From Paracoccaceae bacterium (GTDB lineage: Bacteria > Pseudomonadota > Alphaproteobacteria > Rhodobacterales > Rhodobacteraceae), in contig JAWPMR010000001.1 of the NCBI GenBank assembly GCA_033344815.1, forward strand, positions 2,218,136-2,282,135: DNA of 64,000 nucleotides, read 5' to 3'. The notes under the pieces are model-generated. The model saw only the letters and a list, made by a program, of their open reading frames with translations, had not been told where the DNA came from and did no database searches. Both the position numbers and the translations under genes were made by a program. Below are positions 1-64,000 of the stretch, in pieces; the stretch's first letter is position 1; every line of letters starts with the position of its first letter.

Positions 1-283
1 TGTGATCGAAAATATACTCGCCCTGACTATGCGATTTAACATACATCGGGGCGACTCCGATAAGCTGATCATCAGCATATGCTGTCAGGTATTGCGGCTG
101 CCAGCCAGTACCCGCGCCCACGGATCCGCTTTCCTCCAAAGCGCTGAGGAACCGGTATGTCGTGAAAGGATCGTTTGGTCGCGCACCGTCAACCGCCTCT
201 GGGCAGGCGCAAGCATCCCAGTCACGCGCAGCGATCTCGCGTAACGACGGAATGATCCGTATTTCAAATTCCTGTTGCTGCAT
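1..283 (-). CDS. FemAB-like / DUF482 GNAT-fold N-acyltransferase, N-terminal part only
   Basis: Reading leftward from an ATG at 283, the frame stays open to the window edge (94 codons), so the gene is cut by the window. The product starts MQQQEFEIRIIPSLREI and contains NDPFTTYRFLSALEESGSVG and a GWQPQYL stretch. It ends in a KSHSQGEY segment. These match my memory of the DUF482/FemAB-like family of GNAT-fold proteins, annotated as peptidoglycan-biosynthesis or N-acyltransferases. The substrate is unknown. The family identity is recognised by pattern; the C-terminal two thirds lie outside the window. Confidence 0.8.
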   Translation of the reverse strand, partial: MQQQEFEIRIIPSLREIAARDWDACACPEAVDGARPNDPFTTYRFLSALEESGSVGAGTGWQPQYLTAYADDQLIGVAPMYVKSHSQGEYIFDH

Positions 284-329
284 CGCCCCTTACCCTGCCA
301 TGTCTAACCTGTAGCACTCATGCGCAGGT

Positions 330-1097
330 TCAAGCGGGAAAGGCCGCGAGGTAGCGTTCAAAGGTAATATTTTGCGCAATTTTGCGTGCGCACGCCTCTT
401 GTTGCGGCGATTTGACTGTCCAACACAGAACAGCAGCGCCTTGTGATTTCAGGTCGGCCACACGCGCACGATCAAGGTCGTCGATGTCGTGACTGATGAA
501 ACTGCATTCTGCCTTTTCATAATCGGGGATGTTCCGCAGATGTTCGCGCGTTTCAAGAGGTAAGTTCCAATTTTTTTCCGCGAAGGATTCAGTTACCAAC
601 CCACGCGCAATACCCGGGCACAACTCCGCCATGAGTCTTACCGAATTTGGATTGAAGGACATGACCGCAACGGGACCCGGGTACCCTTTCAACGCCTGGG
701 CTACAGCCCTTTCCAGCGGCCCGACATCCTGTCCCATTGCGCCGTCCTGATCCTTGATCTCGATCAGCAAGGGGACTTGGCCGGCCACCAGCTCCAGAAC
801 CGCGACAAGATCTGGAATGCCTTCATCCCCTCCGCGCAAAGGTGTCTGGCACAAGGCATCTTTTGTCTGCGCTCGAATTGGACCTGTAGCATCTGCCAGA
901 CGGTCCAAGGCGTAGTCATGGAAAACCATGGCCTGCGCATCCGAACTTTGCTGGACGTCGATCTCAATACCGTAACCGGCCGAAATCGCCGCACGGATGG
1001 CCGCGCGGCTGTTTTCGGGACGCCCCTTCGCCACATCATGCAAGGCGCGATGTGCAATTGGCGTCGTCAGGAAGGCTTGAGGCAGAGCGACCTTCAT
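330..1097 (-). CDS. Glycerophosphodiester phosphodiesterase family protein
   Basis: A 255-residue cytoplasmic protein of the GDPD TIM-barrel family, which hydrolyses glycerophosphodiesters to glycerol-3-phosphate and an alcohol. The family's metal and catalytic residues are visible: His16-Arg17 in IAHRALHD, Glu45 and Asp47 in GIEIDVQ, and His60 in MVFHD. The ENS triplet (28-30) is also typical. There is no signal peptide, unlike periplasmic GlpQ, so a UgpQ-like cytoplasmic role is more likely. Its start overlaps the ridA-like stop by 4 bases (ATGA), so the two genes are translationally coupled. Confidence 0.9.
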   Translation of the reverse strand: MKVALPQAFLTTPIAHRALHDVAKGRPENSRAAIRAAISAGYGIEIDVQQSSDAQAMVFHDYALDRLADATGPIRAQTKDALCQTPLRGGDEGIPDLVAVLELVAGQVPLLIEIKDQDGAMGQDVGPLERAVAQALKGYPGPVAVMSFNPNSVRLMAELCPGIARGLVTESFAEKNWNLPLETREHLRNIPDYEKAECSFISHDIDDLDRARVADLKSQGAAVLCWTVKSPQQEACARKIAQNITFERYLAAFPA

Positions 1098-1552
1098 TTG
1101 ATCTCGAAGATACCTTCGATTTCAACTGCAACGCCAAGCGGCAAGGAGGCCGCCGAAACAGCAGATCGCGAATGACGGCCCGCATCGCCCAAAGCTTCAA
1201 CCAGAAAGTCGGAAGCGCCATTGATGACCTTTGGTTGATCAGTAAAATCAGCGGTCGAGTTCACAAATCCGGTTAGTTTGATCACGCGGACCAAACCATC
1301 AATGTCCCCGCCACAGGCGGCCTTGACCTGCGCAAGCAAACTGATCGCGCAAAGGCGTGCAGCTGCGGCGCCATCTTCGGTTTTCATGTCAGCGCCTAAT
1401 TTACCTGTCACGAGCCCGTCCGGACCGTTCGAGATTTGCCCCGACACATAAAGCGTGGTGCCGGATTTTACAAAAGGCACATAGTTGGCCGCTGGTGCAG
1501 GGGCGTCCGGCAAGGTGACGCCCAATTCGGCGAGACGGGAAGCAAAACTCAT
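1094..1552 (-). CDS. RidA (YjgF/YER057c/UK114) family protein
   Basis: A 152-residue protein of the Rid family; RidA members hydrolyse reactive enamine/imine intermediates of PLP enzymes. LYVSGQISNGPDG near residue 34 and the C-terminal HSRSAVSAASLPLGVAVEIE are characteristic; the Arg of RSAV corresponds to the substrate-carboxylate-binding arginine. The length is slightly above the 130 residues of E. coli RidA and fits the YjgF-like subfamily common in alphaproteobacteria. It is first in a two-gene unit with the downstream glycerophosphodiesterase. Which subgroup it belongs to, and hence whether it is a true deaminase, cannot be settled by eye. Confidence 0.9.
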   Translation of the reverse strand: MSFASRLAELGVTLPDAPAPAANYVPFVKSGTTLYVSGQISNGPDGLVTGKLGADMKTEDGAAAARLCAISLLAQVKAACGGDIDGLVRVIKLTGFVNSTADFTDQPKVINGASDFLVEALGDAGRHSRSAVSAASLPLGVAVEIEGIFEIK

Positions 1553-1993
1553 TTCAGTATCCTTTTGGTGAGATCGGCGTTACGTTTTCCACTTTTAATG
1601 ACGCATTCTTTTCAGAGGTGCAATTTCGCTTTTCAAATGCACTATGTGCTAGCCAAAGCGAAAGGCATATCCAGCACTCTGGTTCCCCTGTGTCTGCTGA
1701 CTTACAACCAGATCAATAGCCGTTAGACACGGCTTGAAGATCACTTTATTGAGAGGAGAACATCGTATTTTGCAGTTGCTCCCTGTTTCTAAGGAAGGTT
1801 TTGATTGCGAAGTAGACGCATTTCCGCTTACAGGTTTTAATTTACCGCACAGATTGTGGACCTTTCAGGCATTTAGACGTTAAGGTCTCGATGTCGCGTT
1901 GCGGCCACATGATACTATTTCCTAACCTTTGCCCCCTAGGCATCTCCCGAAAAACAATTACGTACAGTCAAAATTTCTCACAGGATCCTCCCA
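1553..1993. other. Intergenic region between divergent ridA-like and mlaA genes
   Basis: 441 bases separate the divergent starts, so promoters for both directions must lie here. No convincing ORF, hairpin or named operator was found. The stretch is more AT-rich than the flanking genes, especially around 1770-1960. Confidence 0.5.
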
Positions 1994-2773
1994 GTGTCTT
2001 TTTCCCACCAAACGAAGCCTCCGATGCGCCTCGCCGTGCTGTTGGCAGCAGTTCTTTCCATAAGTGCGTGTGCCACTTCTCAGGATGTCGCAACACGCTC
2101 GGATGGGATCAATGACCCCTATGAAACGCAGAACCGCAAAATTCACAGCTTCAACAAGGGCTTTGATAAGAACGTGTTCCGGCCTGTGTCGCAAGGATAC
2201 GGCGTTGTGCCCGTAGAAATGCGGAACACCATCAATAACTTCTCTGAAAACCTGGATATGCCTGGGGTTGCTATCAATAGCCTTTTGCAAGGCGATTTGC
2301 GCGGCACCGGTCTTGCGACGGTGCGTTTCATAATGAACACCACCATTGGTCTCGCTGGATTCTTTGATGCGGCCGATGAGCTGAATATTCCGGCCCACAC
2401 CACCGATTTCGGCGAAACACTGGCAGTTTGGGGTGTCGGCGAAGGTGCCTACATCGAACTGCCTTTCCTTGGTCCGTCGACGCAGCGCGCCACGACCGGT
2501 CTGGTTGTAGATTTCTTCACCAACCCGCTGACCTTTAGCACCATTGATGGCGACGCCCGGATCATACCGCCAGCCTCAAAAGGCGTTGCGGCATTGAATG
2601 ACCGCGAGCGTTTCAGTGACAGCTTCGATTCCGTATTGTATGAAAGCGCCGACAGCTATTCACAGTCACGCCTGATCTACCTTCAGAACCGCCGCTTTGA
2701 ATTGGGACAGGACGCGGCCAATGACACGGATCCCTTTTCCACCGACCCTTACGAGGACCCCTATGCTGAGTAA
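1994..2773 (+). CDS. mlaA: MlaA (VacJ) family outer-membrane lipoprotein
   Basis: MlaA removes mislocalised phospholipids from the outer leaflet of the outer membrane and passes them to MlaC. The product has a lipoprotein signal with lipobox ending at Cys26 (LSISAC). The MlaA family core follows: DPYETQNRKIHSFN, then VPVEMRNTINNFSENLDMP and TTDFGETLAVWGV. The chosen start is GTG at 1994, preceded by AGGA at suitable distance; an ATG at 2024 is the alternative and would also leave a complete signal peptide. The end overlaps the next gene by 11 bases. The Mla ABC transporter genes (mlaFEDB) are not in this window. Confidence 0.93.
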   Translation: MSFSHQTKPPMRLAVLLAAVLSISACATSQDVATRSDGINDPYETQNRKIHSFNKGFDKNVFRPVSQGYGVVPVEMRNTINNFSENLDMPGVAINSLLQGDLRGTGLATVRFIMNTTIGLAGFFDAADELNIPAHTTDFGETLAVWGVGEGAYIELPFLGPSTQRATTGLVVDFFTNPLTFSTIDGDARIIPPASKGVAALNDRERFSDSFDSVLYESADSYSQSRLIYLQNRRFELGQDAANDTDPFSTDPYEDPYAE

Positions 2774-3362
2774 CTTCAATCGCCGAAATTTCATTCTGAG
2801 TGCGGCCGCGGTTTCTTTGCTAGGCACAAATCAGGCGTTTGCCTTGACAGAAGACGCCGCGCGCAGGCTTGTGGATCAAGTCGTTGCCGACATCGACCGG
2901 GTCATTTCGTCCGGCAAGTCGGACGTGGCGATTCTGCGAGAGTTCGAGAAACTCTTCGTGCGGTACGCTGATGTTAACATCATGGCACAATATGCCCTGG
3001 GTGCGGATGGGCGCTCCGCATCGGCATCCCAAAAAAGAGCCTTCAATGATGCGTTCACGGGATACATCGCCCGCAAATATGGCAAACAGTTCCGTGATTT
3101 CGTCGGGGGGCGCGTCGAGGTTCAATCAGCCCGCCAGATCAAAGCCGGTTATGAAATCAAGACGCTGGCGTACCTGCGGGGCGATGGGCCTTTCGAAGTG
3201 GCATTCCATGTGTCCGACAAATCCGGACGCGACAAGTTTTTCAACATCTACATCGAAGGTGTGAATCTATTGCTCACGGAACGCAATGAAATTGGCTCCA
3301 TGCTCGATAGCCGGGGCGGCAATCTCAACGCTTTGATCGCAGACCTCAAAAAAACCAGCTAG
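2763..3362 (+). CDS. mlaC: MlaC-type (Ttg2D) periplasmic phospholipid-binding protein
   Basis: A 199-residue protein whose family shuttles phospholipid between the MlaA outer-membrane complex and the inner-membrane MlaFEDB transporter. The N-terminus NRRNFILSAAAVSLLGTNQAFA is an export signal, with twin arginines that could make it a Tat substrate. The mature part carries the family's helical segment and the core DRVISSGKSD, RKYGKQFRDF and FNIYIEGVNLLLTERNEI. The ATG at 2763 lies inside the mlaA end, an 11-base overlap that implies coupled translation and a joint role. Confidence 0.9.
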   Translation: MLSNFNRRNFILSAAAVSLLGTNQAFALTEDAARRLVDQVVADIDRVISSGKSDVAILREFEKLFVRYADVNIMAQYALGADGRSASASQKRAFNDAFTGYIARKYGKQFRDFVGGRVEVQSARQIKAGYEIKTLAYLRGDGPFEVAFHVSDKSGRDKFFNIYIEGVNLLLTERNEIGSMLDSRGGNLNALIADLKKTS

Positions 3363-3363
3363 T

Positions 3364-3392
3364 GGATCCGCTGACACCAGTGTCAGCGATCC
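3364..3392. terminator. Hairpin between convergent mlaC and PBP1A genes
   Basis: GCTGACAC (3370-3377) and GTGTCAGC (3380-3387) form a perfect 8-base-pair stem, extended by GGATC (3364-3368) against GATCC (3388-3392) with one bulged base. It sits right after the mlaC stop and overlaps the PBP1A stop at 3383. No U-run follows directly on either strand, so its strength as a terminator is uncertain. Confidence 0.5.
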
Positions 3393-5590
3393 TCGCCCTT
3401 AACGTTGGGCGCGCGTGCGCCATCACCACCGCCACCTAGAATATCGCGCAGCAGACCTTCGAGAATGCCGACAGCGCCGCCGTCGCCTTGCTGCCCTCCG
3501 CCGGTGTCACGCGTTTCGCCCGCCTGAGAGGGCGTGACACTGGGCAGCGGTTTGAGCGGCACACCCTCATGCACTCGCATCATCGTCTCGCGCCAGATCT
3601 CGGCAGGCAACCCGGCACCGGTGACGCCTGTCAAGGGTGTGTTGTCATCATATCCCATCCACACACCAGCCACGTAATCTGCTGAAAAACCAACAAACCA
3701 TGCGTCCCGCGCTGCTTGAGTGGTCCCGGTCTTACCCGCCAGCTCACGATCGCCAAATTGGGCACGCTTCCCGGTTCCCTCTGAAACGACCTTCTCCATC
3801 ATGTAAACCAACTGACGTGCCGCCGTGTCTTGAATAACCCGCTCCCCGATCCCGCCACCGGTCCCCATCAGGGGTTCATTATCGCCCAGCAATCGTAGCT
3901 CCACCAAGCCATAAGGGATGACGGAGGAGCCACCGTTCAGAATACCCGCATACGCTCCGGTCATTTCAATCAACGTGCTCTCAGACGCGCCCAATGCCAG
4001 AGCAGGACCTGCCGCCAGATCGCTGTCCAACCCAAACTCGCTTGCCACTTGCCGCACGAGGTCGCGTCCCACAAATTCGGAAACCTTTACCGCTGGGATG
4101 TTCAGACTGTCCTGCAAGGCGCGCGTCAGCGACACTTTGCCATAAAACTTGTTGGTATAGTTGCGCGGAGACCAAGGGCCTGATCCAGGGATATCAATGG
4201 TCAGGGGTTCATCCGTTACCGTGTCATTGGGCGAATAGCCCAGATCCAGTGCCGCAGCATAAACGAATGGTTTGAATGCAGACCCTGTCTGACGTTTGGC
4301 TTGTACCGCCCGATTGAAGGCGCCAACAACTTTCGCCTTGCGCCCTCCCACCATAGCCCTCACCGCACCATCGGCAGACATCACCACGATTGCCGCTTGC
4401 GCTTTGCTGCCCTCACGGATCTTGTTTTCAAATACCCACTGCATCGCCTCATCCGCCGCACTTTGTATGCGCTGATCCAGCGTTGTCTTGATGATCACAT
4501 CCTCAGTCGTCTTGCGGGTGAAAAATTCGGGGCCGGATGACATCACCCAGTCGGCAAAATACCCCCCCGCACGCGCTTCAGCGGCTTCAGACAATTCAGC
4601 CGGGTTGTCTTGCGCCTCGCGCGCTTCGGCATCCGACAGATACCCCTGTTCGTTCATCAGCCGGACAATTGTCGCCGCCCTCCCTTGCGATCTGGTCAGG
4701 TCATTGGTGGGCGCAAAACGCGTGGGCGCCACCAATAAGCCGGCCAGCATCGCAGATTCCGCTGGGTTCAGATTCGCCGCAGACTTACCGAAATAGCGCT
4801 GGCTGGCGGCTTCAAACCCCCGCGCGCCCGCCCCCAGAAAGGCGCGGTTCATATAGATCGTCAGGATGTCATTCTTGGAATACTTGGCCTCCATCGCCAG
4901 CGCATAGATTGCCTCAGAAGCCTTGCGCTTGATGGTCCCGCGCCGGCATTCCGCTTCGTATTCCGCTTCGCTCTGTGTGGTCGGATCATAAGGCACGCCA
5001 AGGCACAACAGTTTGGACACCTGTTGCGTGATCGTTGAGCCGCCATGCCCGGACAACGGGCCACGTCCTTCACTCAGATTGATGCGCATAGCGCCCGCAA
5101 TCCCCCGCGGACTGAGCCCAAAATGGCGATAGAAGCGTTTGTCTTCGGTGGCTACAATCGCGTTTCTCAGGTGCGGCGATACGGTCTCTGCCGTGACCAC
5201 ACCACCAAACTGATCTCCGCGCCAAGCGAAGACGCGACCCTGATCATCCAGCAAGGTCACCGAGCCCCGTGCGCGACCATCCAGCAAGTCGTTCACATCA
5301 GGCAAAGTGGTATAGTAATAGCCAACGGCAAGTCCGAGCAAAATACATACCACTGCGCCAATTCGCCATGTAATGCGCCAGATCAAACGCAGGATCCAGC
5401 GCACAATTCTTTGGAAGAAACCGATGATGCCACCTCGGCGCTTCGCCGGTGCTTTGCGGCGCGCGGTCTTGCGTGGCTTGGCCTTGGGTTTGGCCGTTGA
5501 TTTGGCAGGCGATTTGCGCGCCTTCCTGGACGGCGCAGCATAGCGCTTATCCGCGACCAACGGTCGCTTGCCTTTACGTGAATCACTCAT
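3383..5590 (-). CDS. PBP1A-type bifunctional penicillin-binding protein (transglycosylase/transpeptidase)
   Basis: A 735-residue class A PBP that polymerises and cross-links peptidoglycan at the inner membrane. It begins with a long Lys/Arg/Ala/Pro-rich cytoplasmic tail (about residues 1-60), one membrane helix (VCILLGLAVGYYYT), then the GT51 glycosyltransferase motifs EDKRFYRHFG and GGSTITQQVSK. The transpeptidase shows SAFK (active Ser in GSAFKPF), SLN and KTGT. The C-terminus is Gly/Asp-rich. ATG at 5590 follows an AGGT-type ribosome site; an in-frame start 25 codons upstream lacks this. The basic N-terminal tail is typical of alphaproteobacterial PBP1 proteins. Confidence 0.93.
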   Translation of the reverse strand: MSDSRKGKRPLVADKRYAAPSRKARKSPAKSTAKPKAKPRKTARRKAPAKRRGGIIGFFQRIVRWILRLIWRITWRIGAVVCILLGLAVGYYYTTLPDVNDLLDGRARGSVTLLDDQGRVFAWRGDQFGGVVTAETVSPHLRNAIVATEDKRFYRHFGLSPRGIAGAMRINLSEGRGPLSGHGGSTITQQVSKLLCLGVPYDPTTQSEAEYEAECRRGTIKRKASEAIYALAMEAKYSKNDILTIYMNRAFLGAGARGFEAASQRYFGKSAANLNPAESAMLAGLLVAPTRFAPTNDLTRSQGRAATIVRLMNEQGYLSDAEAREAQDNPAELSEAAEARAGGYFADWVMSSGPEFFTRKTTEDVIIKTTLDQRIQSAADEAMQWVFENKIREGSKAQAAIVVMSADGAVRAMVGGRKAKVVGAFNRAVQAKRQTGSAFKPFVYAAALDLGYSPNDTVTDEPLTIDIPGSGPWSPRNYTNKFYGKVSLTRALQDSLNIPAVKVSEFVGRDLVRQVASEFGLDSDLAAGPALALGASESTLIEMTGAYAGILNGGSSVIPYGLVELRLLGDNEPLMGTGGGIGERVIQDTAARQLVYMMEKVVSEGTGKRAQFGDRELAGKTGTTQAARDAWFVGFSADYVAGVWMGYDDNTPLTGVTGAGLPAEIWRETMMRVHEGVPLKPLPSVTPSQAGETRDTGGGQQGDGGAVGILEGLLRDILGGGGDGARAPNVKGEDR

Positions 5591-5765
5591 GAAGAACCTG
5601 CCCGGCCCAATTTTGTTAGACGTAGTGTAGCGCGCCTGATCAAGATTGTTGAGATCGTCTTGCACAGAAAGATCATCAATTATTTGATTACTTTTTATGC
5701 ATTTTTGGTATTTCGCTCATTTTTTAATCATGCGACTTCGAAATCTCAACGGGTCAGGACTGTGA

Positions 5766-6185
<420 letters not shown>

Positions 6186-6215
6186 AGCGGCACTTCACAA
6201 ACAGGGATACTCACT

Positions 6216-7538
6216 ATGACACATTTTAAGACTTTAGCTGCCGCCGCTGCGCTGGTTGCGCTGCCGTCGCTGGCGCTGGCGCAAGACGCAGCGCCCGGAT
6301 TTGACGAAATTGGCCCCTACATCATGACAACGCTTTTGTTCTTGATGGCTGGCTTCCTCGTATTCTTCATGGCCGCTGGATTTGCCATGCTTGAAGCGGG
6401 CCTCGTGCGTTCCAAAAACGTGGCGATGCAGTTGACAAAAAACATCTCTCTATTCTCTTTCGCCGCCATCATGTACTGGCTCATTGGCTTCAACTTGATG
6501 TATCCGGGTGACGGCTGGACCATCTCCGGTTGGGTCGGCCCGTTCTTCTCCCAGACTGTGCTTGACCCTGTTGGCATCGCCGCCGCAGACGCCGCACTGG
6601 ACTATGCTTCTATCGGTTCGGACTTCTTCTTCCAGCTTGTGTTCGTTGCTGCGACTGCGTCAATCGTTTCAGGTGCTTTGGCTGAACGCATCAAGCTCTG
6701 GCCTTTCCTGATCTTCGTCATCGTGCTCACCGGCGTCTTTTACCCCATTTCCGGGTCCTGGCAGTGGGGCGGCGGCTGGTTGTCTGAAGCCGGCTTCTCC
6801 GACTTTGCAGGTTCCACAGTTGTACACTCAGTTGGTGGCTGGGCAGCTCTTGCAGGTGCCATCGTACTTGGCCCACGGATTGGCAAATACGGGAAAGACG
6901 GGCGCGTGAACCCGTTTCCTGGCTCCAACTTGGCACTTGCGACCTTGGGGACATTCATCCTGTGGCTCGGTTGGTTCGGCTTTAACGGCGGCTCGCAGTT
7001 GGCTGCTGGCACTGTCGGCGATATCTCCGATGTATCGCGTATCTTTGCGAACACCAACATGGCGGCGGCTGCCGGTTCAGTTGCGGCCCTGATCATGACC
7101 CAGATGATGTATAAAAAGGTCGACCTTACAATGGTGCTCAACGGCGCTTTGGCGGGGTTGGTCTCCATCACTGCTGAACCTCTGGCACCGACGCTCTTTG
7201 GGGCGCTCTGGATCGGTGCAGTGGGTGGTATCATCGTCGTGTTGGCCGTGCCAATGCTTGACAAGTTCAAGATCGACGACGTTGTCGGTGCAATTCCCGT
7301 CCACCTGCTTGCGGGTATCTGGGGCACGATTGCCGTGATTTTCTACGGCGACGCGAGCCTTATGACGCAGCTCACAGGGATCGTCGCTTATGGTGTCTTC
7401 ACCTTTGTCGCATCACTGATCCTCTGGTTCATCCTCAAAGCGACGATGGGTATCCGGGTCAGCGAAGAAGCCGAGATCAATGGTCTGGACACAAGCGAGC
7501 TCGGGATGGAAGCCTACCCGGAGTTCTCGAAAGGGTAA
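6216..7538 (+). CDS. amtB: Ammonium transporter AmtB
   Basis: A 440-residue Amt/Rh channel that conducts ammonium into the cell. It has a cleavable signal (ALVALPSLALAQD), as in E. coli AmtB, followed by eleven expected membrane helices. Visible signatures are AAGFAMLEAGLVRSKN, the VVHSVGGWAALAGA segment carrying the first pore histidine, and IPVHLLAGIWGT carrying the second. A C-terminal cytoplasmic tail of about 25 residues is present for GlnK docking. It is co-transcribed with glnK and followed by a strong terminator. Confidence 0.96.
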   Translation: MTHFKTLAAAAALVALPSLALAQDAAPGFDEIGPYIMTTLLFLMAGFLVFFMAAGFAMLEAGLVRSKNVAMQLTKNISLFSFAAIMYWLIGFNLMYPGDGWTISGWVGPFFSQTVLDPVGIAAADAALDYASIGSDFFFQLVFVAATASIVSGALAERIKLWPFLIFVIVLTGVFYPISGSWQWGGGWLSEAGFSDFAGSTVVHSVGGWAALAGAIVLGPRIGKYGKDGRVNPFPGSNLALATLGTFILWLGWFGFNGGSQLAAGTVGDISDVSRIFANTNMAAAAGSVAALIMTQMMYKKVDLTMVLNGALAGLVSITAEPLAPTLFGALWIGAVGGIIVVLAVPMLDKFKIDDVVGAIPVHLLAGIWGTIAVIFYGDASLMTQLTGIVAYGVFTFVASLILWFILKATMGIRVSEEAEINGLDTSELGMEAYPEFSKG

Positions 7539-7561
7539 GTCTTCACCTCAGAAAAACGAGC

Positions 7562-7595
7562 GAACCCGGGCTTAAATGCCCGGGTTCTTTCTTTT
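7562..7595 (+). terminator. Rho-independent terminator of glnK-amtB
   Basis: GAACCCGGGC (7562-7571) pairs perfectly with GCCCGGGTTC (7578-7587) around a 6-base loop, followed by TTCTTTT. It is 24 bases past the amtB stop and ahead of the convergent aminotransferase gene. Confidence 0.92.
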
Positions 7596-7639
7596 AAGCG
7601 GACAGGAATGCACTGGTCCGAACTTTGAATGCTTCCGCT

Positions 7640-8824
7640 TTAAATGCCCGCGTCGATAATCGCCTTCGCAAGGATTGGCACGGTATGGGCATTCAACCCA
7701 GCGATATTCATGCGGCTGTCGGACACCATATAGATCCCGTTTTGTTCGCGCATCTGCTCGACCTTTTCCGGTGTGGTACCCAACCGCGAGAACATGCCAC
7801 GATGCTGAGCAATAAAGCCAAACCGATCAGAGCCGGACAAACGCTGTAACTCGGCTGCCAATTGGCTGCGCAGACCCAACATGGAGTTTCTGACCTCCTC
7901 TAACTCTGCCATCCAATTCGCGCGCAATTCGGCATCATTCAGAATCATCGTCACAAGACGCGCGCCGTGATCAGGCGGAAACGAAAAATTTTGCCGGTTC
8001 AGAAACGCCAAAGTATCTTGATGCAATTTTCGTGCTTCGGTGTTCTGGCTAAGCGCCATCAACAGGCCAGTGCGTTCACGGTAGATGCCAAAGTTCTTGG
8101 AGCAACTCGCCGCAATCAGGCATTCCGGAACCGATGAGGCGACCAATCGCGTAGGTGCGGCGTCTTCTTGCAGACCATCGCCAAACCCCTGATACGCGAT
8201 GTCGATCATTGGCACGGCACCGGTTTCGTTCAAAACATCCACAACAGCGCGCCATTCCGTCATGTTCAGGTTTGCACCCGTTGGATTATGGCAGCACCCA
8301 TGCAGGAGGACCACATCACCCGGCTTGGCTTTCTTGATGTCCTCGATCATGCCAGTAAAATCGACACCGCGGCTTTCTTCGTCGAAATAACGGTAGCGCA
8401 TGATTTTTATGTCAAGGTAGTTCAGGATCGAAATGTGATTGGGCCAGGTCGGGTCTGAAACGAACACGCGCGCCTCTGGCCGTGCCAATCGAATGAGTTC
8501 GAATGCCTGACGCACGGCACCCGTTCCACCTGGCGTAGCGACAGCAGCAATATTTTCGCGTTTGACCGCCTGCGCTAAAACAAGCTCGATCATCGCATCC
8601 GCAAAAGCAGGATCGCCGGCAAGACCCGTGTAGACCTTGGTATCCTGCTCTTCCCACAGCTGTTTTTCAGCAGATTTGATAGCACCCATTATGGGCGTCA
8701 ATCCAGATGAGTCTTTATAAACACCGACGCCCAAATCGATTTTTGTTTGGCGCGGATCGTCCTTGTACATCTGCATCAGGGCAAGAATGCCGTCGGCAGG
8801 GCGGTTTTGCAGTGTTTCAAACAT
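7640..8824 (-). CDS. Aromatic/aspartate aminotransferase (PLP, class I)
   Basis: A 394-residue class I aminotransferase of the AspC/TyrB type that moves the amino group between aromatic or acidic amino acids and 2-oxo acids. Family marks are the start FETLQNRPADGILALM, IDLGVGVYKDSSG, LHGCCHNPTGANL, and the PLP-binding lysine in SCSKNFGIYRER. The start at 8824 gives the standard N-terminus and shares one base with the upstream sulfurtransferase stop (TGATG), so the two are translated as a coupled pair. That pairing with a 3-mercaptopyruvate-type sulfurtransferase hints at cysteine transamination to 3-mercaptopyruvate, which is an inference. Confidence 0.93.
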   Translation of the reverse strand: MFETLQNRPADGILALMQMYKDDPRQTKIDLGVGVYKDSSGLTPIMGAIKSAEKQLWEEQDTKVYTGLAGDPAFADAMIELVLAQAVKRENIAAVATPGGTGAVRQAFELIRLARPEARVFVSDPTWPNHISILNYLDIKIMRYRYFDEESRGVDFTGMIEDIKKAKPGDVVLLHGCCHNPTGANLNMTEWRAVVDVLNETGAVPMIDIAYQGFGDGLQEDAAPTRLVASSVPECLIAASCSKNFGIYRERTGLLMALSQNTEARKLHQDTLAFLNRQNFSFPPDHGARLVTMILNDAELRANWMAELEEVRNSMLGLRSQLAAELQRLSGSDRFGFIAQHRGMFSRLGTTPEKVEQMREQNGIYMVSDSRMNIAGLNAHTVPILAKAIIDAGI

Positions 8825-9678
8825 CACGCTTCTCCGGTTGCAACAGGGACGGTCGGGAACATACCCCATTCGGCCCAGGACCCATCGTAAAGAGACCAGT
8901 TCTTGTGACCCATACGCTCCAGCGCGAGCGCAAGAACAGCGGCCGTCACGCCAGATCCACAAGAGGTAATGATCGGTTTGTTCAGATCGACACCGGCCGC
9001 TTCAAAAATCGCGCGACAGGTTTGCGGGTCTTTCATCGTCTTGTCCGCATTCAAGAGGCTTGTGTATGGCACATTACGCGACCCCGGAATGTGACCAGCA
9101 CGCAGCCCCTCACGCGGTTCGGGGGACTCGCCGCGAAACCGGGTGGCGGCACGCGCGTCTACAATGACGTGATCCCCCAGTTTGGCAGCTGATGATACCT
9201 GAGTGACGTCACGCACCAGCTGATTCTGCACCCGAACGGTCATATGACGGTCTCGAATGACAGGCGGCATATCTTCGAGCGCGTGGCCTTCAGATTTCCA
9301 TTTGGGAAAACCTCCATCAAGAACGGCTACATTTTCCTGACCCATCAGACGAAACAACCACCAAACACGGGCCGCAGAAAGAAGCCCCGCACCATCATAG
9401 ACGACGACCTGATGACCGTCGCCGATGCCCATAGCCCGCAGGCGTGACATGAATTTCTCGACAGGTGGCGCCATATGCGGCAAATCTGACCGATTGTCTG
9501 AAACATCCTCGATGTCGAAAAACCGTGCACCAGGTATGTGCTCGGCCTCATACTCCGCGCGCGGATCACGCCCTGCATCGGGAAGGTACCACGAGCCGTC
9601 TAGAACCCGTAAGTCCGGGTCTTTCAAATGCTGGGCCAACCAAGAAGTAGACACCAGTGTTTTTGGATCATTGGTCAT
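8824..9678 (-). CDS. sseA: 3-mercaptopyruvate/thiosulfate sulfurtransferase (two rhodanese domains)
   Basis: A 284-residue protein with two rhodanese domains. The N-terminal one (VSTSWLAQHLKDPDLRVLDGSWYLP, HIPGARFFDIEDVSD) is inactive. The C-terminal one carries the active-site loop TSCGSGVTA, where CGSGVT is the signature of mercaptopyruvate sulfurtransferases as opposed to CRKGVT of thiosulfate rhodaneses. It transfers sulfur to cyanide or thiols. ATG at 9678 is chosen because it fits the family N-terminus; a start at 9735 would add 19 unmatched residues. It is coupled with the downstream aminotransferase. Confidence 0.9.
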   Translation of the reverse strand: MTNDPKTLVSTSWLAQHLKDPDLRVLDGSWYLPDAGRDPRAEYEAEHIPGARFFDIEDVSDNRSDLPHMAPPVEKFMSRLRAMGIGDGHQVVVYDGAGLLSAARVWWLFRLMGQENVAVLDGGFPKWKSEGHALEDMPPVIRDRHMTVRVQNQLVRDVTQVSSAAKLGDHVIVDARAATRFRGESPEPREGLRAGHIPGSRNVPYTSLLNADKTMKDPQTCRAIFEAAGVDLNKPIITSCGSGVTAAVLALALERMGHKNWSLYDGSWAEWGMFPTVPVATGEA

Positions 9679-9805
9679 GACAGGCCCCGCAGCATTGATA
9701 TGCCTCTGGGTAACGCCAGCAGGCTGTGGTATCAAGCCCAGTTGGACCGGAGAAGTATCCTAAAGCGTACCCTGCTTCATACCGCTCCAGACATGACAGG
9801 TGGGT

Positions 9806-9827
9806 AAGGTGGGATTTAGGCCACCTT
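9806..9827 (-). terminator. Possible hairpin terminator after smpB
   Basis: AAGGTGG (9806-9812) and CCACCTT (9821-9827) form a 7-base-pair stem just past the smpB stop at 9831. There is no U-run, so it is a weak candidate. Confidence 0.3.
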
Positions 9828-9830
9828 GGA

Positions 9831-10319
9831 TCATCCGTGATCTTTCATGAGGCGGGATTTTTGCCGCGACCAGTCACGTTTTGCAGCCGTTTCGCGTTTG
9901 TCGTGCAACTTTTTACCCTTGGCGACACCAATTTTTATCTTCGCCATGCCGCGATGATTGAAGTACAGCACCAGAGGCACAAGCGTCAGGCCTTTGCGTT
10001 GAGTGGCGTTCCAAAAATCAGACAGTTGTTTGCGCGAAATGAGCAATTTGCGGCGGCGGCGCTCCTCGTGCTGAAATGTCTTGGCCTGTTTATATGGGGC
10101 AATATAGCTGTTGACCAACCAAAGCTCCCCGTCTTCGACAGCGGCATAGCTTTCGGCAATATTCGCCCCCCCTGAACGCAGAGACTTCACTTCAGATCCT
10201 TCCAGAATGATCCCGCATTCAACATCATCCTCAATTTCATAGTCAAAACGCGCCCGCCGATTTTCGGCGACCACCTTGTAATTGGGATCGGACTTGGATG
10301 CGGATTTCACTTGGGCCAT
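9831..10319 (-). CDS. smpB: SsrA-binding protein SmpB
   Basis: A 162-residue tmRNA-binding protein needed for trans-translation, which rescues stalled ribosomes. The OB-fold core shows [20 protein letters not shown], then [17 protein letters not shown] and [14 protein letters not shown]. The basic C-terminal tail ([20 protein letters not shown]) enters the empty mRNA channel. ATG at 10319 gives [29 protein letters not shown], the standard start; 12 more upstream codons are possible but unlikely. The ssrA RNA gene itself was not seen in the window. Confidence 0.96.
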
Positions 10320-10453
10320 GGTGCCAGATGTAGGCGTAGACTGGGCCTCGTGCAACCCACGAGCCTGCGCGTGTCCAAGTGGTCACAAAAGCCCCGGATA
10401 GGCGCAGCGTTCAGAATGGTGTATGACAAATGCATCATACCTGACCGGAGACC

Positions 10454-11308
10454 ATGATGTTTAATCCGACAGCCACATTGGCATCCTCTTTTGGAGACCA
10501 CTTGTCGGAGACCTTTCTTGATTACTTTTCCGGCCGCGATCCGCAATACGCGGCCTACATCAATGGGTGCGCAAAGATGGTTCTGGAACGTCTGGCAAAC
10601 TCAGATGCCCTTTACCACAACGCCGAACATACGATAATGGTCACGCTTGTTGGTCAGCAAATTATGCGTGGCAGATTGGTGACAGAAGCGATCCAACCCC
10701 GTGACTGGCTGCACTACATCATCGCATTGCTTCTGCATGATATCGGTTATCTGCGAGATATCTGTGAGGGCGATGGAGCGATTGATGTGGTGATTGACGC
10801 CAAAGGCAACACTATAACGCCTCCGCGCGGTGCTTCAGACGCATTTCTGGCACCCTATCATGTGGAGCGCGGTATGATGTATGCGCGCCGTCGGTTTTCT
10901 GACTCGACCTTCATCGATCAGGAGCGCATTGCCAAAGCGATTGATTACACGCGTTTTCCGGTACCCGAAGATGAATATTATCATTCAACTTCCAGCGAAC
11001 CCGCCCTGGTGCGCGCTGCAGACTTGATTGGCCAAATGGCCGATCCCTTTTACCACCGCAAAATCGGAGCCTTGTTCCTCGAATTCAAGGAAACCGGGAT
11101 GGCAGAACAGCTGGGGTATCAAAGCGCAGTGGATCTGATGGAAAAATTCCCGGACTTTTTCTGGTCGCAGGTTCAGCCCCTAATTGGACCCGCGTTGGGC
11201 CATCTGGAACAAACGATGGAGGGCAAACAATGGGTCGCTCAACTCTACAATCACATCTTTCAAGTAGACCATCGAACCAGCGTGCTCGGCCCTTTCGGCG
11301 GCTCTTGA
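10454..11308 (+). CDS. HD-domain metal-dependent phosphohydrolase
   Basis: A 284-residue cytoplasmic protein with the HD fold. The metal ligands are visible as YHNAEH near residue 55 and LLLHDIGYL near residue 95; VERGMMYARRRF and RAADLIGQMADPFYHRK complete the all-helical domain. HD proteins of this layout hydrolyse phosphate esters or cyclic nucleotides; the substrate is unknown. No GAF, response-regulator or GYP extension is present, so it is not a typical cyclic-di-GMP phosphodiesterase. It stands alone, divergent from smpB. Confidence 0.85.
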   Translation: MMFNPTATLASSFGDHLSETFLDYFSGRDPQYAAYINGCAKMVLERLANSDALYHNAEHTIMVTLVGQQIMRGRLVTEAIQPRDWLHYIIALLLHDIGYLRDICEGDGAIDVVIDAKGNTITPPRGASDAFLAPYHVERGMMYARRRFSDSTFIDQERIAKAIDYTRFPVPEDEYYHSTSSEPALVRAADLIGQMADPFYHRKIGALFLEFKETGMAEQLGYQSAVDLMEKFPDFFWSQVQPLIGPALGHLEQTMEGKQWVAQLYNHIFQVDHRTSVLGPFGGS

Positions 11309-11948
11309 ACAGAGCGACCAATCGCTTGTTTCGGTTCAGATTTCGCTCCAATCCAATCCGCTGAGCGCCAGTTTGCAGACGGGGGATTAAGCGTCCGGAG
11401 ACGGCTTTTGCGATGGTTCATTCCCGAAAGGTCCGCGACCAACATTGGTAGAACGCCACATGTGGCAGTTCGGACAATATTGGCCCTGTGCAGGAATCCA
11501 TTGCAACGTTCTTTCCGATACGGGCTACTTTCTAACGGGACCTAGAACTCCAAGTACTAACTGTCGCAAAAAGTTCTTATGGATTTCATCAAGTCGTTCT
11601 TGTCACAAGAGGCGCAAATGCAACCATTCTGGAATGATCCCGAACTTTTAGGAAAAGTTGGGGGCTGGAAAAACCACCTGAAAATTTCGCGAATATAATT
11701 CTCGCTGAGGCTCAAACCTTACTTTTTTACACCTACGGATGATAAAAAGCGCCCTTCGGAAGTATGTCAGGATGGTTTCTTTGATCTAAGCTGTGCACCC
11801 ACCGAGCCCTGCTAGAAATTTCAGCATTCAAATGCGGGCTGGCCAGATGCCTCCATCAAGCCCTTGGACAAAATGCAATCTATCTCGCAGGATGCCCCAA
11901 AAGTACATCGCGCACGAAAAACATCAATTTGACGCTCAAGGAGACCCT
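11309..11948. other. 640-base region without a recognisable gene
   Basis: Only short, unconvincing open frames occur here. No tRNA-like clover leaf, perfect hairpin or repeat was found. The promoter of the HIT-family gene should be near its right end. AT-rich stretches occur around 11560-11760. Confidence 0.5.
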
Positions 11949-12326
11949 ATGAGTTACGCCTATGACGACCAGAACATCTTCGCCAAAATTCTGCGCGGTG
12001 AGATCCCGAACACCACTGTCCTGGAAACGGAGCACTGCCTTGCATTTCGGGATTTGTATCCACAGGCACCGACACATGTGCTGGTCATTCCGAAAGGACC
12101 TTATGTCAGCTATGATCATTTTGCCGCCGAAGCGTCCAACGCCGAGATTGTCGACTTTACCCGCGCGATTGGCGAAGTGTGTCGCCAAGAAGGCGTGTCA
12201 CTGGTAGCTGGCGACGGTTTTCGACTGATCTCCAATGCGGGGGCAGACGGCGTGCAGGAAGTACCCCATCTTCACGTTCACATTTTGGGTGGGAGACCGC
12301 TGGGTCGTATGTTGGCAAAAGCCTAA
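11949..12326 (+). CDS. HIT family nucleotide-binding protein (HinT-like)
   Basis: A 125-residue histidine-triad hydrolase of the HinT branch, which cleaves AMP-lysine or AMP-NH2-type phosphoramidates. It begins with IFAKILRGEIPNTTVLET, has LVIPKGPYVSYDHF in the middle, and ends with the triad HLHVHILGGRPLGRM. ATG at 11949 is preceded by AGGAG at ideal spacing; the open frame reaches further upstream but with no family similarity. Its stop overlaps the convergent DUF1523 stop region by 4 bases. Confidence 0.93.
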   Translation: MSYAYDDQNIFAKILRGEIPNTTVLETEHCLAFRDLYPQAPTHVLVIPKGPYVSYDHFAAEASNAEIVDFTRAIGEVCRQEGVSLVAGDGFRLISNAGADGVQEVPHLHVHILGGRPLGRMLAKA

Positions 12327-12973
12327 TACCCTCGACGTTTGGCGGCCCACCAACGGCGCAGACGGTTACGCTTTTCCGCCATATTGTCTTCTGCCGCTTC
12401 CCAACTGTCTTGCATCTCTTCGAGTTTTGGATCGATCCGGGCTTGTCTGAAGCGCCGCCAGCGCACCCAAATTGCGCCAAAAAGCACAGCCAAACCACCC
12501 AAAATAAGGATGTTCATCCAAGGCAAAGGTTTACTGGCGTCCGGACCATCCACCGGCCACAGCGAAATAGCATTTGGGAAGATCGTGAAGAACTCTATGC
12601 GCCATCCATAGTGTCGAATCGCGACGTATTGAGGCGCAGCCGAAGTTGATTTGGCATCCGCCGCCTCGGCCTGAAGGTTAGAGGTATCGAATTTGAAATA
12701 CGGCGGCCAACCCCAACCTGTGTCTTCGTTCCGGTACACCATGACCTTGTCGTCCACGCGCCGGGATTGAATAAAAAACACATCTCGACTTGTGGCATTT
12801 GCATTGGTCCCCACATCCGCCTGCGCCCAGAAAAGGCGATTTTCGCCGGGGTCAATTCTTTTCTCATAAGTGTCCGTAACCCGAACGATATCTACCTGAG
12901 GCAATGTGTAATGAAACACCGACGCAATCAGTGCCCAGAGCAAGATTATGAAAACCCATTTGACGTAAAACAT
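12323..12973 (-). CDS. DUF1523 family membrane protein
   Basis: A 216-residue protein with one N-terminal membrane helix (WVFIILLWALIASVFHY), a soluble periplasmic domain of about 120 residues (VDIVRVTDTYEKRIDPGENRLFW and HYGWRIEFFTIFPNAISLWPV), and a second helix (ILILGGLAVLFGAIWVRW) followed by a basic, Trp-rich cytoplasmic tail. I recognise it as DUF1523, widespread in Rhodobacterales and of unknown function. It lies 13 bases after a small two-helix protein gene on the same strand, so the two are probably one transcript. Confidence 0.85.
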   Translation of the reverse strand: MFYVKWVFIILLWALIASVFHYTLPQVDIVRVTDTYEKRIDPGENRLFWAQADVGTNANATSRDVFFIQSRRVDDKVMVYRNEDTGWGWPPYFKFDTSNLQAEAADAKSTSAAPQYVAIRHYGWRIEFFTIFPNAISLWPVDGPDASKPLPWMNILILGGLAVLFGAIWVRWRRFRQARIDPKLEEMQDSWEAAEDNMAEKRNRLRRWWAAKRRGY

Positions 12974-12986
12974 AACAGACCCTTTC

Positions 12987-13253
12987 TCAGGCGAAATTCG
13001 TAAAATAGATGAGCAGGCAGACCGCGATTGTCGGGATCACATAGACGCCCAGAATTAATTTGCGACGCAACGAGCCATCGTATTCCCTCAGACCAGCTTT
13101 CACAAAGCTTTCCCGATTGCCCGGTCCGCGGTTTTCATCCCACTCTGCTTCCAGTTTACCGCGTCTGACAGCACGTGAATAGAAGGACAGGCATATATAG
13201 ACAATCGTCAAAACGACGAAGCCCATTCCCAGCAAACGTGCCAGTGCGAACAT
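12987..13253 (-). CDS. Small two-helix membrane protein, unknown function
   Basis: An 88-residue protein with an N-terminal membrane helix (LLGMGFVVLTIVYICLSFY), a charged loop of about 40 residues (KLEAEWDENRGPGNRESF and GLREYDGSLRRKL) and a C-terminal helix (LILGVYVIPTIAVCLLIYF). ATG at 13253 has GGGAGACCGTA upstream; the frame extends further but that part looks non-coding. It sits directly before the DUF1523 gene and probably acts with it. No function is known to me. Confidence 0.8.
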   Translation of the reverse strand: MFALARLLGMGFVVLTIVYICLSFYSRAVRRGKLEAEWDENRGPGNRESFVKAGLREYDGSLRRKLILGVYVIPTIAVCLLIYFTNFA

Positions 13254-13461
13254 TACGGTCTCCCTGTCTCTGCGTCTTGCTATCGTTATAACGCACGTCA
13301 AGCCAAATAGTATCACGCGTGCTTAAGACGTGCGCCTGTCTTTTCAAATGTGGTCTGTTTTGGAAAGGTCAATTCCAATCGCAGCGACAAAACCTCTGAA
13401 ACTCGAAACGCCGAATCCTCAAAGGTCAAAAATTGCCAGAGGCCGGGGTGACCCCGGTGTC

Positions 13462-13494
13462 GGTCCCACAGCACACGAAACGCACTGCGGGACC
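13462..13494 (-). terminator. Hairpin downstream of creatinase gene
   Basis: On the minus strand GGTCCC pairs with GGGACC across an imperfect inner stem (about 33 bases in all), 6 bases past the creatinase stop. A second palindrome, CCGGGGTGACCCCGG, and then a T5 run follow. Likely a tandem hairpin terminator, though the U-run is distant. Confidence 0.45.
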
Positions 13495-13499
13495 CTCAA

Positions 13500-14723
13500 T
13501 CAGCCTACAACATTGAATTCGGGGCCATAGGGATATCCGGTGATGTTTTCATTGCCGTCCTCTTCGATCACCAAAATATCGTGTTCACGGTACCCGCCTG
13601 CGCCGGGCTGATCGGCCGCAAGGGTCAACATTGGCTCCATCGAGATGACCATGCCGGGTTCCAGAACCGTGTCGATGTCCTCGCGCAACTCCAATCCGGC
13701 CTCGCGACCATAGTAATGGCTAAGAACGCCAAAGGAGTGGCCATATCCAAAAGTCCGATACTGCAGCAGGTCGCGCTCGGCAAAGAACTCATTAATTTTA
13801 TTTGTGATTGCCGCGCAGGACGCTCCGGGCTGCAAGAGACTCATCCCGTATTCATGGGCCGCAACATTGGCTTCCCAGATCTTCAGGCTTGCGGGGTCCA
13901 CCTCGCCGACGAATAGGGTGCGTTCCAAAGCGGTGTAGTATCCTGAAATCATGGGAAATGTGTTCAGCGACAGAATATCGCCCCGTTGCAGGACTCGTCC
14001 CGTCACCGGGTTATGCGCCCCGTCCGTATTCAGGCCCGATTGGAACCACACCCACGTGTCGCGGTATTCCGCATCCGGGAAGCGTTTAGCGATTTCCAGT
14101 TCCATCGCATCACGCCCTGCCATGGCCACGTCAATTTCGCGAACACCTGCCTTGATCGCATCGCGAATGGCATAGCCCCCCACATCGGCCACCTGAGCGC
14201 CGTGACGGATTAACGCGATCTCGGCCTCGGATTTATGCATCCGCTGACGCATTGTCGTTTCGTACAGATCCACCATCGTCAGTGGGTTCAGGAACTCTTC
14301 GAGTTTATCGCGCTGCATTAGTGTCAGGTGGTCGCCTTCATACCCGATGATTGCATTTTTGCCCGCAACAGATGCCACCGCGCGCCAGAAATTATCGCGC
14401 TGCCAGTCGGTATAGGTAATATTGTCGGCAAAGCTGCGACGCCAGGGTTGTCCTGTATCAATGCCCGCGCTGATCGTGACCGCATCCGTGGCCGTCACAA
14501 CCAATCCGTAAGGACGCCCGAACGCGCAATACAAAAAACCCGAATAATACGCGATATTGTGCATCGACGTGAACACAGCCGCCGAGGCCCCAATAGCTTC
14601 CATGCGTTCGCGCAACTCGGTCAGGCGCGTTTCATATTCACCGGCTTCAAACGGAAGCGGTGATTTTTCACCGTTGTGGTATCGGTACATTTCCGGACGG
14701 TTGGCGATATTTTGGGCGGTCAT
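13500..14723 (-). CDS. Creatinase (creatine amidinohydrolase), M24/pita-bread fold
   Basis: A 407-residue protein closely resembling Pseudomonas creatinase along its whole length (402-403 residues there). The enzyme hydrolyses creatine to sarcosine and urea without metal. Matching stretches include MHNIAYYSGFLYCAFGRPYG, QPWRRSF, FQSGLNTDGAHNPVTGRVL, LQYRTFGYGHSFGVLSHYYG, and LEPGMVISMEPM with the catalytic-region Glu. The candidate catalytic His lies in GAHNPV. ATG at 14723 follows GGAGGG; an upstream in-frame start would add 16 residues. Other M24 members (aminopeptidase P, prolidase) share the fold but not these stretches. No sarcosine oxidase or creatininase gene lies beside it. Confidence 0.88.
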   Translation of the reverse strand: MTAQNIANRPEMYRYHNGEKSPLPFEAGEYETRLTELRERMEAIGASAAVFTSMHNIAYYSGFLYCAFGRPYGLVVTATDAVTISAGIDTGQPWRRSFADNITYTDWQRDNFWRAVASVAGKNAIIGYEGDHLTLMQRDKLEEFLNPLTMVDLYETTMRQRMHKSEAEIALIRHGAQVADVGGYAIRDAIKAGVREIDVAMAGRDAMELEIAKRFPDAEYRDTWVWFQSGLNTDGAHNPVTGRVLQRGDILSLNTFPMISGYYTALERTLFVGEVDPASLKIWEANVAAHEYGMSLLQPGASCAAITNKINEFFAERDLLQYRTFGYGHSFGVLSHYYGREAGLELREDIDTVLEPGMVISMEPMLTLAADQPGAGGYREHDILVIEEDGNENITGYPYGPEFNVVG

Positions 14724-14843
14724 GTCAGACCCTCCTTGTTCAGAAAGGTCCCGGCGTTCAGGACGTATCAAGGCATAACAGGGGCGACGCCATCGCCCGC
14801 AACCTGTTTAACCCATGGTCGATTCACCGCGTGCGATCAAGTG

Positions 14844-15635
14844 TTATTGCCCAGTTAGAAACCGGACCATATCGCTTGCCGGATTTTCAAGAGCATCGAT
14901 CACGTCAAAATGGTGTTTGCCCGGTACAATCACCTGCTGTGCGCCCCATGCTTTAGCCTGGAATTCGGCTTGCTCCAGAAACACCGGGCGTTCATTCGCG
15001 CCAACCCAGATTTTGACCTTCGCCTCCTCCGGTCGCGCCATGCTCGCCAGGCTTTCCGCACGCGCCTCCTCGGCGTCTAAACGCAATATTTCATTCATTG
15101 ACGTCTCAAGCAGCGGTTCAAGGTCAGCAACCGGGGAAATTGAGGCAATCCGGTCGATCCTGCGGCGTACCGGTTCGGGCAGCACCAAAGGATCCATCAT
15201 CCGCGACACCAAATGGCCCCCTGCCGAATGACCTGCCAGTGCGATGGGCTCAAACGTGCGATCCGCGATCTTCGTTACTGCGGCGGCAATTTGTTTCGTG
15301 ATCTGCGAAATCCGCACATCGGGGCATAAATCATAGCCAGGCATCGCAACGGACCACCCGGACGCCAGCGCGCCTGTCGCCAAATGGGACCAATACGTCC
15401 GGTCAAAAGCCTTCCAATACCCGCCGTGCACAAAGATCAATGTACCCTTAGAAACACCCTCAGCGTTAAAGAAATCAAACACCTGCCGTGCGCTTGGACC
15501 ATAGGCCAGACCCGTCTCGGCCCGTGCACCAAGCCGCGTTCGAAATGCCGCGGCGGTTGCTTCCCACCTTGGCGGATAGGCATCAGCCCCAGTAATGTAA
15601 GCGGCATTTGCGTAAGCATCGTCCAGTGGCATCAT
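14844..15635 (-). CDS. Alpha/beta hydrolase, kynurenine-formamidase-like
   Basis: A 263-residue serine hydrolase. The oxyanion-hole motif HGGYW, the nucleophile elbow GHSAGG and the late acid/His pair (GANERPVFLEQ, PGKHHFDVIDALE) are in the expected order. HGGxW is shared with eukaryotic-type kynurenine formamidases and with esterases of the hormone-sensitive-lipase type. ATG at 15635 has GAGGAAG 6-8 bases upstream; it is followed at once by a second ATG. The gene is downstream of no obvious partner on its strand, although creatinase lies beyond it in the same direction. The substrate is unknown. Confidence 0.85.
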   Translation of the reverse strand: MMPLDDAYANAAYITGADAYPPRWEATAAAFRTRLGARAETGLAYGPSARQVFDFFNAEGVSKGTLIFVHGGYWKAFDRTYWSHLATGALASGWSVAMPGYDLCPDVRISQITKQIAAAVTKIADRTFEPIALAGHSAGGHLVSRMMDPLVLPEPVRRRIDRIASISPVADLEPLLETSMNEILRLDAEEARAESLASMARPEEAKVKIWVGANERPVFLEQAEFQAKAWGAQQVIVPGKHHFDVIDALENPASDMVRFLTGQ

Positions 15636-15717
15636 TTTGATCTTCCTCTTTTCGGAACTGGACAATCATACTCAGAGTTGATTTGAGAACCACAGCCATT
15701 TTCGCGGAGGACCCGAA

Positions 15718-17196
15718 ATGAAAGATATTCTAAACACCGATCTCAAATCCTTGTTGAAGGACCCAAGCCTCTTGGAAACCCGTGCCTACATCGGCGGCGC
15801 GTGGGTCGACGGCGATGACGGAACGTTTGATGTAACGAACCCCGCGCGCGGTGATGTGATTGCGTCTGTGGCCAATCTGAGCCGCGCACAGGTCGCCGGT
15901 GCCATTGCCCAAGCGGAGCAAGCGCAAAAGGAGTGGGCCGCCTGGACCGGTAAGGAACGCGCCGGCGTCATGCGCAAATGGTTCGATCTGATGATGGAAA
16001 ACGCCGACGATCTGGCCACCATCCTGACGGCGGAACAGGGCAAACCGCATGCCGAAGCCAAGGGTGAGATCGGTTATGGGGCCAGCTTCATCGAATTCAT
16101 GGGCGAACAAGCCAAGCGCGTTTACGGCGAAACCATCCCCGGTCATCAACGCGACAAACGCATTACAGTATTGAAACAACCCATCGGTGTCGCAGCCTCG
16201 ATTACGCCATGGAATTTCCCCAACGCCATGATCACACGCAAGGCCGCGCCCGCTTTGGCGGTTGGTTGCGCGTTCGTTGCACGTCCGGCGGCAGAAACGC
16301 CGCTCAGCGCAATTGTGATGGGGGTGCTGGCGGAACGTGCCGGTGTGCCTGCGGGGGTCTTTAACGTAGTGCCCTCTTCATCCTCCTCTGCCGTTGGCAA
16401 AGAGTTCTGCGAAAACCCCGCCGTACGCAAACTGACCTTTACCGGATCGACAGAGGTTGGTCGCATCTTGCTGAAACAAGCCGCTGATCAGGTCATGAAA
16501 TGCTCTATGGAGTTGGGCGGCAATGCCCCGTTCATCGTCTTTGATGACGCCGATCTGGACGCCGCCGTAGAAGGCGCCATGTTGTGTAAGTTCCGCAATA
16601 ATGGCCAGACCTGCGTCTGTGCCAACCGCATCTATGTTCAGGCGGGCGTATACGACGCATTTGCTGCCAAACTGAAGGTCGCCGTGGAAAACCTCAATGT
16701 CGGCGATGGTCTCACAGAGGGCGTCACCACGGGGCCACTCATCAATCAGGACGCGGTTGAAAAGGTCAAGGAACACATGGAAGACGTGGTGGCCCACGGC
16801 GGTACAATCCTGACAGGTGGTAAAGCGCATGAAATGGGCGGCACGTTTTTCGAACCGACCGTTGTCACCGGCGTGACCCAAGACATGAAGGTCGCGACAG
16901 AAGAAACCTTTGGTCCACTGGCCCCGCTCTTCAAATTTGAGGACGAGGACGAGGTGATCGCAATGGCCAATGACACGATCTTTGGTTTGGCGTCCTATTT
17001 TTATGCCAAAGACCTGAGCCGCGTTTACAAGGTCGCGGAGGCTTTGGAGTACGGGATCGTTGGCGTGAACACGGGTATCATTTCGACCGAAGTTGGCCCC
17101 TTTGGCGGTGTGAAACAATCCGGGTTGGGCCGCGAAGGGTCCCATCACGGCATCGAAGATTACCTTGAGATGAAATATATCTGCATGTCGGTCTAA
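15718..17196 (+). CDS. gabD: NAD(P)-dependent succinate-semialdehyde dehydrogenase
   Basis: A 492-residue aldehyde dehydrogenase of the GabD class, oxidising succinate semialdehyde to succinate in GABA breakdown. Seen are AASITPWNFPNAMITRKAAPALA (cofactor region, quoted in part), TFTGSTEVGR, the catalytic Glu in MELGGNAPFIVFDD, and the catalytic Cys in NNGQTCVCANRIYV with the extra cysteine two residues on that GabD-type enzymes have. The ending GVKQSGLGREGSHHGIEDY is typical of the family. It starts 17 bases after a GGAGG-type ribosome site and stands alone, with a hairpin downstream. Confidence 0.93.
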   Translation: MKDILNTDLKSLLKDPSLLETRAYIGGAWVDGDDGTFDVTNPARGDVIASVANLSRAQVAGAIAQAEQAQKEWAAWTGKERAGVMRKWFDLMMENADDLATILTAEQGKPHAEAKGEIGYGASFIEFMGEQAKRVYGETIPGHQRDKRITVLKQPIGVAASITPWNFPNAMITRKAAPALAVGCAFVARPAAETPLSAIVMGVLAERAGVPAGVFNVVPSSSSSAVGKEFCENPAVRKLTFTGSTEVGRILLKQAADQVMKCSMELGGNAPFIVFDDADLDAAVEGAMLCKFRNNGQTCVCANRIYVQAGVYDAFAAKLKVAVENLNVGDGLTEGVTTGPLINQDAVEKVKEHMEDVVAHGGTILTGGKAHEMGGTFFEPTVVTGVTQDMKVATEETFGPLAPLFKFEDEDEVIAMANDTIFGLASYFYAKDLSRVYKVAEALEYGIVGVNTGIISTEVGPFGGVKQSGLGREGSHHGIEDYLEMKYICMSV

Positions 17197-17216
17197 ACCC
17201 CATGCAATTCACGATG

Positions 17217-17237
17217 AGGGCCGCTTTTTGCGGCCCT
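17217..17237. terminator. Hairpin between gabD and the CIS operon end
   Basis: AGGGCCGC (17217-17224) pairs with GCGGCCCT (17230-17237) around a T5 loop. It follows the gabD stop by about 20 bases and precedes the convergent last CIS gene (stop at 17270), so it could end transcription from both sides. Only two U residues follow on the plus strand. Confidence 0.6.
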
Positions 17238-17269
17238 TTGTGCTGGGGCCTATGCGGCAAGCGTCCGGT

Positions 17270-20200
17270 TCAGGGTTTGGGCCCGTTTCGCGCACGCTGG
17301 ATGAAATTGAACAGCAAGGTCAACAACAGCACAACAATCAAAGCGCTGAGAAAGATCTGTGGCCAGACAGCTTTGTGATCGCAGGCCGTCAGCACCAACA
17401 GCATAGCCAGAATACCGGCCACGCCGATGCGTACGACACCCACCTTGAACGCGATCTTGTCGATCAGACCACTATAAAATGACCGCCAGACTAGCAGTAC
17501 AACCACCGCAAAAACTGCTATTGTCACTAGCGCGATGTAAGCTCTGCGTGGACAGGACCAGGTGCAAACCTGATCAAAGGTGCCCTGCGCGAAAGCCAAT
17601 TGGGTCGGCAGTGTCGATGCATTCCACTCGGTTGCTATGATGCGCGCGATCGTTGGGGTTTCAGGGTCGCTTAATTGAGGGATGGGCCAGAAGCCAATAC
17701 CGGCGAAATTGTCCTGAAAATAGACCACGTCGTCCAGAAACTGACTGAAGGCCTCCGCGTTAGGATCGGAGTCTTGCCCTTTCAGGGGACGTTGCTTGAC
17801 CAATTCATGCGCACTTGGTGGAATGACAGGGATCAGACTACGCAGAACAGTGGACCTCTCTGTCCCTCTGAAATTCCCCCGGTCCATACGCGCACGCAGG
17901 TTCTTTTTGGTTTCTGTCGTGGGGCGCTCCAGAAAAACCAGAATTTTATCTACGGTTTTTTCACCATCTTCACCCGGGATGAGCAGTTCGCGAAGGTCGT
18001 TCATAAGGGCTTCGCTGGGTTCCACATCGATCAGCGAAAAATCAAACGCCACATTCACAGTCTGGCCGCGCGGTTCTAATTCATTCTGGACCTGACGAAT
18101 AATTCTGATCATCTTTGTGACGTTGACGTCATCGTTCGGCCGCCCCGTATAGTCTTCGAAAATCAGCGTCACGCCGTCAGGCTGCATTGTGTCAAAGAGC
18201 GTGGGAATAGCGCTTTTGACACCCGCGATCGATCTATCGCGAAAGCGCTCAATAGGACTGGAATGGTCAACGATGCGTTCAACCGCGTAGGAAATCTCCT
18301 GCTCCGACCACTCCGCCCAACTGCGCAAATCAAAAGACAGGTCCACCTCGGCGCGATGCTGATGCGCACTGTTGATGAAATCACGCCTCATATTGACCCA
18401 ATGTGTCACGTTATTCAGCCGCAGGTTCCGGTCTCCTGATGCAGCCTGTGGGAATTCAAACCGCAATTCCAACCCATAAAAAGCAACGCGACTTATCAGC
18501 CCGAAATCAATCACTTCGAGCACTGGTGGCTCTTCCTCAGTATCACTTGGCGCCTCTTCAAGCGGCGCGAACCAAAATGGATAGAAGCCATAAACGTTGC
18601 TGTTGTCCGGCAGGTTGCGTTCGGGCACACAGTTGCAATCCGCTATCGCGAAGTCTCCGGTCAGACGCGGGTCCGAGGCGTTTTCTACGGTCGTTTCGGC
18701 AATGACGGTCGCGCGGGTCATCAGTGCCGGCGACAAAGGGGTATCCACCGGTTGACCAGTCGCGGCGGGGATCGAACCGAGGGCCGCACGAAACAGGCGT
18801 TCAGTGGGATAGGTGATGCGCAGGAGGCTTTGCATCCGCTCTTCCAGTTTGGCGGCGGTCGGATCATCAGCAGCCTGCGCCACATCCGGCAGCATTAGAA
18901 TCTCGTCCAACAAATCCGGGGTCAACTGCCAGTCACTGCTGATGGCCGCTTCAATCAGGGCCATATCCTGCGTTACCATGTCATTTACCTGATCTGGAAC
19001 CAGAGGACGCAAGAGTGCTCTGACATCCGCTTTTATCAGTTCTACGTTGGTCCCAATCAGGAAAGGGCCGTCATATATTGCCTGCGTGAATACGTCGTTG
19101 GTGATGGTTTGGAGCGCCGCTGTAACGCTCGCGTCCGTCACCCCGATCAATGGCGGCAATTCGAGTGGATCAAAGTTCTCAGGATCCACGCGGGGCTCAT
19201 CAAGCGTCTCGGTGATTTCTTCTGCCGCACTGCTCAGCAAATCTGCTGCCGCCTCGATCTGCGTATTCAAAGCATCAGTCAATGCGTTTGAAAGGTTCAC
19301 TTCCAATCCCGCGATCAGATCATCACGATTGGCGACCTTCACGCCCGTTAGTGGTTCCAGGATGGGGGCGCTGTCCAGTAGGTCAGGATTGAGCACGAAA
19401 CCCGCCACACGTTCAGGATCAAGCTGGAAACGCAGGCCAAGTTGATCCGCGTTCAAAACCAATTGGCTGATCCTGTCCAAAGCGCACGGATCAAGCGCCT
19501 CACCAAGTGCCGCGCGAAGTGCGCCATCAAGGAGTTCAGCGCTGGAAAAGCTTTGCTCAGCCAATGGCGCCAACAAGCCCGCCACATCGACAGTCTGCAC
19601 CAATTGATCCAGCTGTGGCTGATCAAAGCTGTAAAACGTAAGTGTGGTCGGATCCGAGGTCATCCGACATGAAGCGGGCTCGTCTGAAGCGTGATCCACT
19701 TCCTCGACGGGTTTCATCTTGGCAAAATCCGCCAGCAAGGACATCACCGTATGGCGTGTCCCGACCAGCAAAAAAAGGCGCCTCTGCAGATCCTTTGCCA
19801 TCCACCGGGCAAAGGCGGGATCCTGCAAATCATCAAGCGCACCAGGAAAGGCGGCTTCAAGTTGGCCGTAGGTTTCCAGCGCATCCGGAAAACCAGAGCC
19901 TCCCGCCACCACGGGCATGACGGTGCAAAGATCTTCGAGTGTTTCATCCAAAGCCAGAATGTCAAAAGCCGTCTGCGCCTGTTCGGAGAGTGCAGCTCCA
20001 GAAAGGTCATCACAAGACGTGCCAGCCGCCGGGCGCAGAACAGCCGCCGTTTCGGCGGGCGGACCCGCAAGACGCAATAAGGTCATGTCGGGCGTGTCTT
20101 CTGGTGTCAGCGGAATGAATCCATCTACAGCCGTCAGACGCCCCCGCCAAAACGGCACGTAGGATGTCAGTTCGCCAAATTCGACCGCCAATTTAACTGT

Positions 20201-20548
20201 TTCCGCAGCACCGTTTTCGGAGGTGAGTCCGGGTATCTGCGTGCATAGGCGTGCCAGACTATTGCGCGTATAATCCCCCCATGTGCCGTCGGTCAAAAAC
20301 CGGCTACTGTCCTGAAGGCCGGTGGCTAACCCGCTCTGCATGGTTGCAAAAAGTGTGGATTGGCTTTGATCACTGATCCGTTCGCTGAATTCCGCGCGCG
20401 TCTGGGAGGTGAACAAATCATCCGCCGACAAGGTGGCGAAAAGCGGCCCGCAAAACCCCGGATCATTTTCCTGAGCGTAGGAAGCGCCAGGCAAAGCACT
20501 GATGATCATCGTGAAAATTGCAAACAGAAACCGGATCAACAGGGTCAT
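17270..20548 (-). CDS. Large exported membrane protein with degenerate GH18-like domain, end of CIS operon
   Basis: A 1092-residue protein. Residues 1-25 are a signal peptide (FLFAIFTMIISALPGASYAQ). Residues 26-640 form an Ala/Leu/Asp-rich, mostly helical region with single cysteines at 33, 102, 179, 208, 294, 355, 638 and 640, consistent with periplasmic disulfides. Residues 651-970 resemble a GH18 (chitinase-like) barrel: VYGFYPFW opens it, and DGVTLIFEDY (791-800) sits where GH18 enzymes have DxxDxDxE, keeping the first Asp and the Glu but not the middle acids. Three membrane helices close the protein (about 1003-1023, 1033-1055, 1063-1083). It overlaps the ATPase gene by 4 bases, so it belongs to the CIS unit. 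It may anchor the particle or act on the envelope; both are inference. I know no named homologue. Confidence 0.85.
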   Translation of the reverse strand: MTLLIRFLFAIFTMIISALPGASYAQENDPGFCGPLFATLSADDLFTSQTRAEFSERISDQSQSTLFATMQSGLATGLQDSSRFLTDGTWGDYTRNSLARLCTQIPGLTSENGAAETVKLAVEFGELTSYVPFWRGRLTAVDGFIPLTPEDTPDMTLLRLAGPPAETAAVLRPAAGTSCDDLSGAALSEQAQTAFDILALDETLEDLCTVMPVVAGGSGFPDALETYGQLEAAFPGALDDLQDPAFARWMAKDLQRRLFLLVGTRHTVMSLLADFAKMKPVEEVDHASDEPASCRMTSDPTTLTFYSFDQPQLDQLVQTVDVAGLLAPLAEQSFSSAELLDGALRAALGEALDPCALDRISQLVLNADQLGLRFQLDPERVAGFVLNPDLLDSAPILEPLTGVKVANRDDLIAGLEVNLSNALTDALNTQIEAAADLLSSAAEEITETLDEPRVDPENFDPLELPPLIGVTDASVTAALQTITNDVFTQAIYDGPFLIGTNVELIKADVRALLRPLVPDQVNDMVTQDMALIEAAISSDWQLTPDLLDEILMLPDVAQAADDPTAAKLEERMQSLLRITYPTERLFRAALGSIPAATGQPVDTPLSPALMTRATVIAETTVENASDPRLTGDFAIADCNCVPERNLPDNSNVYGFYPFWFAPLEEAPSDTEEEPPVLEVIDFGLISRVAFYGLELRFEFPQAASGDRNLRLNNVTHWVNMRRDFINSAHQHRAEVDLSFDLRSWAEWSEQEISYAVERIVDHSSPIERFRDRSIAGVKSAIPTLFDTMQPDGVTLIFEDYTGRPNDDVNVTKMIRIIRQVQNELEPRGQTVNVAFDFSLIDVEPSEALMNDLRELLIPGEDGEKTVDKILVFLERPTTETKKNLRARMDRGNFRGTERSTVLRSLIPVIPPSAHELVKQRPLKGQDSDPNAEAFSQFLDDVVYFQDNFAGIGFWPIPQLSDPETPTIARIIATEWNASTLPTQLAFAQGTFDQVCTWSCPRRAYIALVTIAVFAVVVLLVWRSFYSGLIDKIAFKVGVVRIGVAGILAMLLVLTACDHKAVWPQIFLSALIVVLLLTLLFNFIQRARNGPKP

Positions 20549-21900
20549 GCTGTGCGTCCTTCTTTGCGCATTTCACTGGCAATAGCGCTTTGAATATCCT
20601 TGCTGGACACAGTCGCAGACTTGCGCCGCAGTGCCGTAATCGCTGCGTGGCGTACCACATTGGTAATGGATCCGCCGACCAGCGCATGCGCCTGCGCGAT
20701 CTTGGCAATGTCCACATCTGCGGCCAATGGGACCTGCGCCAACAAGCCTGACCAGATTTTTTTGCGTTGTTCCGGGTCGGGTCGCGAGAAACCCAGCGCC
20801 ATTTGGAACCGCCGGAAAAACGCATCGTCAATATTGCCACGCAGGTTGGTGGCAAGAATAACCAGACTGCGGCAATCCTCAATTCGCTGCAGCAAATAGG
20901 AAACCTCCTGATTTGCATATCGGTCATTTGAAGAAGTGGTTGCGGTGCGGCTGCCAAAAAGCGCGTCTGCTTCGTCAAAAAACAGGATCCATTCGCGTTC
21001 CGCGGCCATATCAAAGACAACACCAAGGTTTTTCTCGGTCTCGCCGATGTATTTTGAAACGACCATGGATAAATCCACGCGGTACACATCTAGGCCGGTA
21101 CGCTTACCCAAAAGTGATGCCGTCAACGTTTTGCCCGTGCCGGGTGGACCATAGAACAGCGCCTTGAAGCCATCTCCCAACTGGCGGGATAGCCCCCAAT
21201 CCCCAAGAATCTGATCCCGGTTTTCCAGCCACGCAATAATATGGTCCAGATTGTGTTGTAAATCGCGGGGCAAGGCGAGGTCGTCCCAGTCAAGTCCCGT
21301 TTGCAACCGCTTCGCAGGAAAGTTGGGCGAAAAATCCGGCTTCGGGGCTGAACCTTCGCACAATGCCACCACACGGTGCACCGGCAATTGAAGCGTCGCG
21401 GCGAATACGGTGTTGGTTGTTGTACCCAAATCCAGCCCAGCGATCTGGCGCAGCGGATTATCCACGTCGAAATAGTGCATTGCGCCAATCCGCGCGGTCG
21501 GATCCGCGCCAGCTACCAGAAAAAGCGCCGTTTCCGCCGTGGGATGAAAGGCATGTTCACTGATCACGCCCCCAAACTGGGAAAATACACGATCGATCGG
21601 TGTATTTTTGACAAAGAATGGATCAAGGATGGAAGAGTGCACATGCGGTGCAAGTGCCAGAGCCAGGATCAAACGAGCGTGGACCGTCAGTTTGGCGCGG
21701 TGAACCAATTGTGCCAACGCAGAAGCGGGCGGTAACTCTGGCGGGCTTTCCATTTGAAAATCAACATCTTTACCCGCGAAGAAGTGCTTTAGTCGCGTTT
21801 CGATCACATTTGAAAGCCACGCCAATTCGGCAGTGATCGCCTGTGCGTGAATTTGTGCAGGCACGCTGTTTGGAATGGTAAAAAGGGCGGCATCAGACAT
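20545..21900 (-). CDS. CIS AAA+ ATPase (Afp15/PVC15-like)
   Basis: A 451-residue AAA+ protein. The N-terminal half (1-235) is a CIS-specific helical domain. The ATPase domain carries Walker A GPPGTGKT (251-258), Walker B ILFFDEAD (305-312), a sensor-1 region LVILATNLRGNID and an arginine-finger pair in FFRRF. Members of this family are needed for correct particle assembly, probably by remodelling or recycling tube or sheath. The gene overlaps the tape measure gene by 8 bases and the downstream membrane protein gene by 4, as expected in a coupled operon. Confidence 0.94.
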   Translation of the reverse strand: MSDAALFTIPNSVPAQIHAQAITAELAWLSNVIETRLKHFFAGKDVDFQMESPPELPPASALAQLVHRAKLTVHARLILALALAPHVHSSILDPFFVKNTPIDRVFSQFGGVISEHAFHPTAETALFLVAGADPTARIGAMHYFDVDNPLRQIAGLDLGTTTNTVFAATLQLPVHRVVALCEGSAPKPDFSPNFPAKRLQTGLDWDDLALPRDLQHNLDHIIAWLENRDQILGDWGLSRQLGDGFKALFYGPPGTGKTLTASLLGKRTGLDVYRVDLSMVVSKYIGETEKNLGVVFDMAAEREWILFFDEADALFGSRTATTSSNDRYANQEVSYLLQRIEDCRSLVILATNLRGNIDDAFFRRFQMALGFSRPDPEQRKKIWSGLLAQVPLAADVDIAKIAQAHALVGGSITNVVRHAAITALRRKSATVSSKDIQSAIASEMRKEGRTA

Positions 21901-24900
21901 CGCTGTCTCTCCAATGCACTATGCAAGGTTCGGGCATCCACGGCAAAGCGATGGTGCCAAAACTCCATGGCAACCTATCCAGCAACATATCAAACGGGCC
22001 GATGTCGACACGCAAAATCCAACCTGTTTCTTGCTGTTTCAACACGGCGTTTCGACGAATGAAGGCTTCGCGCAAGCCGTCTGCTGACGTTTGTCCCAAT
22101 GCACCCCATCGTTCAATGACCGACACCAACAGACTATTGATCAGGGCCACATCAGATGGCGTCAAAACATGCGTTGATGGGAGTGCCCAATTCTGCGGAA
22201 GTCCCAGAAGCATCTTTTCCACCGGATCGGTCGGCTGATCTTGCGGTGCTTCCTGATCAGCAATGACTTGCAACGCGCGTCGCGCCGCAGGCATGTTTTC
22301 CTTTGGAATCTGGCGTTTTTCATCCAAAAGCGCCAGACGTTCAAACAGCATAGGCAGATAGGGATGGAACAGGATCAACCCGCCCCGCTCAGACAAAAAG
22401 GCCCGCGCGGGTGAGGCGGGGTGAGCATCTTGATCCACGCGGCCTGTTCGATCCGTTTCCGTACAAGCGTCACCTTCGGAGGGCGCTTTTGCAGATGTCA
22501 GCACGGACAAAAGCTGTTCAATTGATGACAGGGCAATCTGCCGCAGATGCGGCGGGTACATCCTATCGCTGTAACTCAGTCGCGCCGCAACCTGGCGCAA
22601 CGCATTGCGCCGTTTTGGGATGTCCGGAAACAGGTCTGCGATGCGCGCTTCCAAAAATGCCTCAAATCGATCATCCGGACCGCGCGGCGCCGTTACCAAC
22701 GCCATAATCGCGCGGATATGGTCAGTGTTATGGTTCTGCTCAACGGTCAGGGGCAGGTCCTGTTCAGGCGAATCCACATTTTGGTTTACTTCTGGGCGAT
22801 CAGTTGCTGATTGGACCTCAAGCTCGGCACTGGAATGGATCTTGTTGTTGGATACCTTTGCGCCCTGATTTTCCGCGGATGCTTCGATCCATGGTTTTGA
22901 CTCGGCACGTGGCTCACCTGATTGATCGCCTCCAGGCCTGCGAGGTGCCTTAAGTGATGGCTCCGTAGATTTTGGATCCGATACCGGTGAGGCTTCTGCG
23001 TCAGCAGCATCCTGATTTAGTTTCGCCGTCAAAGCATCCGGTTCCAGCATTTCATTGGAACTGCCGTCAGGTGAAATGGTTTGCGACGAGCTCGATTGCT
23101 TAGACATTGGCGCGACAAGACCAGGTGTTTCGATCTCCGAATTGGATCGGCTGTCTCCGAGCGGTGCAGGTTCTGCGACATTTTCTGCTGCACGACTGCC
23201 GACACCCAGGCTGTTCGCGTCTTGGGGGTCAATTGGCAAGGCACGCCAAATCATATCAAATACGGCCCGCCAATACTTGCCACTTTGGAAATCTATCTCT
23301 TCGGCAACGGACGTAATTGTCGACACGATGGGTTCACGGAGTGATCGCGGCTGCAGTTCCTTCGCACCTTTGGTGAAGTTACTTTGCCCAGACGACGCCG
23401 CACCCGCGAGCCCAATACTGTCCGATGTTTGATCTATCGCCTTTGCAGGCACATCAATTCCTTCGACATGCTGCGGATTATCCTCGTTTGGAATTTGTTT
23501 TCCAGGGTTGATCTGCCTTTCCTGATCCCGCGCCAGATCTTGCAAACTGCGCAGCAACTCTGTTTCACTTAACAGCGAAGAAGGATCCCCTTCCTTCGGT
23601 TTCGCCTTTGCAGTTTGTCCTGTTGGTGTTTCGAGAGCGGCGGGCGATGCATCGGGACCTTCGGACTCTGAGCCATAAATAACGGCGAGTGCTTCCAGAA
23701 CGTCCTCTCGTGGATGGCCCGCTGCGATTAACAGACGCATCCAAAGATCGGGGTCTGAGACAGTCAAAGGTTGGGGATGAAACATCCGATCCATCGGCGC
23801 ATCATGTTGGTTGAACTCTTCCTCGCCGGGATCAAGCGGTTTTGTCTCACGATCCGCTCGCGCCGTTTTATGACCCCGCTGAACAATATTTGGATCCGCT
23901 TGCACGCGATTTCGATCAGGTGCTGAGTCATGCGCATGGATCGGCGGATCATGATAATCCTGTCGTACTTTAATCTGATCGTCTGGTGAGATATCGGGTT
24001 CGGTGGGTGCCTGAAGTTGGCCGGTCGGAACAGGATTTGGATCAGATCGTGAGGCTTGATGATCCGTAGCAGAGGGTGACCGACGCGCAGTATCACGTGA
24101 TGTCTGCTCTGCACGTCGATTGCGGCCCGTCTCCTGATCCTCATTCGATGCGGATGTTCGCAACGCAGGTTCGTCCTGAACCACATCTAAGGACAGCATT
24201 GCAATATGCGGCGCAAGCGCGTGGGCACGCTCTGCGGCCAAAGGCTGCGGCGTACCGGATTTCTGGATCAATTGTGCCAACGGTCCTTCTATCATCTGCG
24301 CACGTCTTGTAACGGCGGCAAGTTGTTCCACCAGTGTATCGGCAATGTCACGCTCCGTTTCTTGTGGCACATCCGAGCCAGCCTGTTCGCTCGCCAGCGC
24401 GTTTCGCGAGACGCTTTGAGGGGTATTCAAACGCTTGGCCTGATGTATCAGCTGAGATGGGTCCGCGTGATCCTGATCGTCCCACAACGCCTTGGGAACT
24501 TTCGCGAAGTCCTTCTTTGCGTCGTCTGATTTACCGCCGTTAGGCTCGCGCGCAGTTTTCTGCTGGGACGGTGCCGCAGCCGCGAGGTTTTCTGACACAC
24601 CCTCTGACGGGTTCGTGTAAGACGGTTTCCGATCTATTATTTTCAAACCGGTCGATCGTTCTTGAGACCCAATCAGCGTGCGAAGTACCGACTGTGCCTC
24701 GGCATCTAACGAGCGAACAGCTTCTGAAACTGCACCTTGAAGCGACCAATCCGGTCCCGTACCAGGCTTTTCAACCCCAACCAAAGCTGCGATCGCACGG
24801 GACATGGCTGCCCGGCGCGCAGCGTCTACCTGCCCACGCATTAACAGACGTAAGCGCGCCAGGTATGCTATGAGACACGCGGCCTCATCTTTCGCAACAC

Positions 24901-25348
24901 CCGAAACAGTTCCGTATTGCTCAGGTGGTTCGGTCGTATCAGGACGACCGCTTTGAGCCGATTTCTGACCGGTGGGTTCATCCGCCACATCGGCTTTGGC
25001 ATCTTCATCCGTCGCAAATTCAGTTTTACGCGGCGATCTCAGATAAGGTCGCAGAGCACTCAACAGCTTTTCTGAAAAACTGCGGCGCACATCGCTCCAT
25101 ATCGGGTCCTCGGGCCAGTCACCCAAATCAATTTCCAGCACCTCGGCCCTTGCCTGCGCACCAGAATCGGAAAGATCTTCTAATACTTGCTCCAATACTG
25201 GTAGCAACTGCGTTCTGGTATGTGAGAGTATAGCTTCGGGCGTTGCGAGTGGACCATTTCCGGAGACCACGTCAAAGTCGATCACCATTGTGCCAACGGA
25301 ATGCACGGGCTCTCCAGCCATTGTTTTTTGAGCAGCACCCGAACTCAT
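21893..25348 (-). CDS. CIS tape measure protein (Afp14-like)
   Basis: An 1151-residue protein with conserved ends and a variable middle. Residues 15-110 match the N-terminal CIS_TMP pattern (VIDFDVVSGN, LLPVLEQVLEDLSD, VLEIDLGDWPED). Residues 987-1151 match the C-terminal pattern: LILFHPYLPMLFERLALLDE, then a helix with VEKMLLGLP, SVIERWGALGQTSADGLREA, WILRVDIGPFDMLLDRLPW and LPWM. The 200-900 region is rich in Gln, Pro, Ser, Asp and Glu and looks disordered. Tape measures set tube length and may hold cargo. It overlaps the baseplate gene upstream by 4 bases. Confidence 0.92.
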   Translation of the reverse strand: MSSGAAQKTMAGEPVHSVGTMVIDFDVVSGNGPLATPEAILSHTRTQLLPVLEQVLEDLSDSGAQARAEVLEIDLGDWPEDPIWSDVRRSFSEKLLSALRPYLRSPRKTEFATDEDAKADVADEPTGQKSAQSGRPDTTEPPEQYGTVSGVAKDEAACLIAYLARLRLLMRGQVDAARRAAMSRAIAALVGVEKPGTGPDWSLQGAVSEAVRSLDAEAQSVLRTLIGSQERSTGLKIIDRKPSYTNPSEGVSENLAAAAPSQQKTAREPNGGKSDDAKKDFAKVPKALWDDQDHADPSQLIHQAKRLNTPQSVSRNALASEQAGSDVPQETERDIADTLVEQLAAVTRRAQMIEGPLAQLIQKSGTPQPLAAERAHALAPHIAMLSLDVVQDEPALRTSASNEDQETGRNRRAEQTSRDTARRSPSATDHQASRSDPNPVPTGQLQAPTEPDISPDDQIKVRQDYHDPPIHAHDSAPDRNRVQADPNIVQRGHKTARADRETKPLDPGEEEFNQHDAPMDRMFHPQPLTVSDPDLWMRLLIAAGHPREDVLEALAVIYGSESEGPDASPAALETPTGQTAKAKPKEGDPSSLLSETELLRSLQDLARDQERQINPGKQIPNEDNPQHVEGIDVPAKAIDQTSDSIGLAGAASSGQSNFTKGAKELQPRSLREPIVSTITSVAEEIDFQSGKYWRAVFDMIWRALPIDPQDANSLGVGSRAAENVAEPAPLGDSRSNSEIETPGLVAPMSKQSSSSQTISPDGSSNEMLEPDALTAKLNQDAADAEASPVSDPKSTEPSLKAPRRPGGDQSGEPRAESKPWIEASAENQGAKVSNNKIHSSAELEVQSATDRPEVNQNVDSPEQDLPLTVEQNHNTDHIRAIMALVTAPRGPDDRFEAFLEARIADLFPDIPKRRNALRQVAARLSYSDRMYPPHLRQIALSSIEQLLSVLTSAKAPSEGDACTETDRTGRVDQDAHPASPARAFLSERGGLILFHPYLPMLFERLALLDEKRQIPKENMPAARRALQVIADQEAPQDQPTDPVEKMLLGLPQNWALPSTHVLTPSDVALINSLLVSVIERWGALGQTSADGLREAFIRRNAVLKQQETGWILRVDIGPFDMLLDRLPWSFGTIALPWMPEPCIVHWRDSDV

Positions 25349-27510
25349 GTCACGGCCCGCCCCTCGGACAGTAAGGCGCGCAATTCACGTTTGGCGTCAG
25401 CGTCATCTTGCAGATACCGTTCATGCAACACCTCGAAACGCGCCATTTCCGGTTGACTGAGCCAATACGGTACAATCCTCAGATGGGCCGGAGAGAGAGT
25501 CTCGATCAATCGCTCCACATAGGCGCGATATGTCGGTTGGCTGCTACGTGCCGTCCACCCGGTCAACACAAGTGTTGCAGTGTTGGGGCTGAAATCACTG
25601 CTGACACTGCGCAGCAGAATATCTTCGATGAGGAACGCACCTTCTGAATTTGCGTGGATCGCCCGCCAACTTGCGCGCATGCGCTGTGTGAATATTTTTG
25701 CCGCCTGCGCACTTGGAAACATTTCACACAAATAGAGATGGGTTTCATCGCCTGAGTCAAAGAAGACCGCATGGGAATTTTCCTCGGTTCGCGACACAAT
25801 AAACGACCGCGGATCGGCGGCGCGCAAGAACAAGTCCGGGGAACACTTGCCATCCACGATCCAAGGGCTGGCGTGCAACAGATCGGCTTCCGGCAATTGT
25901 TGTGCAACTGGATCATGCGGGACCAGCATGTCGAAGGGATCATCAGGCAGTTTCAATGCGTTGCGTGGGTAGTCAGGCTCGAAGCCTTCGTTGTCAAACT
26001 GAAGCGAAAGGTCAAATCTGACCATCTCCTGAGCCAGATTGCTGTGGTGATCCAGATCCGCTAGCAGGCGAAACTTTGCAAGAAACGCACCGGGAACCTC
26101 ACCGTCAGGACCCGTGCCGCGACCCCGGTTAAAGTAAGGTAGTGCTGCGAGAAAATCGAGGCGCCAACGGATATCAAAGAATGCCCGATCGGCAGCGCTG
26201 CGATAAGTATGAAGCCCTGCGTGGCGCGTGACAGGCATTTCTTCGCCCTGATGGGCGATCAGATAGTCCAACAAATCGACGCGGTGGCGTTGAACGGCGG
26301 GGTCGTCGGAAGCCGCATCCGTGGTGGCAGTCAGAAAAGCGGGCAAATCCCGTAATGTCCCTGACATTTCAGCCAGATGCGCGTTCACCGCTGAGCGATA
26401 GCGCGCCAGCAAGCTTGCTTCGGTCGACGTCTTGGCACCAGCCACATAGACACCCGGCAACAAGGCATCGACGGGCACCTGATCGAAGTTGCGACGCTGG
26501 CCCGCAGTGGGCGGGAGCCAATCATCGGCTTTGAGGTGATGCTGCGCCTGTGCGATATGTTCTGCCGAAACCCGTACGAACTCTTCAAGGATCTGACTCG
26601 GATCCAGTTTCAAGGGCACATCGTCCAGCGTCAGTTCCAACTCAATATCAGCGACAGTTTCCGGCAACGTCAGATCAAGGTAATAGGCTTCTGCCGGATC
26701 TTCCCCGTCGCGCGGCGTGATGGGCTGACTTGACAGAGAGAACGTGGACACATCAATGACTCCGGGAATCTCGCGAAAGTCGGCCAGGTAATCCTCAAGG
26801 TTCGGGACGCTGCTATCCTGATCAGAAGGCGCATGCAAAAAGGCCTGAGGATGATCATAAACTGTCTGACGCGTGGCCCCTTCATTGGCCCGGTGCCCAA
26901 CCGCCTGTCCCCGTAGAATCGCAGAGACATGAAAGTATATTTCTGCTGCAACCCGTTCCGGAATGGCCGTCGCGGTTATTTTGACGCTCCCAGTAAGCAT
27001 TGCAGACATACGTTTCGCCACATAGAGACGATTAAGATCACAGGCCAAAGGCCGCCGGGATCGAAAGGCAGTGCGAACTTTCTTTTTGGCCTGCTCACGA
27101 TGGTTTTGTATCGTTTCGCCATGAGCAGAGCGCGCAGGGATGACAACCGCATCAAATAGCCCTGAACGCGGTCCACGAGACACCAGAACACGCGAAATTC
27201 CATCTACTTCGGTAAGTTCTGTCGCCAGATCGAGCATCGTTACCGGATCACCCGGCAAGACCTGCGACGGCAAAAACAGCGATAATCCGTTGAATCGAAT
27301 ATCGCCTCTGTCGTTCGTCAGTAAATCAGCCGTGCTGTGGACGGCCTGAAACGACACTTCACTCAATGCAAAACAAGTCTGTTCCAACAGAGTAACACCG
27401 GGGTCATGAAGGTTGTAATCGGTCCAGATGTTGCCAGAGGCGGCCTGCGCAAACCCAATCGCTGATCGACGCAGCGTATCAAAATCCTTGGGGGCAGGCG
27501 GTGAGGTCAT
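25345..27510 (-). CDS. CIS baseplate wedge protein (Afp12-like, second gp6/J-type)
   Basis: A 721-residue protein. Its N-terminal NIWTDYNLHDPGVTLLEQTCFAL (quoted in part: DYNLHDPGVTLLE at 31-43) is the hallmark of the second baseplate wedge protein in CIS loci, together with VDGISRVLVSRGPRSGLFD. The C-terminal half includes AQEMVRFDLSLQFDNEGFEP, WIVDGKCSPDLFLRA and LSPAHLRIVPYWL, the last being another recurrent CIS motif. It would pair with the larger baseplate J protein to form the wedge that triggers sheath contraction. Four-base overlaps on both sides show coupled translation. Confidence 0.9.
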   Translation of the reverse strand: MTSPPAPKDFDTLRRSAIGFAQAASGNIWTDYNLHDPGVTLLEQTCFALSEVSFQAVHSTADLLTNDRGDIRFNGLSLFLPSQVLPGDPVTMLDLATELTEVDGISRVLVSRGPRSGLFDAVVIPARSAHGETIQNHREQAKKKVRTAFRSRRPLACDLNRLYVAKRMSAMLTGSVKITATAIPERVAAEIYFHVSAILRGQAVGHRANEGATRQTVYDHPQAFLHAPSDQDSSVPNLEDYLADFREIPGVIDVSTFSLSSQPITPRDGEDPAEAYYLDLTLPETVADIELELTLDDVPLKLDPSQILEEFVRVSAEHIAQAQHHLKADDWLPPTAGQRRNFDQVPVDALLPGVYVAGAKTSTEASLLARYRSAVNAHLAEMSGTLRDLPAFLTATTDAASDDPAVQRHRVDLLDYLIAHQGEEMPVTRHAGLHTYRSAADRAFFDIRWRLDFLAALPYFNRGRGTGPDGEVPGAFLAKFRLLADLDHHSNLAQEMVRFDLSLQFDNEGFEPDYPRNALKLPDDPFDMLVPHDPVAQQLPEADLLHASPWIVDGKCSPDLFLRAADPRSFIVSRTEENSHAVFFDSGDETHLYLCEMFPSAQAAKIFTQRMRASWRAIHANSEGAFLIEDILLRSVSSDFSPNTATLVLTGWTARSSQPTYRAYVERLIETLSPAHLRIVPYWLSQPEMARFEVLHERYLQDDADAKRELRALLSEGRAVT

Positions 27511-28364
27511 AACAACCCCTCATCCCTGTCGGTGTTACGGCGTGATCCCTCCATCAGGGAATCGAACCACAAGCGTGTCAGGTAGTAGCGAATATTCTTG
27601 CCTGCACCGTAGTTTGCATTTGAGCGCAGTTGCAGTTTGAAGTGATGACGCTCATCTGTCGCCACCCAACGCAGTTTCAGCCGGTCCGCATAGCTGCCAT
27701 AGACTGCGGTTTGCGCGCGAATACGACGGCGACCAAACATCCAGTTCAGGATCGGGTTTCGGGGATGAAATGCGTTCATCGCGATCGCATGTAGCATCGC
27801 ATAGTGACCGGCATTCACTTCAGCCCCTGCGCCTGCCATGACTTCAAAGGCCTGGCAACCGGTCATCGCGGACGTAATATCATGCCATTTGCCATCGGCC
27901 GGGATATGCGCAATATCAGGTGATGGCATACCCACCCGCCCCGCCATTCGGGCCACGCCATTGACGTCGAGCCGCCATGCAGGGTTTTCGGCGTCCAGAC
28001 CTGCTCTTCCGTCACGCGTCAGGCTCAAACCCCGTGCTTTGGTCTGAGGCGCATCGTTGTCAAGCTGGTTCGCCTGTGCTCCTTGCTGTGGTTTGAAATG
28101 CAATGCGCCGGGTGCCTGACCGGAAGTTGTTGAACCATGCTCGATGGTCCATGACGGTGTCGGCGTGCTGAGCCCCTGATACAGGCTCATTACGCGCAAA
28201 GACGTCCCGACAGAATTCAGGTTCAAACCGTCTATCGCAGTTTTGGAATACCCATCTTCGACAGTATTTACATTACTGTCGATCAGATCGCGATAGTGCT
28301 CTGCTGTCGGCAGAGCGCCTTCGCGGAAAAAGGATTTGAGCGTCGTACGATCTTGTTTTGTCAC
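27507..28364 (-). CDS. Putative CIS tail-fibre / receptor-binding protein
   Basis: A 285-residue protein. The start LKSFFREGALPTAEHYRDLI, followed by DSNVNTVEDGY, matches a motif I recognise from fibre-like proteins in CIS loci (a short helix-turn-helix with PT..x..LIDS). The middle (GLSLTRDGRAGLDAENPAWRLDVNGVARMAGRVG) is like the collar segments that precede trimeric fibre tips. The C-terminal 120 residues (DGKWHDITSAMTGCQAFEVMAGAG) form a beta-rich end domain of unknown binding target. It lies between the two baseplate wedge genes, with 4-base overlaps. At this size it would be a short fibre compared with Afp13. The fibre role is an inference. Confidence 0.7.
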   Translation of the reverse strand: MTKQDRTTLKSFFREGALPTAEHYRDLIDSNVNTVEDGYSKTAIDGLNLNSVGTSLRVMSLYQGLSTPTPSWTIEHGSTTSGQAPGALHFKPQQGAQANQLDNDAPQTKARGLSLTRDGRAGLDAENPAWRLDVNGVARMAGRVGMPSPDIAHIPADGKWHDITSAMTGCQAFEVMAGAGAEVNAGHYAMLHAIAMNAFHPRNPILNWMFGRRRIRAQTAVYGSYADRLKLRWVATDERHHFKLQLRSNANYGAGKNIRYYLTRLWFDSLMEGSRRNTDRDEGLL

Positions 28365-31300
28365 GAATTAGTCCCCTGGCCCACGATGAGCATGTCGCCA
28401 ATTGACAACCGTCCAATACCGCTTTGCGTCGGTCGGTCGTCGTTAGTTCTTAGAAGTGGCTTCAGCGCGTGATCGGTAGCTGACAACGGCAGGCTCCACG
28501 GTTGGGCTGCGGTGATCCAGGGCCCATGCGGCCCACGCGTATCAGACTGCGCAGTGTCCATGAGGACATGTGTGCCCGCATCATCAGACGCGAGGTGCAG
28601 CACGGAAAAGTCATTTATGCGGTGCACGTAATCAAGCGCATTGATATGCGCGCGCAGCAGTTTGACATTCAAAGACCAGCCGAAACGTTTCAGTGGATCA
28701 GGTGCTGTCCAAACGGAGAGATACCGGTTCAGATGCGTTTTGAGGCGTTGCGCCATCGCCCCATCATCCCGGTCACGATCAAAGACCAGACTGGCCCGCA
28801 CATGCAGACGCTCAAAGCTGGGGTTGACGATGTCATATGTGGCAAATTCCGAACCAAGCCGGGTCAGATGATCCCGTATCCGCTGCAGGGTTGCCACATC
28901 AAAGACCAGCGGCGTTATCGGCGCGTCTGCCTTAATAACAGGCGGTTTTCGCACCACGACAACTGTCACCTGCCCGGGGGCTGGTTGAGGGGAGCGGCGA
29001 TCCAGATGCGGCAGGCATTTGACCATCCAGACTTCAGGAAAGGCATCCAGAACGAGCCGTTCAACGTCCCAGGGCGTGACGGCGCGCTTGCGATGACGTA
29101 ACCGCTCACCTACCCGAGCGGTGAAATCACGTATTGTTTCCGGGGGACGAACGTCAGCAGCAACCGGCACTTCAACGGGCGCTGACAGACCCGCCTGAGC
29201 GGGTTCGAAATTCCAGGCACGCGCCGTATCCGACCCGTCGTAGCTGGCATCAGTACAAAGCGACCAGACGCCATTGATATCAATTGAAGTGACACTGGGA
29301 AACACGCTCAGGTCGGGCTTTGTGGCCACAGCCGCAAGCCATGCGCCCTCATTGGGCATTTCCGAGGTCACCTTGATTGCATCCTCGGGCAAGTTGATCG
29401 CAACAAGTCCGGACCGCATAAGGTCGGCAGTACTGTCTGATGCAATGGCTGTCGCGGGGAGAGGCGCCCATCCCGTAAACGTCAGATAATACCAGTCGAC
29501 CGGGTTCGGCTCAGGCACCCGGCGCAGATGCCCTTTATCCGCAACGTTGAACAACAATGTCAAAGGCCCCGTCGCATCGCGGCCGCTGATCTGAATGAAA
29601 AGATGTCCGTATCCAAGCCGGGGGGGAAACAGCGATATACTGCGCAACGTTCTTTTGGGAAATACTTCGACCTGCCCGAAAGGCCCCACTTGCACGACCT
29701 TCTCGCCCAACCTTGCGGTTTGCGGCGCGTTTATCTCTATCTTTGCATGTGCCGTATATGAAAGTGAGATAGTGGAAATACGCGGCACATAGGGCGCAGA
29801 CGGTACAGGACGCGGCGGTAAAACCGGTGCAGGCAAAAGTCTCGGACGCATCGCCTTGACCAAAGCAAACGGATACTCATCTGCCAGAAACCCGTTGGCG
29901 GTGCCGGTCAGGGTCAAGCTGATCATCCCCGCAGGTATTTTCTGACGCGCACTGAAATCCTGAGCGGTCAATTCGCGGTTCGCAGGGTTTGAGGGTGCAT
30001 ATAACGGGCTGTCAAAGGTCCATTCAGAACTGATCTCACCCAGATCCGACCGTTCAAACATCGGTAGCTCTTTGTCACCCAGCGCTTTCCAGCCATCTCC
30101 ACTGAGAAACGCCAGTGTCAGTTTTGGATCGGGCACATCTCGGGTTTTGGCATAGTTTTTATAGTGAGCCTCAAACCCTCCCATCGCGGCTGGCGTATCC
30201 GCCCAGGTCACGTTGACGCCCACATCAGTGATCGGTTTTGTTGCCATTTCCATGCAGCCGACCCAGATCGAAGCGCCATCTTTTGGACGTGCGCCGAAAG
30301 GCATGAAGGACTGGTCCGTTACAACCGGGCCATCATCGGAAAATGCTACAATCTGCTTTACCCCTACCGCCTTCACCCGAATGTCGAAATTCTTGACCTG
30401 ATACCGTTCGAAAAAGGACACGGGACACACCCGCGCATTGGCAGCGTAACGTAGTGACAATACAGGCGCTGATGCTGGCTCAATCGCTGCAATCGCGGGC
30501 AAGGTATCGTTCAATTTCAGCTTCAGGGTCAGCCCGGCATTGCCTGCATGCGTATTGGACAGAACCTGGGTCACTGATGCATGCACCGGCCCCTCTTGCG
30601 TACTCAATGTAATGGCAAAAGCATCACTGAGCAGTTTTTCGAAAACATCTTCTGATGCCAGAACGAATGTCCCGTCGTCTGTTGTCTCAAACGCATCAAA
30701 TATCATCGACTGATGATCGGTATGTCCCTCCATCAATGCAGATTGGCCGCTCAGTTCTGCGCGACAAACATCTATTTTTGCGCGCAGCGCCTTCCAGTAA
30801 TCACCGCTGGGAAACGTGCGTGTTTCAATCAAACTGAGAGTCACAATACGGCCCAGCAGAATACGCAGCGATGATACACTGAGAGCGTGATGGGCCAGCA
30901 CTTCATACACCAGCGACAGCGACAGTGTAACGCGCCTCTCTGCCGCCAGAGCCTGAACCTTTCGCGCCACACGTTCAATGCTTACGTCAAGATCAGACTG
31001 GCTGAAGGCTTCCATCAACTCCGGGTCTTCGCGCAGCGACAAAACCAGATCAGGATCCAGCGGGTCCTTTCCAGTGCTCGTCATCGGCCTGTCGGGTCGA
31101 TGGGTAGATTGCGCAGGTAATGCGCTGCGTCGCGTCATGTTGATTGACACTTCGATCCAGCGCTCACCTTCTGCCAGCGCAAACATCGGCGAAGCAAGAT
31201 CAAGACCAAGCCTTACGGGGTCAGTGGTTGTCGGTGAAAAGACCGGTTGCGCATTGATCCGAGGGCCCGGTGGATAGGCTTCGGCACGCACGCCACTAAT

Positions 31301-32320
31301 CCCGTTCAGCGTCGCATTGAGTGAGATCAGCGGATCCATATCATAGCTCAAGACCGCAGTTTGCGCCAATGTCGCCTGACTGACAGGCACAGTAGCTTCG
31401 GTTTCAAACTGTTGGATCGACCCCGTTTCTGTGCGGGCCTGAAGTTTTGTTCCCTTTGCCAAGGCGCCCGACTGGCGGCTGTTTGGCAAATGCAGCAGAA
31501 CCCGCTCGCGCGAGGGTCCAGCGGGTTCCTGACCAATCACATCGCGGTAATAGTACTGCGTGAACCGATCCAGAAAATCATTGATCTGCGTCTCGACCAA
31601 CATGGAAGTTCGCAGTTCCGCGATCAAAAGCCCCAGCGTCGGATCCATGTTACCCGATGCGATACGGGCCTCAAAAGCGGTTTGCGCCATGGGTTGGAGG
31701 GTGGCCACGGTATTGCGTAAAAGCGCATGGTTGCCACGCAGCCCTGTTTCAATCGCACGCGCTTTTTGCAACGCATCACGATCGTCAGACAGCGCACGTG
31801 CGGATACACCCCAGCTCTTGACAGCCGCCAGAACATCTTTGCTTTTGTTGCGTGACAGACTGTTCAGGCGGTGGATCAGATCGGCCTCGGCATTGATTTG
31901 AGCAATCTGTTTTGAAAAAATGGTCAGCTGTGCCGTTTCGATCCTTGCCAGCCAATCCCGAAGGCACCGCGACAAATCTCCAATCTGCTGAATGGCCGCG
32001 TCAGGATCTTCCTCCATTGCCCTTTCAAACCGGCGCGCCTCATCTTCGGGATGGAACGAGAGTACCTCGGCAAGAACATAGGCCGGCTCAGACAAAAACA
32101 GACGCGCCCATGGCCCTACATCGGCGGCGCTGATTAAATGGACATTCTGCGCGCCCAAGTGTTTCCCCGCGCGACAAAACGACTGGGCCAAGTCTAGCGG
32201 CAAAAGTTTCAATGACCGTTCTTCTAAAGGCTGCGGCAGGCGCAACCGATCCAGTGCACCCGGCGTGACCGCTATGTTTTTCCAGTCTGTCAGCACATCC
32301 AACCACGGCATTGGGAGCAA
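28361..32320 (-). CDS. CIS baseplate J / gp6-like wedge protein (Afp11-like)
   Basis: A 1319-residue protein, the largest wedge component. The baseplate J signature is in the last quarter: RDFTARVGERLRHRKRAVTP, then WDVERLVLDAFPEVWMVKCL (about 1064-1103), and FERLHVRASLVFD, LNRYLSVWTAPDP. The first 600 residues are helical and include the LPNSRQSGALAKGTKLQAR segment of CIS wedge proteins. The first in-frame start is TTG at 32320, with ATG at 32311 three codons later; neither has a good ribosome site, whereas GGGGGAATTT precedes an out-of-frame ATG at 32385. The true start is therefore uncertain. A 125-base gap, the only sizeable one in the structural operon, lies before it. Confidence 0.92.
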   Translation of the reverse strand: MLPMPWLDVLTDWKNIAVTPGALDRLRLPQPLEERSLKLLPLDLAQSFCRAGKHLGAQNVHLISAADVGPWARLFLSEPAYVLAEVLSFHPEDEARRFERAMEEDPDAAIQQIGDLSRCLRDWLARIETAQLTIFSKQIAQINAEADLIHRLNSLSRNKSKDVLAAVKSWGVSARALSDDRDALQKARAIETGLRGNHALLRNTVATLQPMAQTAFEARIASGNMDPTLGLLIAELRTSMLVETQINDFLDRFTQYYYRDVIGQEPAGPSRERVLLHLPNSRQSGALAKGTKLQARTETGSIQQFETEATVPVSQATLAQTAVLSYDMDPLISLNATLNGISGVRAEAYPPGPRINAQPVFSPTTTDPVRLGLDLASPMFALAEGERWIEVSINMTRRSALPAQSTHRPDRPMTSTGKDPLDPDLVLSLREDPELMEAFSQSDLDVSIERVARKVQALAAERRVTLSLSLVYEVLAHHALSVSSLRILLGRIVTLSLIETRTFPSGDYWKALRAKIDVCRAELSGQSALMEGHTDHQSMIFDAFETTDDGTFVLASEDVFEKLLSDAFAITLSTQEGPVHASVTQVLSNTHAGNAGLTLKLKLNDTLPAIAAIEPASAPVLSLRYAANARVCPVSFFERYQVKNFDIRVKAVGVKQIVAFSDDGPVVTDQSFMPFGARPKDGASIWVGCMEMATKPITDVGVNVTWADTPAAMGGFEAHYKNYAKTRDVPDPKLTLAFLSGDGWKALGDKELPMFERSDLGEISSEWTFDSPLYAPSNPANRELTAQDFSARQKIPAGMISLTLTGTANGFLADEYPFALVKAMRPRLLPAPVLPPRPVPSAPYVPRISTISLSYTAHAKIEINAPQTARLGEKVVQVGPFGQVEVFPKRTLRSISLFPPRLGYGHLFIQISGRDATGPLTLLFNVADKGHLRRVPEPNPVDWYYLTFTGWAPLPATAIASDSTADLMRSGLVAINLPEDAIKVTSEMPNEGAWLAAVATKPDLSVFPSVTSIDINGVWSLCTDASYDGSDTARAWNFEPAQAGLSAPVEVPVAADVRPPETIRDFTARVGERLRHRKRAVTPWDVERLVLDAFPEVWMVKCLPHLDRRSPQPAPGQVTVVVVRKPPVIKADAPITPLVFDVATLQRIRDHLTRLGSEFATYDIVNPSFERLHVRASLVFDRDRDDGAMAQRLKTHLNRYLSVWTAPDPLKRFGWSLNVKLLRAHINALDYVHRINDFSVLHLASDDAGTHVLMDTAQSDTRGPHGPWITAAQPWSLPLSATDHALKPLLRTNDDRPTQSGIGRLSIGDMLIVGQGTNS

Positions 32321-32445
32321 GTATAATGGCAGCGAACCTTCGGTCGCCGCGCGGAGGCACCTGTCAACGCAGTGATCAGTAACATAAATTCCCCCACTGG
32401 TAGAGTGCAGTAACCGAGTGTATCGCGCAAGTTAAACGTTCTCGC

Positions 32446-33408
32446 TTAGAGCGAATTATCAGAGAGGAAGACGGCTGATAACGTACCGATATCGCTCTCA
32501 ATAGAAAAAATACCACCAAAGGCATCAGGTGGTGCGGGACGTTCCTGATTTGCAAACTGCATGGACTCGAAATTTGACCGCGCGGGTGCAACAGATCGGC
32601 CGATGGCAAATGGACTTGTGGTACGGCCTTCTTCAGAAACAACTTTTACGCTGCCCTGACCGCTGCTGATCACGCGTGTCCCGCACACGCCCAGATTTGC
32701 CCAGGTCAAGCTGTCGAATGGCAGAGCGGCACCTTCAGTCACCTCCAGCGACTTGGCCAGGAAACGTGCACGTCCGGAGCCATAGCCAATGTCAACACTG
32801 AAGCTCCCCTGTGCCAGTGAGGTATTGATCGTGCCATCTTCGAGAAAATTAGTGAGTGAAACCTGCACTGTCCCGCTATACAACGCACGCCCCGTCGTAG
32901 GGATTTCGAAACCCGCTGCGCTGGTTCCGACCACAAGCGGGCCCGTATAATCAATGCGATCCGCGCGATAGGTCATATCGTAAACCGCTGGCAATGTGTC
33001 GGATTTTGGAAACCCTTCGCGAGGGATTACAGTGGAGCGGCGCGAGCCGGACAATTCCCCTTCGCCTGAAAGGGACAGCCGCCGGATCTTACTGTCGTCA
33101 AATGCTAGATTTCGAGGCAACCCACTGCTACGCGGCACGCCTGTGATCGAGAACATGTCGTAGCCTTCCGTGGCTGTGACCTGCCGAAGGTAGGCCCCTA
33201 TCAACCGCTTTCCTTCCAGTTTGGTGACGTTGCAGGGCTCAACCGGTGCCAGGCCCAGCCTTTCGCCAACAGCGCTGGACTTAAAGGCGTCAATCGGCCC
33301 GCAACTCGTCAGTGCCACCGCCGAAACCGTCAGGATCACGCAAAGACGTTTTATCCGGGGTCGACACGCGGAAGGTTTATCAAGAGCATTCGCCATAGAG
33401 CGCGTCAC
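32446..33408 (-). CDS. Beta-rich outer-membrane lipoprotein inside the CIS baseplate genes
   Basis: A 320-residue protein with a lipoprotein signal: a basic start, hydrophobic stretch VILTVSAVALTS, and lipobox Cys36. Gly at +2 favours outer-membrane sorting. The mature part is beta-rich. Its C-terminal half (GRALYSGTVQVSLTNFLEDG, GSFSVDIGYGSGRARF, PDAFGGIFSIESDIG, GTLSAVFLS) recalls the eight-stranded barrel of transferrin-binding-protein-like surface lipoproteins, though this is pattern memory only. It overlaps gp25 by 4 bases, so it is translated with the baseplate. Canonical Afp and PVC operons have no lipoprotein here. It might tether the particle to the outer membrane; that is inference. 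Confidence 0.75.
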   Translation of the reverse strand: MTRSMANALDKPSACRPRIKRLCVILTVSAVALTSCGPIDAFKSSAVGERLGLAPVEPCNVTKLEGKRLIGAYLRQVTATEGYDMFSITGVPRSSGLPRNLAFDDSKIRRLSLSGEGELSGSRRSTVIPREGFPKSDTLPAVYDMTYRADRIDYTGPLVVGTSAAGFEIPTTGRALYSGTVQVSLTNFLEDGTINTSLAQGSFSVDIGYGSGRARFLAKSLEVTEGAALPFDSLTWANLGVCGTRVISSGQGSVKVVSEEGRTTSPFAIGRSVAPARSNFESMQFANQERPAPPDAFGGIFSIESDIGTLSAVFLSDNSL

Positions 33409-33842
33409 ACTGCAGGGATGGGCAAATCGGATACCAAGGTGCCTTCGTTGATATAGTAGGGAAACACCATATTGTGGCGCGTGTTGGTCTGATTGACCGT
33501 ATAGCTCAACTCAATTCTCAACACCCCCCCGGCCCAGTCCCGTGTCACGACATTAACGGATTTCAGAGTGATGCGCGGCTCAAAGAACAAAATTGCCTGC
33601 GTGATCGCAACCCGTATGGCGGCGGCGGTCTCGCCATTCATTGGCGCAAAAACCAGATCATGCAGTCTGCAGCCATAAGTCGGATGCATGACCCTCTCAC
33701 CCGGCCGGGTTTCCAGCAAAATCCGCAGGCTTTCCACAATATCTTCTTCGCTTTGTGACAGATAGGCCTGCCCGGTATGACCATCAAACCGGGGCGGAAA
33801 AGACCACCCACGTCCCAGAAAAGAAGGATCATTTTGCGCCAT
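33405..33842 (-). CDS. GPW/gp25 family baseplate protein (Afp9-like)
   Basis: A 145-residue protein of the T4 gp25 / lysozyme-like fold family that nucleates sheath polymerisation on the baseplate. The family core is visible: QSEEDIVESLRILLETRPGE, then RVMHPTYGCRLHDLVFAPMN, and IRVAITQAILFFEPRITL. It starts one base after the PAAR stop (TGAGATG) and uses the GGAGG at the end of the PAAR frame. The conserved EPR is the gp25 signature next to the sheath-binding face. Confidence 0.95.
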   Translation of the reverse strand: MAQNDPSFLGRGWSFPPRFDGHTGQAYLSQSEEDIVESLRILLETRPGERVMHPTYGCRLHDLVFAPMNGETAAAIRVAITQAILFFEPRITLKSVNVVTRDWAGGVLRIELSYTVNQTNTRHNMVFPYYINEGTLVSDLPIPAV

Positions 33843-33843
33843 C

Positions 33844-34134
33844 TCAGCCTCCGATCATCACTGTCGGGGCACCCACAACAATCGAACCGCCATGCGAGGT
33901 GGTATCACCCAAGCGTGCAGCAGGCTTGCCGCCGATCAGGACCGTCGCAGACCCTTTTACAATCGTTGCGGGCGGGCCCACGCAAACGCAATTATCCCCG
34001 ACAACTGCGGCTGGCATGCTGACAATCAATACCGTTGCTTCACCCGGTCCGATGATCGGGCCACCCACATGTGGCACAAGCGCCGTCACCATTGGGCAGG
34101 TTTGCATATCGGTCAATCTGGCGGCGGGTGGCAT
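33844..34134 (-). CDS. PAAR-repeat spike tip protein (Afp10-like)
   Basis: A 96-residue PAAR protein that caps the VgrG-like spike. It starts MPPAARLTDMQTCPMVT and has a second PAAR in VLIGGKPAARLGDTTSHGG; Cys and His residues in TCPMVTALVPHVGG and SHGG are placed for the metal site at the tip. No extra effector domain is fused. It lies 11 bases after the VgrG-like gene and directly before gp25, the reverse of the Afp9-Afp10 order. Confidence 0.94.
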   Translation of the reverse strand: MPPAARLTDMQTCPMVTALVPHVGGPIIGPGEATVLIVSMPAAVVGDNCVCVGPPATIVKGSATVLIGGKPAARLGDTTSHGGSIVVGAPTVMIGG

Positions 34135-34145
34135 CGCATATCCTC

Positions 34146-35912
34146 CTAATTGATCATCACGATGGAGCCTTTGACGACAGTCTGGCCACTTGACGAAATT
34201 TCCGCACCAGCAGCGCCCGAAGCCTTGAATTGCGTCTGCGCCGTCAATTCGACATTCATCCCTTTGACAGTCGCGTCACCCGTCGCCTGAAGCGCAATTT
34301 TACCTTTTGCTTTCAGGGTGATGTCCCCAGGGCTGTCCAGTGTAATTCCATCGCTGGTCATTTGCATTTTGTTACTGTTGCTGTCCGTAATGACGATGCT
34401 CTCTTCGTCATCGCTCAAAACAACACTGTGACCGCCTGGTGTTTCGAGCGTCAGAATTTTCTTCTGGTCCTCAAACTCGATTTTCAGTTGCGATTTGGTG
34501 ACGATCGCCTTGAACGTGTTTGGATCATCGGGCGCATAGGGCTGTTCGTTTGATCCATTGTGCAAAGAGCCCAGGATCACCGGCGCATTTGGGTCCGCGT
34601 TGAAAAAGGCTACAACAACCTCGTCGTCTTTTTCTGGCATGAACTGTATCCCGGCTTGACCCGACGAATAGGGCGCCGCATATCGCGCCCAGACCAGCGT
34701 TTCCTCGGTGCCGAACATCGGTAGTTTGATCTGAATCCGCAGGCGTGCGTCCGGATCCTCGATTATTTGAACCACCTTGCCGATCTGCAATCCCGGGATT
34801 GGCGTGCTGATGGCCGCCGCATCCGCTCCCCCCAAATCAGAACTATCCGAGCGCCAGCCGTCGGGCAGCCCCATGATGACTTCGGTCGTCCACTCTCCGC
34901 CCTCTAATTTGTGTTCCACCCCGGCGACGTAGGCCTTACCGCCAAAGCGGTCCCCAACACCGACGATTTCAATCACGGTATCAGGCAAGGGCAATGCATT
35001 GCCAATAAAGGAGCACCGCCCTTGCAGCGCAGAAAGCGAAGACCGCAGTCTGCGCGCGGAAGCCATGACACCGATGTCTGAGGCTTCAATCATATCCGGT
35101 GCCGCAAAACTGTGCTCCTGCGCCCCGATGATCTCTGACAATGTGGCATCCGTCAGGTTTCCCCATCCCAGCGCGGGTGGATTGTCGCCCGTCTTTGAGA
35201 CCGTCTTTTGGGTGCTGTCATCCCAGGACATCCCAGAGGCCGCGCCGATCAACCCACTGGTGTCGACGGCCGCGTCAAAGGAAATGATGTCTACGCCCAA
35301 GGTCAGCGTCAAAACTTCCGAGCCACTGGTATTCGGCTCGGATGCCTTAATTGTCCCATCGTCGGCCACAAGTACAAATCCATTGCGATCGGCCAACATC
35401 CTCAGGAAATCCCAATCGGTACTATTGTGCTGTACCTGATCCTGAACGCTCATCTTGCCGGCGGCCACATCCGCGGTGAGCCCGGCATTGCCAATGACCT
35501 GTTTCATGGCGTCACTGTCATTCTTTTCCTTGAACTGCGCCGTTCGTTTGATGACATTCAATCCAGCTGAATTGTCTCGGCACGTAAGGATCATTTGGGG
35601 CGGCTTGAGGCCGCGAATGCGCATCCTCTTACCGTATATCTTTCCCTTGAAGAGTAGTCCCGGATCATTTTCACCGAAATAGGCGGAAATCTCGATTGCT
35701 TTGCCAAGATCGAAATCCTTGCCATCAATTTCCGGAAAGTCATTTTCCGGGATTGAGCCGGTTTCAATGGTCACCACCGCTTCTGGGATGCGATTGATCT
35801 GTTTGTAAACCTTGACAGATGCAATCATCAAAGTATCCGCGGTGGCCGCACCGGCCACTTTGATGCTTACCCCAAGCGGTCCGTCGGTGTTCAGTGTTGG
35901 ACTGTCAGCCAT
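34146..35912 (-). CDS. VgrG/gp27-gp5-like spike protein (Afp8-like)
   Basis: A 588-residue central spike. The gp27-like part (1-360) includes KQINRIPEAVVTIETGSIPE and the CIS form of the tube-docking barrels. The gp5 OB-fold follows (about 370-465: GLQIGKVVQIIEDPDARLRI, LVWARYAAPYSS, FFNADPNAPVILGSLHNGSN). The end (500-588) is a beta-helix needle of short repeats such as ITLDSPGDITLKAKGKIALQ. No effector domain is attached at the C-terminus, which ends in VVKGSIVMIN. The gene is 3 bases past the LysM gene stop. Confidence 0.95.
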   Translation of the reverse strand: MADSPTLNTDGPLGVSIKVAGAATADTLMIASVKVYKQINRIPEAVVTIETGSIPENDFPEIDGKDFDLGKAIEISAYFGENDPGLLFKGKIYGKRMRIRGLKPPQMILTCRDNSAGLNVIKRTAQFKEKNDSDAMKQVIGNAGLTADVAAGKMSVQDQVQHNSTDWDFLRMLADRNGFVLVADDGTIKASEPNTSGSEVLTLTLGVDIISFDAAVDTSGLIGAASGMSWDDSTQKTVSKTGDNPPALGWGNLTDATLSEIIGAQEHSFAAPDMIEASDIGVMASARRLRSSLSALQGRCSFIGNALPLPDTVIEIVGVGDRFGGKAYVAGVEHKLEGGEWTTEVIMGLPDGWRSDSSDLGGADAAAISTPIPGLQIGKVVQIIEDPDARLRIQIKLPMFGTEETLVWARYAAPYSSGQAGIQFMPEKDDEVVVAFFNADPNAPVILGSLHNGSNEQPYAPDDPNTFKAIVTKSQLKIEFEDQKKILTLETPGGHSVVLSDDEESIVITDSNSNKMQMTSDGITLDSPGDITLKAKGKIALQATGDATVKGMNVELTAQTQFKASGAAGAEISSSGQTVVKGSIVMIN

Positions 35913-35915
35913 AGC

Positions 35916-36605
35916 TTACCTCACTGGCGGAAAGCGCAAGAGTGTGTTGGGCGCAAGGGTGCGAAAGCTGTCGAGGTTATTCAAGCGCGCCACTTCCAGA
36001 TATCGCGAGGCATCGCTGTAGATTTTCTGACACAGCAAGGGGAGGGTATCGCCCTGCCGTACCCGCACCATATGCGTCATATCGGGAGAACTTCGGTCCG
36101 CTTCCCGCGCTTCCTGCGCCTCCGTTATGGCCTCCACAAACGCCAGCGTGAGTTTCGCGCGCAAAGCAGCGCCCTCGGGATGAAACAGTGTGTAATCCAC
36201 CGAGAAACTGGTCAGCCGACCAAAGAAGGCTTCCAGCCCTTCGCCCCAAACGACTTTTACCGGGTTCGGTTCATGCGTGTCACCGTCATAATCATAGGCA
36301 ATGTCACGCAGTTTCTCTATCTGTTCAGCGACGGTCACATCACGGGCATCCGCCACTACGCCGGTGCCATCCAGCGTTATCGCAAAATCCAGCTTTTCCG
36401 GTTCGGCGCTTGCGAATTTTGTAATTGCTGCGGATTTCCCGATCGCGCCTGCGCCACTTGCTTGCGACGTCCCGGAATATTTCAAACCCATTTTGTGGGT
36501 ATACTTCTCCGGATTGATGGTGGCTTCAAAGATATTGTCATCGCCGGATTGCTCCTCGATCTGATCATTGTTGATCTTGCAGCGAATGATCTTGAGCTTG
36601 GCCAC
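35916..36605 (-). CDS. CIS tube-initiator protein with LysM domain (Afp7-like)
   Basis: A 229-residue protein. Residues 1-160 match the CIS tube family (ATINPEKYTHKMGLKYSGTS, PVKVVWGEGLEAFFGRLTSF, SVDYTLFHPEGAALRAKLTL). Residues 174-225 are a LysM domain (MVRVRQGDTLPLLCQKIYSD, then LEVARLNNLDSFRTLAPNTL). Proteins of this type join the spike and baseplate to the first tube ring; the LysM part is a structural baseplate clamp in the known particles and may not bind peptidoglycan. Gaps of 3 bases on both sides fit the operon. Confidence 0.95.
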   Translation of the reverse strand: MAKLKIIRCKINNDQIEEQSGDDNIFEATINPEKYTHKMGLKYSGTSQASGAGAIGKSAAITKFASAEPEKLDFAITLDGTGVVADARDVTVAEQIEKLRDIAYDYDGDTHEPNPVKVVWGEGLEAFFGRLTSFSVDYTLFHPEGAALRAKLTLAFVEAITEAQEAREADRSSPDMTHMVRVRQGDTLPLLCQKIYSDASRYLEVARLNNLDSFRTLAPNTLLRFPPVR

Positions 36606-36608
36606 GGG

Positions 36609-36782
36609 CTACTGTTCCCGAGCGCGGCGGTCCGCCTCTTCCAATAAGTCGTGCATTTCGTCCAACAGCGTTTGGCGCACCATCGACAACTGCTCTTCGA
36701 GTTCTTCCGGGCTGACACCGCCCTTTCCCGCGGCTTGACCAAAGGTGCCACGCACAACAAGACTGCCAATTTCCACCGCCAT
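36609..36782 (-). CDS. DUF5908 small CIS protein (Afp6-like)
   Basis: A 57-residue protein beginning MAVEIGSLVVRGTFGQAAGK, the hallmark of DUF5908, followed by a helical acidic C-terminus (SPEELEEQLSMVRQTLLDEM). ATG at 36782 shares one base with the tube gene stop (TGATG); a longer frame upstream is only the opposite reading of the tube gene. The function of Afp6 homologues is not established, but the position between tube and LysM genes is constant across CIS loci. Confidence 0.9.
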   Translation of the reverse strand: MAVEIGSLVVRGTFGQAAGKGGVSPEELEEQLSMVRQTLLDEMHDLLEEADRRAREQ

Positions 36783-37237
36783 CACATCATCCTTTTCAGC
36801 GTGGTATAGGAGAATTCGATCGTTTCGATCGCGAGTTCGTTTTTCATCGCATCCAGATTGCCAACGGTCCATTTGATCGGAAACGCATTGCCAATCGACC
36901 ATGTCGCCACTGGGATCCGATTTTCGCTCAGCAGCGCGACGACCATGTCCTTGGGCACAATCGCCTCGGAAAAATCCCCTTCAAGAGTGGACTTGCACCA
37001 TTGTACCAGCCCGCTCGCCATGGTTGTCATAGAGCGCTTGAGCACAAGGTTAGAGTGCTTAACCGACTTGGGCAACTGATGCACAAATCGGTTTTCACCG
37101 CCTTCCGTCAAGGGCTCCAGTTCGATTGAGCTTTCCAAACCGGAAACCTCCTGGAACGCCATATCCGGCACCGGTGGAATAAGCCCCACAAACGATACCG
37201 AAAAATGAAACGCGACAGGAGGGTCCATCAGTTTCAT
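36782..37237 (-). CDS. CIS inner tube protein, second paralogue (Afp5-like)
   Basis: A 151-residue tube protein of the T4 gp19 family. It starts MKLMDPPVAFHFSVSFVGLI, then VPDMAFQEVSGLESSIELEP and GNAFPIKWTVGNLDAMKNELA, and ends IETIEFSYTTLKRMM. In Afp/PVC the Afp5-type paralogue forms the first tube ring above the baseplate, while Afp1-type forms the rest. The placement next to DUF5908 and LysM genes supports that role here. Confidence 0.94.
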   Translation of the reverse strand: MKLMDPPVAFHFSVSFVGLIPPVPDMAFQEVSGLESSIELEPLTEGGENRFVHQLPKSVKHSNLVLKRSMTTMASGLVQWCKSTLEGDFSEAIVPKDMVVALLSENRIPVATWSIGNAFPIKWTVGNLDAMKNELAIETIEFSYTTLKRMM

Positions 37238-37241
37238 GGAA

Positions 37242-37700
37242 TTACGCGTTCTCGATCACGAACCCTTCGTGGGCAATCTCAACGCTTTCCACGGCGACCT
37301 CGTTGCCATCCGCCTTGAGGTCCGTGCCCGTCACCTTCACCGGAAAGGCGTTTTGCACCTTCCAGACCATGGTGGGGTTTTGCGCTTCATCCAGTAATGA
37401 AATCGTCAGCGCTTTGCGCTTGATCGTGTTCATCTTGATCTCAGCGAACCAGTCGAAAATAGCGTTGTCTTTGACAAACACACCTTTCTTCATGGTGATG
37501 TTGCCGGACTTAATCATCCCCGGCATTTTGATCGTTGAAAACACGGGGTTGTTGCCTGCGCGGTATTCTATGACCTCGCTTTCGATATCGAGGCCAGAGA
37601 CCTCCTGAAAGGCCAGTTCCGTGTCATCCCATTTCACCTGAAAATGAAACTTCGGGAGCGGCCAGACTGCCTGCGTTTGGGCGGAGCCATCATCTGCCAT
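37242..37700 (-). CDS. CIS inner tube protein, main paralogue (Afp1-like)
   Basis: A 152-residue gp19-family tube protein: LPKFHFQVKWDDTELAFQEV, then SGLDIESEVIEYRAGNNPVF, MPGMIKSGNITMKKGVFV and VQNAFPVKVTGTDLKADGNE. The SGLD and NAFP motifs mark the hexamer interface. It lies between the sheath and the second tube gene and is expected to build most of the tube lumen. Confidence 0.95.
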   Translation of the reverse strand: MADDGSAQTQAVWPLPKFHFQVKWDDTELAFQEVSGLDIESEVIEYRAGNNPVFSTIKMPGMIKSGNITMKKGVFVKDNAIFDWFAEIKMNTIKRKALTISLLDEAQNPTMVWKVQNAFPVKVTGTDLKADGNEVAVESVEIAHEGFVIENA

Positions 37701-37729
37701 AACTATAATCCTTCATTCTGAGATCGTTC

Positions 37730-39904
37730 TTACGATTTTTGCATTTGCTGCTGGAAAGTGACTTCGATGAATTCTGCAGGGCGTGTCACGGCCACCAGAA
37801 CGGTGATCCTCAGAATGCCCTCAAGAATATCGACCGGCGTCATGGTCTCACCCAGACCGACGTGCACACTAAACGCATCCGTCGGCACAGCGCCTGCCAA
37901 TCCGCCCGCTTTCCAGACCGAAGTCAGGAAGTTCTCGATCATGGAGCGCATTGTCACCCAGGTTTGCGCCGTGTTGGGCTCAAACACATAGGCCTTGGAG
38001 GCCAGCCGGATTGATTCCTCGATCATGATCATCGTGCGGCGCACATTGATGTAACGCCAATCGAGACTGTTCCCATCCAGCGTCCGAGCGCCCCAAACAA
38101 GCGTCCCCTCACCCACAAACGGACGGATCGCATTGATCGATTTACCCGTGGTCGATACGTTTAGGTTTTCCTGCTCCTCGTGATTGATGTTGACCTTGGG
38201 GCCAACTACAGAGTTCACCGACACATTCGCCGGGGCCTTCCAGACACCACGGTTTGCGTCCACCGCCGTATAAATCCCGGCCATCGCTGCTGCCGGCGGC
38301 ATCGCATTCATATAGGCCGTGATCTCATTCATCACATCCGTGTAAAGTGGCACGGTTGCGCGCAATGTTTTGTCAATTGTGGCTGCAGATGGGTTGTCAA
38401 AGACCGGACCCGTCACAGGCCCATCCATCAAAATGCGCAACAAAGCCGGTGCGGTTTCCGCCCCGTCACTGTCCACAATGGTGTAACTTGCAACAGCCTC
38501 TGGTCCGGCAAATTCAGGGTTCGGCTTGAATGTCACCTTGCCCGTTTTGGCCACACTCCAGTCGCCCACACCTTTTTGCGACTTGGCTTTGCCCTCCGCA
38601 TCATCGGAATCGATCAGTTTGACGCTTGCTTTATCCGCGCCAGGATGATCGGCGGCGACATTAATCTCAACGGCCGTACCCGCCTCAACCGCGCTTGGAT
38701 CCAACAGTCCGCCAACGACTTCCACGTCGATGGTTTTTGCATCCGTTGCGATGCCGTTCTTATCCGTCACGATGAGATCGAACTTGCCCTTCGCACCAGC
38801 GTCCGCTTGGTGAACAAAAGACACCTTGCCCGCTTTCAGGTCGGCCTGCGTGAAGCTCGTCGCATCCGCGCCATCGACTTTCAGCGCACCGGCCATGTCA
38901 TCCGTGCCACCGTCCAGTTGATAGATCAGATCTTCATCACCCGTATCATCGTCCTGGGAAACCACGTCCTTTTCCGTAACAGCAACAGTGCCGCCCCGCG
39001 TTACGGACAGGGTAAAATCACCCGCCAGAACCGGCGCACCGACGCGGTCGATTTCCGGCGAAAGTTCCGGGTCCCGCTTTACGCTGCGCTTCATCAATCC
39101 GATGAACATTTTGCGGCTTTTGGCATCAACATTTTCAAAGTCAAAATCGCGCGACTGATAAATCGAGGTATCAAGCCACGGATAATAGGTCGTACCAAAA
39201 TCCAGATCGTTGATGCCGATGTCATTGCGGAACGTGGCAACGGGATTGCCCAGAGGGTCCGCCTGTGCCAGATGCCCGCCAGAAATGTCGAGGATCGCAA
39301 AGCGGTTCTTCATGTCCGAGCCGCAGTGTTTCAACATCGCCTGCTGCACTTTTACCGCATTCTGACGCACCATGCGCGTGGTTTCCGGGATGACCACCAT
39401 CGTGGGTTCAGGTTCTTTCTTCAGTAAAGAAATCCCGGCCATGACCTTGTTGGCGTCGATCTCGTCATCCGCATATGTGCCAACCGAAACGATGTAGCAG
39501 GCGCCACCGCCGTTTTGGAAGAACAGCCGCATCGCGCCGTAAAGAGCATAAGCCTTGTTGGTTTGTTTGAGCTCGAAAGCTTCCTCTCCCTGCGGCCCCT
39601 GGGTGGTAAATTTCGCGCGCGGTAGTGCCGCAGGTTTGGCTGCGCCCTCAGGAGAGAGCGGTGACACATCGTCAAATTCCGCCCAGGGTATGATCTCGAA
39701 CTTGGGGTCCGGCGCATAGCCAAAATAGCTGTGAAATTCGGACATCGATGTAATCCGCCACGGCGTATTGGACAGCGAAACGTTGCCGTTCATTGCCATC
39801 TCTGTGTAGCCGATAAAGGCCGGTACGGCGGTTGCAACCTGCACAACCGAATTGGGGAATGCGTTTTTCTCAACGATGTAAACGCCCGGCGTCTTCATGG
39901 CCAT
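37730..39904 (-). CDS. CIS contractile sheath protein with inserted adhesin-repeat-like domains
   Basis: A 724-residue sheath, the only one in the cluster. Residues 1-290 hold the sheath N-terminal part (MKTPGVYIVEKNAFPNSVVQ, ATAVPAFIGYTE, FQNGGGACYIVSVG). Residues 510-724 are the conserved C-terminal tail-sheath domain (TVPLYTDVMNEITAYMN, GPKVNINHEEQENLN, INAIRPFVGEGTLVWGARTL, VTFQQQMQK). Between them, about 295-495, is an insert: VTRGGTVAVTEKDVVSQDDD and FTQADLKAGKVSFVHQAD look like a CSPG/cadherin-like repeat, and VTFKPNPEFAGPEAVASYTI, VDSDGAE like a CshA-type fibril repeat. ATG at 39904 follows GGAG. The insert should face outward on the particle (inference). Confidence 0.95.
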   Translation of the reverse strand: MAMKTPGVYIVEKNAFPNSVVQVATAVPAFIGYTEMAMNGNVSLSNTPWRITSMSEFHSYFGYAPDPKFEIIPWAEFDDVSPLSPEGAAKPAALPRAKFTTQGPQGEEAFELKQTNKAYALYGAMRLFFQNGGGACYIVSVGTYADDEIDANKVMAGISLLKKEPEPTMVVIPETTRMVRQNAVKVQQAMLKHCGSDMKNRFAILDISGGHLAQADPLGNPVATFRNDIGINDLDFGTTYYPWLDTSIYQSRDFDFENVDAKSRKMFIGLMKRSVKRDPELSPEIDRVGAPVLAGDFTLSVTRGGTVAVTEKDVVSQDDDTGDEDLIYQLDGGTDDMAGALKVDGADATSFTQADLKAGKVSFVHQADAGAKGKFDLIVTDKNGIATDAKTIDVEVVGGLLDPSAVEAGTAVEINVAADHPGADKASVKLIDSDDAEGKAKSQKGVGDWSVAKTGKVTFKPNPEFAGPEAVASYTIVDSDGAETAPALLRILMDGPVTGPVFDNPSAATIDKTLRATVPLYTDVMNEITAYMNAMPPAAAMAGIYTAVDANRGVWKAPANVSVNSVVGPKVNINHEEQENLNVSTTGKSINAIRPFVGEGTLVWGARTLDGNSLDWRYINVRRTMIMIEESIRLASKAYVFEPNTAQTWVTMRSMIENFLTSVWKAGGLAGAVPTDAFSVHVGLGETMTPVDILEGILRITVLVAVTRPAEFIEVTFQQQMQKS

Positions 39905-39917
39905 TTTCAGATCTCCT

Positions 39918-40646
39918 TCACCATAGTGAGACGTAAATGTCTGATTGCAGGCGCGCAGCGCTACCTGGCTGTTGTTCGATCGGTTTGAACGAAATCCCCG
40001 CTGCGGGGAGGACTGGTACAAGTGCTTCGGGCCCAAACGCACTGGGCCGCTGTAACGTGAATTTTTGGGTTGGCCGCGCGCGCGCTGGAAGCGGTCTGTC
40101 AGAGCGAATAACAAAGGCCTGTTTGCCGTTTGGCAAAACAACAGCGCCTAAAGGGGAAAAAGTCGTCTTGGATGCAGGATCCACGATCTCCAGATCCTCC
40201 GAACTTTGCGCGCCAGTGACATGATAAGCCCAAAGCGCTTCAACCGCGCTGAAGTGGACGGAACAAAACCTCTCCTGATCCGGGAGTAGCGCAAACCTCA
40301 GTCGCGCCAGACGTTGGGCCTGCGTCTGTGGTAGCCGGTCTGTCGCATCAGTGGCATGAAATTCAAACGCGTCACCCGCGACATCAAAGGCCAGCACATG
40401 ATGCCAGTCCGCATCCTGAGTCACGATAAAAACGTCCGGGTTCATAGCGCCAATGTCGAGCAACAGCGCATCGGGACGCGCGTCCCCATCATCAGCAACA
40501 ACCAGAATTTCATTGCCGCTTTGACGCAGAATTAAACCAGCTTTCGAAAACGCATGTGCATCTGCTGGTGAAACCCGCAACGGAACATTTTCAGATCCAT
40601 AAAAGTCATGCGACAAGGTCAATGTCAGGATCTCGCGATAGGCCAT
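39918..40646 (-). CDS. CIS-associated protein of unknown function between cap and sheath genes
   Basis: A 242-residue protein starting MAYREILTLTLSHDFYGSEN, then VPLRVSPADAHAFSKAGLIL. I recognise this opening from unnamed proteins that sit next to DUF4255 in other CIS loci, but no function is known to me. There is no signal peptide or membrane helix; the rest is a predicted beta-rich fold with ALWAYHVTGAQSSEDLEI and LQRPSAFGPEALVPVLP. The start shares one base with the upstream DUF4255 stop (TGATG), and it ends 13 bases before the sheath start. A structural or assembly role in the distal cap is a fair guess. Confidence 0.8.
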   Translation of the reverse strand: MAYREILTLTLSHDFYGSENVPLRVSPADAHAFSKAGLILRQSGNEILVVADDGDARPDALLLDIGAMNPDVFIVTQDADWHHVLAFDVAGDAFEFHATDATDRLPQTQAQRLARLRFALLPDQERFCSVHFSAVEALWAYHVTGAQSSEDLEIVDPASKTTFSPLGAVVLPNGKQAFVIRSDRPLPARARPTQKFTLQRPSAFGPEALVPVLPAAGISFKPIEQQPGSAARLQSDIYVSLW

Positions 40647-41227
40647 CAGGACGCACCCCCGCCCTGACTTGCCGACTGGCCAGGTCGTGTAATCAGCGGC
40701 ACCACTTCGGAAACGGCACCCGCATCAATCATCACCGAGCGCATTTTGAACATCACCGATGGTACATAACGTCCACCAAGATTGCCCCACAACTGACCCA
40801 TTTCCTCAACCTTGAGGTTGGCGATGTCGAGGCTGAGTTGATTCAAACCCGAGGGCATGTCCGGCGTATTGCGTGGAGTCATGACCGGGTTGGCCTGAAA
40901 GTAGGTCAACGCCGAGGAGATCAGCTTAAGCCCCTCTCCGTAAGTTTCCGCATCATAGGCCGACGCCAGCATGAAATAGATATCTAGATGAATAGGTTGC
41001 GCCTGCATCATTTGCACGGTGCCGCGACCACCAGCGGACGCACGCGGCGTTGAATCCTGCGCGATGTTTGTCAGGAACAGAACCAACCGGTTGCGCGCGT
41101 CTGCCGTAGGCTTCCCCTCGGCATCCACCAGCGGCGATATACTGACCAATTCATCCGGAACGCCATACCGAGCGGTAAGATGACTGTTTAGTCGTTGAGC
41201 GACCAGACCCAGAGCCAGATCAATCAC
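40646..41227 (-). CDS. DUF4255 / Pvc16-family sheath-tube terminator (Afp16-like)
   Basis: A 193-residue protein beginning at GTG: MIDLALGLVAQRLNSHLTAR, then DELVSISPLVDAEGKP, RLVLFLTNIAQDSTPR, IHLDIYFMLASAYDAETYGE and GLKLISSALTYFQANPVMTP. These are the features of the Pvc16 N-terminal family (DUF4255). In Afp and PVC the homologue caps the tube and sheath at the end distal to the baseplate. Being first in the structural operon, it would be translated ahead of sheath and tube. Upstream AT-rich DNA probably holds the operon promoter. Confidence 0.93.
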   Translation of the reverse strand: MIDLALGLVAQRLNSHLTARYGVPDELVSISPLVDAEGKPTADARNRLVLFLTNIAQDSTPRASAGGRGTVQMMQAQPIHLDIYFMLASAYDAETYGEGLKLISSALTYFQANPVMTPRNTPDMPSGLNQLSLDIANLKVEEMGQLWGNLGGRYVPSVMFKMRSVMIDAGAVSEVVPLITRPGQSASQGGGAS

Positions 41228-41555
41228 AACGCGTCACTCTGACGAAACCCATCATAATCGAACTGTCAGGTCCAGTAAATCTGACCGACATCAACAGCCC
41301 CCACTTTTGAATTCAATCTCTGTAGCGTAGACAAGCTGCTGCAAAAATCAACTCATGAGTGAATTTATTTTGCCTGTGTTTCCGGTCATTACCACACAGG
41401 AGAACGCACGAAATTATGCACCAAGTCCCATAAATACCGATCCCTTTCGTATTTATTACGGCGTGACATGACCGCAAGCCGCCGATCACAACAGTCATAC
41501 ACCTGACGAATAGCCCAACCGATCAATGATCCCAGGGTTCACCCCTCAGAGCCCC
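41228..41555. promoter_or_regulatory. Probable promoter region of the CIS structural operon
   Basis: 328 bases, AT-richer than the surrounding genes, directly upstream of the first structural gene (GTG at 41227). It contains an inverted repeat ATAAATAC-N11-GTATTTAT (41430-41456) and a 10-base palindrome ACTCATGAGT (41351-41360). No clear -35/-10 pair was identified. The region is placed to control all genes from DUF4255 to the end of the operon. Confidence 0.4.
41430..41456. repeat. Inverted repeat upstream of the CIS operon
   Basis: ATAAATAC (41430-41437) and GTATTTAT (41449-41456) are exact reverse complements separated by 11 bases, centred about 215 bases upstream of the DUF4255 start. 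The arms are 8 bases and AT-rich, so the site is more like a protein-binding operator than a terminator. Confidence 0.5.
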
Positions 41556-42141
41556 TTAGAGAATTGCAGGACGCGAGGTTGCGTGCGCACATATCATCAA
41601 GGCCAGTGCCCGCATGCCCAGAACGACCAGCAGCACCGTGAAGAAATCCGCATCAATAAACCCGAGCATATTCCGCATTGCAGACGCGTTCAGCAGTTCG
41701 TTTTGATCGTCACTTTCAGTCCGCAAGCCAGACAAATTTATCAAGGGCCAAAAGGAACGATGGGTCGCACAGCGCGGCGTTTTCCACTTGCTCTGTCGCT
41801 GGCATGCTCTCGGGCGTTGCGTCGGTACGAAACACTCCATGGCGATAGACTTTGATCTGATTTCGCCAATCGTGCGGCACGCATGCGATATTTTCATTTG
41901 CGTACTGGCAAAACATTGTTTCTACGCGGCGGAAAGACTCAGACTTGGCAAAAGACGGTTGGAAAAAAGACTTCCGACCCCACTCAAACCACGCCACACC
42001 CCCAAGCACCAAAATCAGACGCCTGTCTTGACGCAACAAAAGCAATGCAATCCGATTTTCGAAAATGCTGTCTTGTAACGAGACAAGTGTCGTCGAAGTC
42101 TTCGGGCAGATGCGTGCCTCGAAAACTAGGCACCTGCGCAA
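41556..42141 (-). pseudogene. Frameshifted gene for a small membrane protein (unknown function)
   Basis: Two minus-strand frames join into one sensible protein if a single base is removed near 41719-41722. The first part (down to the TGA at 41716-41718) reads RLILVLGGVAWFEWGRKSFF, then SFRRVETMFCQYANENIACV, PHDWRNQIKVYRHGVF and DPSFLLALDKFVWLA. The second frame continues ESDDQNELLNASAMRNMLGF, then IDADFFTVLLVVLGMRALAL and ends at TAA at 41556. Both halves have hydrophobic helices and plausible composition. The start is unclear; only a TTG lies at 42141. This could be a decaying gene, a sequencing slip or a programmed shift. I do not know the family. Its place between two CIS segments is notable. 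Confidence 0.5.
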
Positions 42142-42448
42142 ATGTCCAAGTCGTTACTGAGCAAGTCGCGGTACACCCATAAGACGATGCCGCGCGCGTG
42201 GATGTCTGCCCAAAATGGCCCCTGCTTTCCAGCGGTGCTTCGCAAAATCAAGCGTCATCGTGGTGTTCAAAGTGACTTACCCGTTGTTTTCCAGACCCTG
42301 TTGATTTTGTGACGTGACTTTCGCCGGTTCCAAAGCGAACCTGCAACGTTTCCTGCCAAATCGTGGCTGTATACTTCACTTTTGAATTTCGCCGCGGCAT
42401 CCATCACGACGTCTGACCGGGTCACAGACCCTCGTTCCAATAACTAAT
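42142..42448. other. 307-base gap without a gene
   Basis: No convincing ORF, hairpin or repeat was found between the frameshifted gene and the methyltransferase stop. It separates the DUF4157-channel-methyltransferase unit from the structural CIS operon, so those are probably distinct transcripts. Confidence 0.4.
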
Positions 42449-43240
42449 TCATGAAGGTACCGCCTCGGCGATAATGCCGTACCCCCACCGTGCGGGACAA
42501 AGCGGCGTCAGGAGGCCGTCAATCCACCGCGCCACGCCGTTGTGCAGCAACCAGCTTTCCGGCAAAACACTTTCTGCATTCAGGCGTCGTAGCTCAAAAC
42601 CAGCCTCCGCCAGCTCTCTGCACAGGCGCCCGGGATCATAAAGCTGGTAAGGCAGCACCACATGTGTACCGTTCATATGGCGCTTGTATTTTATTGCACC
42701 TTCGGCATCCGGGCCAGCCAAACGCTGCTCCGCAAAAAACCGCCGTGCCATATTGGGAACGGAAATCAACAATCGCCCCGTCCCCGGTTTCAAGGATCGA
42801 CACATTTGACAGAGCGCGTCGCGACGGAGATCGGCGTCTTCGATGTGACCCAAAACACCGAAAAGGCAGAGCATGACATCCACTTGCCCCACCCGTTCAA
42901 TATACTTTTGCAGTGCATCGGGCTCGGGTCCGAGTATGTCTAAATCGTCCCACCCTGCCTGACCCGCGCGCTCCTTGATCAAAGCAATCGCCGCAGGACT
43001 AATGTCAAATCCGGCAGCGCGGCCGATCATGCCCTGCAAACGCAGCAAATAGCGTCCACTGCCACATCCAAAATCCACGATATGTGTTGTGGATGTTACG
43101 ATCTGGCAAATACGATGCCATGTGGTTCTATTCGGGCTCGGGTAGCGTCGGTCATAGTGGCCAGACGTGAAATAGGTGTGATAGGAAGACGCAATTCCGG
43201 CGCGCGTAGCTTTATCATCTGTTGGGCCCTCGTCCCGCAT
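42449..43240 (-). CDS. Class I SAM-dependent methyltransferase
   Basis: A 263-residue methyltransferase. SAM motif I is HIVDFGCGSGRYLLRL (about residues 50-65), followed by GFDISPAAIALIKERA, VDVMLCLFGVLGHIEDADLR and LKPGTGRLLISVPN. ATG at 43240 shares one base with the stop of the channel gene (TGATG), so the two are coupled. A ribosome-site-less longer frame upstream only reads through the channel gene. The substrate is unknown; ubiquinone-type and small-molecule methyltransferases have this general form. Its coupling to a ligand-gated-channel-like gene next to the CIS is unexplained. Confidence 0.85.
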   Translation of the reverse strand: MRDEGPTDDKATRAGIASSYHTYFTSGHYDRRYPSPNRTTWHRICQIVTSTTHIVDFGCGSGRYLLRLQGMIGRAAGFDISPAAIALIKERAGQAGWDDLDILGPEPDALQKYIERVGQVDVMLCLFGVLGHIEDADLRRDALCQMCRSLKPGTGRLLISVPNMARRFFAEQRLAGPDAEGAIKYKRHMNGTHVVLPYQLYDPGRLCRELAEAGFELRRLNAESVLPESWLLHNGVARWIDGLLTPLCPARWGYGIIAEAVPS

Positions 43241-44496
43241 CAATTCGGTGCCACGGTGCCAACTCCAAGATAGCCTTCGATGCGTTTTCGCCATCTTGGA
43301 TCTCGCATGAGTTCGATCATCGCCTTGTCTATGCCGCGCCGCAGATCGCTGCGATCTCGCGAGATTCCCCACCCGTAGGGCTCATTTCGATAGACTTTTG
43401 AGTCAACAGAAATCCGGTCAACATACTGTTCCAGACGCGATAAATACGTAAGAGCGACCCAATCCCCCAGAACCGCATCGACGTGGCCTTTGTCCAGTCC
43501 TTCAACAGCATCGGCCCATGAGGCGTAGACAAGGCAGGTATCCACTTCGCGGGCAATGGATGCCAATGCGCAGACCGCTTGGGTTTTGTTGACCTCTGGT
43601 CTCGGATATTGTGCGATCAGGAAGGCCTGCGCTGTTGAGCCTTCCAGTGTCGCAATGCGCATTTCCGGCAATCTGGCCGCGGGCGTGGCGCCACTGCCGC
43701 CAATGGAGCCCACAAAAGCGGTGGTCAGAACGCCCAGGATCGTCGCCGAAAGAACCGTCCCCAGCAAAGCCATGAAGATCTCCAGCAACCGGCCCCATCG
43801 CGTCCGAAATTGCTCTGACAGGCCTTTCAGTCCAATGGTGCGCACCAGAGCCTCAACTGTGCTGTCAAACCAGTGACCAACGCCAGCTTCGATTTCGCCC
43901 GCACTGGAGCCTGCACGCAATGCAGCCCGGATCAGAATTGCAAGCACAAGGTTGATTGCGAGAAACACCAGAATTGCGCGGATCACGCCCGGTTGCGAAA
44001 TCGTCTGCACAATCACACCTGTGGCCGCGGCAAAATCAATCGCGCTGTTGGTGCGGTGCGCCAATGTCAGGCCCGACTGCAGGTATTGTTGTGAAAAATC
44101 AAATTCCTGCATGCGCTCAGCGGTAATGGTCAAAGGGGAAATAACAACGTCGACATCGCCATTCGCCAATGCTCTGATGTGATCACCAATCCCGTCACAC
44201 GTGATGATATCGCTCTTGGACATCAGGCCGGATGTCGTCAATTCGTGTTCAATTGACGTCCAGATGTCGACGGCAAAACCTTCTGCCAAACCGTTGTGGC
44301 TTTCGGACGTAAAAGGGGGTGCATCACGGATTGCGACAATGACGTCTGGCCGGTCTGCTCCTGTGGCGGCCGTTCGGCAGGCGGCCTGTGCGACCTGCGA
44401 GAAAAGCATCAGACACACGAAGATGCCTGCAATTGTGCGGATCGGTGACGGCCAGGCCGTCACTGAAAACTCGCGAACTGAAAAATGCTTCTTCAT
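43240..44496 (-). CDS. Prokaryotic ionotropic-glutamate-receptor-like channel (SBP_bac_3 with inserted TM-pore-TM)
   Basis: A 418-residue protein. A signal peptide (IAGIFVCLMLFSQVAQA) precedes the first lobe of a solute-binding domain (50-155), with SPLTITAERMQEFDFSQQYL; the Arg of ITAER is the alpha-carboxylate-binding residue in this family. Two membrane helices (about 172-193 and 236-262) flank a pore-loop-like segment (GHWFDSTVEALVRTIGLKG). The second lobe (277-412) follows, with DAVLGDWVALTYL. This lobe-channel-lobe order is that of GluR0. The pore lacks the TVGYG filter, so potassium selectivity is doubtful. ATG at 44496 has no clear ribosome site but gives a proper signal peptide. The gene lies 46 bases after the DUF4157 gene. 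Confidence 0.85.
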   Translation of the reverse strand: MKKHFSVREFSVTAWPSPIRTIAGIFVCLMLFSQVAQAACRTAATGADRPDVIVAIRDAPPFTSESHNGLAEGFAVDIWTSIEHELTTSGLMSKSDIITCDGIGDHIRALANGDVDVVISPLTITAERMQEFDFSQQYLQSGLTLAHRTNSAIDFAAATGVIVQTISQPGVIRAILVFLAINLVLAILIRAALRAGSSAGEIEAGVGHWFDSTVEALVRTIGLKGLSEQFRTRWGRLLEIFMALLGTVLSATILGVLTTAFVGSIGGSGATPAARLPEMRIATLEGSTAQAFLIAQYPRPEVNKTQAVCALASIAREVDTCLVYASWADAVEGLDKGHVDAVLGDWVALTYLSRLEQYVDRISVDSKVYRNEPYGWGISRDRSDLRRGIDKAMIELMRDPRWRKRIEGYLGVGTVAPN

Positions 44497-44542
44497 TCTT
44501 AAAGGAGGGTCCGTAAAAGCGTGTGACTTGTTCAGCGCGTGC

Positions 44543-45202
44543 CTAGTCCGGCACAACGGCATTTCCCTCTCGCATCGCGCGCGCGCCCATTCGGTCGGCT
44601 TCGCCCTCCAAACCTGCGTCATCATTGATCTGCTGACCTGCCAACTGCGTTGTCGGTTTCACGCGGCCCTGCGCCTGTTGTGCGACGTGCCAGGCCTCGT
44701 GGGGCAAGTGATGTTCCTGCCCCGGACCAAGATGGATCGCCGATCCCTGAGCATAGGCATGTGCCTGAAGTTGGGAAGGTTTTGCGGAGTTGTAGTGCAC
44801 CTGCACCGAACTCATGTCGACGCCAGACAGGTTTTCCACACCAGCTTGCAGAGCAGATGGCAATCCGTTTCCGGATCCCGGATCCGCTTGGCGTTGCACC
44901 GGTTGTTCGCTTGCAAGCTTGGACATTTTCGCCTTGCCTTGCAGCAACTCTTCATCTTCCATGCGTTGGACGGGGTCGCTGGACAATACATCTCCCTTTG
45001 CCTTACCCTGCAACATCTCATCCTCCTCCATACGCTGGACCGTATCGGCCGCGCATTGAAGCGTCGCAAGATGATTTTGACTGGCACTCGCGTCCGCCCG
45101 GTTCTGCAATCCGTTCAGGTTTGAACCCTTGACAGACCGACCCTCAGGTTGCGCAGATTTTTGCGGTTTTCGTCCGCGTTCAGAAGCAAATATTTGTGCC
45201 AT
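44543..45202 (-). CDS. DUF4157 (eCIS core) domain protein
   Basis: A 219-residue protein whose C-terminal half is a DUF4157 domain: GVENLSGVDMSSVQVHYNSA, then LQAHAYAQGSAIHLGP, HLPHEAWHVAQQAQGR and GLEGEADRMGARAM. HEAWH (168-172) plus the later Glu gives a zinc-peptidase-type site. DUF4157 is the domain most often found with eCIS, usually at the N-terminus of toxins; here no toxin domain follows. Residues 55-69 and 78-92 are near-identical repeats (VQRMEEDEMLQGKAK and VQRMEDEELLQGKAK) with a 23-residue period. ATG at 45202 follows GAGG. It may be cargo, or a protease acting on cargo; both are inference. Confidence 0.92.
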   Translation of the reverse strand: MAQIFASERGRKPQKSAQPEGRSVKGSNLNGLQNRADASASQNHLATLQCAADTVQRMEEDEMLQGKAKGDVLSSDPVQRMEDEELLQGKAKMSKLASEQPVQRQADPGSGNGLPSALQAGVENLSGVDMSSVQVHYNSAKPSQLQAHAYAQGSAIHLGPGQEHHLPHEAWHVAQQAQGRVKPTTQLAGQQINDDAGLEGEADRMGARAMREGNAVVPD

Positions 45203-45515
45203 CGAGTATCCTCTTCGGCACAACCGTAGCACGAAAATAATCGTCGCGTCACCTGACAATTGTAGCAGGTGAACAGGGTGTTGTTTAGAGGCTTCTTCGA
45301 CCGCGCGATCGACTGGCGCCTTCTTCAGGCTTTTGCTCTCTCAATGGAAACAAATCATCGAGGCGCGCCAATTGCAAAGAACCTGAAAACCCTTTGTTCA
45401 GAAAGCCAGTTGCCTAGCGCTTGTCATCTCCGCAGGGTTTTACCTAGCCAAGAATAAGGCCCGAACACTCGGTCCGGGCCATTCTTATCGAGTCTTATCG
45501 AGCGAACTCAGAAGA
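45203..45515. other. Intergenic region between DUF4157 and hsp20 genes
   Basis: 313 bases holding the hsp20 terminator on the left-reading strand and presumably the promoter of the DUF4157 gene. No additional ORF is convincing. Confidence 0.45.
45459..45481 (-). terminator. Rho-independent terminator of hsp20
   Basis: On the minus strand GGCCCG pairs with CGGGCC, with an inner AC/GT match, followed by TTATTCTT. It is about 35 bases past the hsp20 stop at 45516. Confidence 0.75.
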
Positions 45516-45983
45516 TCAGTTGACCGACTTGGCGTCGACAACGTCTTTTTCAATCTGCTTGGCGGAAGAGATCGAAATCTGACGGGGTTTAAGTGCTTCC
45601 GGCACTTCGCGCGCCAAATCAATGTTCAACATACCGTCAACATGTGCCGCGCCGGTTACGTGGACGTGATCTGCGAGGTGGAACCTGCGCTCGAACGCGC
45701 GCGTGGCGATACCGCGATGCAAATAGTTGCGCGCAGTATCCTCGTCGGCTTTTCGGGCCGATACAATCAGCGCGTTTTCACGGGTTTCAACGGAAAGGTC
45801 CGCGTCAGAAAATCCTGCCACAGCAATTGAGATCCGGTAAGCATCATCTTCGAGCTTTTCAATATTGTACGGCGGGTATGAGGGCTGCGTCTCCTCCGTT
45901 GTCAAGACGCGGTCCATCAGGTTGGCGATTTGATCAAAACCGACCGTTGCGCGGTAAAGTGGTGCAAAATCATAAGTACGCAT
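45516..45983 (-). CDS. Hsp20/alpha-crystallin small heat-shock protein (IbpA-like)
   Basis: A 155-residue ATP-independent holdase that protects unfolding proteins. The start MRTYDFAPLYRATVGFDQIA and NLMDRVL are IbpA-type, then YPPYNIEKLEDDAYRISIAV, AGFSDADLSVETRENALIV and the alpha-crystallin core ending YLHRGIATRAFERRFHLAD. The short C-terminal extension follows, including RQISI as the I-x-I oligomerisation motif. ATG at 45983 has AGAGGATAA upstream; an extended frame begins 30 codons earlier but lacks similarity. No ROSE-type hairpin was confidently identified upstream. Confidence 0.95.
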   Translation of the reverse strand: MRTYDFAPLYRATVGFDQIANLMDRVLTTEETQPSYPPYNIEKLEDDAYRISIAVAGFSDADLSVETRENALIVSARKADEDTARNYLHRGIATRAFERRFHLADHVHVTGAAHVDGMLNIDLAREVPEALKPRQISISSAKQIEKDVVDAKSVN

Positions 45984-46110
45984 AGTGTTATCCTCTTTTT
46001 GAGCGATTACGCGCCAGTGGCTCCTGTTGGACGCACACCGACAATGGTTGTTGCCAAAGCCCTGAACAGGCACTTCGGCTACTCATAATTTGGGGATGGT
46101 TTTTAGGCTT

Positions 46111-46947
46111 TCAAGACCCCTCGGCGAGAACAAATTGCGCGCCACTTTCGGACACAATACTACGACGGTCATCGCCCGAGAGAATAGCGCCTGCGTCAGC
46201 GACGGGCCTGTCAGAGTTCGCACGCATCTGCGCTTTCAGGTCCTCAACCAGCTTGGGCAGGATCATCCCATATGTAGTTTTCTTGCCTCGGAACAATCCA
46301 ACACTGGACACCAAGGACACGATTTGACCACCCTCACCTGCTTGACTGAAAACCGGCGCTCCGGAAGAGCCGAACGTAGCCTCGCAATCCATCAGAATGA
46401 CGTTTTTATATCCATCAAACACCTCGCATCCACTTTCGTGCGAAAGAGATTCCGCGCGCCCTAGGCCATATGAAACAACATTTACGGGCCCGTCGGTGTG
46501 TGTAGAAGAACGGACGGAAAATGGATTCAGAACATGTGTTGGAATAGGTTTGGCAAGGCGCAAGAGCGCCACATCATGACCTACACTTTGGGCCGTGGGA
46601 CCAACGCGGACGTCATATCCGGGATGAACTTCGACCTGCGCCACTTGACTTTCGGCGACGGCCACCCCGCGGTGAAGACCAGCACGGAATTTCAGGCCCG
46701 CAGGTTTTATCAATCGTTTTGTTCTGGATGAGTAAACACAGTGCGCCGCTGTCAAAACGAGATCAGGTGCAATGAGCGTCGCTGTGCAGAATCCTGACAT
46801 TGCGGCGTCCAACCTCCCGACTGCGCGCCACGCCTCTGGGTTGTCAGTGTCACCGAGACTCACGAGCGTTGCATTGTCCTGCGCCAAAGCACCGGCAGGC
46901 AAAGACATCATAAAAGCGACCACCAACGGACCCAGAAAACGTTTCAT
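46111..46947 (-). CDS. Trypsin-like serine protease, secreted (second of a tandem pair)
   Basis: A 278-residue S1-family protein with signal peptide (FLGPLVVAFMMSLPAGALA). The triad is in order: His in TAAHC, Asp in GHDVALLRL, Ser in FGSSGAPVF. The active-site loop has SSGAP in place of the usual GDSGGP, so the oxyanion region differs from digestive trypsins but is common in bacterial trypsin-like proteins. The start at 46947 overlaps the upstream paralogue stop by 4 bases (ATGA), so the two are coupled. A C-terminal tail of about 40 residues follows the core. Substrate unknown. Confidence 0.88.
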   Translation of the reverse strand: MKRFLGPLVVAFMMSLPAGALAQDNATLVSLGDTDNPEAWRAVGRLDAAMSGFCTATLIAPDLVLTAAHCVYSSRTKRLIKPAGLKFRAGLHRGVAVAESQVAQVEVHPGYDVRVGPTAQSVGHDVALLRLAKPIPTHVLNPFSVRSSTHTDGPVNVVSYGLGRAESLSHESGCEVFDGYKNVILMDCEATFGSSGAPVFSQAGEGGQIVSLVSSVGLFRGKKTTYGMILPKLVEDLKAQMRANSDRPVADAGAILSGDDRRSIVSESGAQFVLAEGS

Positions 46948-47771
46948 TGCATCACCTCCGGCTTTACGAATTTGGCACCGCTGGTCATGCGCCCTTGACC
47001 GACAGCGATCCGTGGTGCGATTGGCGGTGTGGTTTGATAAACACCCCTGCCCGAGACCAACTCTGCGCGCAGCAAAGACAAGGGCGCCGCCAAGGCGGTG
47101 CCCAAGGAGACATTTGCGCCCTCGATCTCTGCTTTGGCCGACACCACGGAAACGATCTGTGCCCTGCCATTGAAAAATTCGAAAATGGGTGCGCCGGAAG
47201 ACCCGAAATCCACCTCGCAGGACGTCACCAACACGCCCTGCCGCACCGTCAGAACAGTACACATTTCTTGAAGGGATGGGGCTTCGGAACGATCGTGCGC
47301 GTAGCTGACGACGCCGACATGCGCGCCAATTGCAGGACGCGCCGCAGTCGCAAAAGGCTTGATTGTCGTATTGCGGATCGGGCGCGCAAGTTCAAGAAGC
47401 GCGACATCATTTTCCACTCGCGACGACGAAACCTTTTGTGAATAATCGTAGTCGGGATGCACCACTGCGCGGCGCACATTGCGATAAGCAGACGCGCGAC
47501 CGTGCCGCCAACCGGCGCGAAATTCTATGATTTCAGGATTGAGCGGCTCACCGGAGGCTTTATCGAACAAACAATGCGCCGCAGTGAGGACCAAGTTGGG
47601 GCTGATCAATGATCCGGTGCAAAATCCTTTGCCACCAATATCCAACCGTCCCACGGCCTCCCAAGCACGCGCGTCAAAACCATTTTCCAGCGATTGCAGG
47701 CCGCGGTCTTGGGCGAACGCACCTGTTGTCGCGCCCACAACGAGCGCGGCTGAAACCAACCACTGGATCAT
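46944..47771 (-). CDS. Trypsin-like serine protease, secreted (first of a tandem pair)
   Basis: A 275-residue S1-family protein, paralogous to its downstream neighbour: both share the VGRLD ... GFCTxxLIxPxLVLTAAHC start. His (TAAHC), Asp (ENDVALLEL) and Ser (FGSSGAPIF) are all present. Signal peptide: WLVSAALVVGATTGAFA. ATG at 47771 has AAGGAA at 6 bases; a GTG at 47789 with AAGGGA is the alternative. It may process envelope proteins. There is no clear link with the CIS except distance, and no inhibitor or anchor domain is seen. Confidence 0.88.
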   Translation of the reverse strand: MIQWLVSAALVVGATTGAFAQDRGLQSLENGFDARAWEAVGRLDIGGKGFCTGSLISPNLVLTAAHCLFDKASGEPLNPEIIEFRAGWRHGRASAYRNVRRAVVHPDYDYSQKVSSSRVENDVALLELARPIRNTTIKPFATAARPAIGAHVGVVSYAHDRSEAPSLQEMCTVLTVRQGVLVTSCEVDFGSSGAPIFEFFNGRAQIVSVVSAKAEIEGANVSLGTALAAPLSLLRAELVSGRGVYQTTPPIAPRIAVGQGRMTSGAKFVKPEVMQ

Positions 47772-47880
47772 CTTGAATTCCTTCGTCACTGATCCCTTGA
47801 CGTTAAGGATCAGTTACGGCGGAAATGCGGCGCTCCCGGGGCCAATGATGGCGATTGTTTACCGTTTGTTTGTCTTTGGG

Positions 47881-49203
47881 TTAGCGCAGAATTGGGATTT
47901 CAGACCCAGGGTTGAAATCTTCCATCAGGGCGGGAGGCTTCGGACCGCCGGTGGCCCAATCCAGCAATTCAACCGTGTGCACGATCGGTAGTTCTGTACC
48001 GGATCCGATCTGCATCATGCACCCGATATTACCGGCGGCGATCACGTCGGGGTTCTTTGCCTCAAGTGTTCGGATCTTGCGATCCTTCAGTTTCTTGGAA
48101 ATTTCTGGCTGCATCAGATTGTATGTCCCGGCAGACCCGCAGCATAGGTGTGGATCAGATGGTTCGACAATTGTATACCCTGCGCGCTTCAATAAATCCT
48201 TGGGATAAGTCTTGATCTGCTGGCCATGTTGCAATGAACAGGCAGCATGATAGGCGACCACTGTATTTTGATCCACGCCTTCCGGCAATTCCAGTTGGAT
48301 CAGCACTTCCGAGACATCCATCGCAATTTCGGAAACCCGTTTTGCATCTGCGGCCAGCGGTTCGTTGCGGAACATATGCCCGTAGTCCTTGACCGTCGTG
48401 CCACAGCCGCTGGTGTTGATCACGATGGCATCCAACCCGTCTCCATCCATCTCACGCGCCCAGGCCTCAATGTTTTTGGCTGCTGTGGTATGGCTTTCGC
48501 TGGTCTTGCCCATGTGATGCGTCAGTGCACCGCAACACCCGGCTCCTTCTGCCACAACCACTTCGCATCCCAAGCGCGTCAGCAACCGGATGGTGGCATC
48601 GTTGATATCCGTATTGAGAGCACGCTGCGCGCATCCCGTCATCAATGCCACGCGTTTTTTACGTGGCGCTTGGGACGCAAAGGTCTGTGGATCATCATTG
48701 CGGCTGACCGGCGGAATTTTCTTCGGTGCCATCTCAAGCATCGCCCGCAGACGCGCATCTGGCATGAACCGCGCGAACGGCCGCCCGAGTTTAGCCCCCA
48801 CAAGGGCCAGCCTGAACCGCATCGGATAAGGTAGGATCAACGCCAATACCCACCGCAACGCCCTGTCGCTCAGCGGTCTTTTGTAGCGTTCTTCGATGTA
48901 TTCGCGCGCGTGATCGACAAGATGCATATAGTGCACACCTGAAGGGCAGGTGGTCATACAGGCGAGACAGCTCAGGCATCGATCGATGTGTTTGACGGTC
49001 TTCTCATCCGGATCGCGGTCGTTTTCCAACATATCCTTGATCAGATAGATACGACCTCGAGGGCTATCGAGTTCATCGCCCAACACCTGATAGGTCGGGC
49101 AGGTCGCCGTGCAGAAACCGCAATGTACGCAGGTCCGCAGGATTTCATTGCTGCGCTCAATGCCGGGGTCTTTAAGCTGCTCTGGGGAAAACGTCGTTTG
49201 CAT
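47881..49203 (-). CDS. glcF: Glycolate oxidase iron-sulfur subunit GlcF
   Basis: A 440-residue subunit carrying two 4Fe-4S clusters that pass electrons from GlcD/GlcE, oxidising glycolate to glyoxylate. Cluster motifs are CVHCGFCTATCPT near residue 26 and CLSCLACMTTCPSG near 77. The two CCG domains are visible as GAGCCGALTHHMG and HLCCGSAGTYNLMQPE. It is the last gene of the glcD-glcE-small ORF-glcF unit and separated from the small ORF by 11 bases. Confidence 0.95.
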   Translation of the reverse strand: MQTTFSPEQLKDPGIERSNEILRTCVHCGFCTATCPTYQVLGDELDSPRGRIYLIKDMLENDRDPDEKTVKHIDRCLSCLACMTTCPSGVHYMHLVDHAREYIEERYKRPLSDRALRWVLALILPYPMRFRLALVGAKLGRPFARFMPDARLRAMLEMAPKKIPPVSRNDDPQTFASQAPRKKRVALMTGCAQRALNTDINDATIRLLTRLGCEVVVAEGAGCCGALTHHMGKTSESHTTAAKNIEAWAREMDGDGLDAIVINTSGCGTTVKDYGHMFRNEPLAADAKRVSEIAMDVSEVLIQLELPEGVDQNTVVAYHAACSLQHGQQIKTYPKDLLKRAGYTIVEPSDPHLCCGSAGTYNLMQPEISKKLKDRKIRTLEAKNPDVIAAGNIGCMMQIGSGTELPIVHTVELLDWATGGPKPPALMEDFNPGSEIPILR

Positions 49204-49214
49204 ATCGGTCAGGC

Positions 49215-49361
49215 CTAATAAATTGAAAGCAGGGTGGCTGCTAAGAACAGAGGTGTGGAAGCCAAAGCCACTATTGCGACAATCGCGTGCGGACCATTGC
49301 GCGTCGCACTGGTGGCCATGGCCCTTTTCGAAGTCGCCGATCCATTAATCAAAAGCTGCAT
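49215..49361 (-). CDS. Possible 48-residue membrane protein between glcE and glcF
   Basis: ATG at 49361 lies one base after the glcE stop (TGACATG), so translation could be coupled. The product begins MQLLINGSATSKRAMATSAT and ends in one predicted membrane helix (IVAIVALASTPLFLAATLL). The stop is 11 bases before glcF. It fills an otherwise empty gap of about 160 bases in a tight operon. I do not recognise the family; it could be a chance frame. Confidence 0.5.
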   Translation of the reverse strand: MQLLINGSATSKRAMATSATRNGPHAIVAIVALASTPLFLAATLLSIY

Positions 49362-49362
49362 G

Positions 49363-50490
49363 TCAAACTCCTGCCATCAATCCGGCATTCAAGATGCCGC
49401 GTGGGTCAAACCGGGCCCGCAAGCCAGAAGTGATCTTGGCGACGCCTGGCGCTTCGGGGTGAAACACTGGCAATGTTGCTCGCGCCTGCTCGGATGCTTT
49501 GACCAACGTCGCGTGCCCATCAAAAACGCCAAGTTTGGCGCGCAAATTCTCGCCTTGAGGCATTCGAACCCAGACTAGCCCACCGGCCCAATCGAAATAC
49601 CAATCCGGAGCACCCGAGCGCGCCATAAGCGCCGGCGCGTCCGAGGGTTTGCAAGAGACACGCCAGATGTCTTCTGGCGCGTCTTTCCAGAGTTCTGCGT
49701 CGCGTACGCTGCGCCACACCTGCTCTGTCATTGCGGCATCTCCGACAGTCATGTCCTTGCAAATGGGCGCAAGCAGGTCTTTGAGGCGATCAAGACGATA
49801 GGCGACCGAGGACTCGAACCCTTCAACACGCAGCACCGTCACCAGCCCGTCATCCACAAGCTTGGCGCAATGTGCAGCGCCGCTGACCTCATAGGGCGAC
49901 CCCATGGCCGCAGACATGGCGCGCACGGCCTCATGGTCATCCAGTCCGCGTAACACAAGCGTGCCTTGCGTCTCTGGAGTGGGCAACACTTTCAACGCGA
50001 CCTCGGTCAAAACGCCAAGCGTCCCAAATGCGCCGCTCATCAACTTGACCAAATCGTACCCCGTCACGTTCTTCATAACGCGCCCGCCGTTTTTCACAAC
50101 GTTCCCGGCCCCATCCACATAGCGCACACCCAGAGCGTAATCGCGCGCGGCACCTCCCTGGATACGACGCGGACCGCTAATGTTACCAGCGATCACACCA
50201 CCAATCGTGGGCTCACCAGACGTGCCGAGCAATGTACGATGATCCATCGGTTCAAAAGCCAAACGCTGGTTTTCCGCCGAGAGCGCCGTGGTGATTTCCC
50301 TGATCGGCGTGCCCGCTTGAGCGACAATTGTCAAAGCACCGGGTTCGTAGAGAGATATCCCAGAAAGCCCGCCAACGGACAAAACATCACCGGCAATGTT
50401 CATGCCACGCGTACCGCCGCCTTGGATTGCCAATGGCCCTTTGGCTGCCTTGATGGTGTCGGCCAGAGCCGCTTCGCTTTCAGGTTTCAT
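49363..50490 (-). CDS. glcE: Glycolate oxidase FAD-binding subunit GlcE
   Basis: A 375-residue FAD-binding subunit. The flavin fold is visible in AIQGGGTRGMNIAGDVLSVG, VAQAGTPIREITTALSAENQ, GGVIAGNISGPRRIQGGAAR and VMKNVTGYDLVKLMSGAFGT, then LGVLTEVALKVLP. It forms the glycolate dehydrogenase with GlcD and GlcF. The gene starts 42 bases after the glcD stop. Confidence 0.95.
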   Translation of the reverse strand: MKPESEAALADTIKAAKGPLAIQGGGTRGMNIAGDVLSVGGLSGISLYEPGALTIVAQAGTPIREITTALSAENQRLAFEPMDHRTLLGTSGEPTIGGVIAGNISGPRRIQGGAARDYALGVRYVDGAGNVVKNGGRVMKNVTGYDLVKLMSGAFGTLGVLTEVALKVLPTPETQGTLVLRGLDDHEAVRAMSAAMGSPYEVSGAAHCAKLVDDGLVTVLRVEGFESSVAYRLDRLKDLLAPICKDMTVGDAAMTEQVWRSVRDAELWKDAPEDIWRVSCKPSDAPALMARSGAPDWYFDWAGGLVWVRMPQGENLRAKLGVFDGHATLVKASEQARATLPVFHPEAPGVAKITSGLRARFDPRGILNAGLMAGV

Positions 50491-50532
50491 GCGTGTCTCA
50501 TCTCAAAAAATATGGCCGCGGTGGGGCCGTGA

Positions 50533-51981
50533 TCATTCAGCGGCCAATGCGACAGACCGGCGTAGTTCAGACACAGCAAGTGGAAAGACCTTTGCCGGAT
50601 TGAGCAGCCATTGCGGATCAAAAACATCCTTGATCGCCATCTGCGCTTCCAGATCTTCGGGCGCGTATTGGTATGTCATCAGGTCGCGTTTTTCGATCCC
50701 GACACCATGTTCGCCTGTCAGGCACCCGCCCGCTTCGACGCACAGCTTCAAGACCTCAGCCCCAAATGCTTCGCACAGCTCCAGATCACCCGGTTTATTG
50801 GCGTCAAACAAGATCAGCGGATGCATATTGCCGTCACCCGCATGGAAGACATTGCCAACCTGCAGCCCGTATTCCTTGGACATTTCGCCAATTCGGCGCA
50901 GCACAAACGGTAGGGAGCTCACCGGGATGGTCCCGTCCAGACACATGTAATCATTGATCTGGCCAATCGCGCCGAACGCAGATTTGCGGCCCAACCAGAT
51001 CAGCGCACTTTCCTCGGCAGACTTGCTTTCACGCAGTTCAACCGGGTTATGGCGGCGCGCGATCTCCATGATCAGGGCCAATTGGTGATCAATCTCGGCG
51101 TCTGAGCCTTCGACCTCAACGATCAGCAAAGCTTCGCAAAGAGGATAACCCGCATGCGCGAAGTTTTCACACGTCTCAATGCACAATCGGTCCATGAATT
51201 CGATGGCAACGGGCAAAACACCCGCTTTGATAATGTCGCTGACGCAGGCCCCAGCGACCTCGCTGTCGTCAAAGCCCATCAAAACGGGTCGTGCGCCTTC
51301 TGGTTTGGCCAGAATACGCAATGTGGCCTCGGTGATGACGCCCAGCTGACCTTCAGAGCCGCAGACAAGACCGAGCAGGTCGAGCCCACCGCTGTCCATG
51401 TAACCGCCACCGATCTCAACCACTTCGCCGTCCATCATCACCATGGTCACGCCGAGTAGGTTATTTGTGGTCACGCCGTATTTCAGACAATGCGCCCCGC
51501 CAGAATTCATCGCGATGTTACCCGCGATAGCACAAGCCAGTTGGCTTGACGGATCTGGTGCATAGAAAAAACCGTTTTCCTCAACCGCGCCCGTCACGCT
51601 CAAATTAGTACGTCCGGTCTGAACCCGGATCAGGCGGTTGTCATAGTCTGTTTCAAGAACGTCACTCATGCGCGCCACACCCAAAATGACGCAATCCGCC
51701 GTCGGCAACGCACCACCGGCCAACGAGGTTCCCGACCCACGCGGCACAACGGGAACGCCTTCTTCGTGGCAAATACGCAAGATGTCGGAGACTTCCTGTG
51801 TGGTTGACGGCAAGACGGCAACCATCGGCGGACATTTATAGGCCGTTAGCGCGTCGCATTCATAGGCACGCGTCTCGGACTCTTCGTGAATAACTGCGTC
51901 ATTCGGCAAAACGGACTGCAAACGTCCCACGACCCGCGCTTTGCGGGCCAGTACGTCCTTGTCGGGAATCGGCATTTCCAT
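50533..51981 (-). CDS. glcD: Glycolate oxidase subunit GlcD (FAD-linked)
   Basis: A 482-residue FAD-linked oxidase that binds and oxidises glycolate. Seen are VPVVPRGSGTSLAGGALPTA, AIAGNIAMNSGGAHCLKYGV, CGSEGQLGVITEATLRIL, and near the end FHAGDGNMHPLILFD and GEHGVGIEKRDLM (active-site region). Several in-frame starts exist; ATG at 51981 is chosen because GGAGG lies 7 bases upstream. Earlier starts would overlap the palindrome at 51996-52016. A D-lactate dehydrogenase alternative is disfavoured by the glcE and glcF neighbours. Confidence 0.95.
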   Translation of the reverse strand: MEMPIPDKDVLARKARVVGRLQSVLPNDAVIHEESETRAYECDALTAYKCPPMVAVLPSTTQEVSDILRICHEEGVPVVPRGSGTSLAGGALPTADCVILGVARMSDVLETDYDNRLIRVQTGRTNLSVTGAVEENGFFYAPDPSSQLACAIAGNIAMNSGGAHCLKYGVTTNNLLGVTMVMMDGEVVEIGGGYMDSGGLDLLGLVCGSEGQLGVITEATLRILAKPEGARPVLMGFDDSEVAGACVSDIIKAGVLPVAIEFMDRLCIETCENFAHAGYPLCEALLIVEVEGSDAEIDHQLALIMEIARRHNPVELRESKSAEESALIWLGRKSAFGAIGQINDYMCLDGTIPVSSLPFVLRRIGEMSKEYGLQVGNVFHAGDGNMHPLILFDANKPGDLELCEAFGAEVLKLCVEAGGCLTGEHGVGIEKRDLMTYQYAPEDLEAQMAIKDVFDPQWLLNPAKVFPLAVSELRRSVALAAE

Positions 51982-51995
51982 CGGCATTCCTCCAT

Positions 51996-52016
51996 TTGGT
52001 AAATTAATATTACCAA
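51996..52016. promoter_or_regulatory. Palindromic operator candidate between glcD and DUF599 genes
   Basis: TTGGTAA (51996-52002) and TTACCAA (52010-52016) are exact reverse complements around 7 bases, in the only 68 bases between divergent starts. The TTGGT/ACCAA ends recall half-sites of FadR-type GntR regulators such as GlcC or PdhR, but the spacing is wider than the PdhR site. No regulator gene lies beside it in the window. Confidence 0.5.
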
Positions 52017-52049
52017 TTTCACCCATTGGCAAGCTTTATTGGAGATGCG

Positions 52050-52754
52050 ATGCGTCTCCTCATGACATTACTCGACCGCATCACCCTGTTTCAAACGCTC
52101 GATTTTGTCGGGCTGGCCCTGCTGTTTACGCTGTGGATTGCGATCGGCTTCTGGGTTGAGCACCCCTCGGCCAAACACAAATCCACCTCTTTGATCATGG
52201 CCGGCTATCGGCAGGAATGGATGCGGCAAATGGTGACCCGCGAACCGCGCATCTTTGACGCGCATGTTCTGGGCACATTACGGCAAGGCACAGCATTCTT
52301 TGCCTCAACCTCGGTCATCGCCATCGGCGGAACACTGGCGGTGATCGGCAACGCAGAACGGCTCGCTGGCGTCGCTTCAGACATCACATTGATGGATCAC
52401 CCGACGATTGTCTGGGAATTGAAACTCATGGTTCTGGCGTTGTTCCTGACCAACGCGTTCCTAAAATTCGTATGGGCGAACCGGTTATTTGGCTATTGTT
52501 CCGTACTCATGGGCGCGGTACCCAATGATCCAAAGCATCCGGACGCATTTAAAGGCGCAGAAAAAGCCGCCCAGATCAACATCACAGGCGCAAGGAGTTT
52601 TAATCGCGGTCTCAGGTCACTTTACTTTGCACTCGCTGCTGCCGCATGGCTCGCTGGCCCACTTCCTTTGATCATTGCATCCCTTTTCACAGTGATTGTT
52701 ATATGGCGCAGAGAATTCGCCTCCGTCTCTCGCAAAATACTTTTGGCCTCTTAA
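52050..52754 (+). CDS. DUF599 family membrane protein
   Basis: A 234-residue protein with about four membrane helices: DFVGLALLFTLWIAIGFWV, FFASTSVIAIGGTLAVIGNA, WELKLMVLALFLTNAFLKFV and SLYFALAAAAWLAGPLPLII. Typical of DUF599 are QEWMRQMVTREPRIFDAHVL and FCSVLMGAVPND-like patterns (here YCSVLMGAVPND). Function unknown. ATG at 52050 follows GGAG. It is divergent from glcD and shares its regulatory gap. Confidence 0.88.
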   Translation: MRLLMTLLDRITLFQTLDFVGLALLFTLWIAIGFWVEHPSAKHKSTSLIMAGYRQEWMRQMVTREPRIFDAHVLGTLRQGTAFFASTSVIAIGGTLAVIGNAERLAGVASDITLMDHPTIVWELKLMVLALFLTNAFLKFVWANRLFGYCSVLMGAVPNDPKHPDAFKGAEKAAQINITGARSFNRGLRSLYFALAAAAWLAGPLPLIIASLFTVIVIWRREFASVSRKILLAS

Positions 52755-52791
52755 ATACCACGTGGGTCGCATTGCATTGGTTGGATTTGAA

Positions 52792-53142
52792 ATGAAGTAC
52801 ACAGTATTGGCTTTGCTTTTATCGGCGCTGCCCGCCCTGGCAGAACCCCCGCGCATAGATAACGTAAAGGCCAAAAAAACGGGCGACAGCTGGCGGTTTG
52901 ATGTCACAATTTCGCACCCGGATACGGGCTGGGATCACTATGCGGACGCCTGGCGCATTTTGGACATGCAAGGCAATCAGATCGCCATCCGTGAATTGGC
53001 GCACCCTCATGTACAGGAACAACCCTTTACGCGATCGCTGTCCGGTGTGCGTATCCCAGAGGGAACCACGCAAGTTCAGATTCAGGCGCGCGACCTTCCG
53101 GGTGGCTGGAACAGCACGACGACTGTGATAAACTTGCGGTAA
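52792..53142 (+). CDS. Small periplasmic protein of unknown function
   Basis: A 116-residue protein with a signal peptide (YTVLALLLSALPALA) and a beta-rich mature part: GDSWRFDVTISHPDTGWDHY, ADAWRILDMQGNQIAIRELA, HPHVQEQPFTRSLSG and IQARDLPGGWNSTTTV. I recall similar conserved hypothetical proteins in Rhodobacteraceae but no function. ATG at 52792 is used because the signal peptide starts there. It follows DUF599 by 37 bases and may be co-transcribed. Confidence 0.8.
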   Translation: MKYTVLALLLSALPALAEPPRIDNVKAKKTGDSWRFDVTISHPDTGWDHYADAWRILDMQGNQIAIRELAHPHVQEQPFTRSLSGVRIPEGTTQVQIQARDLPGGWNSTTTVINLR

Positions 53143-53232
53143 CTTGCGCCAGGCGTTGACGGCCAGACGTTTACTCTGCGCATCAACCTGACACCCGTGA
53201 CTATTTCGGAGGGAAGAAGTTGGAGAATACAG

Positions 53233-53778
53233 ATGAGATCTGAGCTCGAACGTCGCCTGCAAGAATATGATGGGGTTGCCGTTTCAATTTTGTCGGAAGC
53301 CAAGACGGCGTACAGATCCATACCCGGCTATTTTGAAGCCCTCTTGCGCCTCACGGGCGAGCCTCGCCAGCACACATCGGAAGCGGCAAGCTGGCTTATA
53401 AAAGCAGAAGCCGATGACGGGACGCAATTCGACATAGAATTCACTGATCAACTGTCGCAAGTATTGCATGACATTCATCCTTGGCAAGCGAAACTCCATA
53501 TATTGCAATCAATTGAGTCTTTTGAATTGGAAAGAGCACAAGCCCAGAGGTTTTTTGATTGGGCCACGTCGCTTGCAGATCATCCCCGGCCGTTTCTACG
53601 AGCATGGAGCCTGCACACCAGAGTGGTTATTGGATCGCAATTTGCGGATTTCCGGCATAAGGCCAAGATGGCCCTAACAGCCGCAGGAAGCGATTCCGCT
53701 GCATCAGTACGCGCCCGAGCCCGCAAGCTATCACAACAGTTTAGCGCTGGAAGGGGTGATAACAGTTTGCGCGACTGA
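53233..53778 (+). CDS. Helical repeat-like protein of unknown function
   Basis: A 181-residue soluble protein, mostly helical: MRSELERRLQEYDGVAVSIL, then FEALLRLTGEPRQHTSEAAS and WQAKLHILQSIESFELERAQ, followed by RPFLRAWSLHTRVVIGSQ and a basic C-terminal helix. The pattern is HEAT-like, but no family was recognised. ATG at 53233 follows GGAG; an upstream GTG at 53197 is possible. It stands in a quiet stretch between DUF599 and rlmH. Confidence 0.65.
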   Translation: MRSELERRLQEYDGVAVSILSEAKTAYRSIPGYFEALLRLTGEPRQHTSEAASWLIKAEADDGTQFDIEFTDQLSQVLHDIHPWQAKLHILQSIESFELERAQAQRFFDWATSLADHPRPFLRAWSLHTRVVIGSQFADFRHKAKMALTAAGSDSAASVRARARKLSQQFSAGRGDNSLRD

Positions 53779-53865
53779 ATTCGTGATGTTCGCCGTGAAG
53801 GAAAGAACCCATAGCCGACATCTATCCAGCGTTATAAACCCAGTTCCGCCCATTTCTTCCGGCCC

Positions 53866-54336
53866 TTAGTCACGGTGGTAAGGCCCGCCCGACAGGATGG
53901 ACGCTGCGCGGTAGAGTTGTTCAGCGAGCATTACGCGCACTAACATATGTGGCCAGACCATCTTGCCAAATGACAGAGAGAAATCCGCCTCGGCGCGTAG
54001 GTCCGGGGCGATGCCATCTGCACCTCCTATGAGGATCGCCAGATCGCGACGCCCAGCATCGCGCCATCTGGCCATGCGCGTGGCAAATTCGGGCGATGTT
54101 TCAAGCTTGCCACGTTCGTCCATGGTGACAATCAGCGCGCCCGCTGGGATTGCACGGCGCAATAGTTCTGCCTCCGCTCCCATGCCAGATGCTTTACGAT
54201 CATCCACCTCGACAACGCGCGCAGGCCCGAGGCTCAGTCCACGCCCGCTTCGATCAAAGCGCTTCAAATAGTCGTCAATGAGTTCCTTTTGCGGCCCCGC
54301 ACGCAAGCGTCCGACCGCAACAATATGCACGCGCAT
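53866..54336 (-). CDS. rlmH: 23S rRNA (pseudouridine1915-N3)-methyltransferase RlmH
   Basis: A 156-residue SPOUT-class methyltransferase that modifies helix 69 of 23S rRNA. Its trefoil-knot signature is [20 protein letters not shown] and the C-terminal [20 protein letters not shown], then GPYHRD, which is near-universal in RlmH. It lies 24 bases after rsfS; the rsfS-rlmH pair is widely conserved. Confidence 0.96.
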
Positions 54337-54360
54337 GATCAGGCCACCAACTCAGGTAAA

Positions 54361-54729
54361 TCAGTTGGTCGCTGACTCCGAACCGGATACAGGCTGCCAC
54401 ATCTTTTCGAGCTGATAGAATTCGCGCACTTCCGGGCGGAAGACATGCACGATCACATCACCTGTGTCGATCAGAACCCAATCTCCGGCGTCTTTGCCTT
54501 CCATCTTCGCCGTGCGGCCAAATTCATCCTTGACCTTCTGCGCGAGTTTTTCCGAAATCGAAGAAACCTGACGGGTCGAGCGACCGGAACAGATGACCAT
54601 ATAGTCACCAATCTCCGTCTTCCCGCGCAGATCGATCTGCACGATGTCTTCGGCCTTGTCGTCGGAAAGGGATGAAAGAATAGTCGCCAGGAGCGCGTCG
54701 CTGGTGGCTGTGTCGGCAGCAGTGACCAT
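54361..54729 (-). CDS. rsfS: Ribosome silencing factor RsfS
   Basis: A 122-residue protein that binds L14 and blocks subunit joining in nutrient stress. Family core: KAEDIVQIDLRGKTEIGDYM, VICSGRSTRQVSSISEKL, EGKDAGDWVLIDTGDVIVHV and FRPEVREFYQLEKMW. ATG at 54729 matches the usual N-terminus. The frame is open 38 codons further upstream, but the strong AAAGGAGG there belongs to an out-of-frame 18-codon leader whose stop shares a base with this start. Confidence 0.94.
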   Translation of the reverse strand: MVTAADTATSDALLATILSSLSDDKAEDIVQIDLRGKTEIGDYMVICSGRSTRQVSSISEKLAQKVKDEFGRTAKMEGKDAGDWVLIDTGDVIVHVFRPEVREFYQLEKMWQPVSGSESATN

Positions 54730-54785
54730 TACTGCGTGCCCGTTTTGAGCAGCACCTGCTGCTTCAGCATGGATTGACAGGACAT
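54729..54785 (-). promoter_or_regulatory. Possible 18-residue leader ORF coupled to rsfS
   Basis: AAAGGAGGACA precedes an ATG at 54785, opening MSCQSMLKQQVLLKTGTQ and ending in TAA at 54729-54731. That stop and the rsfS ATG share one base (TAATG). Such an arrangement would deliver ribosomes to rsfS by termination-reinitiation. It could also mark a frame error in a longer rsfS N-terminus. Confidence 0.45.
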
Positions 54786-54911
54786 TGTCCTCCTTTGAAC
54801 GCGCCGCCAGACCCCCGACGCTGGGGTGACTGAAGGGTAACAACTGAGCGGCAACAATTCAATGACGGGGTTGCAAATGCGTTAATCTTACGTTCCGTCA
54901 GTGCTGAAAAG

Positions 54912-56237
54912 CTAAGCGTCATCCAACATGCGTACTTCGCGCTGAGGGAAGGGGATTGAGATGTCATTGGCCTGAAAGATGTCCCAGAGAGCCAGATAGA
55001 CATTACCCCGAATGTTTGTCAGACCCCCCGTCGGATCGCCAATCCAGAAGCGCAGAATGTAATCTACCGAGCTGTCGCCAAATCCGACGATATGGCACAC
55101 AGGCAGCTTGGGGTGTGACAACACTCTATCCACACCGGTTGCTGCCTCAATGGCCAGACGACGGACATGATGCGGATCGCAGCCGTAAGAGGTCCCGAAG
55201 TAAATATCGAGGCGCACAAACTGGTCAGAATGAGACCAGTTCACCACCTGCCCGGTTATCAGATCCTCGTTGGGAATGAGATATTCGCGGCCGTCCCGCG
55301 TCACAACGCTGACGTAACGCGCGCCGAGCGCATTGATCCAGCCAAAGGTTTCACCCAGCGAAATCACATCGCCAGGTTTGATGGACTTGTCCAGCAGAAT
55401 AATGACCCCGGAAACGAGGTTGGACACGACCTTTTGCAGACCAAAACCAAGGCCAACACCAATGGCACCTGACAAAACGGCAAGGCCTGTCAGGTCAATC
55501 CCAACAGCTTTGACGCCAATGAAAAATGCACATCCGTAAAGGGCAATCTGAATCCCTTTGACCGCCAGCACCTGCATCGAAGGGCTGATGTCTTCATTCA
55601 TACGAATGCGTGCCGAGACCGTTGTGCTGACAAGGCGCGCGCCGGTAAAAAGCAAGCCAATAACGACGGCAGCCACGAGCATTGCCAGCATCGAAATCCG
55701 GAAATCGCCGACTTCAAGAGCCAGCCCGTCCAGAAAAGATGACACCTCATCGCCAAGGCCCGCGAACTGAAGGGTCACATAGACCCACAATCCCCAGACC
55801 ACGATGCGCCGCATGAACCTGTTGCGCACCAGACGTCCCGCATAGGCGATCATCACCCATGTCGCCGCGAGCGTGGCCACCCCGCCGATCAGATAGGAAC
55901 GCGACGGCCAGGTGAGGCTCTGCATCACCAGATACACGCTATAGGCCATCAAGGCGAAAAGGATCAGCCCCATGCGCCGCTTGATCTGAATGATCATCCT
56001 AAGCTGCCACTTGGACCAACCCTCTACAGCGCGCACACGCGCTTCGATGGCACGCCCGGACACACCGTGCAAAACATAAGCTAAACCGGCCAGAAACAGT
56101 AGAATCAGCGCCTGGTTCTGCCGCCAGCCCGGTTCAATAAGATCTTCCGCAAACAGCGAGATGAGGTTCCAGATCTCATCAACCGACATCAATACATGCC
56201 CAAGCGGTTCTTCTAGATTTGCAATTGGATCAGCCAT
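54912..56237 (-). CDS. MscS-family mechanosensitive channel
   Basis: A 441-residue MscS-family protein. It has about six membrane helices, more than the three of E. coli MscS. The pore-lining helix is GLAVLSGAIGVGLGFGLQKV, followed by VSNLVSGVIILLDKSIKPGD and the beta domain with GWINALGARYVSVVTRDGRE, YLIPNEDLITGQVVNWSHSD. The C-terminal mixed domain ends DISIPFPQREVRMLDDA, with the FPQR motif common to the family. It relieves osmotic downshock. Single gene, transcribed away from leuC. Confidence 0.92.
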   Translation of the reverse strand: MADPIANLEEPLGHVLMSVDEIWNLISLFAEDLIEPGWRQNQALILLFLAGLAYVLHGVSGRAIEARVRAVEGWSKWQLRMIIQIKRRMGLILFALMAYSVYLVMQSLTWPSRSYLIGGVATLAATWVMIAYAGRLVRNRFMRRIVVWGLWVYVTLQFAGLGDEVSSFLDGLALEVGDFRISMLAMLVAAVVIGLLFTGARLVSTTVSARIRMNEDISPSMQVLAVKGIQIALYGCAFFIGVKAVGIDLTGLAVLSGAIGVGLGFGLQKVVSNLVSGVIILLDKSIKPGDVISLGETFGWINALGARYVSVVTRDGREYLIPNEDLITGQVVNWSHSDQFVRLDIYFGTSYGCDPHHVRRLAIEAATGVDRVLSHPKLPVCHIVGFGDSSVDYILRFWIGDPTGGLTNIRGNVYLALWDIFQANDISIPFPQREVRMLDDA

Positions 56238-56454
56238 TCTCGGACCCTTGCACAGTGCATTGATATCAACAAGCCAGCGGGCCTTGCGGCAGGGCCAACA
56301 GCACTGTATCTAAGCACAATGGAACGGGTCTTTGATATGGACGACCGCGCACGGTTGCGTGAACGCTTTTTCGGCGCGACCCATACCGTGCTTGCACGGC
56401 TATAACCCGCGCACTGCACCCACTGCTCATTTTCACATTACGGGAGAGGACCAC

Positions 56455-57861
56455 ATGTCCCCCAAAACGCTTTATGATAAAATCTGGGATGCCCATGTCG
56501 CCGATGAGGCCGATGACGGCACCTGCCTATTGTACATTGACCGCCATCTTGTGCATGAGGTGACTTCACCTCAGGCCTTTGAAGGCCTTCGGATGACGGG
56601 ACGCACGGTCCGTGCGCCAGAAAAAACAATCGCTGTACCGGATCATAATGTTCCCACCACTCTGGACCGCGCCAATGCTGCAACGATGACAGAGGACAGC
56701 CGCATCCAGGTCGAAGCGCTGGACACCAACGCCAAGGAATTCGGCATTCATTATTATCCGGTAACGGACGTGCGTCAGGGCATCGTTCATATTGTTGGCC
56801 CGGAACAAGGCTGGACATTGCCCGGCATGACCGTTGTATGCGGTGACAGCCATACCGCAACGCATGGTGCCTTTGGCGCGCTGGCACATGGGATCGGCAC
56901 CTCCGAGGTCGAACATGTTCTGGCCACCCAGACGTTGATCCAGAAAAAATCCAAGAACATGAAAGTCGAAATCACCGGAAAACTGCGCCCCGGTGTGACG
57001 GCAAAAGACATTACCTTGTCGGTGATCGGTGCAACCGGTACTGCGGGCGGCACCGGTTATGTCATCGAATATTGCGGCGAAGCGATCCGCGATCTGTCCA
57101 TGGAAGGGCGCATGACCGTTTGCAACATGGCGATTGAGGGCGGCGCGCGTGCTGGACTGATTGCACCGGACGAAAAAACCTATGAGTATTGCCAAGGTCG
57201 GCCCCACGCGCCCAAAGGCGCGCAATGGGAAGCGGCCATGGCCTGGTGGAAAACCCTGTTCTCAGATGACGATGCGCAGTGGGATCAGGTGATCACGCTC
57301 AAGGGCGAAGACATTGCACCCGTGGTCACTTGGGGCACGTCGCCCGAAGACGTGCTGCCAATCACGGCGGCGGTTCCAGCTGCAGATGACTTTCAGGGCG
57401 GCAAGGTTGGCGCGGCGCAAAGATCGCTGGATTACATGGGTCTCACACCCGGTACGCCCTTGTCTGAAGTTGAGATTGATACCGTGTTCATCGGGTCCTG
57501 TACCAACGGGCGGATCGAAGACTTGCGCGCCGCCGCAGCCATCCTCAAAGGTAAAACCAAGAAAGAAGGGCTGCGGGCCATGGTTGTCCCGGGCTCGGGC
57601 CTTGTGCGCGCGCAGGCCGAAGAAGAGGGTCTTGCCGACATATTCAAAGAGGCTGGGTTTGAATGGCGCCTTGCAGGCTGTTCGATGTGTCTGGCCATGA
57701 ACCCCGATCAACTGGCACCGGGTGAGCGTTGTGCTGCAACGTCCAACCGCAACTTTGAAGGCCGGCAAGGGCGTGGTGGGCGCACTCACCTGATGTCACC
57801 CGCTATGGCGGCAGCAGCGGCCATTACTGGCAAACTGACCGATGTGCGCGATTTGATGTGA
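56455..57861 (+). CDS. leuC: 3-isopropylmalate dehydratase large subunit
   Basis: A 468-residue subunit carrying the 4Fe-4S cluster; with LeuD it isomerises 2- to 3-isopropylmalate in leucine synthesis. Landmarks: [77 protein letters not shown] and [20 protein letters not shown]. The three cluster cysteines are in SCTN and CSMC. ATG at 56455 follows GGGAGAGG. It is separated from leuD by a HdeD-family gene. Confidence 0.97.
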
Positions 57862-57916
57862 CCTCTTTCCAAGGACATTTCTCGGTGTCCTTGGGCAAAA
57901 TCAGGAGAGTGAAACG

Positions 57917-58471
57917 ATGAAACTTTGGGTGAAATGGCTTTGCGTTGGCGTCTTGTCCATTCTGTTCGGTGTATTTGTTCTGGCGAACCCTGTCGCGGCA
58001 TCTATCGCGGTAACCGTGCTGGCGGGCGGTCTGTTTGCCCTCACCGGCGTAATCCAAATCATCGCTGGCATAAGTGAAAACCACACATCGTCCAAAGTCA
58101 TGGGCATCGGGCTTGGCGCGTTGCTCGTTTTACTTGGCGGCTCGCTCATGTTTCAACCGCTGCAGGGCATCATTTCGCTGGTTACAATCGCCACCATCCT
58201 GATCGGTGCAAATGGCATTATGCGGCTCATCTCAGGGTATCAGATGCGCGAAACAGCCCTCTTCTGGCCGATGCTGCTTTCCGGCGCATTGTCAGTACTT
58301 CTTGCGGGTTACATCGTTGCAAACTTTTTTGAGATTGCACCACAATTGCTCGGCATCCTGCTTGGCATCGAATTGCTTTTCAATGGCGCGGGCCTCATCG
58401 CATTGGCCCTGTTCCTGCGCACGGCCAAAGGTTTGATCAAAGAAAAGCTCGATGACCGTTTCAACACCTAA
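57917..58471 (+). CDS. HdeD/DUF308 family membrane protein
   Basis: A 184-residue protein with six expected membrane helices, e.g. [57 protein letters not shown] and [20 protein letters not shown]. The NP at the end of the first helix is typical of DUF308. In E. coli HdeD supports acid resistance at high density; the role here is unknown. It is inserted between leuC and leuD in the same direction, 55 and 38 bases away, so it is probably on the leu transcript. Confidence 0.88.
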
Positions 58472-58509
58472 TTACACAGCAAGGGCATATGGCCCGGACT
58501 GGAGAGACC

Positions 58510-59115
58510 ATGGATAAATTCGACAAACTTACCGGGATTGCGGCACCGATGCCGATGATCAACATCGACACGGATATGATCATCCCAAAACAATTTCTCA
58601 AGACCATCAAACGATCGGGTCTTGGCGTTAATCTCTTTGACGAGATGAGATATGATGATGACGGCGCAGAAATTCCCACCTTTGTGTTGAACCAGGACGC
58701 GTACCGCGCGGCAGAAATCCTTGTGGCGGGTGACAACTTTGGGTGTGGATCCAGCCGCGAACATGCCCCTTGGGCCATCAAGGATTTTGGGATCCGCTGT
58801 GTGGTTGCGCCTTCTTATGCTGATATTTTTTACAATAACTGCTTCAAGAACGGCATCCTCCCAATTGCGCTCCCGCAGGAACAGGTCGATGTTCTGATGA
58901 AGGACGCGGAAAAGGGATCCAACGCGCGGATCAGTATCGATCTGGATGCCCAAACGATCACCACATCCGACGGTGAAGTCTTTAGTTTTGACGTTGATCC
59001 TTTCAAAAAGCATTGCCTCATGAATGGTCTCGATGACATTGGTCTGACGATGGAAAAAGCGGCATCAATTGACACCTATGAAAAGGCGGCATCACAAGCG
59101 CGCCCTTGGGTTTAA
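58510..59115 (+). CDS. leuD: 3-isopropylmalate dehydratase small subunit
   Basis: A 201-residue swivel subunit of the LeuCD isomerase. Typical stretches: [79 protein letters not shown] and [19 protein letters not shown] at 58510 has GGAGAG at 5 bases; an ATG seven codons upstream lacks one. Confidence 0.97.
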
Positions 59116-59505
59116 AACCGACTGCTGCTGTTCCATAATAAACATCGCTCCGCCGAGCGATGATGTTGGGGGCGCGCTGGCCACGCCCACAACACCATCC
59201 TTGGCGCGCGGTGACCGCCCTCGCACTCCAGAACAGGCCAATATGCTCGCTAAGTCGCACGTTGTAATAAGCGCGGCAATAAAAGCTTATGCAAAGCGGT
59301 CAAAAGATGGGCCGAGGGGACCTGCGATACTGAGCCCGCACGCAAATCCAAAAAGATGGCGCGCCTCTTCGCCCAGAGCCCAATAGGCGTTTCAACGCCG
59401 TCCGACTGAATATGCCACTTGGATTTTGCGACCATAGTAGTCAAAGCTGCTTTTCTTCTGATAAACTCGAGATGAGATAAGATCACTGATCTGGAAAAAG
59501 ACATC
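59116..59505. other. 390-base gap after leuD
   Basis: Only short frames without coding character are present. A short hairpin-forming sequence follows the leuD stop (CGCTCCGCCGAGCG, 59146-59159), but without a U-run. The promoter of the next gene should be near 59400-59500, where the DNA becomes AT-richer. Confidence 0.4.
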
Positions 59506-60648
59506 ATGGACCTTCCAGCCGGCAAGATCGTGCACAGCACAACAGCAGACAAATCGTCAAACTTGGGTGCCCGTCTGGGTCACTTTGCGGTCGGGTTATT
59601 CGCTGTAACGCTTCTAACTCTTGGTCAAAGCGTTATTGCGGAGACCATACGCGTCGCGTCATTCAATGTGGAACTTCAGCGTAAAGGTCCCGGAATACTG
59701 CTGCGCGATATCGCGCGTGGCGAAGACGACCAGATCATCGCAACCCTGCGCATCATCGCAGAGGCAAAGCCTGACATTCTTGCATTGCAAGGTTTTGATT
59801 ATGACCTGACTGGGGCGGCCTTGTCGGAATATGTCAAAGCTCTGGCCGGGATGGGTGTGGAATACCCGTTCCAATTTTCGGCGCGGCCCAACACCGGGAT
59901 GCCCACGGGGTTGGATATGGATGGGGACGGACAGCGGGGGGACCCTCGGGACGCCCAAAGTTATGGACAGTTTTCCGGCCAGGGCGGTATGGCAATTCTG
60001 TCGCGGCACCCCATAGATTACATCGCAATCCAGGACTTCACACCGACCCTTTGGCGTGACATTCCGGATGCAGTGCTACCTGAAACGGCAGACGGGCCGT
60101 TTCCCTCAGAAGACGCACAAGCCATTCAGCGTCTTTCAAGCACAGGTCATTGGGTGGTGCCCATCGAAGTCCCCAAATTAGGGCGCGTCACCTTGATGAC
60201 CTTCCATGCCAGCCCGCCGGTATTTGATGGACCGGAGGACAGGAACGGCAAGCGCAATCATGACGAGATAGTGTTCTGGCAACACTATTTGGAAGGCGCT
60301 TTTGGTCCCGCCGTGCAGGAGCGTTTCATCCTTTTAGGCGATTTCAATCAGGACCGGCGCGGCGGTGAAGGCATCAAGAGCGCCATCACGTCGGTTGTGG
60401 ATGATCCGCGCCTTCAGGATCCAATGCCGACAAGTGTTGGCAGCGATTTGGTATCAGGCGATACGTTGGACACCGTTGATTGGACAGACCCCGTGCCCGG
60501 AAACCTGCGGGTGGACTATGTGCTGCCTTCCTCAGATTGGCGCGTTGTGGACACGGGTGTCTTCTGGCCAGATCGCGCGACCGAACTCGGCGAGATCGCG
60601 ATGACGGCCTCCCGCCATCGTTTGGTATGGGTCGATATCACGCGGTGA
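59506..60648 (+). CDS. Secreted endonuclease/exonuclease/phosphatase (EEP) family protein
   Basis: A 380-residue protein. After a long N-region there is an export signal (FAVGLFAVTLLTLGQSVIAE). The EEP fold follows: TIRVASFNVELQRKGPG (metal Asn), PDILALQGFDYD (where Glu is usual, Gln appears: LALQG), GMAILSRHPID, LGDFNQDRRGGEGI and LRVDYVLPSSDW, ending SRHRLVWVDI with the catalytic His. Phosphodiesterases and nucleases share this fold; the substrate is unknown. The Glu-to-Gln change at the main metal ligand is notable. The 3' end overlaps the convergent DUF2306 gene by 11 bases. Confidence 0.85.
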   Translation: MDLPAGKIVHSTTADKSSNLGARLGHFAVGLFAVTLLTLGQSVIAETIRVASFNVELQRKGPGILLRDIARGEDDQIIATLRIIAEAKPDILALQGFDYDLTGAALSEYVKALAGMGVEYPFQFSARPNTGMPTGLDMDGDGQRGDPRDAQSYGQFSGQGGMAILSRHPIDYIAIQDFTPTLWRDIPDAVLPETADGPFPSEDAQAIQRLSSTGHWVVPIEVPKLGRVTLMTFHASPPVFDGPEDRNGKRNHDEIVFWQHYLEGAFGPAVQERFILLGDFNQDRRGGEGIKSAITSVVDDPRLQDPMPTSVGSDLVSGDTLDTVDWTDPVPGNLRVDYVLPSSDWRVVDTGVFWPDRATELGEIAMTASRHRLVWVDITR

Positions 60649-61363
60649 TGTTGGTATGGGACCGGCGCATCCATAACTCAAGACCCACCAAATAAGGCGC
60701 ATAAAACGCAAAGTTCTGTATGAGATCGAACGCCCCTTCAAAAGTCGGCGTTGAGGCGAGCCCACCTGTCAGCGCGTACCAGACTCCATAATGCACGCGG
60801 TAGAGCCATGACCCGATGCTGAGCACAAAAAGTCGCAACGCCCAACGTTTGTGATCCGCGAAGCGACGCGCACGCGCGAACCTGATGGCCTGCAGGGCGC
60901 TTAAACTCAGCAATACGCCATAGAGTGCGAAACCGAAATCCATCCAAAAGCCCCCGATCGTTCCCCGCAACACGATGAACACCAGCCCGCCCAGGCCCGT
61001 CAGAACGGCGCAGGCGCACAAAACACGACCGCTCCAACGATGCAGCACGGGCAGCCGTTTCCTTAAGGCGGTCCATATCTGCAAGGGGATTAGCACCGTG
61101 AGCAACCCACCCAAGACCATATGTCCAAAAATCGCTGGATTACTGAAAATATGCCCTGCAATGAAAAAACGGCTGTCCAGCGTGTCAGGCGCAGCCAACC
61201 CGACAATGCCCGTACGCGTGGAATGGAGTGCGAAGGGCCACAAAAGAACGATCAGGAGGAAAACGCCGGTCCCAGTCCAGATGATGCGCGCTCTTGCGGT
61301 GGCCACGGGTTCGCCCCTCGTCGGTTCGCTTTGGATTTGCAGGTTTATCCAATGATTATGCAA
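60638..61363 (-). CDS. DUF2306 family membrane protein
   Basis: A 241-residue protein with about seven membrane helices: WTGTGVFLLIVLLWPFALHS, IFGHMVLGGLLTVLIPLQIW, GRVLCACAVLTGLGGLVFIV and YGVLLSLSALQAIRFARAR. HRWSGRV and DHKRWALRLF are DUF2306 marks, with histidines that recall cytochrome b561-like folds. The function is not known. The gene is convergent with the EEP-family gene (11-base overlap) and divergent from leuB. Confidence 0.88.
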   Translation of the reverse strand: MHNHWINLQIQSEPTRGEPVATARARIIWTGTGVFLLIVLLWPFALHSTRTGIVGLAAPDTLDSRFFIAGHIFSNPAIFGHMVLGGLLTVLIPLQIWTALRKRLPVLHRWSGRVLCACAVLTGLGGLVFIVLRGTIGGFWMDFGFALYGVLLSLSALQAIRFARARRFADHKRWALRLFVLSIGSWLYRVHYGVWYALTGGLASTPTFEGAFDLIQNFAFYAPYLVGLELWMRRSHTNITA

Positions 61364-61592
61364 GAGACCTAGGAATGCGCCAATAAGATCTTGGGGGTAT
61401 CTAACATCCGACCCTGCAATCCGCCAATCGCAAGGCTCTGATCATCTGTCTGCGACAGGCAGGCCAGAAGCCAAGATCCACCAAAACAAGCAAACGCGGG
61501 GGGCCGGGTGGGTATAATTACACCCTCCGCTTCTTGACCCTGCCAAGGTCGCACGGTAGGCCGCGTGCAACACAAGTTTCAGGAGTCTCATC

Positions 61593-62699
61593 ATGGCCAA
61601 TCCCTCCCTCCTTATCCTCGCCGGCGACGGAATTGGCCCAGAGGTCATGGATCAGGTCAAACGGGTAATTTCCTGGTTTGGCGACAAGCGCAATTTAGCT
61701 TTTGACGTAAGCGAGGACCTGGTCGGCGGCGCAGCATACGACGCGCATGGCACCCCCCTGCATGATGATACAATGGCCCGCGCCTTAGAGGCCGATGCCG
61801 TCCTGCTAGGTGCGGTTGGCGGACCCAAATACGATGAACTTGATTTCAGCGTAAAACCAGAACGTGGGCTTTTGCGGCTGCGCAAAGAGATGGACCTTTT
61901 TTCGAACCTGCGCCCTGCCCAGTGTTTTGATGCGTTGGCAGATTTCTCGTCGCTCAAAAAAGACATCGTTGCCGGTCTTGATATCATGATCGTACGCGAA
62001 CTGACTTCTGGCGTTTACTTCGGAGAGCCCCGCGGTATTTTCGAAGAAGGCAACGAACGCGTTGGCATCAACACACAACGCTATACAGAAGGCGAAATTG
62101 ACCGCGTTGCGCGCTCCGCTTTTGAATTGGCGCGGCGCCGGTCGAGCAAAGTATGCTCGATGGAAAAAGCAAATGTTATGGAAAGCGGTATTCTGTGGCG
62201 CGAAGTCGTGCAGAAGGTGCGTGACACTGATTACCCTGATATCGAGTTGTCGCACATGTATGCCGACAACGGCGCAATGCAGTTGGTGCGTGCGCCCAAG
62301 CAATTTGACGTGATCCTCACCGACAATCTTTTTGGTGATATCCTCTCTGATTGTGCAGCAATGCTGACCGGGTCCCTGGGCATGTTACCTTCTGCCAGCC
62401 TTGGCGCGCCGACAGATAATGGCCCGCCCCGCGCGCTTTACGAACCGGTGCATGGCTCTGCACCAGACATCGCCGGTCAGGGTAAAGCGAACCCGATTGC
62501 CTGTATCCTGAGCTTTGCCATGGCCCTGCGCTATTCGTTTGATCAAGGCGATGAGGCGGCCCGTGTTGAAAAGGCTATCGAACGGGTTCTGGCAGACGGT
62601 GCACGCACCGCAGATTTAATGGGCGAAGAGGGCGGCACGCCCATAACAACCACCCAAATGGGCGATGCCATACTGACAGCGCTAGACGAAAGCCTGTGA
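61593..62699 (+). CDS. leuB: 3-isopropylmalate dehydrogenase
   Basis: A 368-residue NAD-dependent beta-decarboxylating dehydrogenase, the third leucine-pathway step. Landmarks: [60 protein letters not shown] (substrate arginines), [15 protein letters not shown], and [20 protein letters not shown] followed by [20 protein letters not shown] (metal acids). NAD site: [21 protein letters not shown] at 61593 follows AGGAG. Confidence 0.97.
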
Positions 62700-62895
62700 C
62701 AGCACAGGGCGGGTCATATTGTTTCTCGAAGGCCTCGGTCCCCCTGAAACCGCGTCCCGCCTGTTGGTCAACATCCAAAACCGAGACCCCCGAAGGCCAT
62801 CGGGCGTGTGATCCATCAGCCTCTGCGATTTCCTCTATTGACCACGCGTTGGCTTTCAAACCACCAGTCCGACCAGAATTCCGGGAAATGCTACC

Positions 62896-63846
62896 ATGAG
62901 CCCGAATACAAAAGGCGCGCTTTATGCGCTTGCGGCCTTTGGTATTTTCGCCAGCCACGATGTCATTATCAAAGTCCTTGGCGGTGGCTATTCGCCCGTG
63001 CAGATTGTCTTTTTCAGTGTCCTGTTCAGCTTTCCGCTCGCAATGCTTTACTTGCTGCGCGATGCAACGCATGGAACGCTGATACCGAGACATCCCTGGT
63101 GGATGACGGCGCGCACGCTTGCGGCAGTCATCACTGGCTTCTGCGCTTTCTATGCGTTTTCTGTTCTGCCGTTGGCAGAGGTTTACGCCATCCTCTTTGC
63201 CGCTCCGTTACTGATCACCATTCTTGCGATTCCTATCTTGGGCGAACAGGTTAAACTGCGCCGGTGGATTGCTGTGGGCGTGGGCCTGACAGGCGTTTTA
63301 GTCGTGTTGCGTCCCGGCCAGGCTGATCTGGAATTGGGCCATCTTGCGGCATTGATCTCTGCAATATGTGGATCCATCGCTTCCATCATCGTGCGCAAGA
63401 TCGGGCGCGAGGAACGCACGGTCGTGATAATGCTGTACCCGATGATGGCGAATTTCGTTGTCATGGCGGCGCTCTTACCGCTGGTGTACCAGCCCCTCCC
63501 TCTCGAGGATCTGGGCAAACTTGGCATCGTTGCGGTTTTTGCGTGGATTGCAGGCCGGTTTCTTATTGCGGCCTATAACACCGGTGAGGCTGTCGTGGTT
63601 GCGCCCATGCAATATTCTCAAATCCTTTGGGCGTCATTCTACGGTCTCATGTTTTTTGATGAAACACCCGACACCCACACGATCATTGGCTCATCCATTA
63701 TCATCGCAAGCGGGCTTTTTATCGTGTTACGGGAAAGCAAAGCGCCCGGTTCCGAACAACCCGTTTTACGGACCCGGTCGCGCGCGGAAACCGGCACGAC
63801 ACCCCGGATTTCCACGTTTATCAAGCCCCGCAAACCCAAGAAATAG
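62896..63846 (+). CDS. DMT-superfamily (EamA) transporter
   Basis: A 316-residue permease with ten expected membrane helices in two EamA repeats: GALYALAAFGIFASHDVIIK, VFFSVLFSFPLAMLYLL, LAAVITGFCAFYAFSVLPLA and AEVYAILFAAPLLITILAIP for the first, and LGHLAALISAICGSIASIIV, MANFVVMAALLPLV, FLIAAYNTGEAVVVAPMQYS for the second. A basic cytoplasmic tail of about 45 residues ends the protein. Members export small metabolites; the substrate is unknown. ATG at 62896 has GGGAAATG upstream. Confidence 0.92.
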   Translation: MSPNTKGALYALAAFGIFASHDVIIKVLGGGYSPVQIVFFSVLFSFPLAMLYLLRDATHGTLIPRHPWWMTARTLAAVITGFCAFYAFSVLPLAEVYAILFAAPLLITILAIPILGEQVKLRRWIAVGVGLTGVLVVLRPGQADLELGHLAALISAICGSIASIIVRKIGREERTVVIMLYPMMANFVVMAALLPLVYQPLPLEDLGKLGIVAVFAWIAGRFLIAAYNTGEAVVVAPMQYSQILWASFYGLMFFDETPDTHTIIGSSIIIASGLFIVLRESKAPGSEQPVLRTRSRAETGTTPRISTFIKPRKPKK

Positions 63847-64000
63847 ACGCCAACGCCTCAATAGGCTTGCTTCCCCAAGCCATCTTATGAGCGCCTTAGC
63901 ATGGTGTCTGTGTTTGATAAATCAAGAGGAAGAAAAAAGCGGCTGGTTCATTCGCGGCTTTCGGGTCGCCTGGCGGCTTCAAGAGTGCCATTTTAAACCC

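Follow-up and report, generated by a model that had tools for sequence, protein, structure and literature searches.

Predicted CSPG-type and CshA-type domains in the sheath of a contractile injection system from a marine bacterium

The window, by which we mean the whole stretch of 64,000 nucleotides that was analysed, comes from a host genome consisting of one 5.08-Mb contig and holds, on its reverse strand, a contractile sheath gene within a cluster of injection-system genes. The features, with the subdivisions of the sheath placed beneath its gene, are as follows.

40646..41227, (-): Pvc16_N / DUF4255 protein, cap by homology (family match)
39918..40646, (-): 242-aa protein with no family or solved relative, between the DUF4255 and sheath genes, same position in relatives
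37730..39904, (-): contractile sheath gene, 724 aa, begins MAMKTPGVY (Pfam, closest solved sheaths)
39140..39898, (-): sheath N-terminal conserved half, residues 3-255 (alignment)
39041..39139, (-): sheath linker ahead of the insert, residues 256-288, modelled as helical
38714..39040, (-): D1, CSPG/NG2-type (Cadherin_3) domain, residues 289-397 (Pfam and fold)
38417..38713, (-): D2, CshA/Big_9-type Ig-like domain, residues 398-496 (Pfam, NCBIfam, fold)
37733..38383, (-): sheath C-terminal conserved half, residues 508-724 (Pfam, alignment)
37242..37700, (-): tube protein 1, gp19 family (family match)
36782..37237, (-): tube protein 2, gp19 family (family match)
35916..36605, (-): CIS_tube protein, PF19266 (family match)
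34146..35912, (-): spike-type protein, Phage_base_V (family match)
33405..33842, (-): gp25 baseplate wedge protein (family match)
32446..33408, (-): 320-aa protein, no family found, retained in relatives
28361..32320, (-): large baseplate protein, 1319 aa, 9rce_A / Alg11 type
27507..28364, (-): 285-aa protein, no family found
25345..27510, (-): baseplate protein, 721 aa, SalCis12 / Alg12 type
21893..25348, (-): tape-measure protein, CIS_TMP (family match)
20545..21900, (-): AAA ATPase (family match)
17270..20548, (-): 1092-aa protein, no family, its start overlapping the stop of the AAA gene

Judged by homology, the sheath belongs to an AlgoCIS/SalCIS-like contractile injection system of a marine bacterium, and the cluster around it is apparently intact. 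Its identity as an eCIS sheath follows from matches to Phage_sheath_1 (residues 526-608) and Phage_sheath_1C (residues 615-718), both above the curated Pfam cut-offs, together with the neighbouring tube, spike, gp25, baseplate, tape-measure, AAA and DUF4255 genes. The closest solved relatives of the baseplate proteins were chains of 9rce, one of them named SalCis12; next in closeness were AlgoCIS proteins in the case of the sheath and of the 1319-aa baseplate protein, and Anabaena's system in that of the 721-aa one. No tail-fibre or PAAR tip gene was recognised in the cluster, where no family was found for the proteins of 320, 285, 242 and 1092 aa. The 1092-aa protein has a hydrophobic N-terminus and three hydrophobic C-terminal segments; a GH18-like motif in it was spotted by eye only. 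The sheath protein lacks a hydrophobic N-terminus, so that its exposure to a target would require release.

An HMM search of the sheath insert, proposed in the preliminary description of this DNA, returned three families above their curated Pfam cut-offs: Cadherin_3 over residues 291-383 (8.7e-14, 51.8 versus 25.5 bits), Big_9 over residues 405-484 (3.7e-8) and CshA_repeat over residues 423-484 (6.4e-8, 33.6 versus 27 bits). A Cadherin_5 match remained under its cut-off. The NCBIfam model CshA_fibril_rpt (TIGR04225) scored 37.5 bits (3.3e-9), below its whole-protein cut-off of 60 bits, and the sheath is therefore not a CshA-type fibril protein. Cadherin_3 occurs as a single copy with no tandem array; on these signatures, the sheath is taken to bear a CSPG-type domain and not to be itself a CSPG-type protein. 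In the predicted structure, D1 adopts a CSPG4-like fold, with CSPG4 as its best non-sheath match, and a phage collar sheath protein is among the fold matches of D2. The limits of the two domains, about 289-397 and 398-496, were set by the model and the alignment, in a predicted structure whose sheath core was modelled poorly.

These limits agree with the earlier proposal of an insert at about residues 295-495 that splits two conserved sheath halves; it is these halves that align to 9r9h, the best solved sheath. A CSPG/cadherin-like first part and a CshA-type second part had likewise been proposed, and both are borne out by Pfam and by fold; the motifs quoted in support lie in the sheath, FTQADLKAGKVSFVH at residue 351, VTFKPNPEF at 457 and VDSDGAE at 477. 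The insert might instead be an ordinary gp18-type sheath domain or a low-complexity artefact, and many phage sheaths do carry extra, often Ig-like, domains (PMC9230969, available text), but the specific Cadherin_3 and CshA/Big_9 matches over cut-off, the CSPG4 fold match and the conservation of the insert across relatives make this reading highly improbable.

To place the insert within the sheath, we compared it with solved structures. The alignment with 9r9h covers residues 2-260 and 502-724, and the stretch separating the aligned halves has about 240 residues here versus about 54 in 9r9h. With phmmer, the AlgoCIS sheath Alg2 aligns over its own residues 4-242 and 488-692, and its residues 243-487 stay unaligned. 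AlgoCIS domains III and IV point outwards, and residues 288-320 and 430-446 of Alg2 lie in a poorly resolved outer domain, printed as 'VI' in the Methods and evidently IV (PMC8894135, available text). Since these residues fall inside the unaligned stretch of Alg2, the insert would sit in the same slot. We consider it probable, by this analogy, that the insert is exposed outwards and that each ring presents six arms, the six copies following from the hexameric layers of AlgoCIS. The preliminary description had raised such exposure as a condition, and the support for it is homology to the Alg2 slot. It had also named two findings that would speak against its view, a normal gp18-type domain and an insert packed between sheath and tube; both are disfavoured, with the caveat that the model is of the monomer and that its core was poor. 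Among the sheaths measured, the slot stretch ranges from 3 to 352 residues, and in Streptomyces coelicolor Cis2 an extra domain 3 is described as flexible and lying on the sheath surface (PMC10066040, available text). Two neighbouring sheath genes per genome were seen at L122 (G175) and at L100 and L116 (G486), with slots of about 211-216 versus 16-18 residues.

Among relatives, the sheath was matched at E 0.001 in 22 of 59 genomes, the host's own included and some of the matches weak, and the nearest sheath on a named contig belonged to an uncultured Roseobacter sp. (96%). Of the 18 other genomes in the genus, 14 had a match, 13 of them with ORFs of 747-802 aa, and one (G010) carries a 515-aa sheath without the insert. 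At E 1e-20, related sheaths turned up in 32 of 292 genomes at order level and in 26 of 398 at phylum level, the two sets overlapping. The insert families recur in an alignment of 26 sheaths, the window's included (E 0.01), with Cadherin_3 in 21, CshA_repeat in 20 and Big_9 in 15, a recurrence beyond chance; such an alignment of relatives' sheaths had been proposed at the outset. Cadherin_3 was also present in 5 of 49 further sheaths selected out of 115 sheath-like ORFs. At family level, 9 of 198 genomes gave a Cadherin_3 match at 1e-5, in three ORFs of 780-805 aa (two known sheaths and one from G786) and six of 945-2850 aa. At E 0.01, the phage collection gave no match to the insert.

A quick tree of 61 sheath cores, comprising the window and 60 rows from the 115 sheath-like ORFs after omission of 17 duplicates or cut ORFs, 28 lacking an N-half match and 10 whose halves overlapped, placed the window's sheath type in a clade of 29 (SH-aLRT 100) nested among sheaths without D1 and D2; its long branches call for caution. 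Of its sheaths, 25 carry both D1 and D2, two carry neither, and D1 and D2 each occur alone in a single sheath. A divergent D1-only sheath, L078, falls outside it on a long branch. The N half and insert of L078 are nearest to the Rhodobacterales group; for its C half, L076 (54%) and L101 from another group (57%) come about equally close. The reading of L078 as a mosaic sheath was not supported.

Where D2 is missing within the clade, the sheath stands alone. L023 retains D1 only, L076 has the insert deleted with a leading-edge remnant left, and L022 has neither domain; no other cluster genes were found in the flanks examined, and a match to the large baseplate protein was absent from all three genomes. 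L023 and L076 share one chromosomal location, with a DUF4139/4140 gene on one side and an asparaginase II gene on the other, and their genomes gave no tube protein match (E 0.001). Lone sheath genes at this conserved location between DUF4139/4140 and asparaginase II genes were noted at L023:5878-7890 and L155:11499-13145, and neither genome matched the tube protein (E 0.001) or the large baseplate protein. The L022 genome has a lone tube gene (L180:7584-8039), 84% identical to the window's and on another contig than the sheath, and no other cluster genes lay beside the lone sheath or the lone tube in the stretches of this MAG examined; the L022 genome may thus have its machine dispersed and not have lost it. 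These D2-less sheaths, being lone and without a large baseplate match, do not sustain the idea that a working machine of this clade tolerates loss of the insert. Within the clade, sheath genes accompanied by those for tube, CIS_tube, spike and gp25 encoded both domains in five of five clusters checked (L002, L005, L012, L013, L016), and D2 only in another intact cluster, L021. Outside the clade, intact-looking clusters without the insert occur at L025 and at L154 of G010. The insert thus accompanies the machine within the clade, and the machine type does not require the insert.

The 1092-aa protein is present in 14 of 19 genomes of the genus, the very ones whose sheath ORF is long, and also in further relatives that carry the cluster. 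In a hand-scored tally, it accompanied 25 of 25 D2-bearing rows versus 0 of 7 others when six insert-less genomes with only distant matches were omitted, or 6 of 13 non-D2 rows if those count as present. For this tally, L002-L004, L006-L008 and L017-L019 were taken as genus genomes with the same sheath, L020 was left out, and a 6.3e-4 fragment in G183 was scored as absent; the genome of L009 carries the protein in pieces with a stop. The association is not significant, the tree offering one to two independent pairs, and it probably reflects cluster integrity, because the D2-less genomes also lack the baseplate protein.

Recent capture of the insert from the host's own adhesins was considered and is not supported. 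The sheath is the sole Cadherin_3 match in the host genome, the GC content of the insert resembles that of its flanks, and the insert is present clade-wide. Big_9 has 45 matches in the host genome, most within two ORFs of 5272 and 8006 aa, and D2 may have an old origin in such giant Big_9-repeat proteins. These giant repeat ORFs were noted at G000:C1:2978671-2983317 and 3917962-3927867.

The dN/dS ratios of D1 and D2 were 0.02-0.21 in six of eight close pairs and 0.42-0.46 in L013/L014; between the window and L002, D1 gave 0.02 and D2 was saturated. These substitution ratios indicate that D1 and D2 are under constraint and give no indication of diversifying selection. In the 11 pairings that include the window's sheath, insert dN exceeded C-terminal core dN by a factor of 2.6-11.5, and in L003/L004 it was no higher than the core's. 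Four sheaths (L013, L014, L015, L019) carry an additional ~40-46 residues within D2, rich in Ala, Asp and Lys. Taken together, the domain families, predicted fold, slot, clade conservation and purifying selection let us describe the anatomy of this sheath with high confidence.

We propose that two tandem beta-sandwich domains, one CSPG/NG2-type and the next CshA/Big_9-type Ig-like, fill the outward-facing slot between the sheath halves, so that every ring would display six two-domain arms while the core halves contract as usual. The arms would then act as a multivalent, weak-binding outer coat that keeps a released particle on target or matrix surfaces until the baseplate docks and fires. We hold this whole explanation, adhesive binding by the arms included, tentatively and at slightly short of an even chance, given the intact insert-less clusters in the same genus and the close rivals. 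A stronger form, to which we give a somewhat lower probability, is that the sleeve is itself a polyvalent adhesin whose paired CSPG/CshA-type arms, about 138 if there are 23 layers of six as in AlgoCIS, capture targets along the barrel; target choice would then not be up to tail fibres alone.

A structural role is a serious minority alternative, in which D1 and D2 contact neighbouring subunits or rings and cement the extended sheath or set the firing threshold, with no outside ligand. Extra sheath domains have been suggested to stabilise the virion (PMC9230969, available text), and in AlgoCIS the outward domain of the distal layer has its tip near domain II of the neighbouring subunit (PMC8894135, available text). 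The mostly low dN/dS suits a fixed role, and the collar sheath match of D2 also speaks for this alternative. The faster divergence of the insert relative to the core, the tolerance of additional residues in D2, the intact cluster with D2 alone and the related intact clusters without any insert argue the other way. It is unlikely that the arms are a steric or charge coat preventing aggregation or sticking to the producer cell's own contents: the insert is acidic (37 D/E versus 18 K/R in 208 residues) and slot inserts differ greatly across systems, as spacers might, yet conserved signatures of two adjacent adhesin-type families are more than a generic coat needs. As the purpose of extra outer sheath domains, both adhesion and stability have been proposed (PMC9230969, available text). 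The predicted outer arms described here can be assigned to known adhesin families, show conservation within a bacterial clade and come in natural versions with two, one or no domains, which makes the question directly testable.

Among known systems, 9r9h, a 519-aa protein assigned to the SalCis system through entry 9rce, is the closest solved sheath, matching over both halves at E 8.3e-174, and differs in having about 54 slot residues where this sheath has about 240; no paper on 9r9h or SalCIS was found in the open-access literature, preprints aside. CSPG4/NG2, CshA and tandem-95 repeat proteins share fold and family signatures with the insert. These repeats occur in many copies within surface proteins, whereas the sheath holds one copy of each. 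In the open-access literature searched, preprints aside, we found no account of a sheath that bears CSPG- or CshA-type domains and no paper on bacterial cadherin-like CSPG repeats. AlgoCIS Alg2 (7adz, 7aek) is likewise the sheath of a single-sheath injection system, with conserved halves that align and outward domains in the same slot, but phmmer aligned the halves and not the inserts, and in the available text of PMC8894135 the outer domains are not named as adhesin families. S. coelicolor Cis2 resembles the present sheath in its extra, flexible surface domain; domain 3 is not resolved in its structure, and insertion of YPet at I274 still gave assembled particles (PMC10066040, available text). 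Phage and other sheaths with Ig-like extras also hold beta-sandwich domains away from the tube with a suggested role in adhesion, although the word 'cadherin' does not occur in the main text of PMC9230969 and its available text names no such family. The preliminary remark that no described sheath with such domains was known is thus too strong, given these Ig-like extras (PMC9230969) and the outward domains on an injection-system sheath (PMC8894135). As far as the available text of PMC9230969 goes, Ig-like extra sheath domains with proposed adhesion are already published, and what appears new, within the literature searched, is the assignment of CSPG- and CshA-type families to a sheath.
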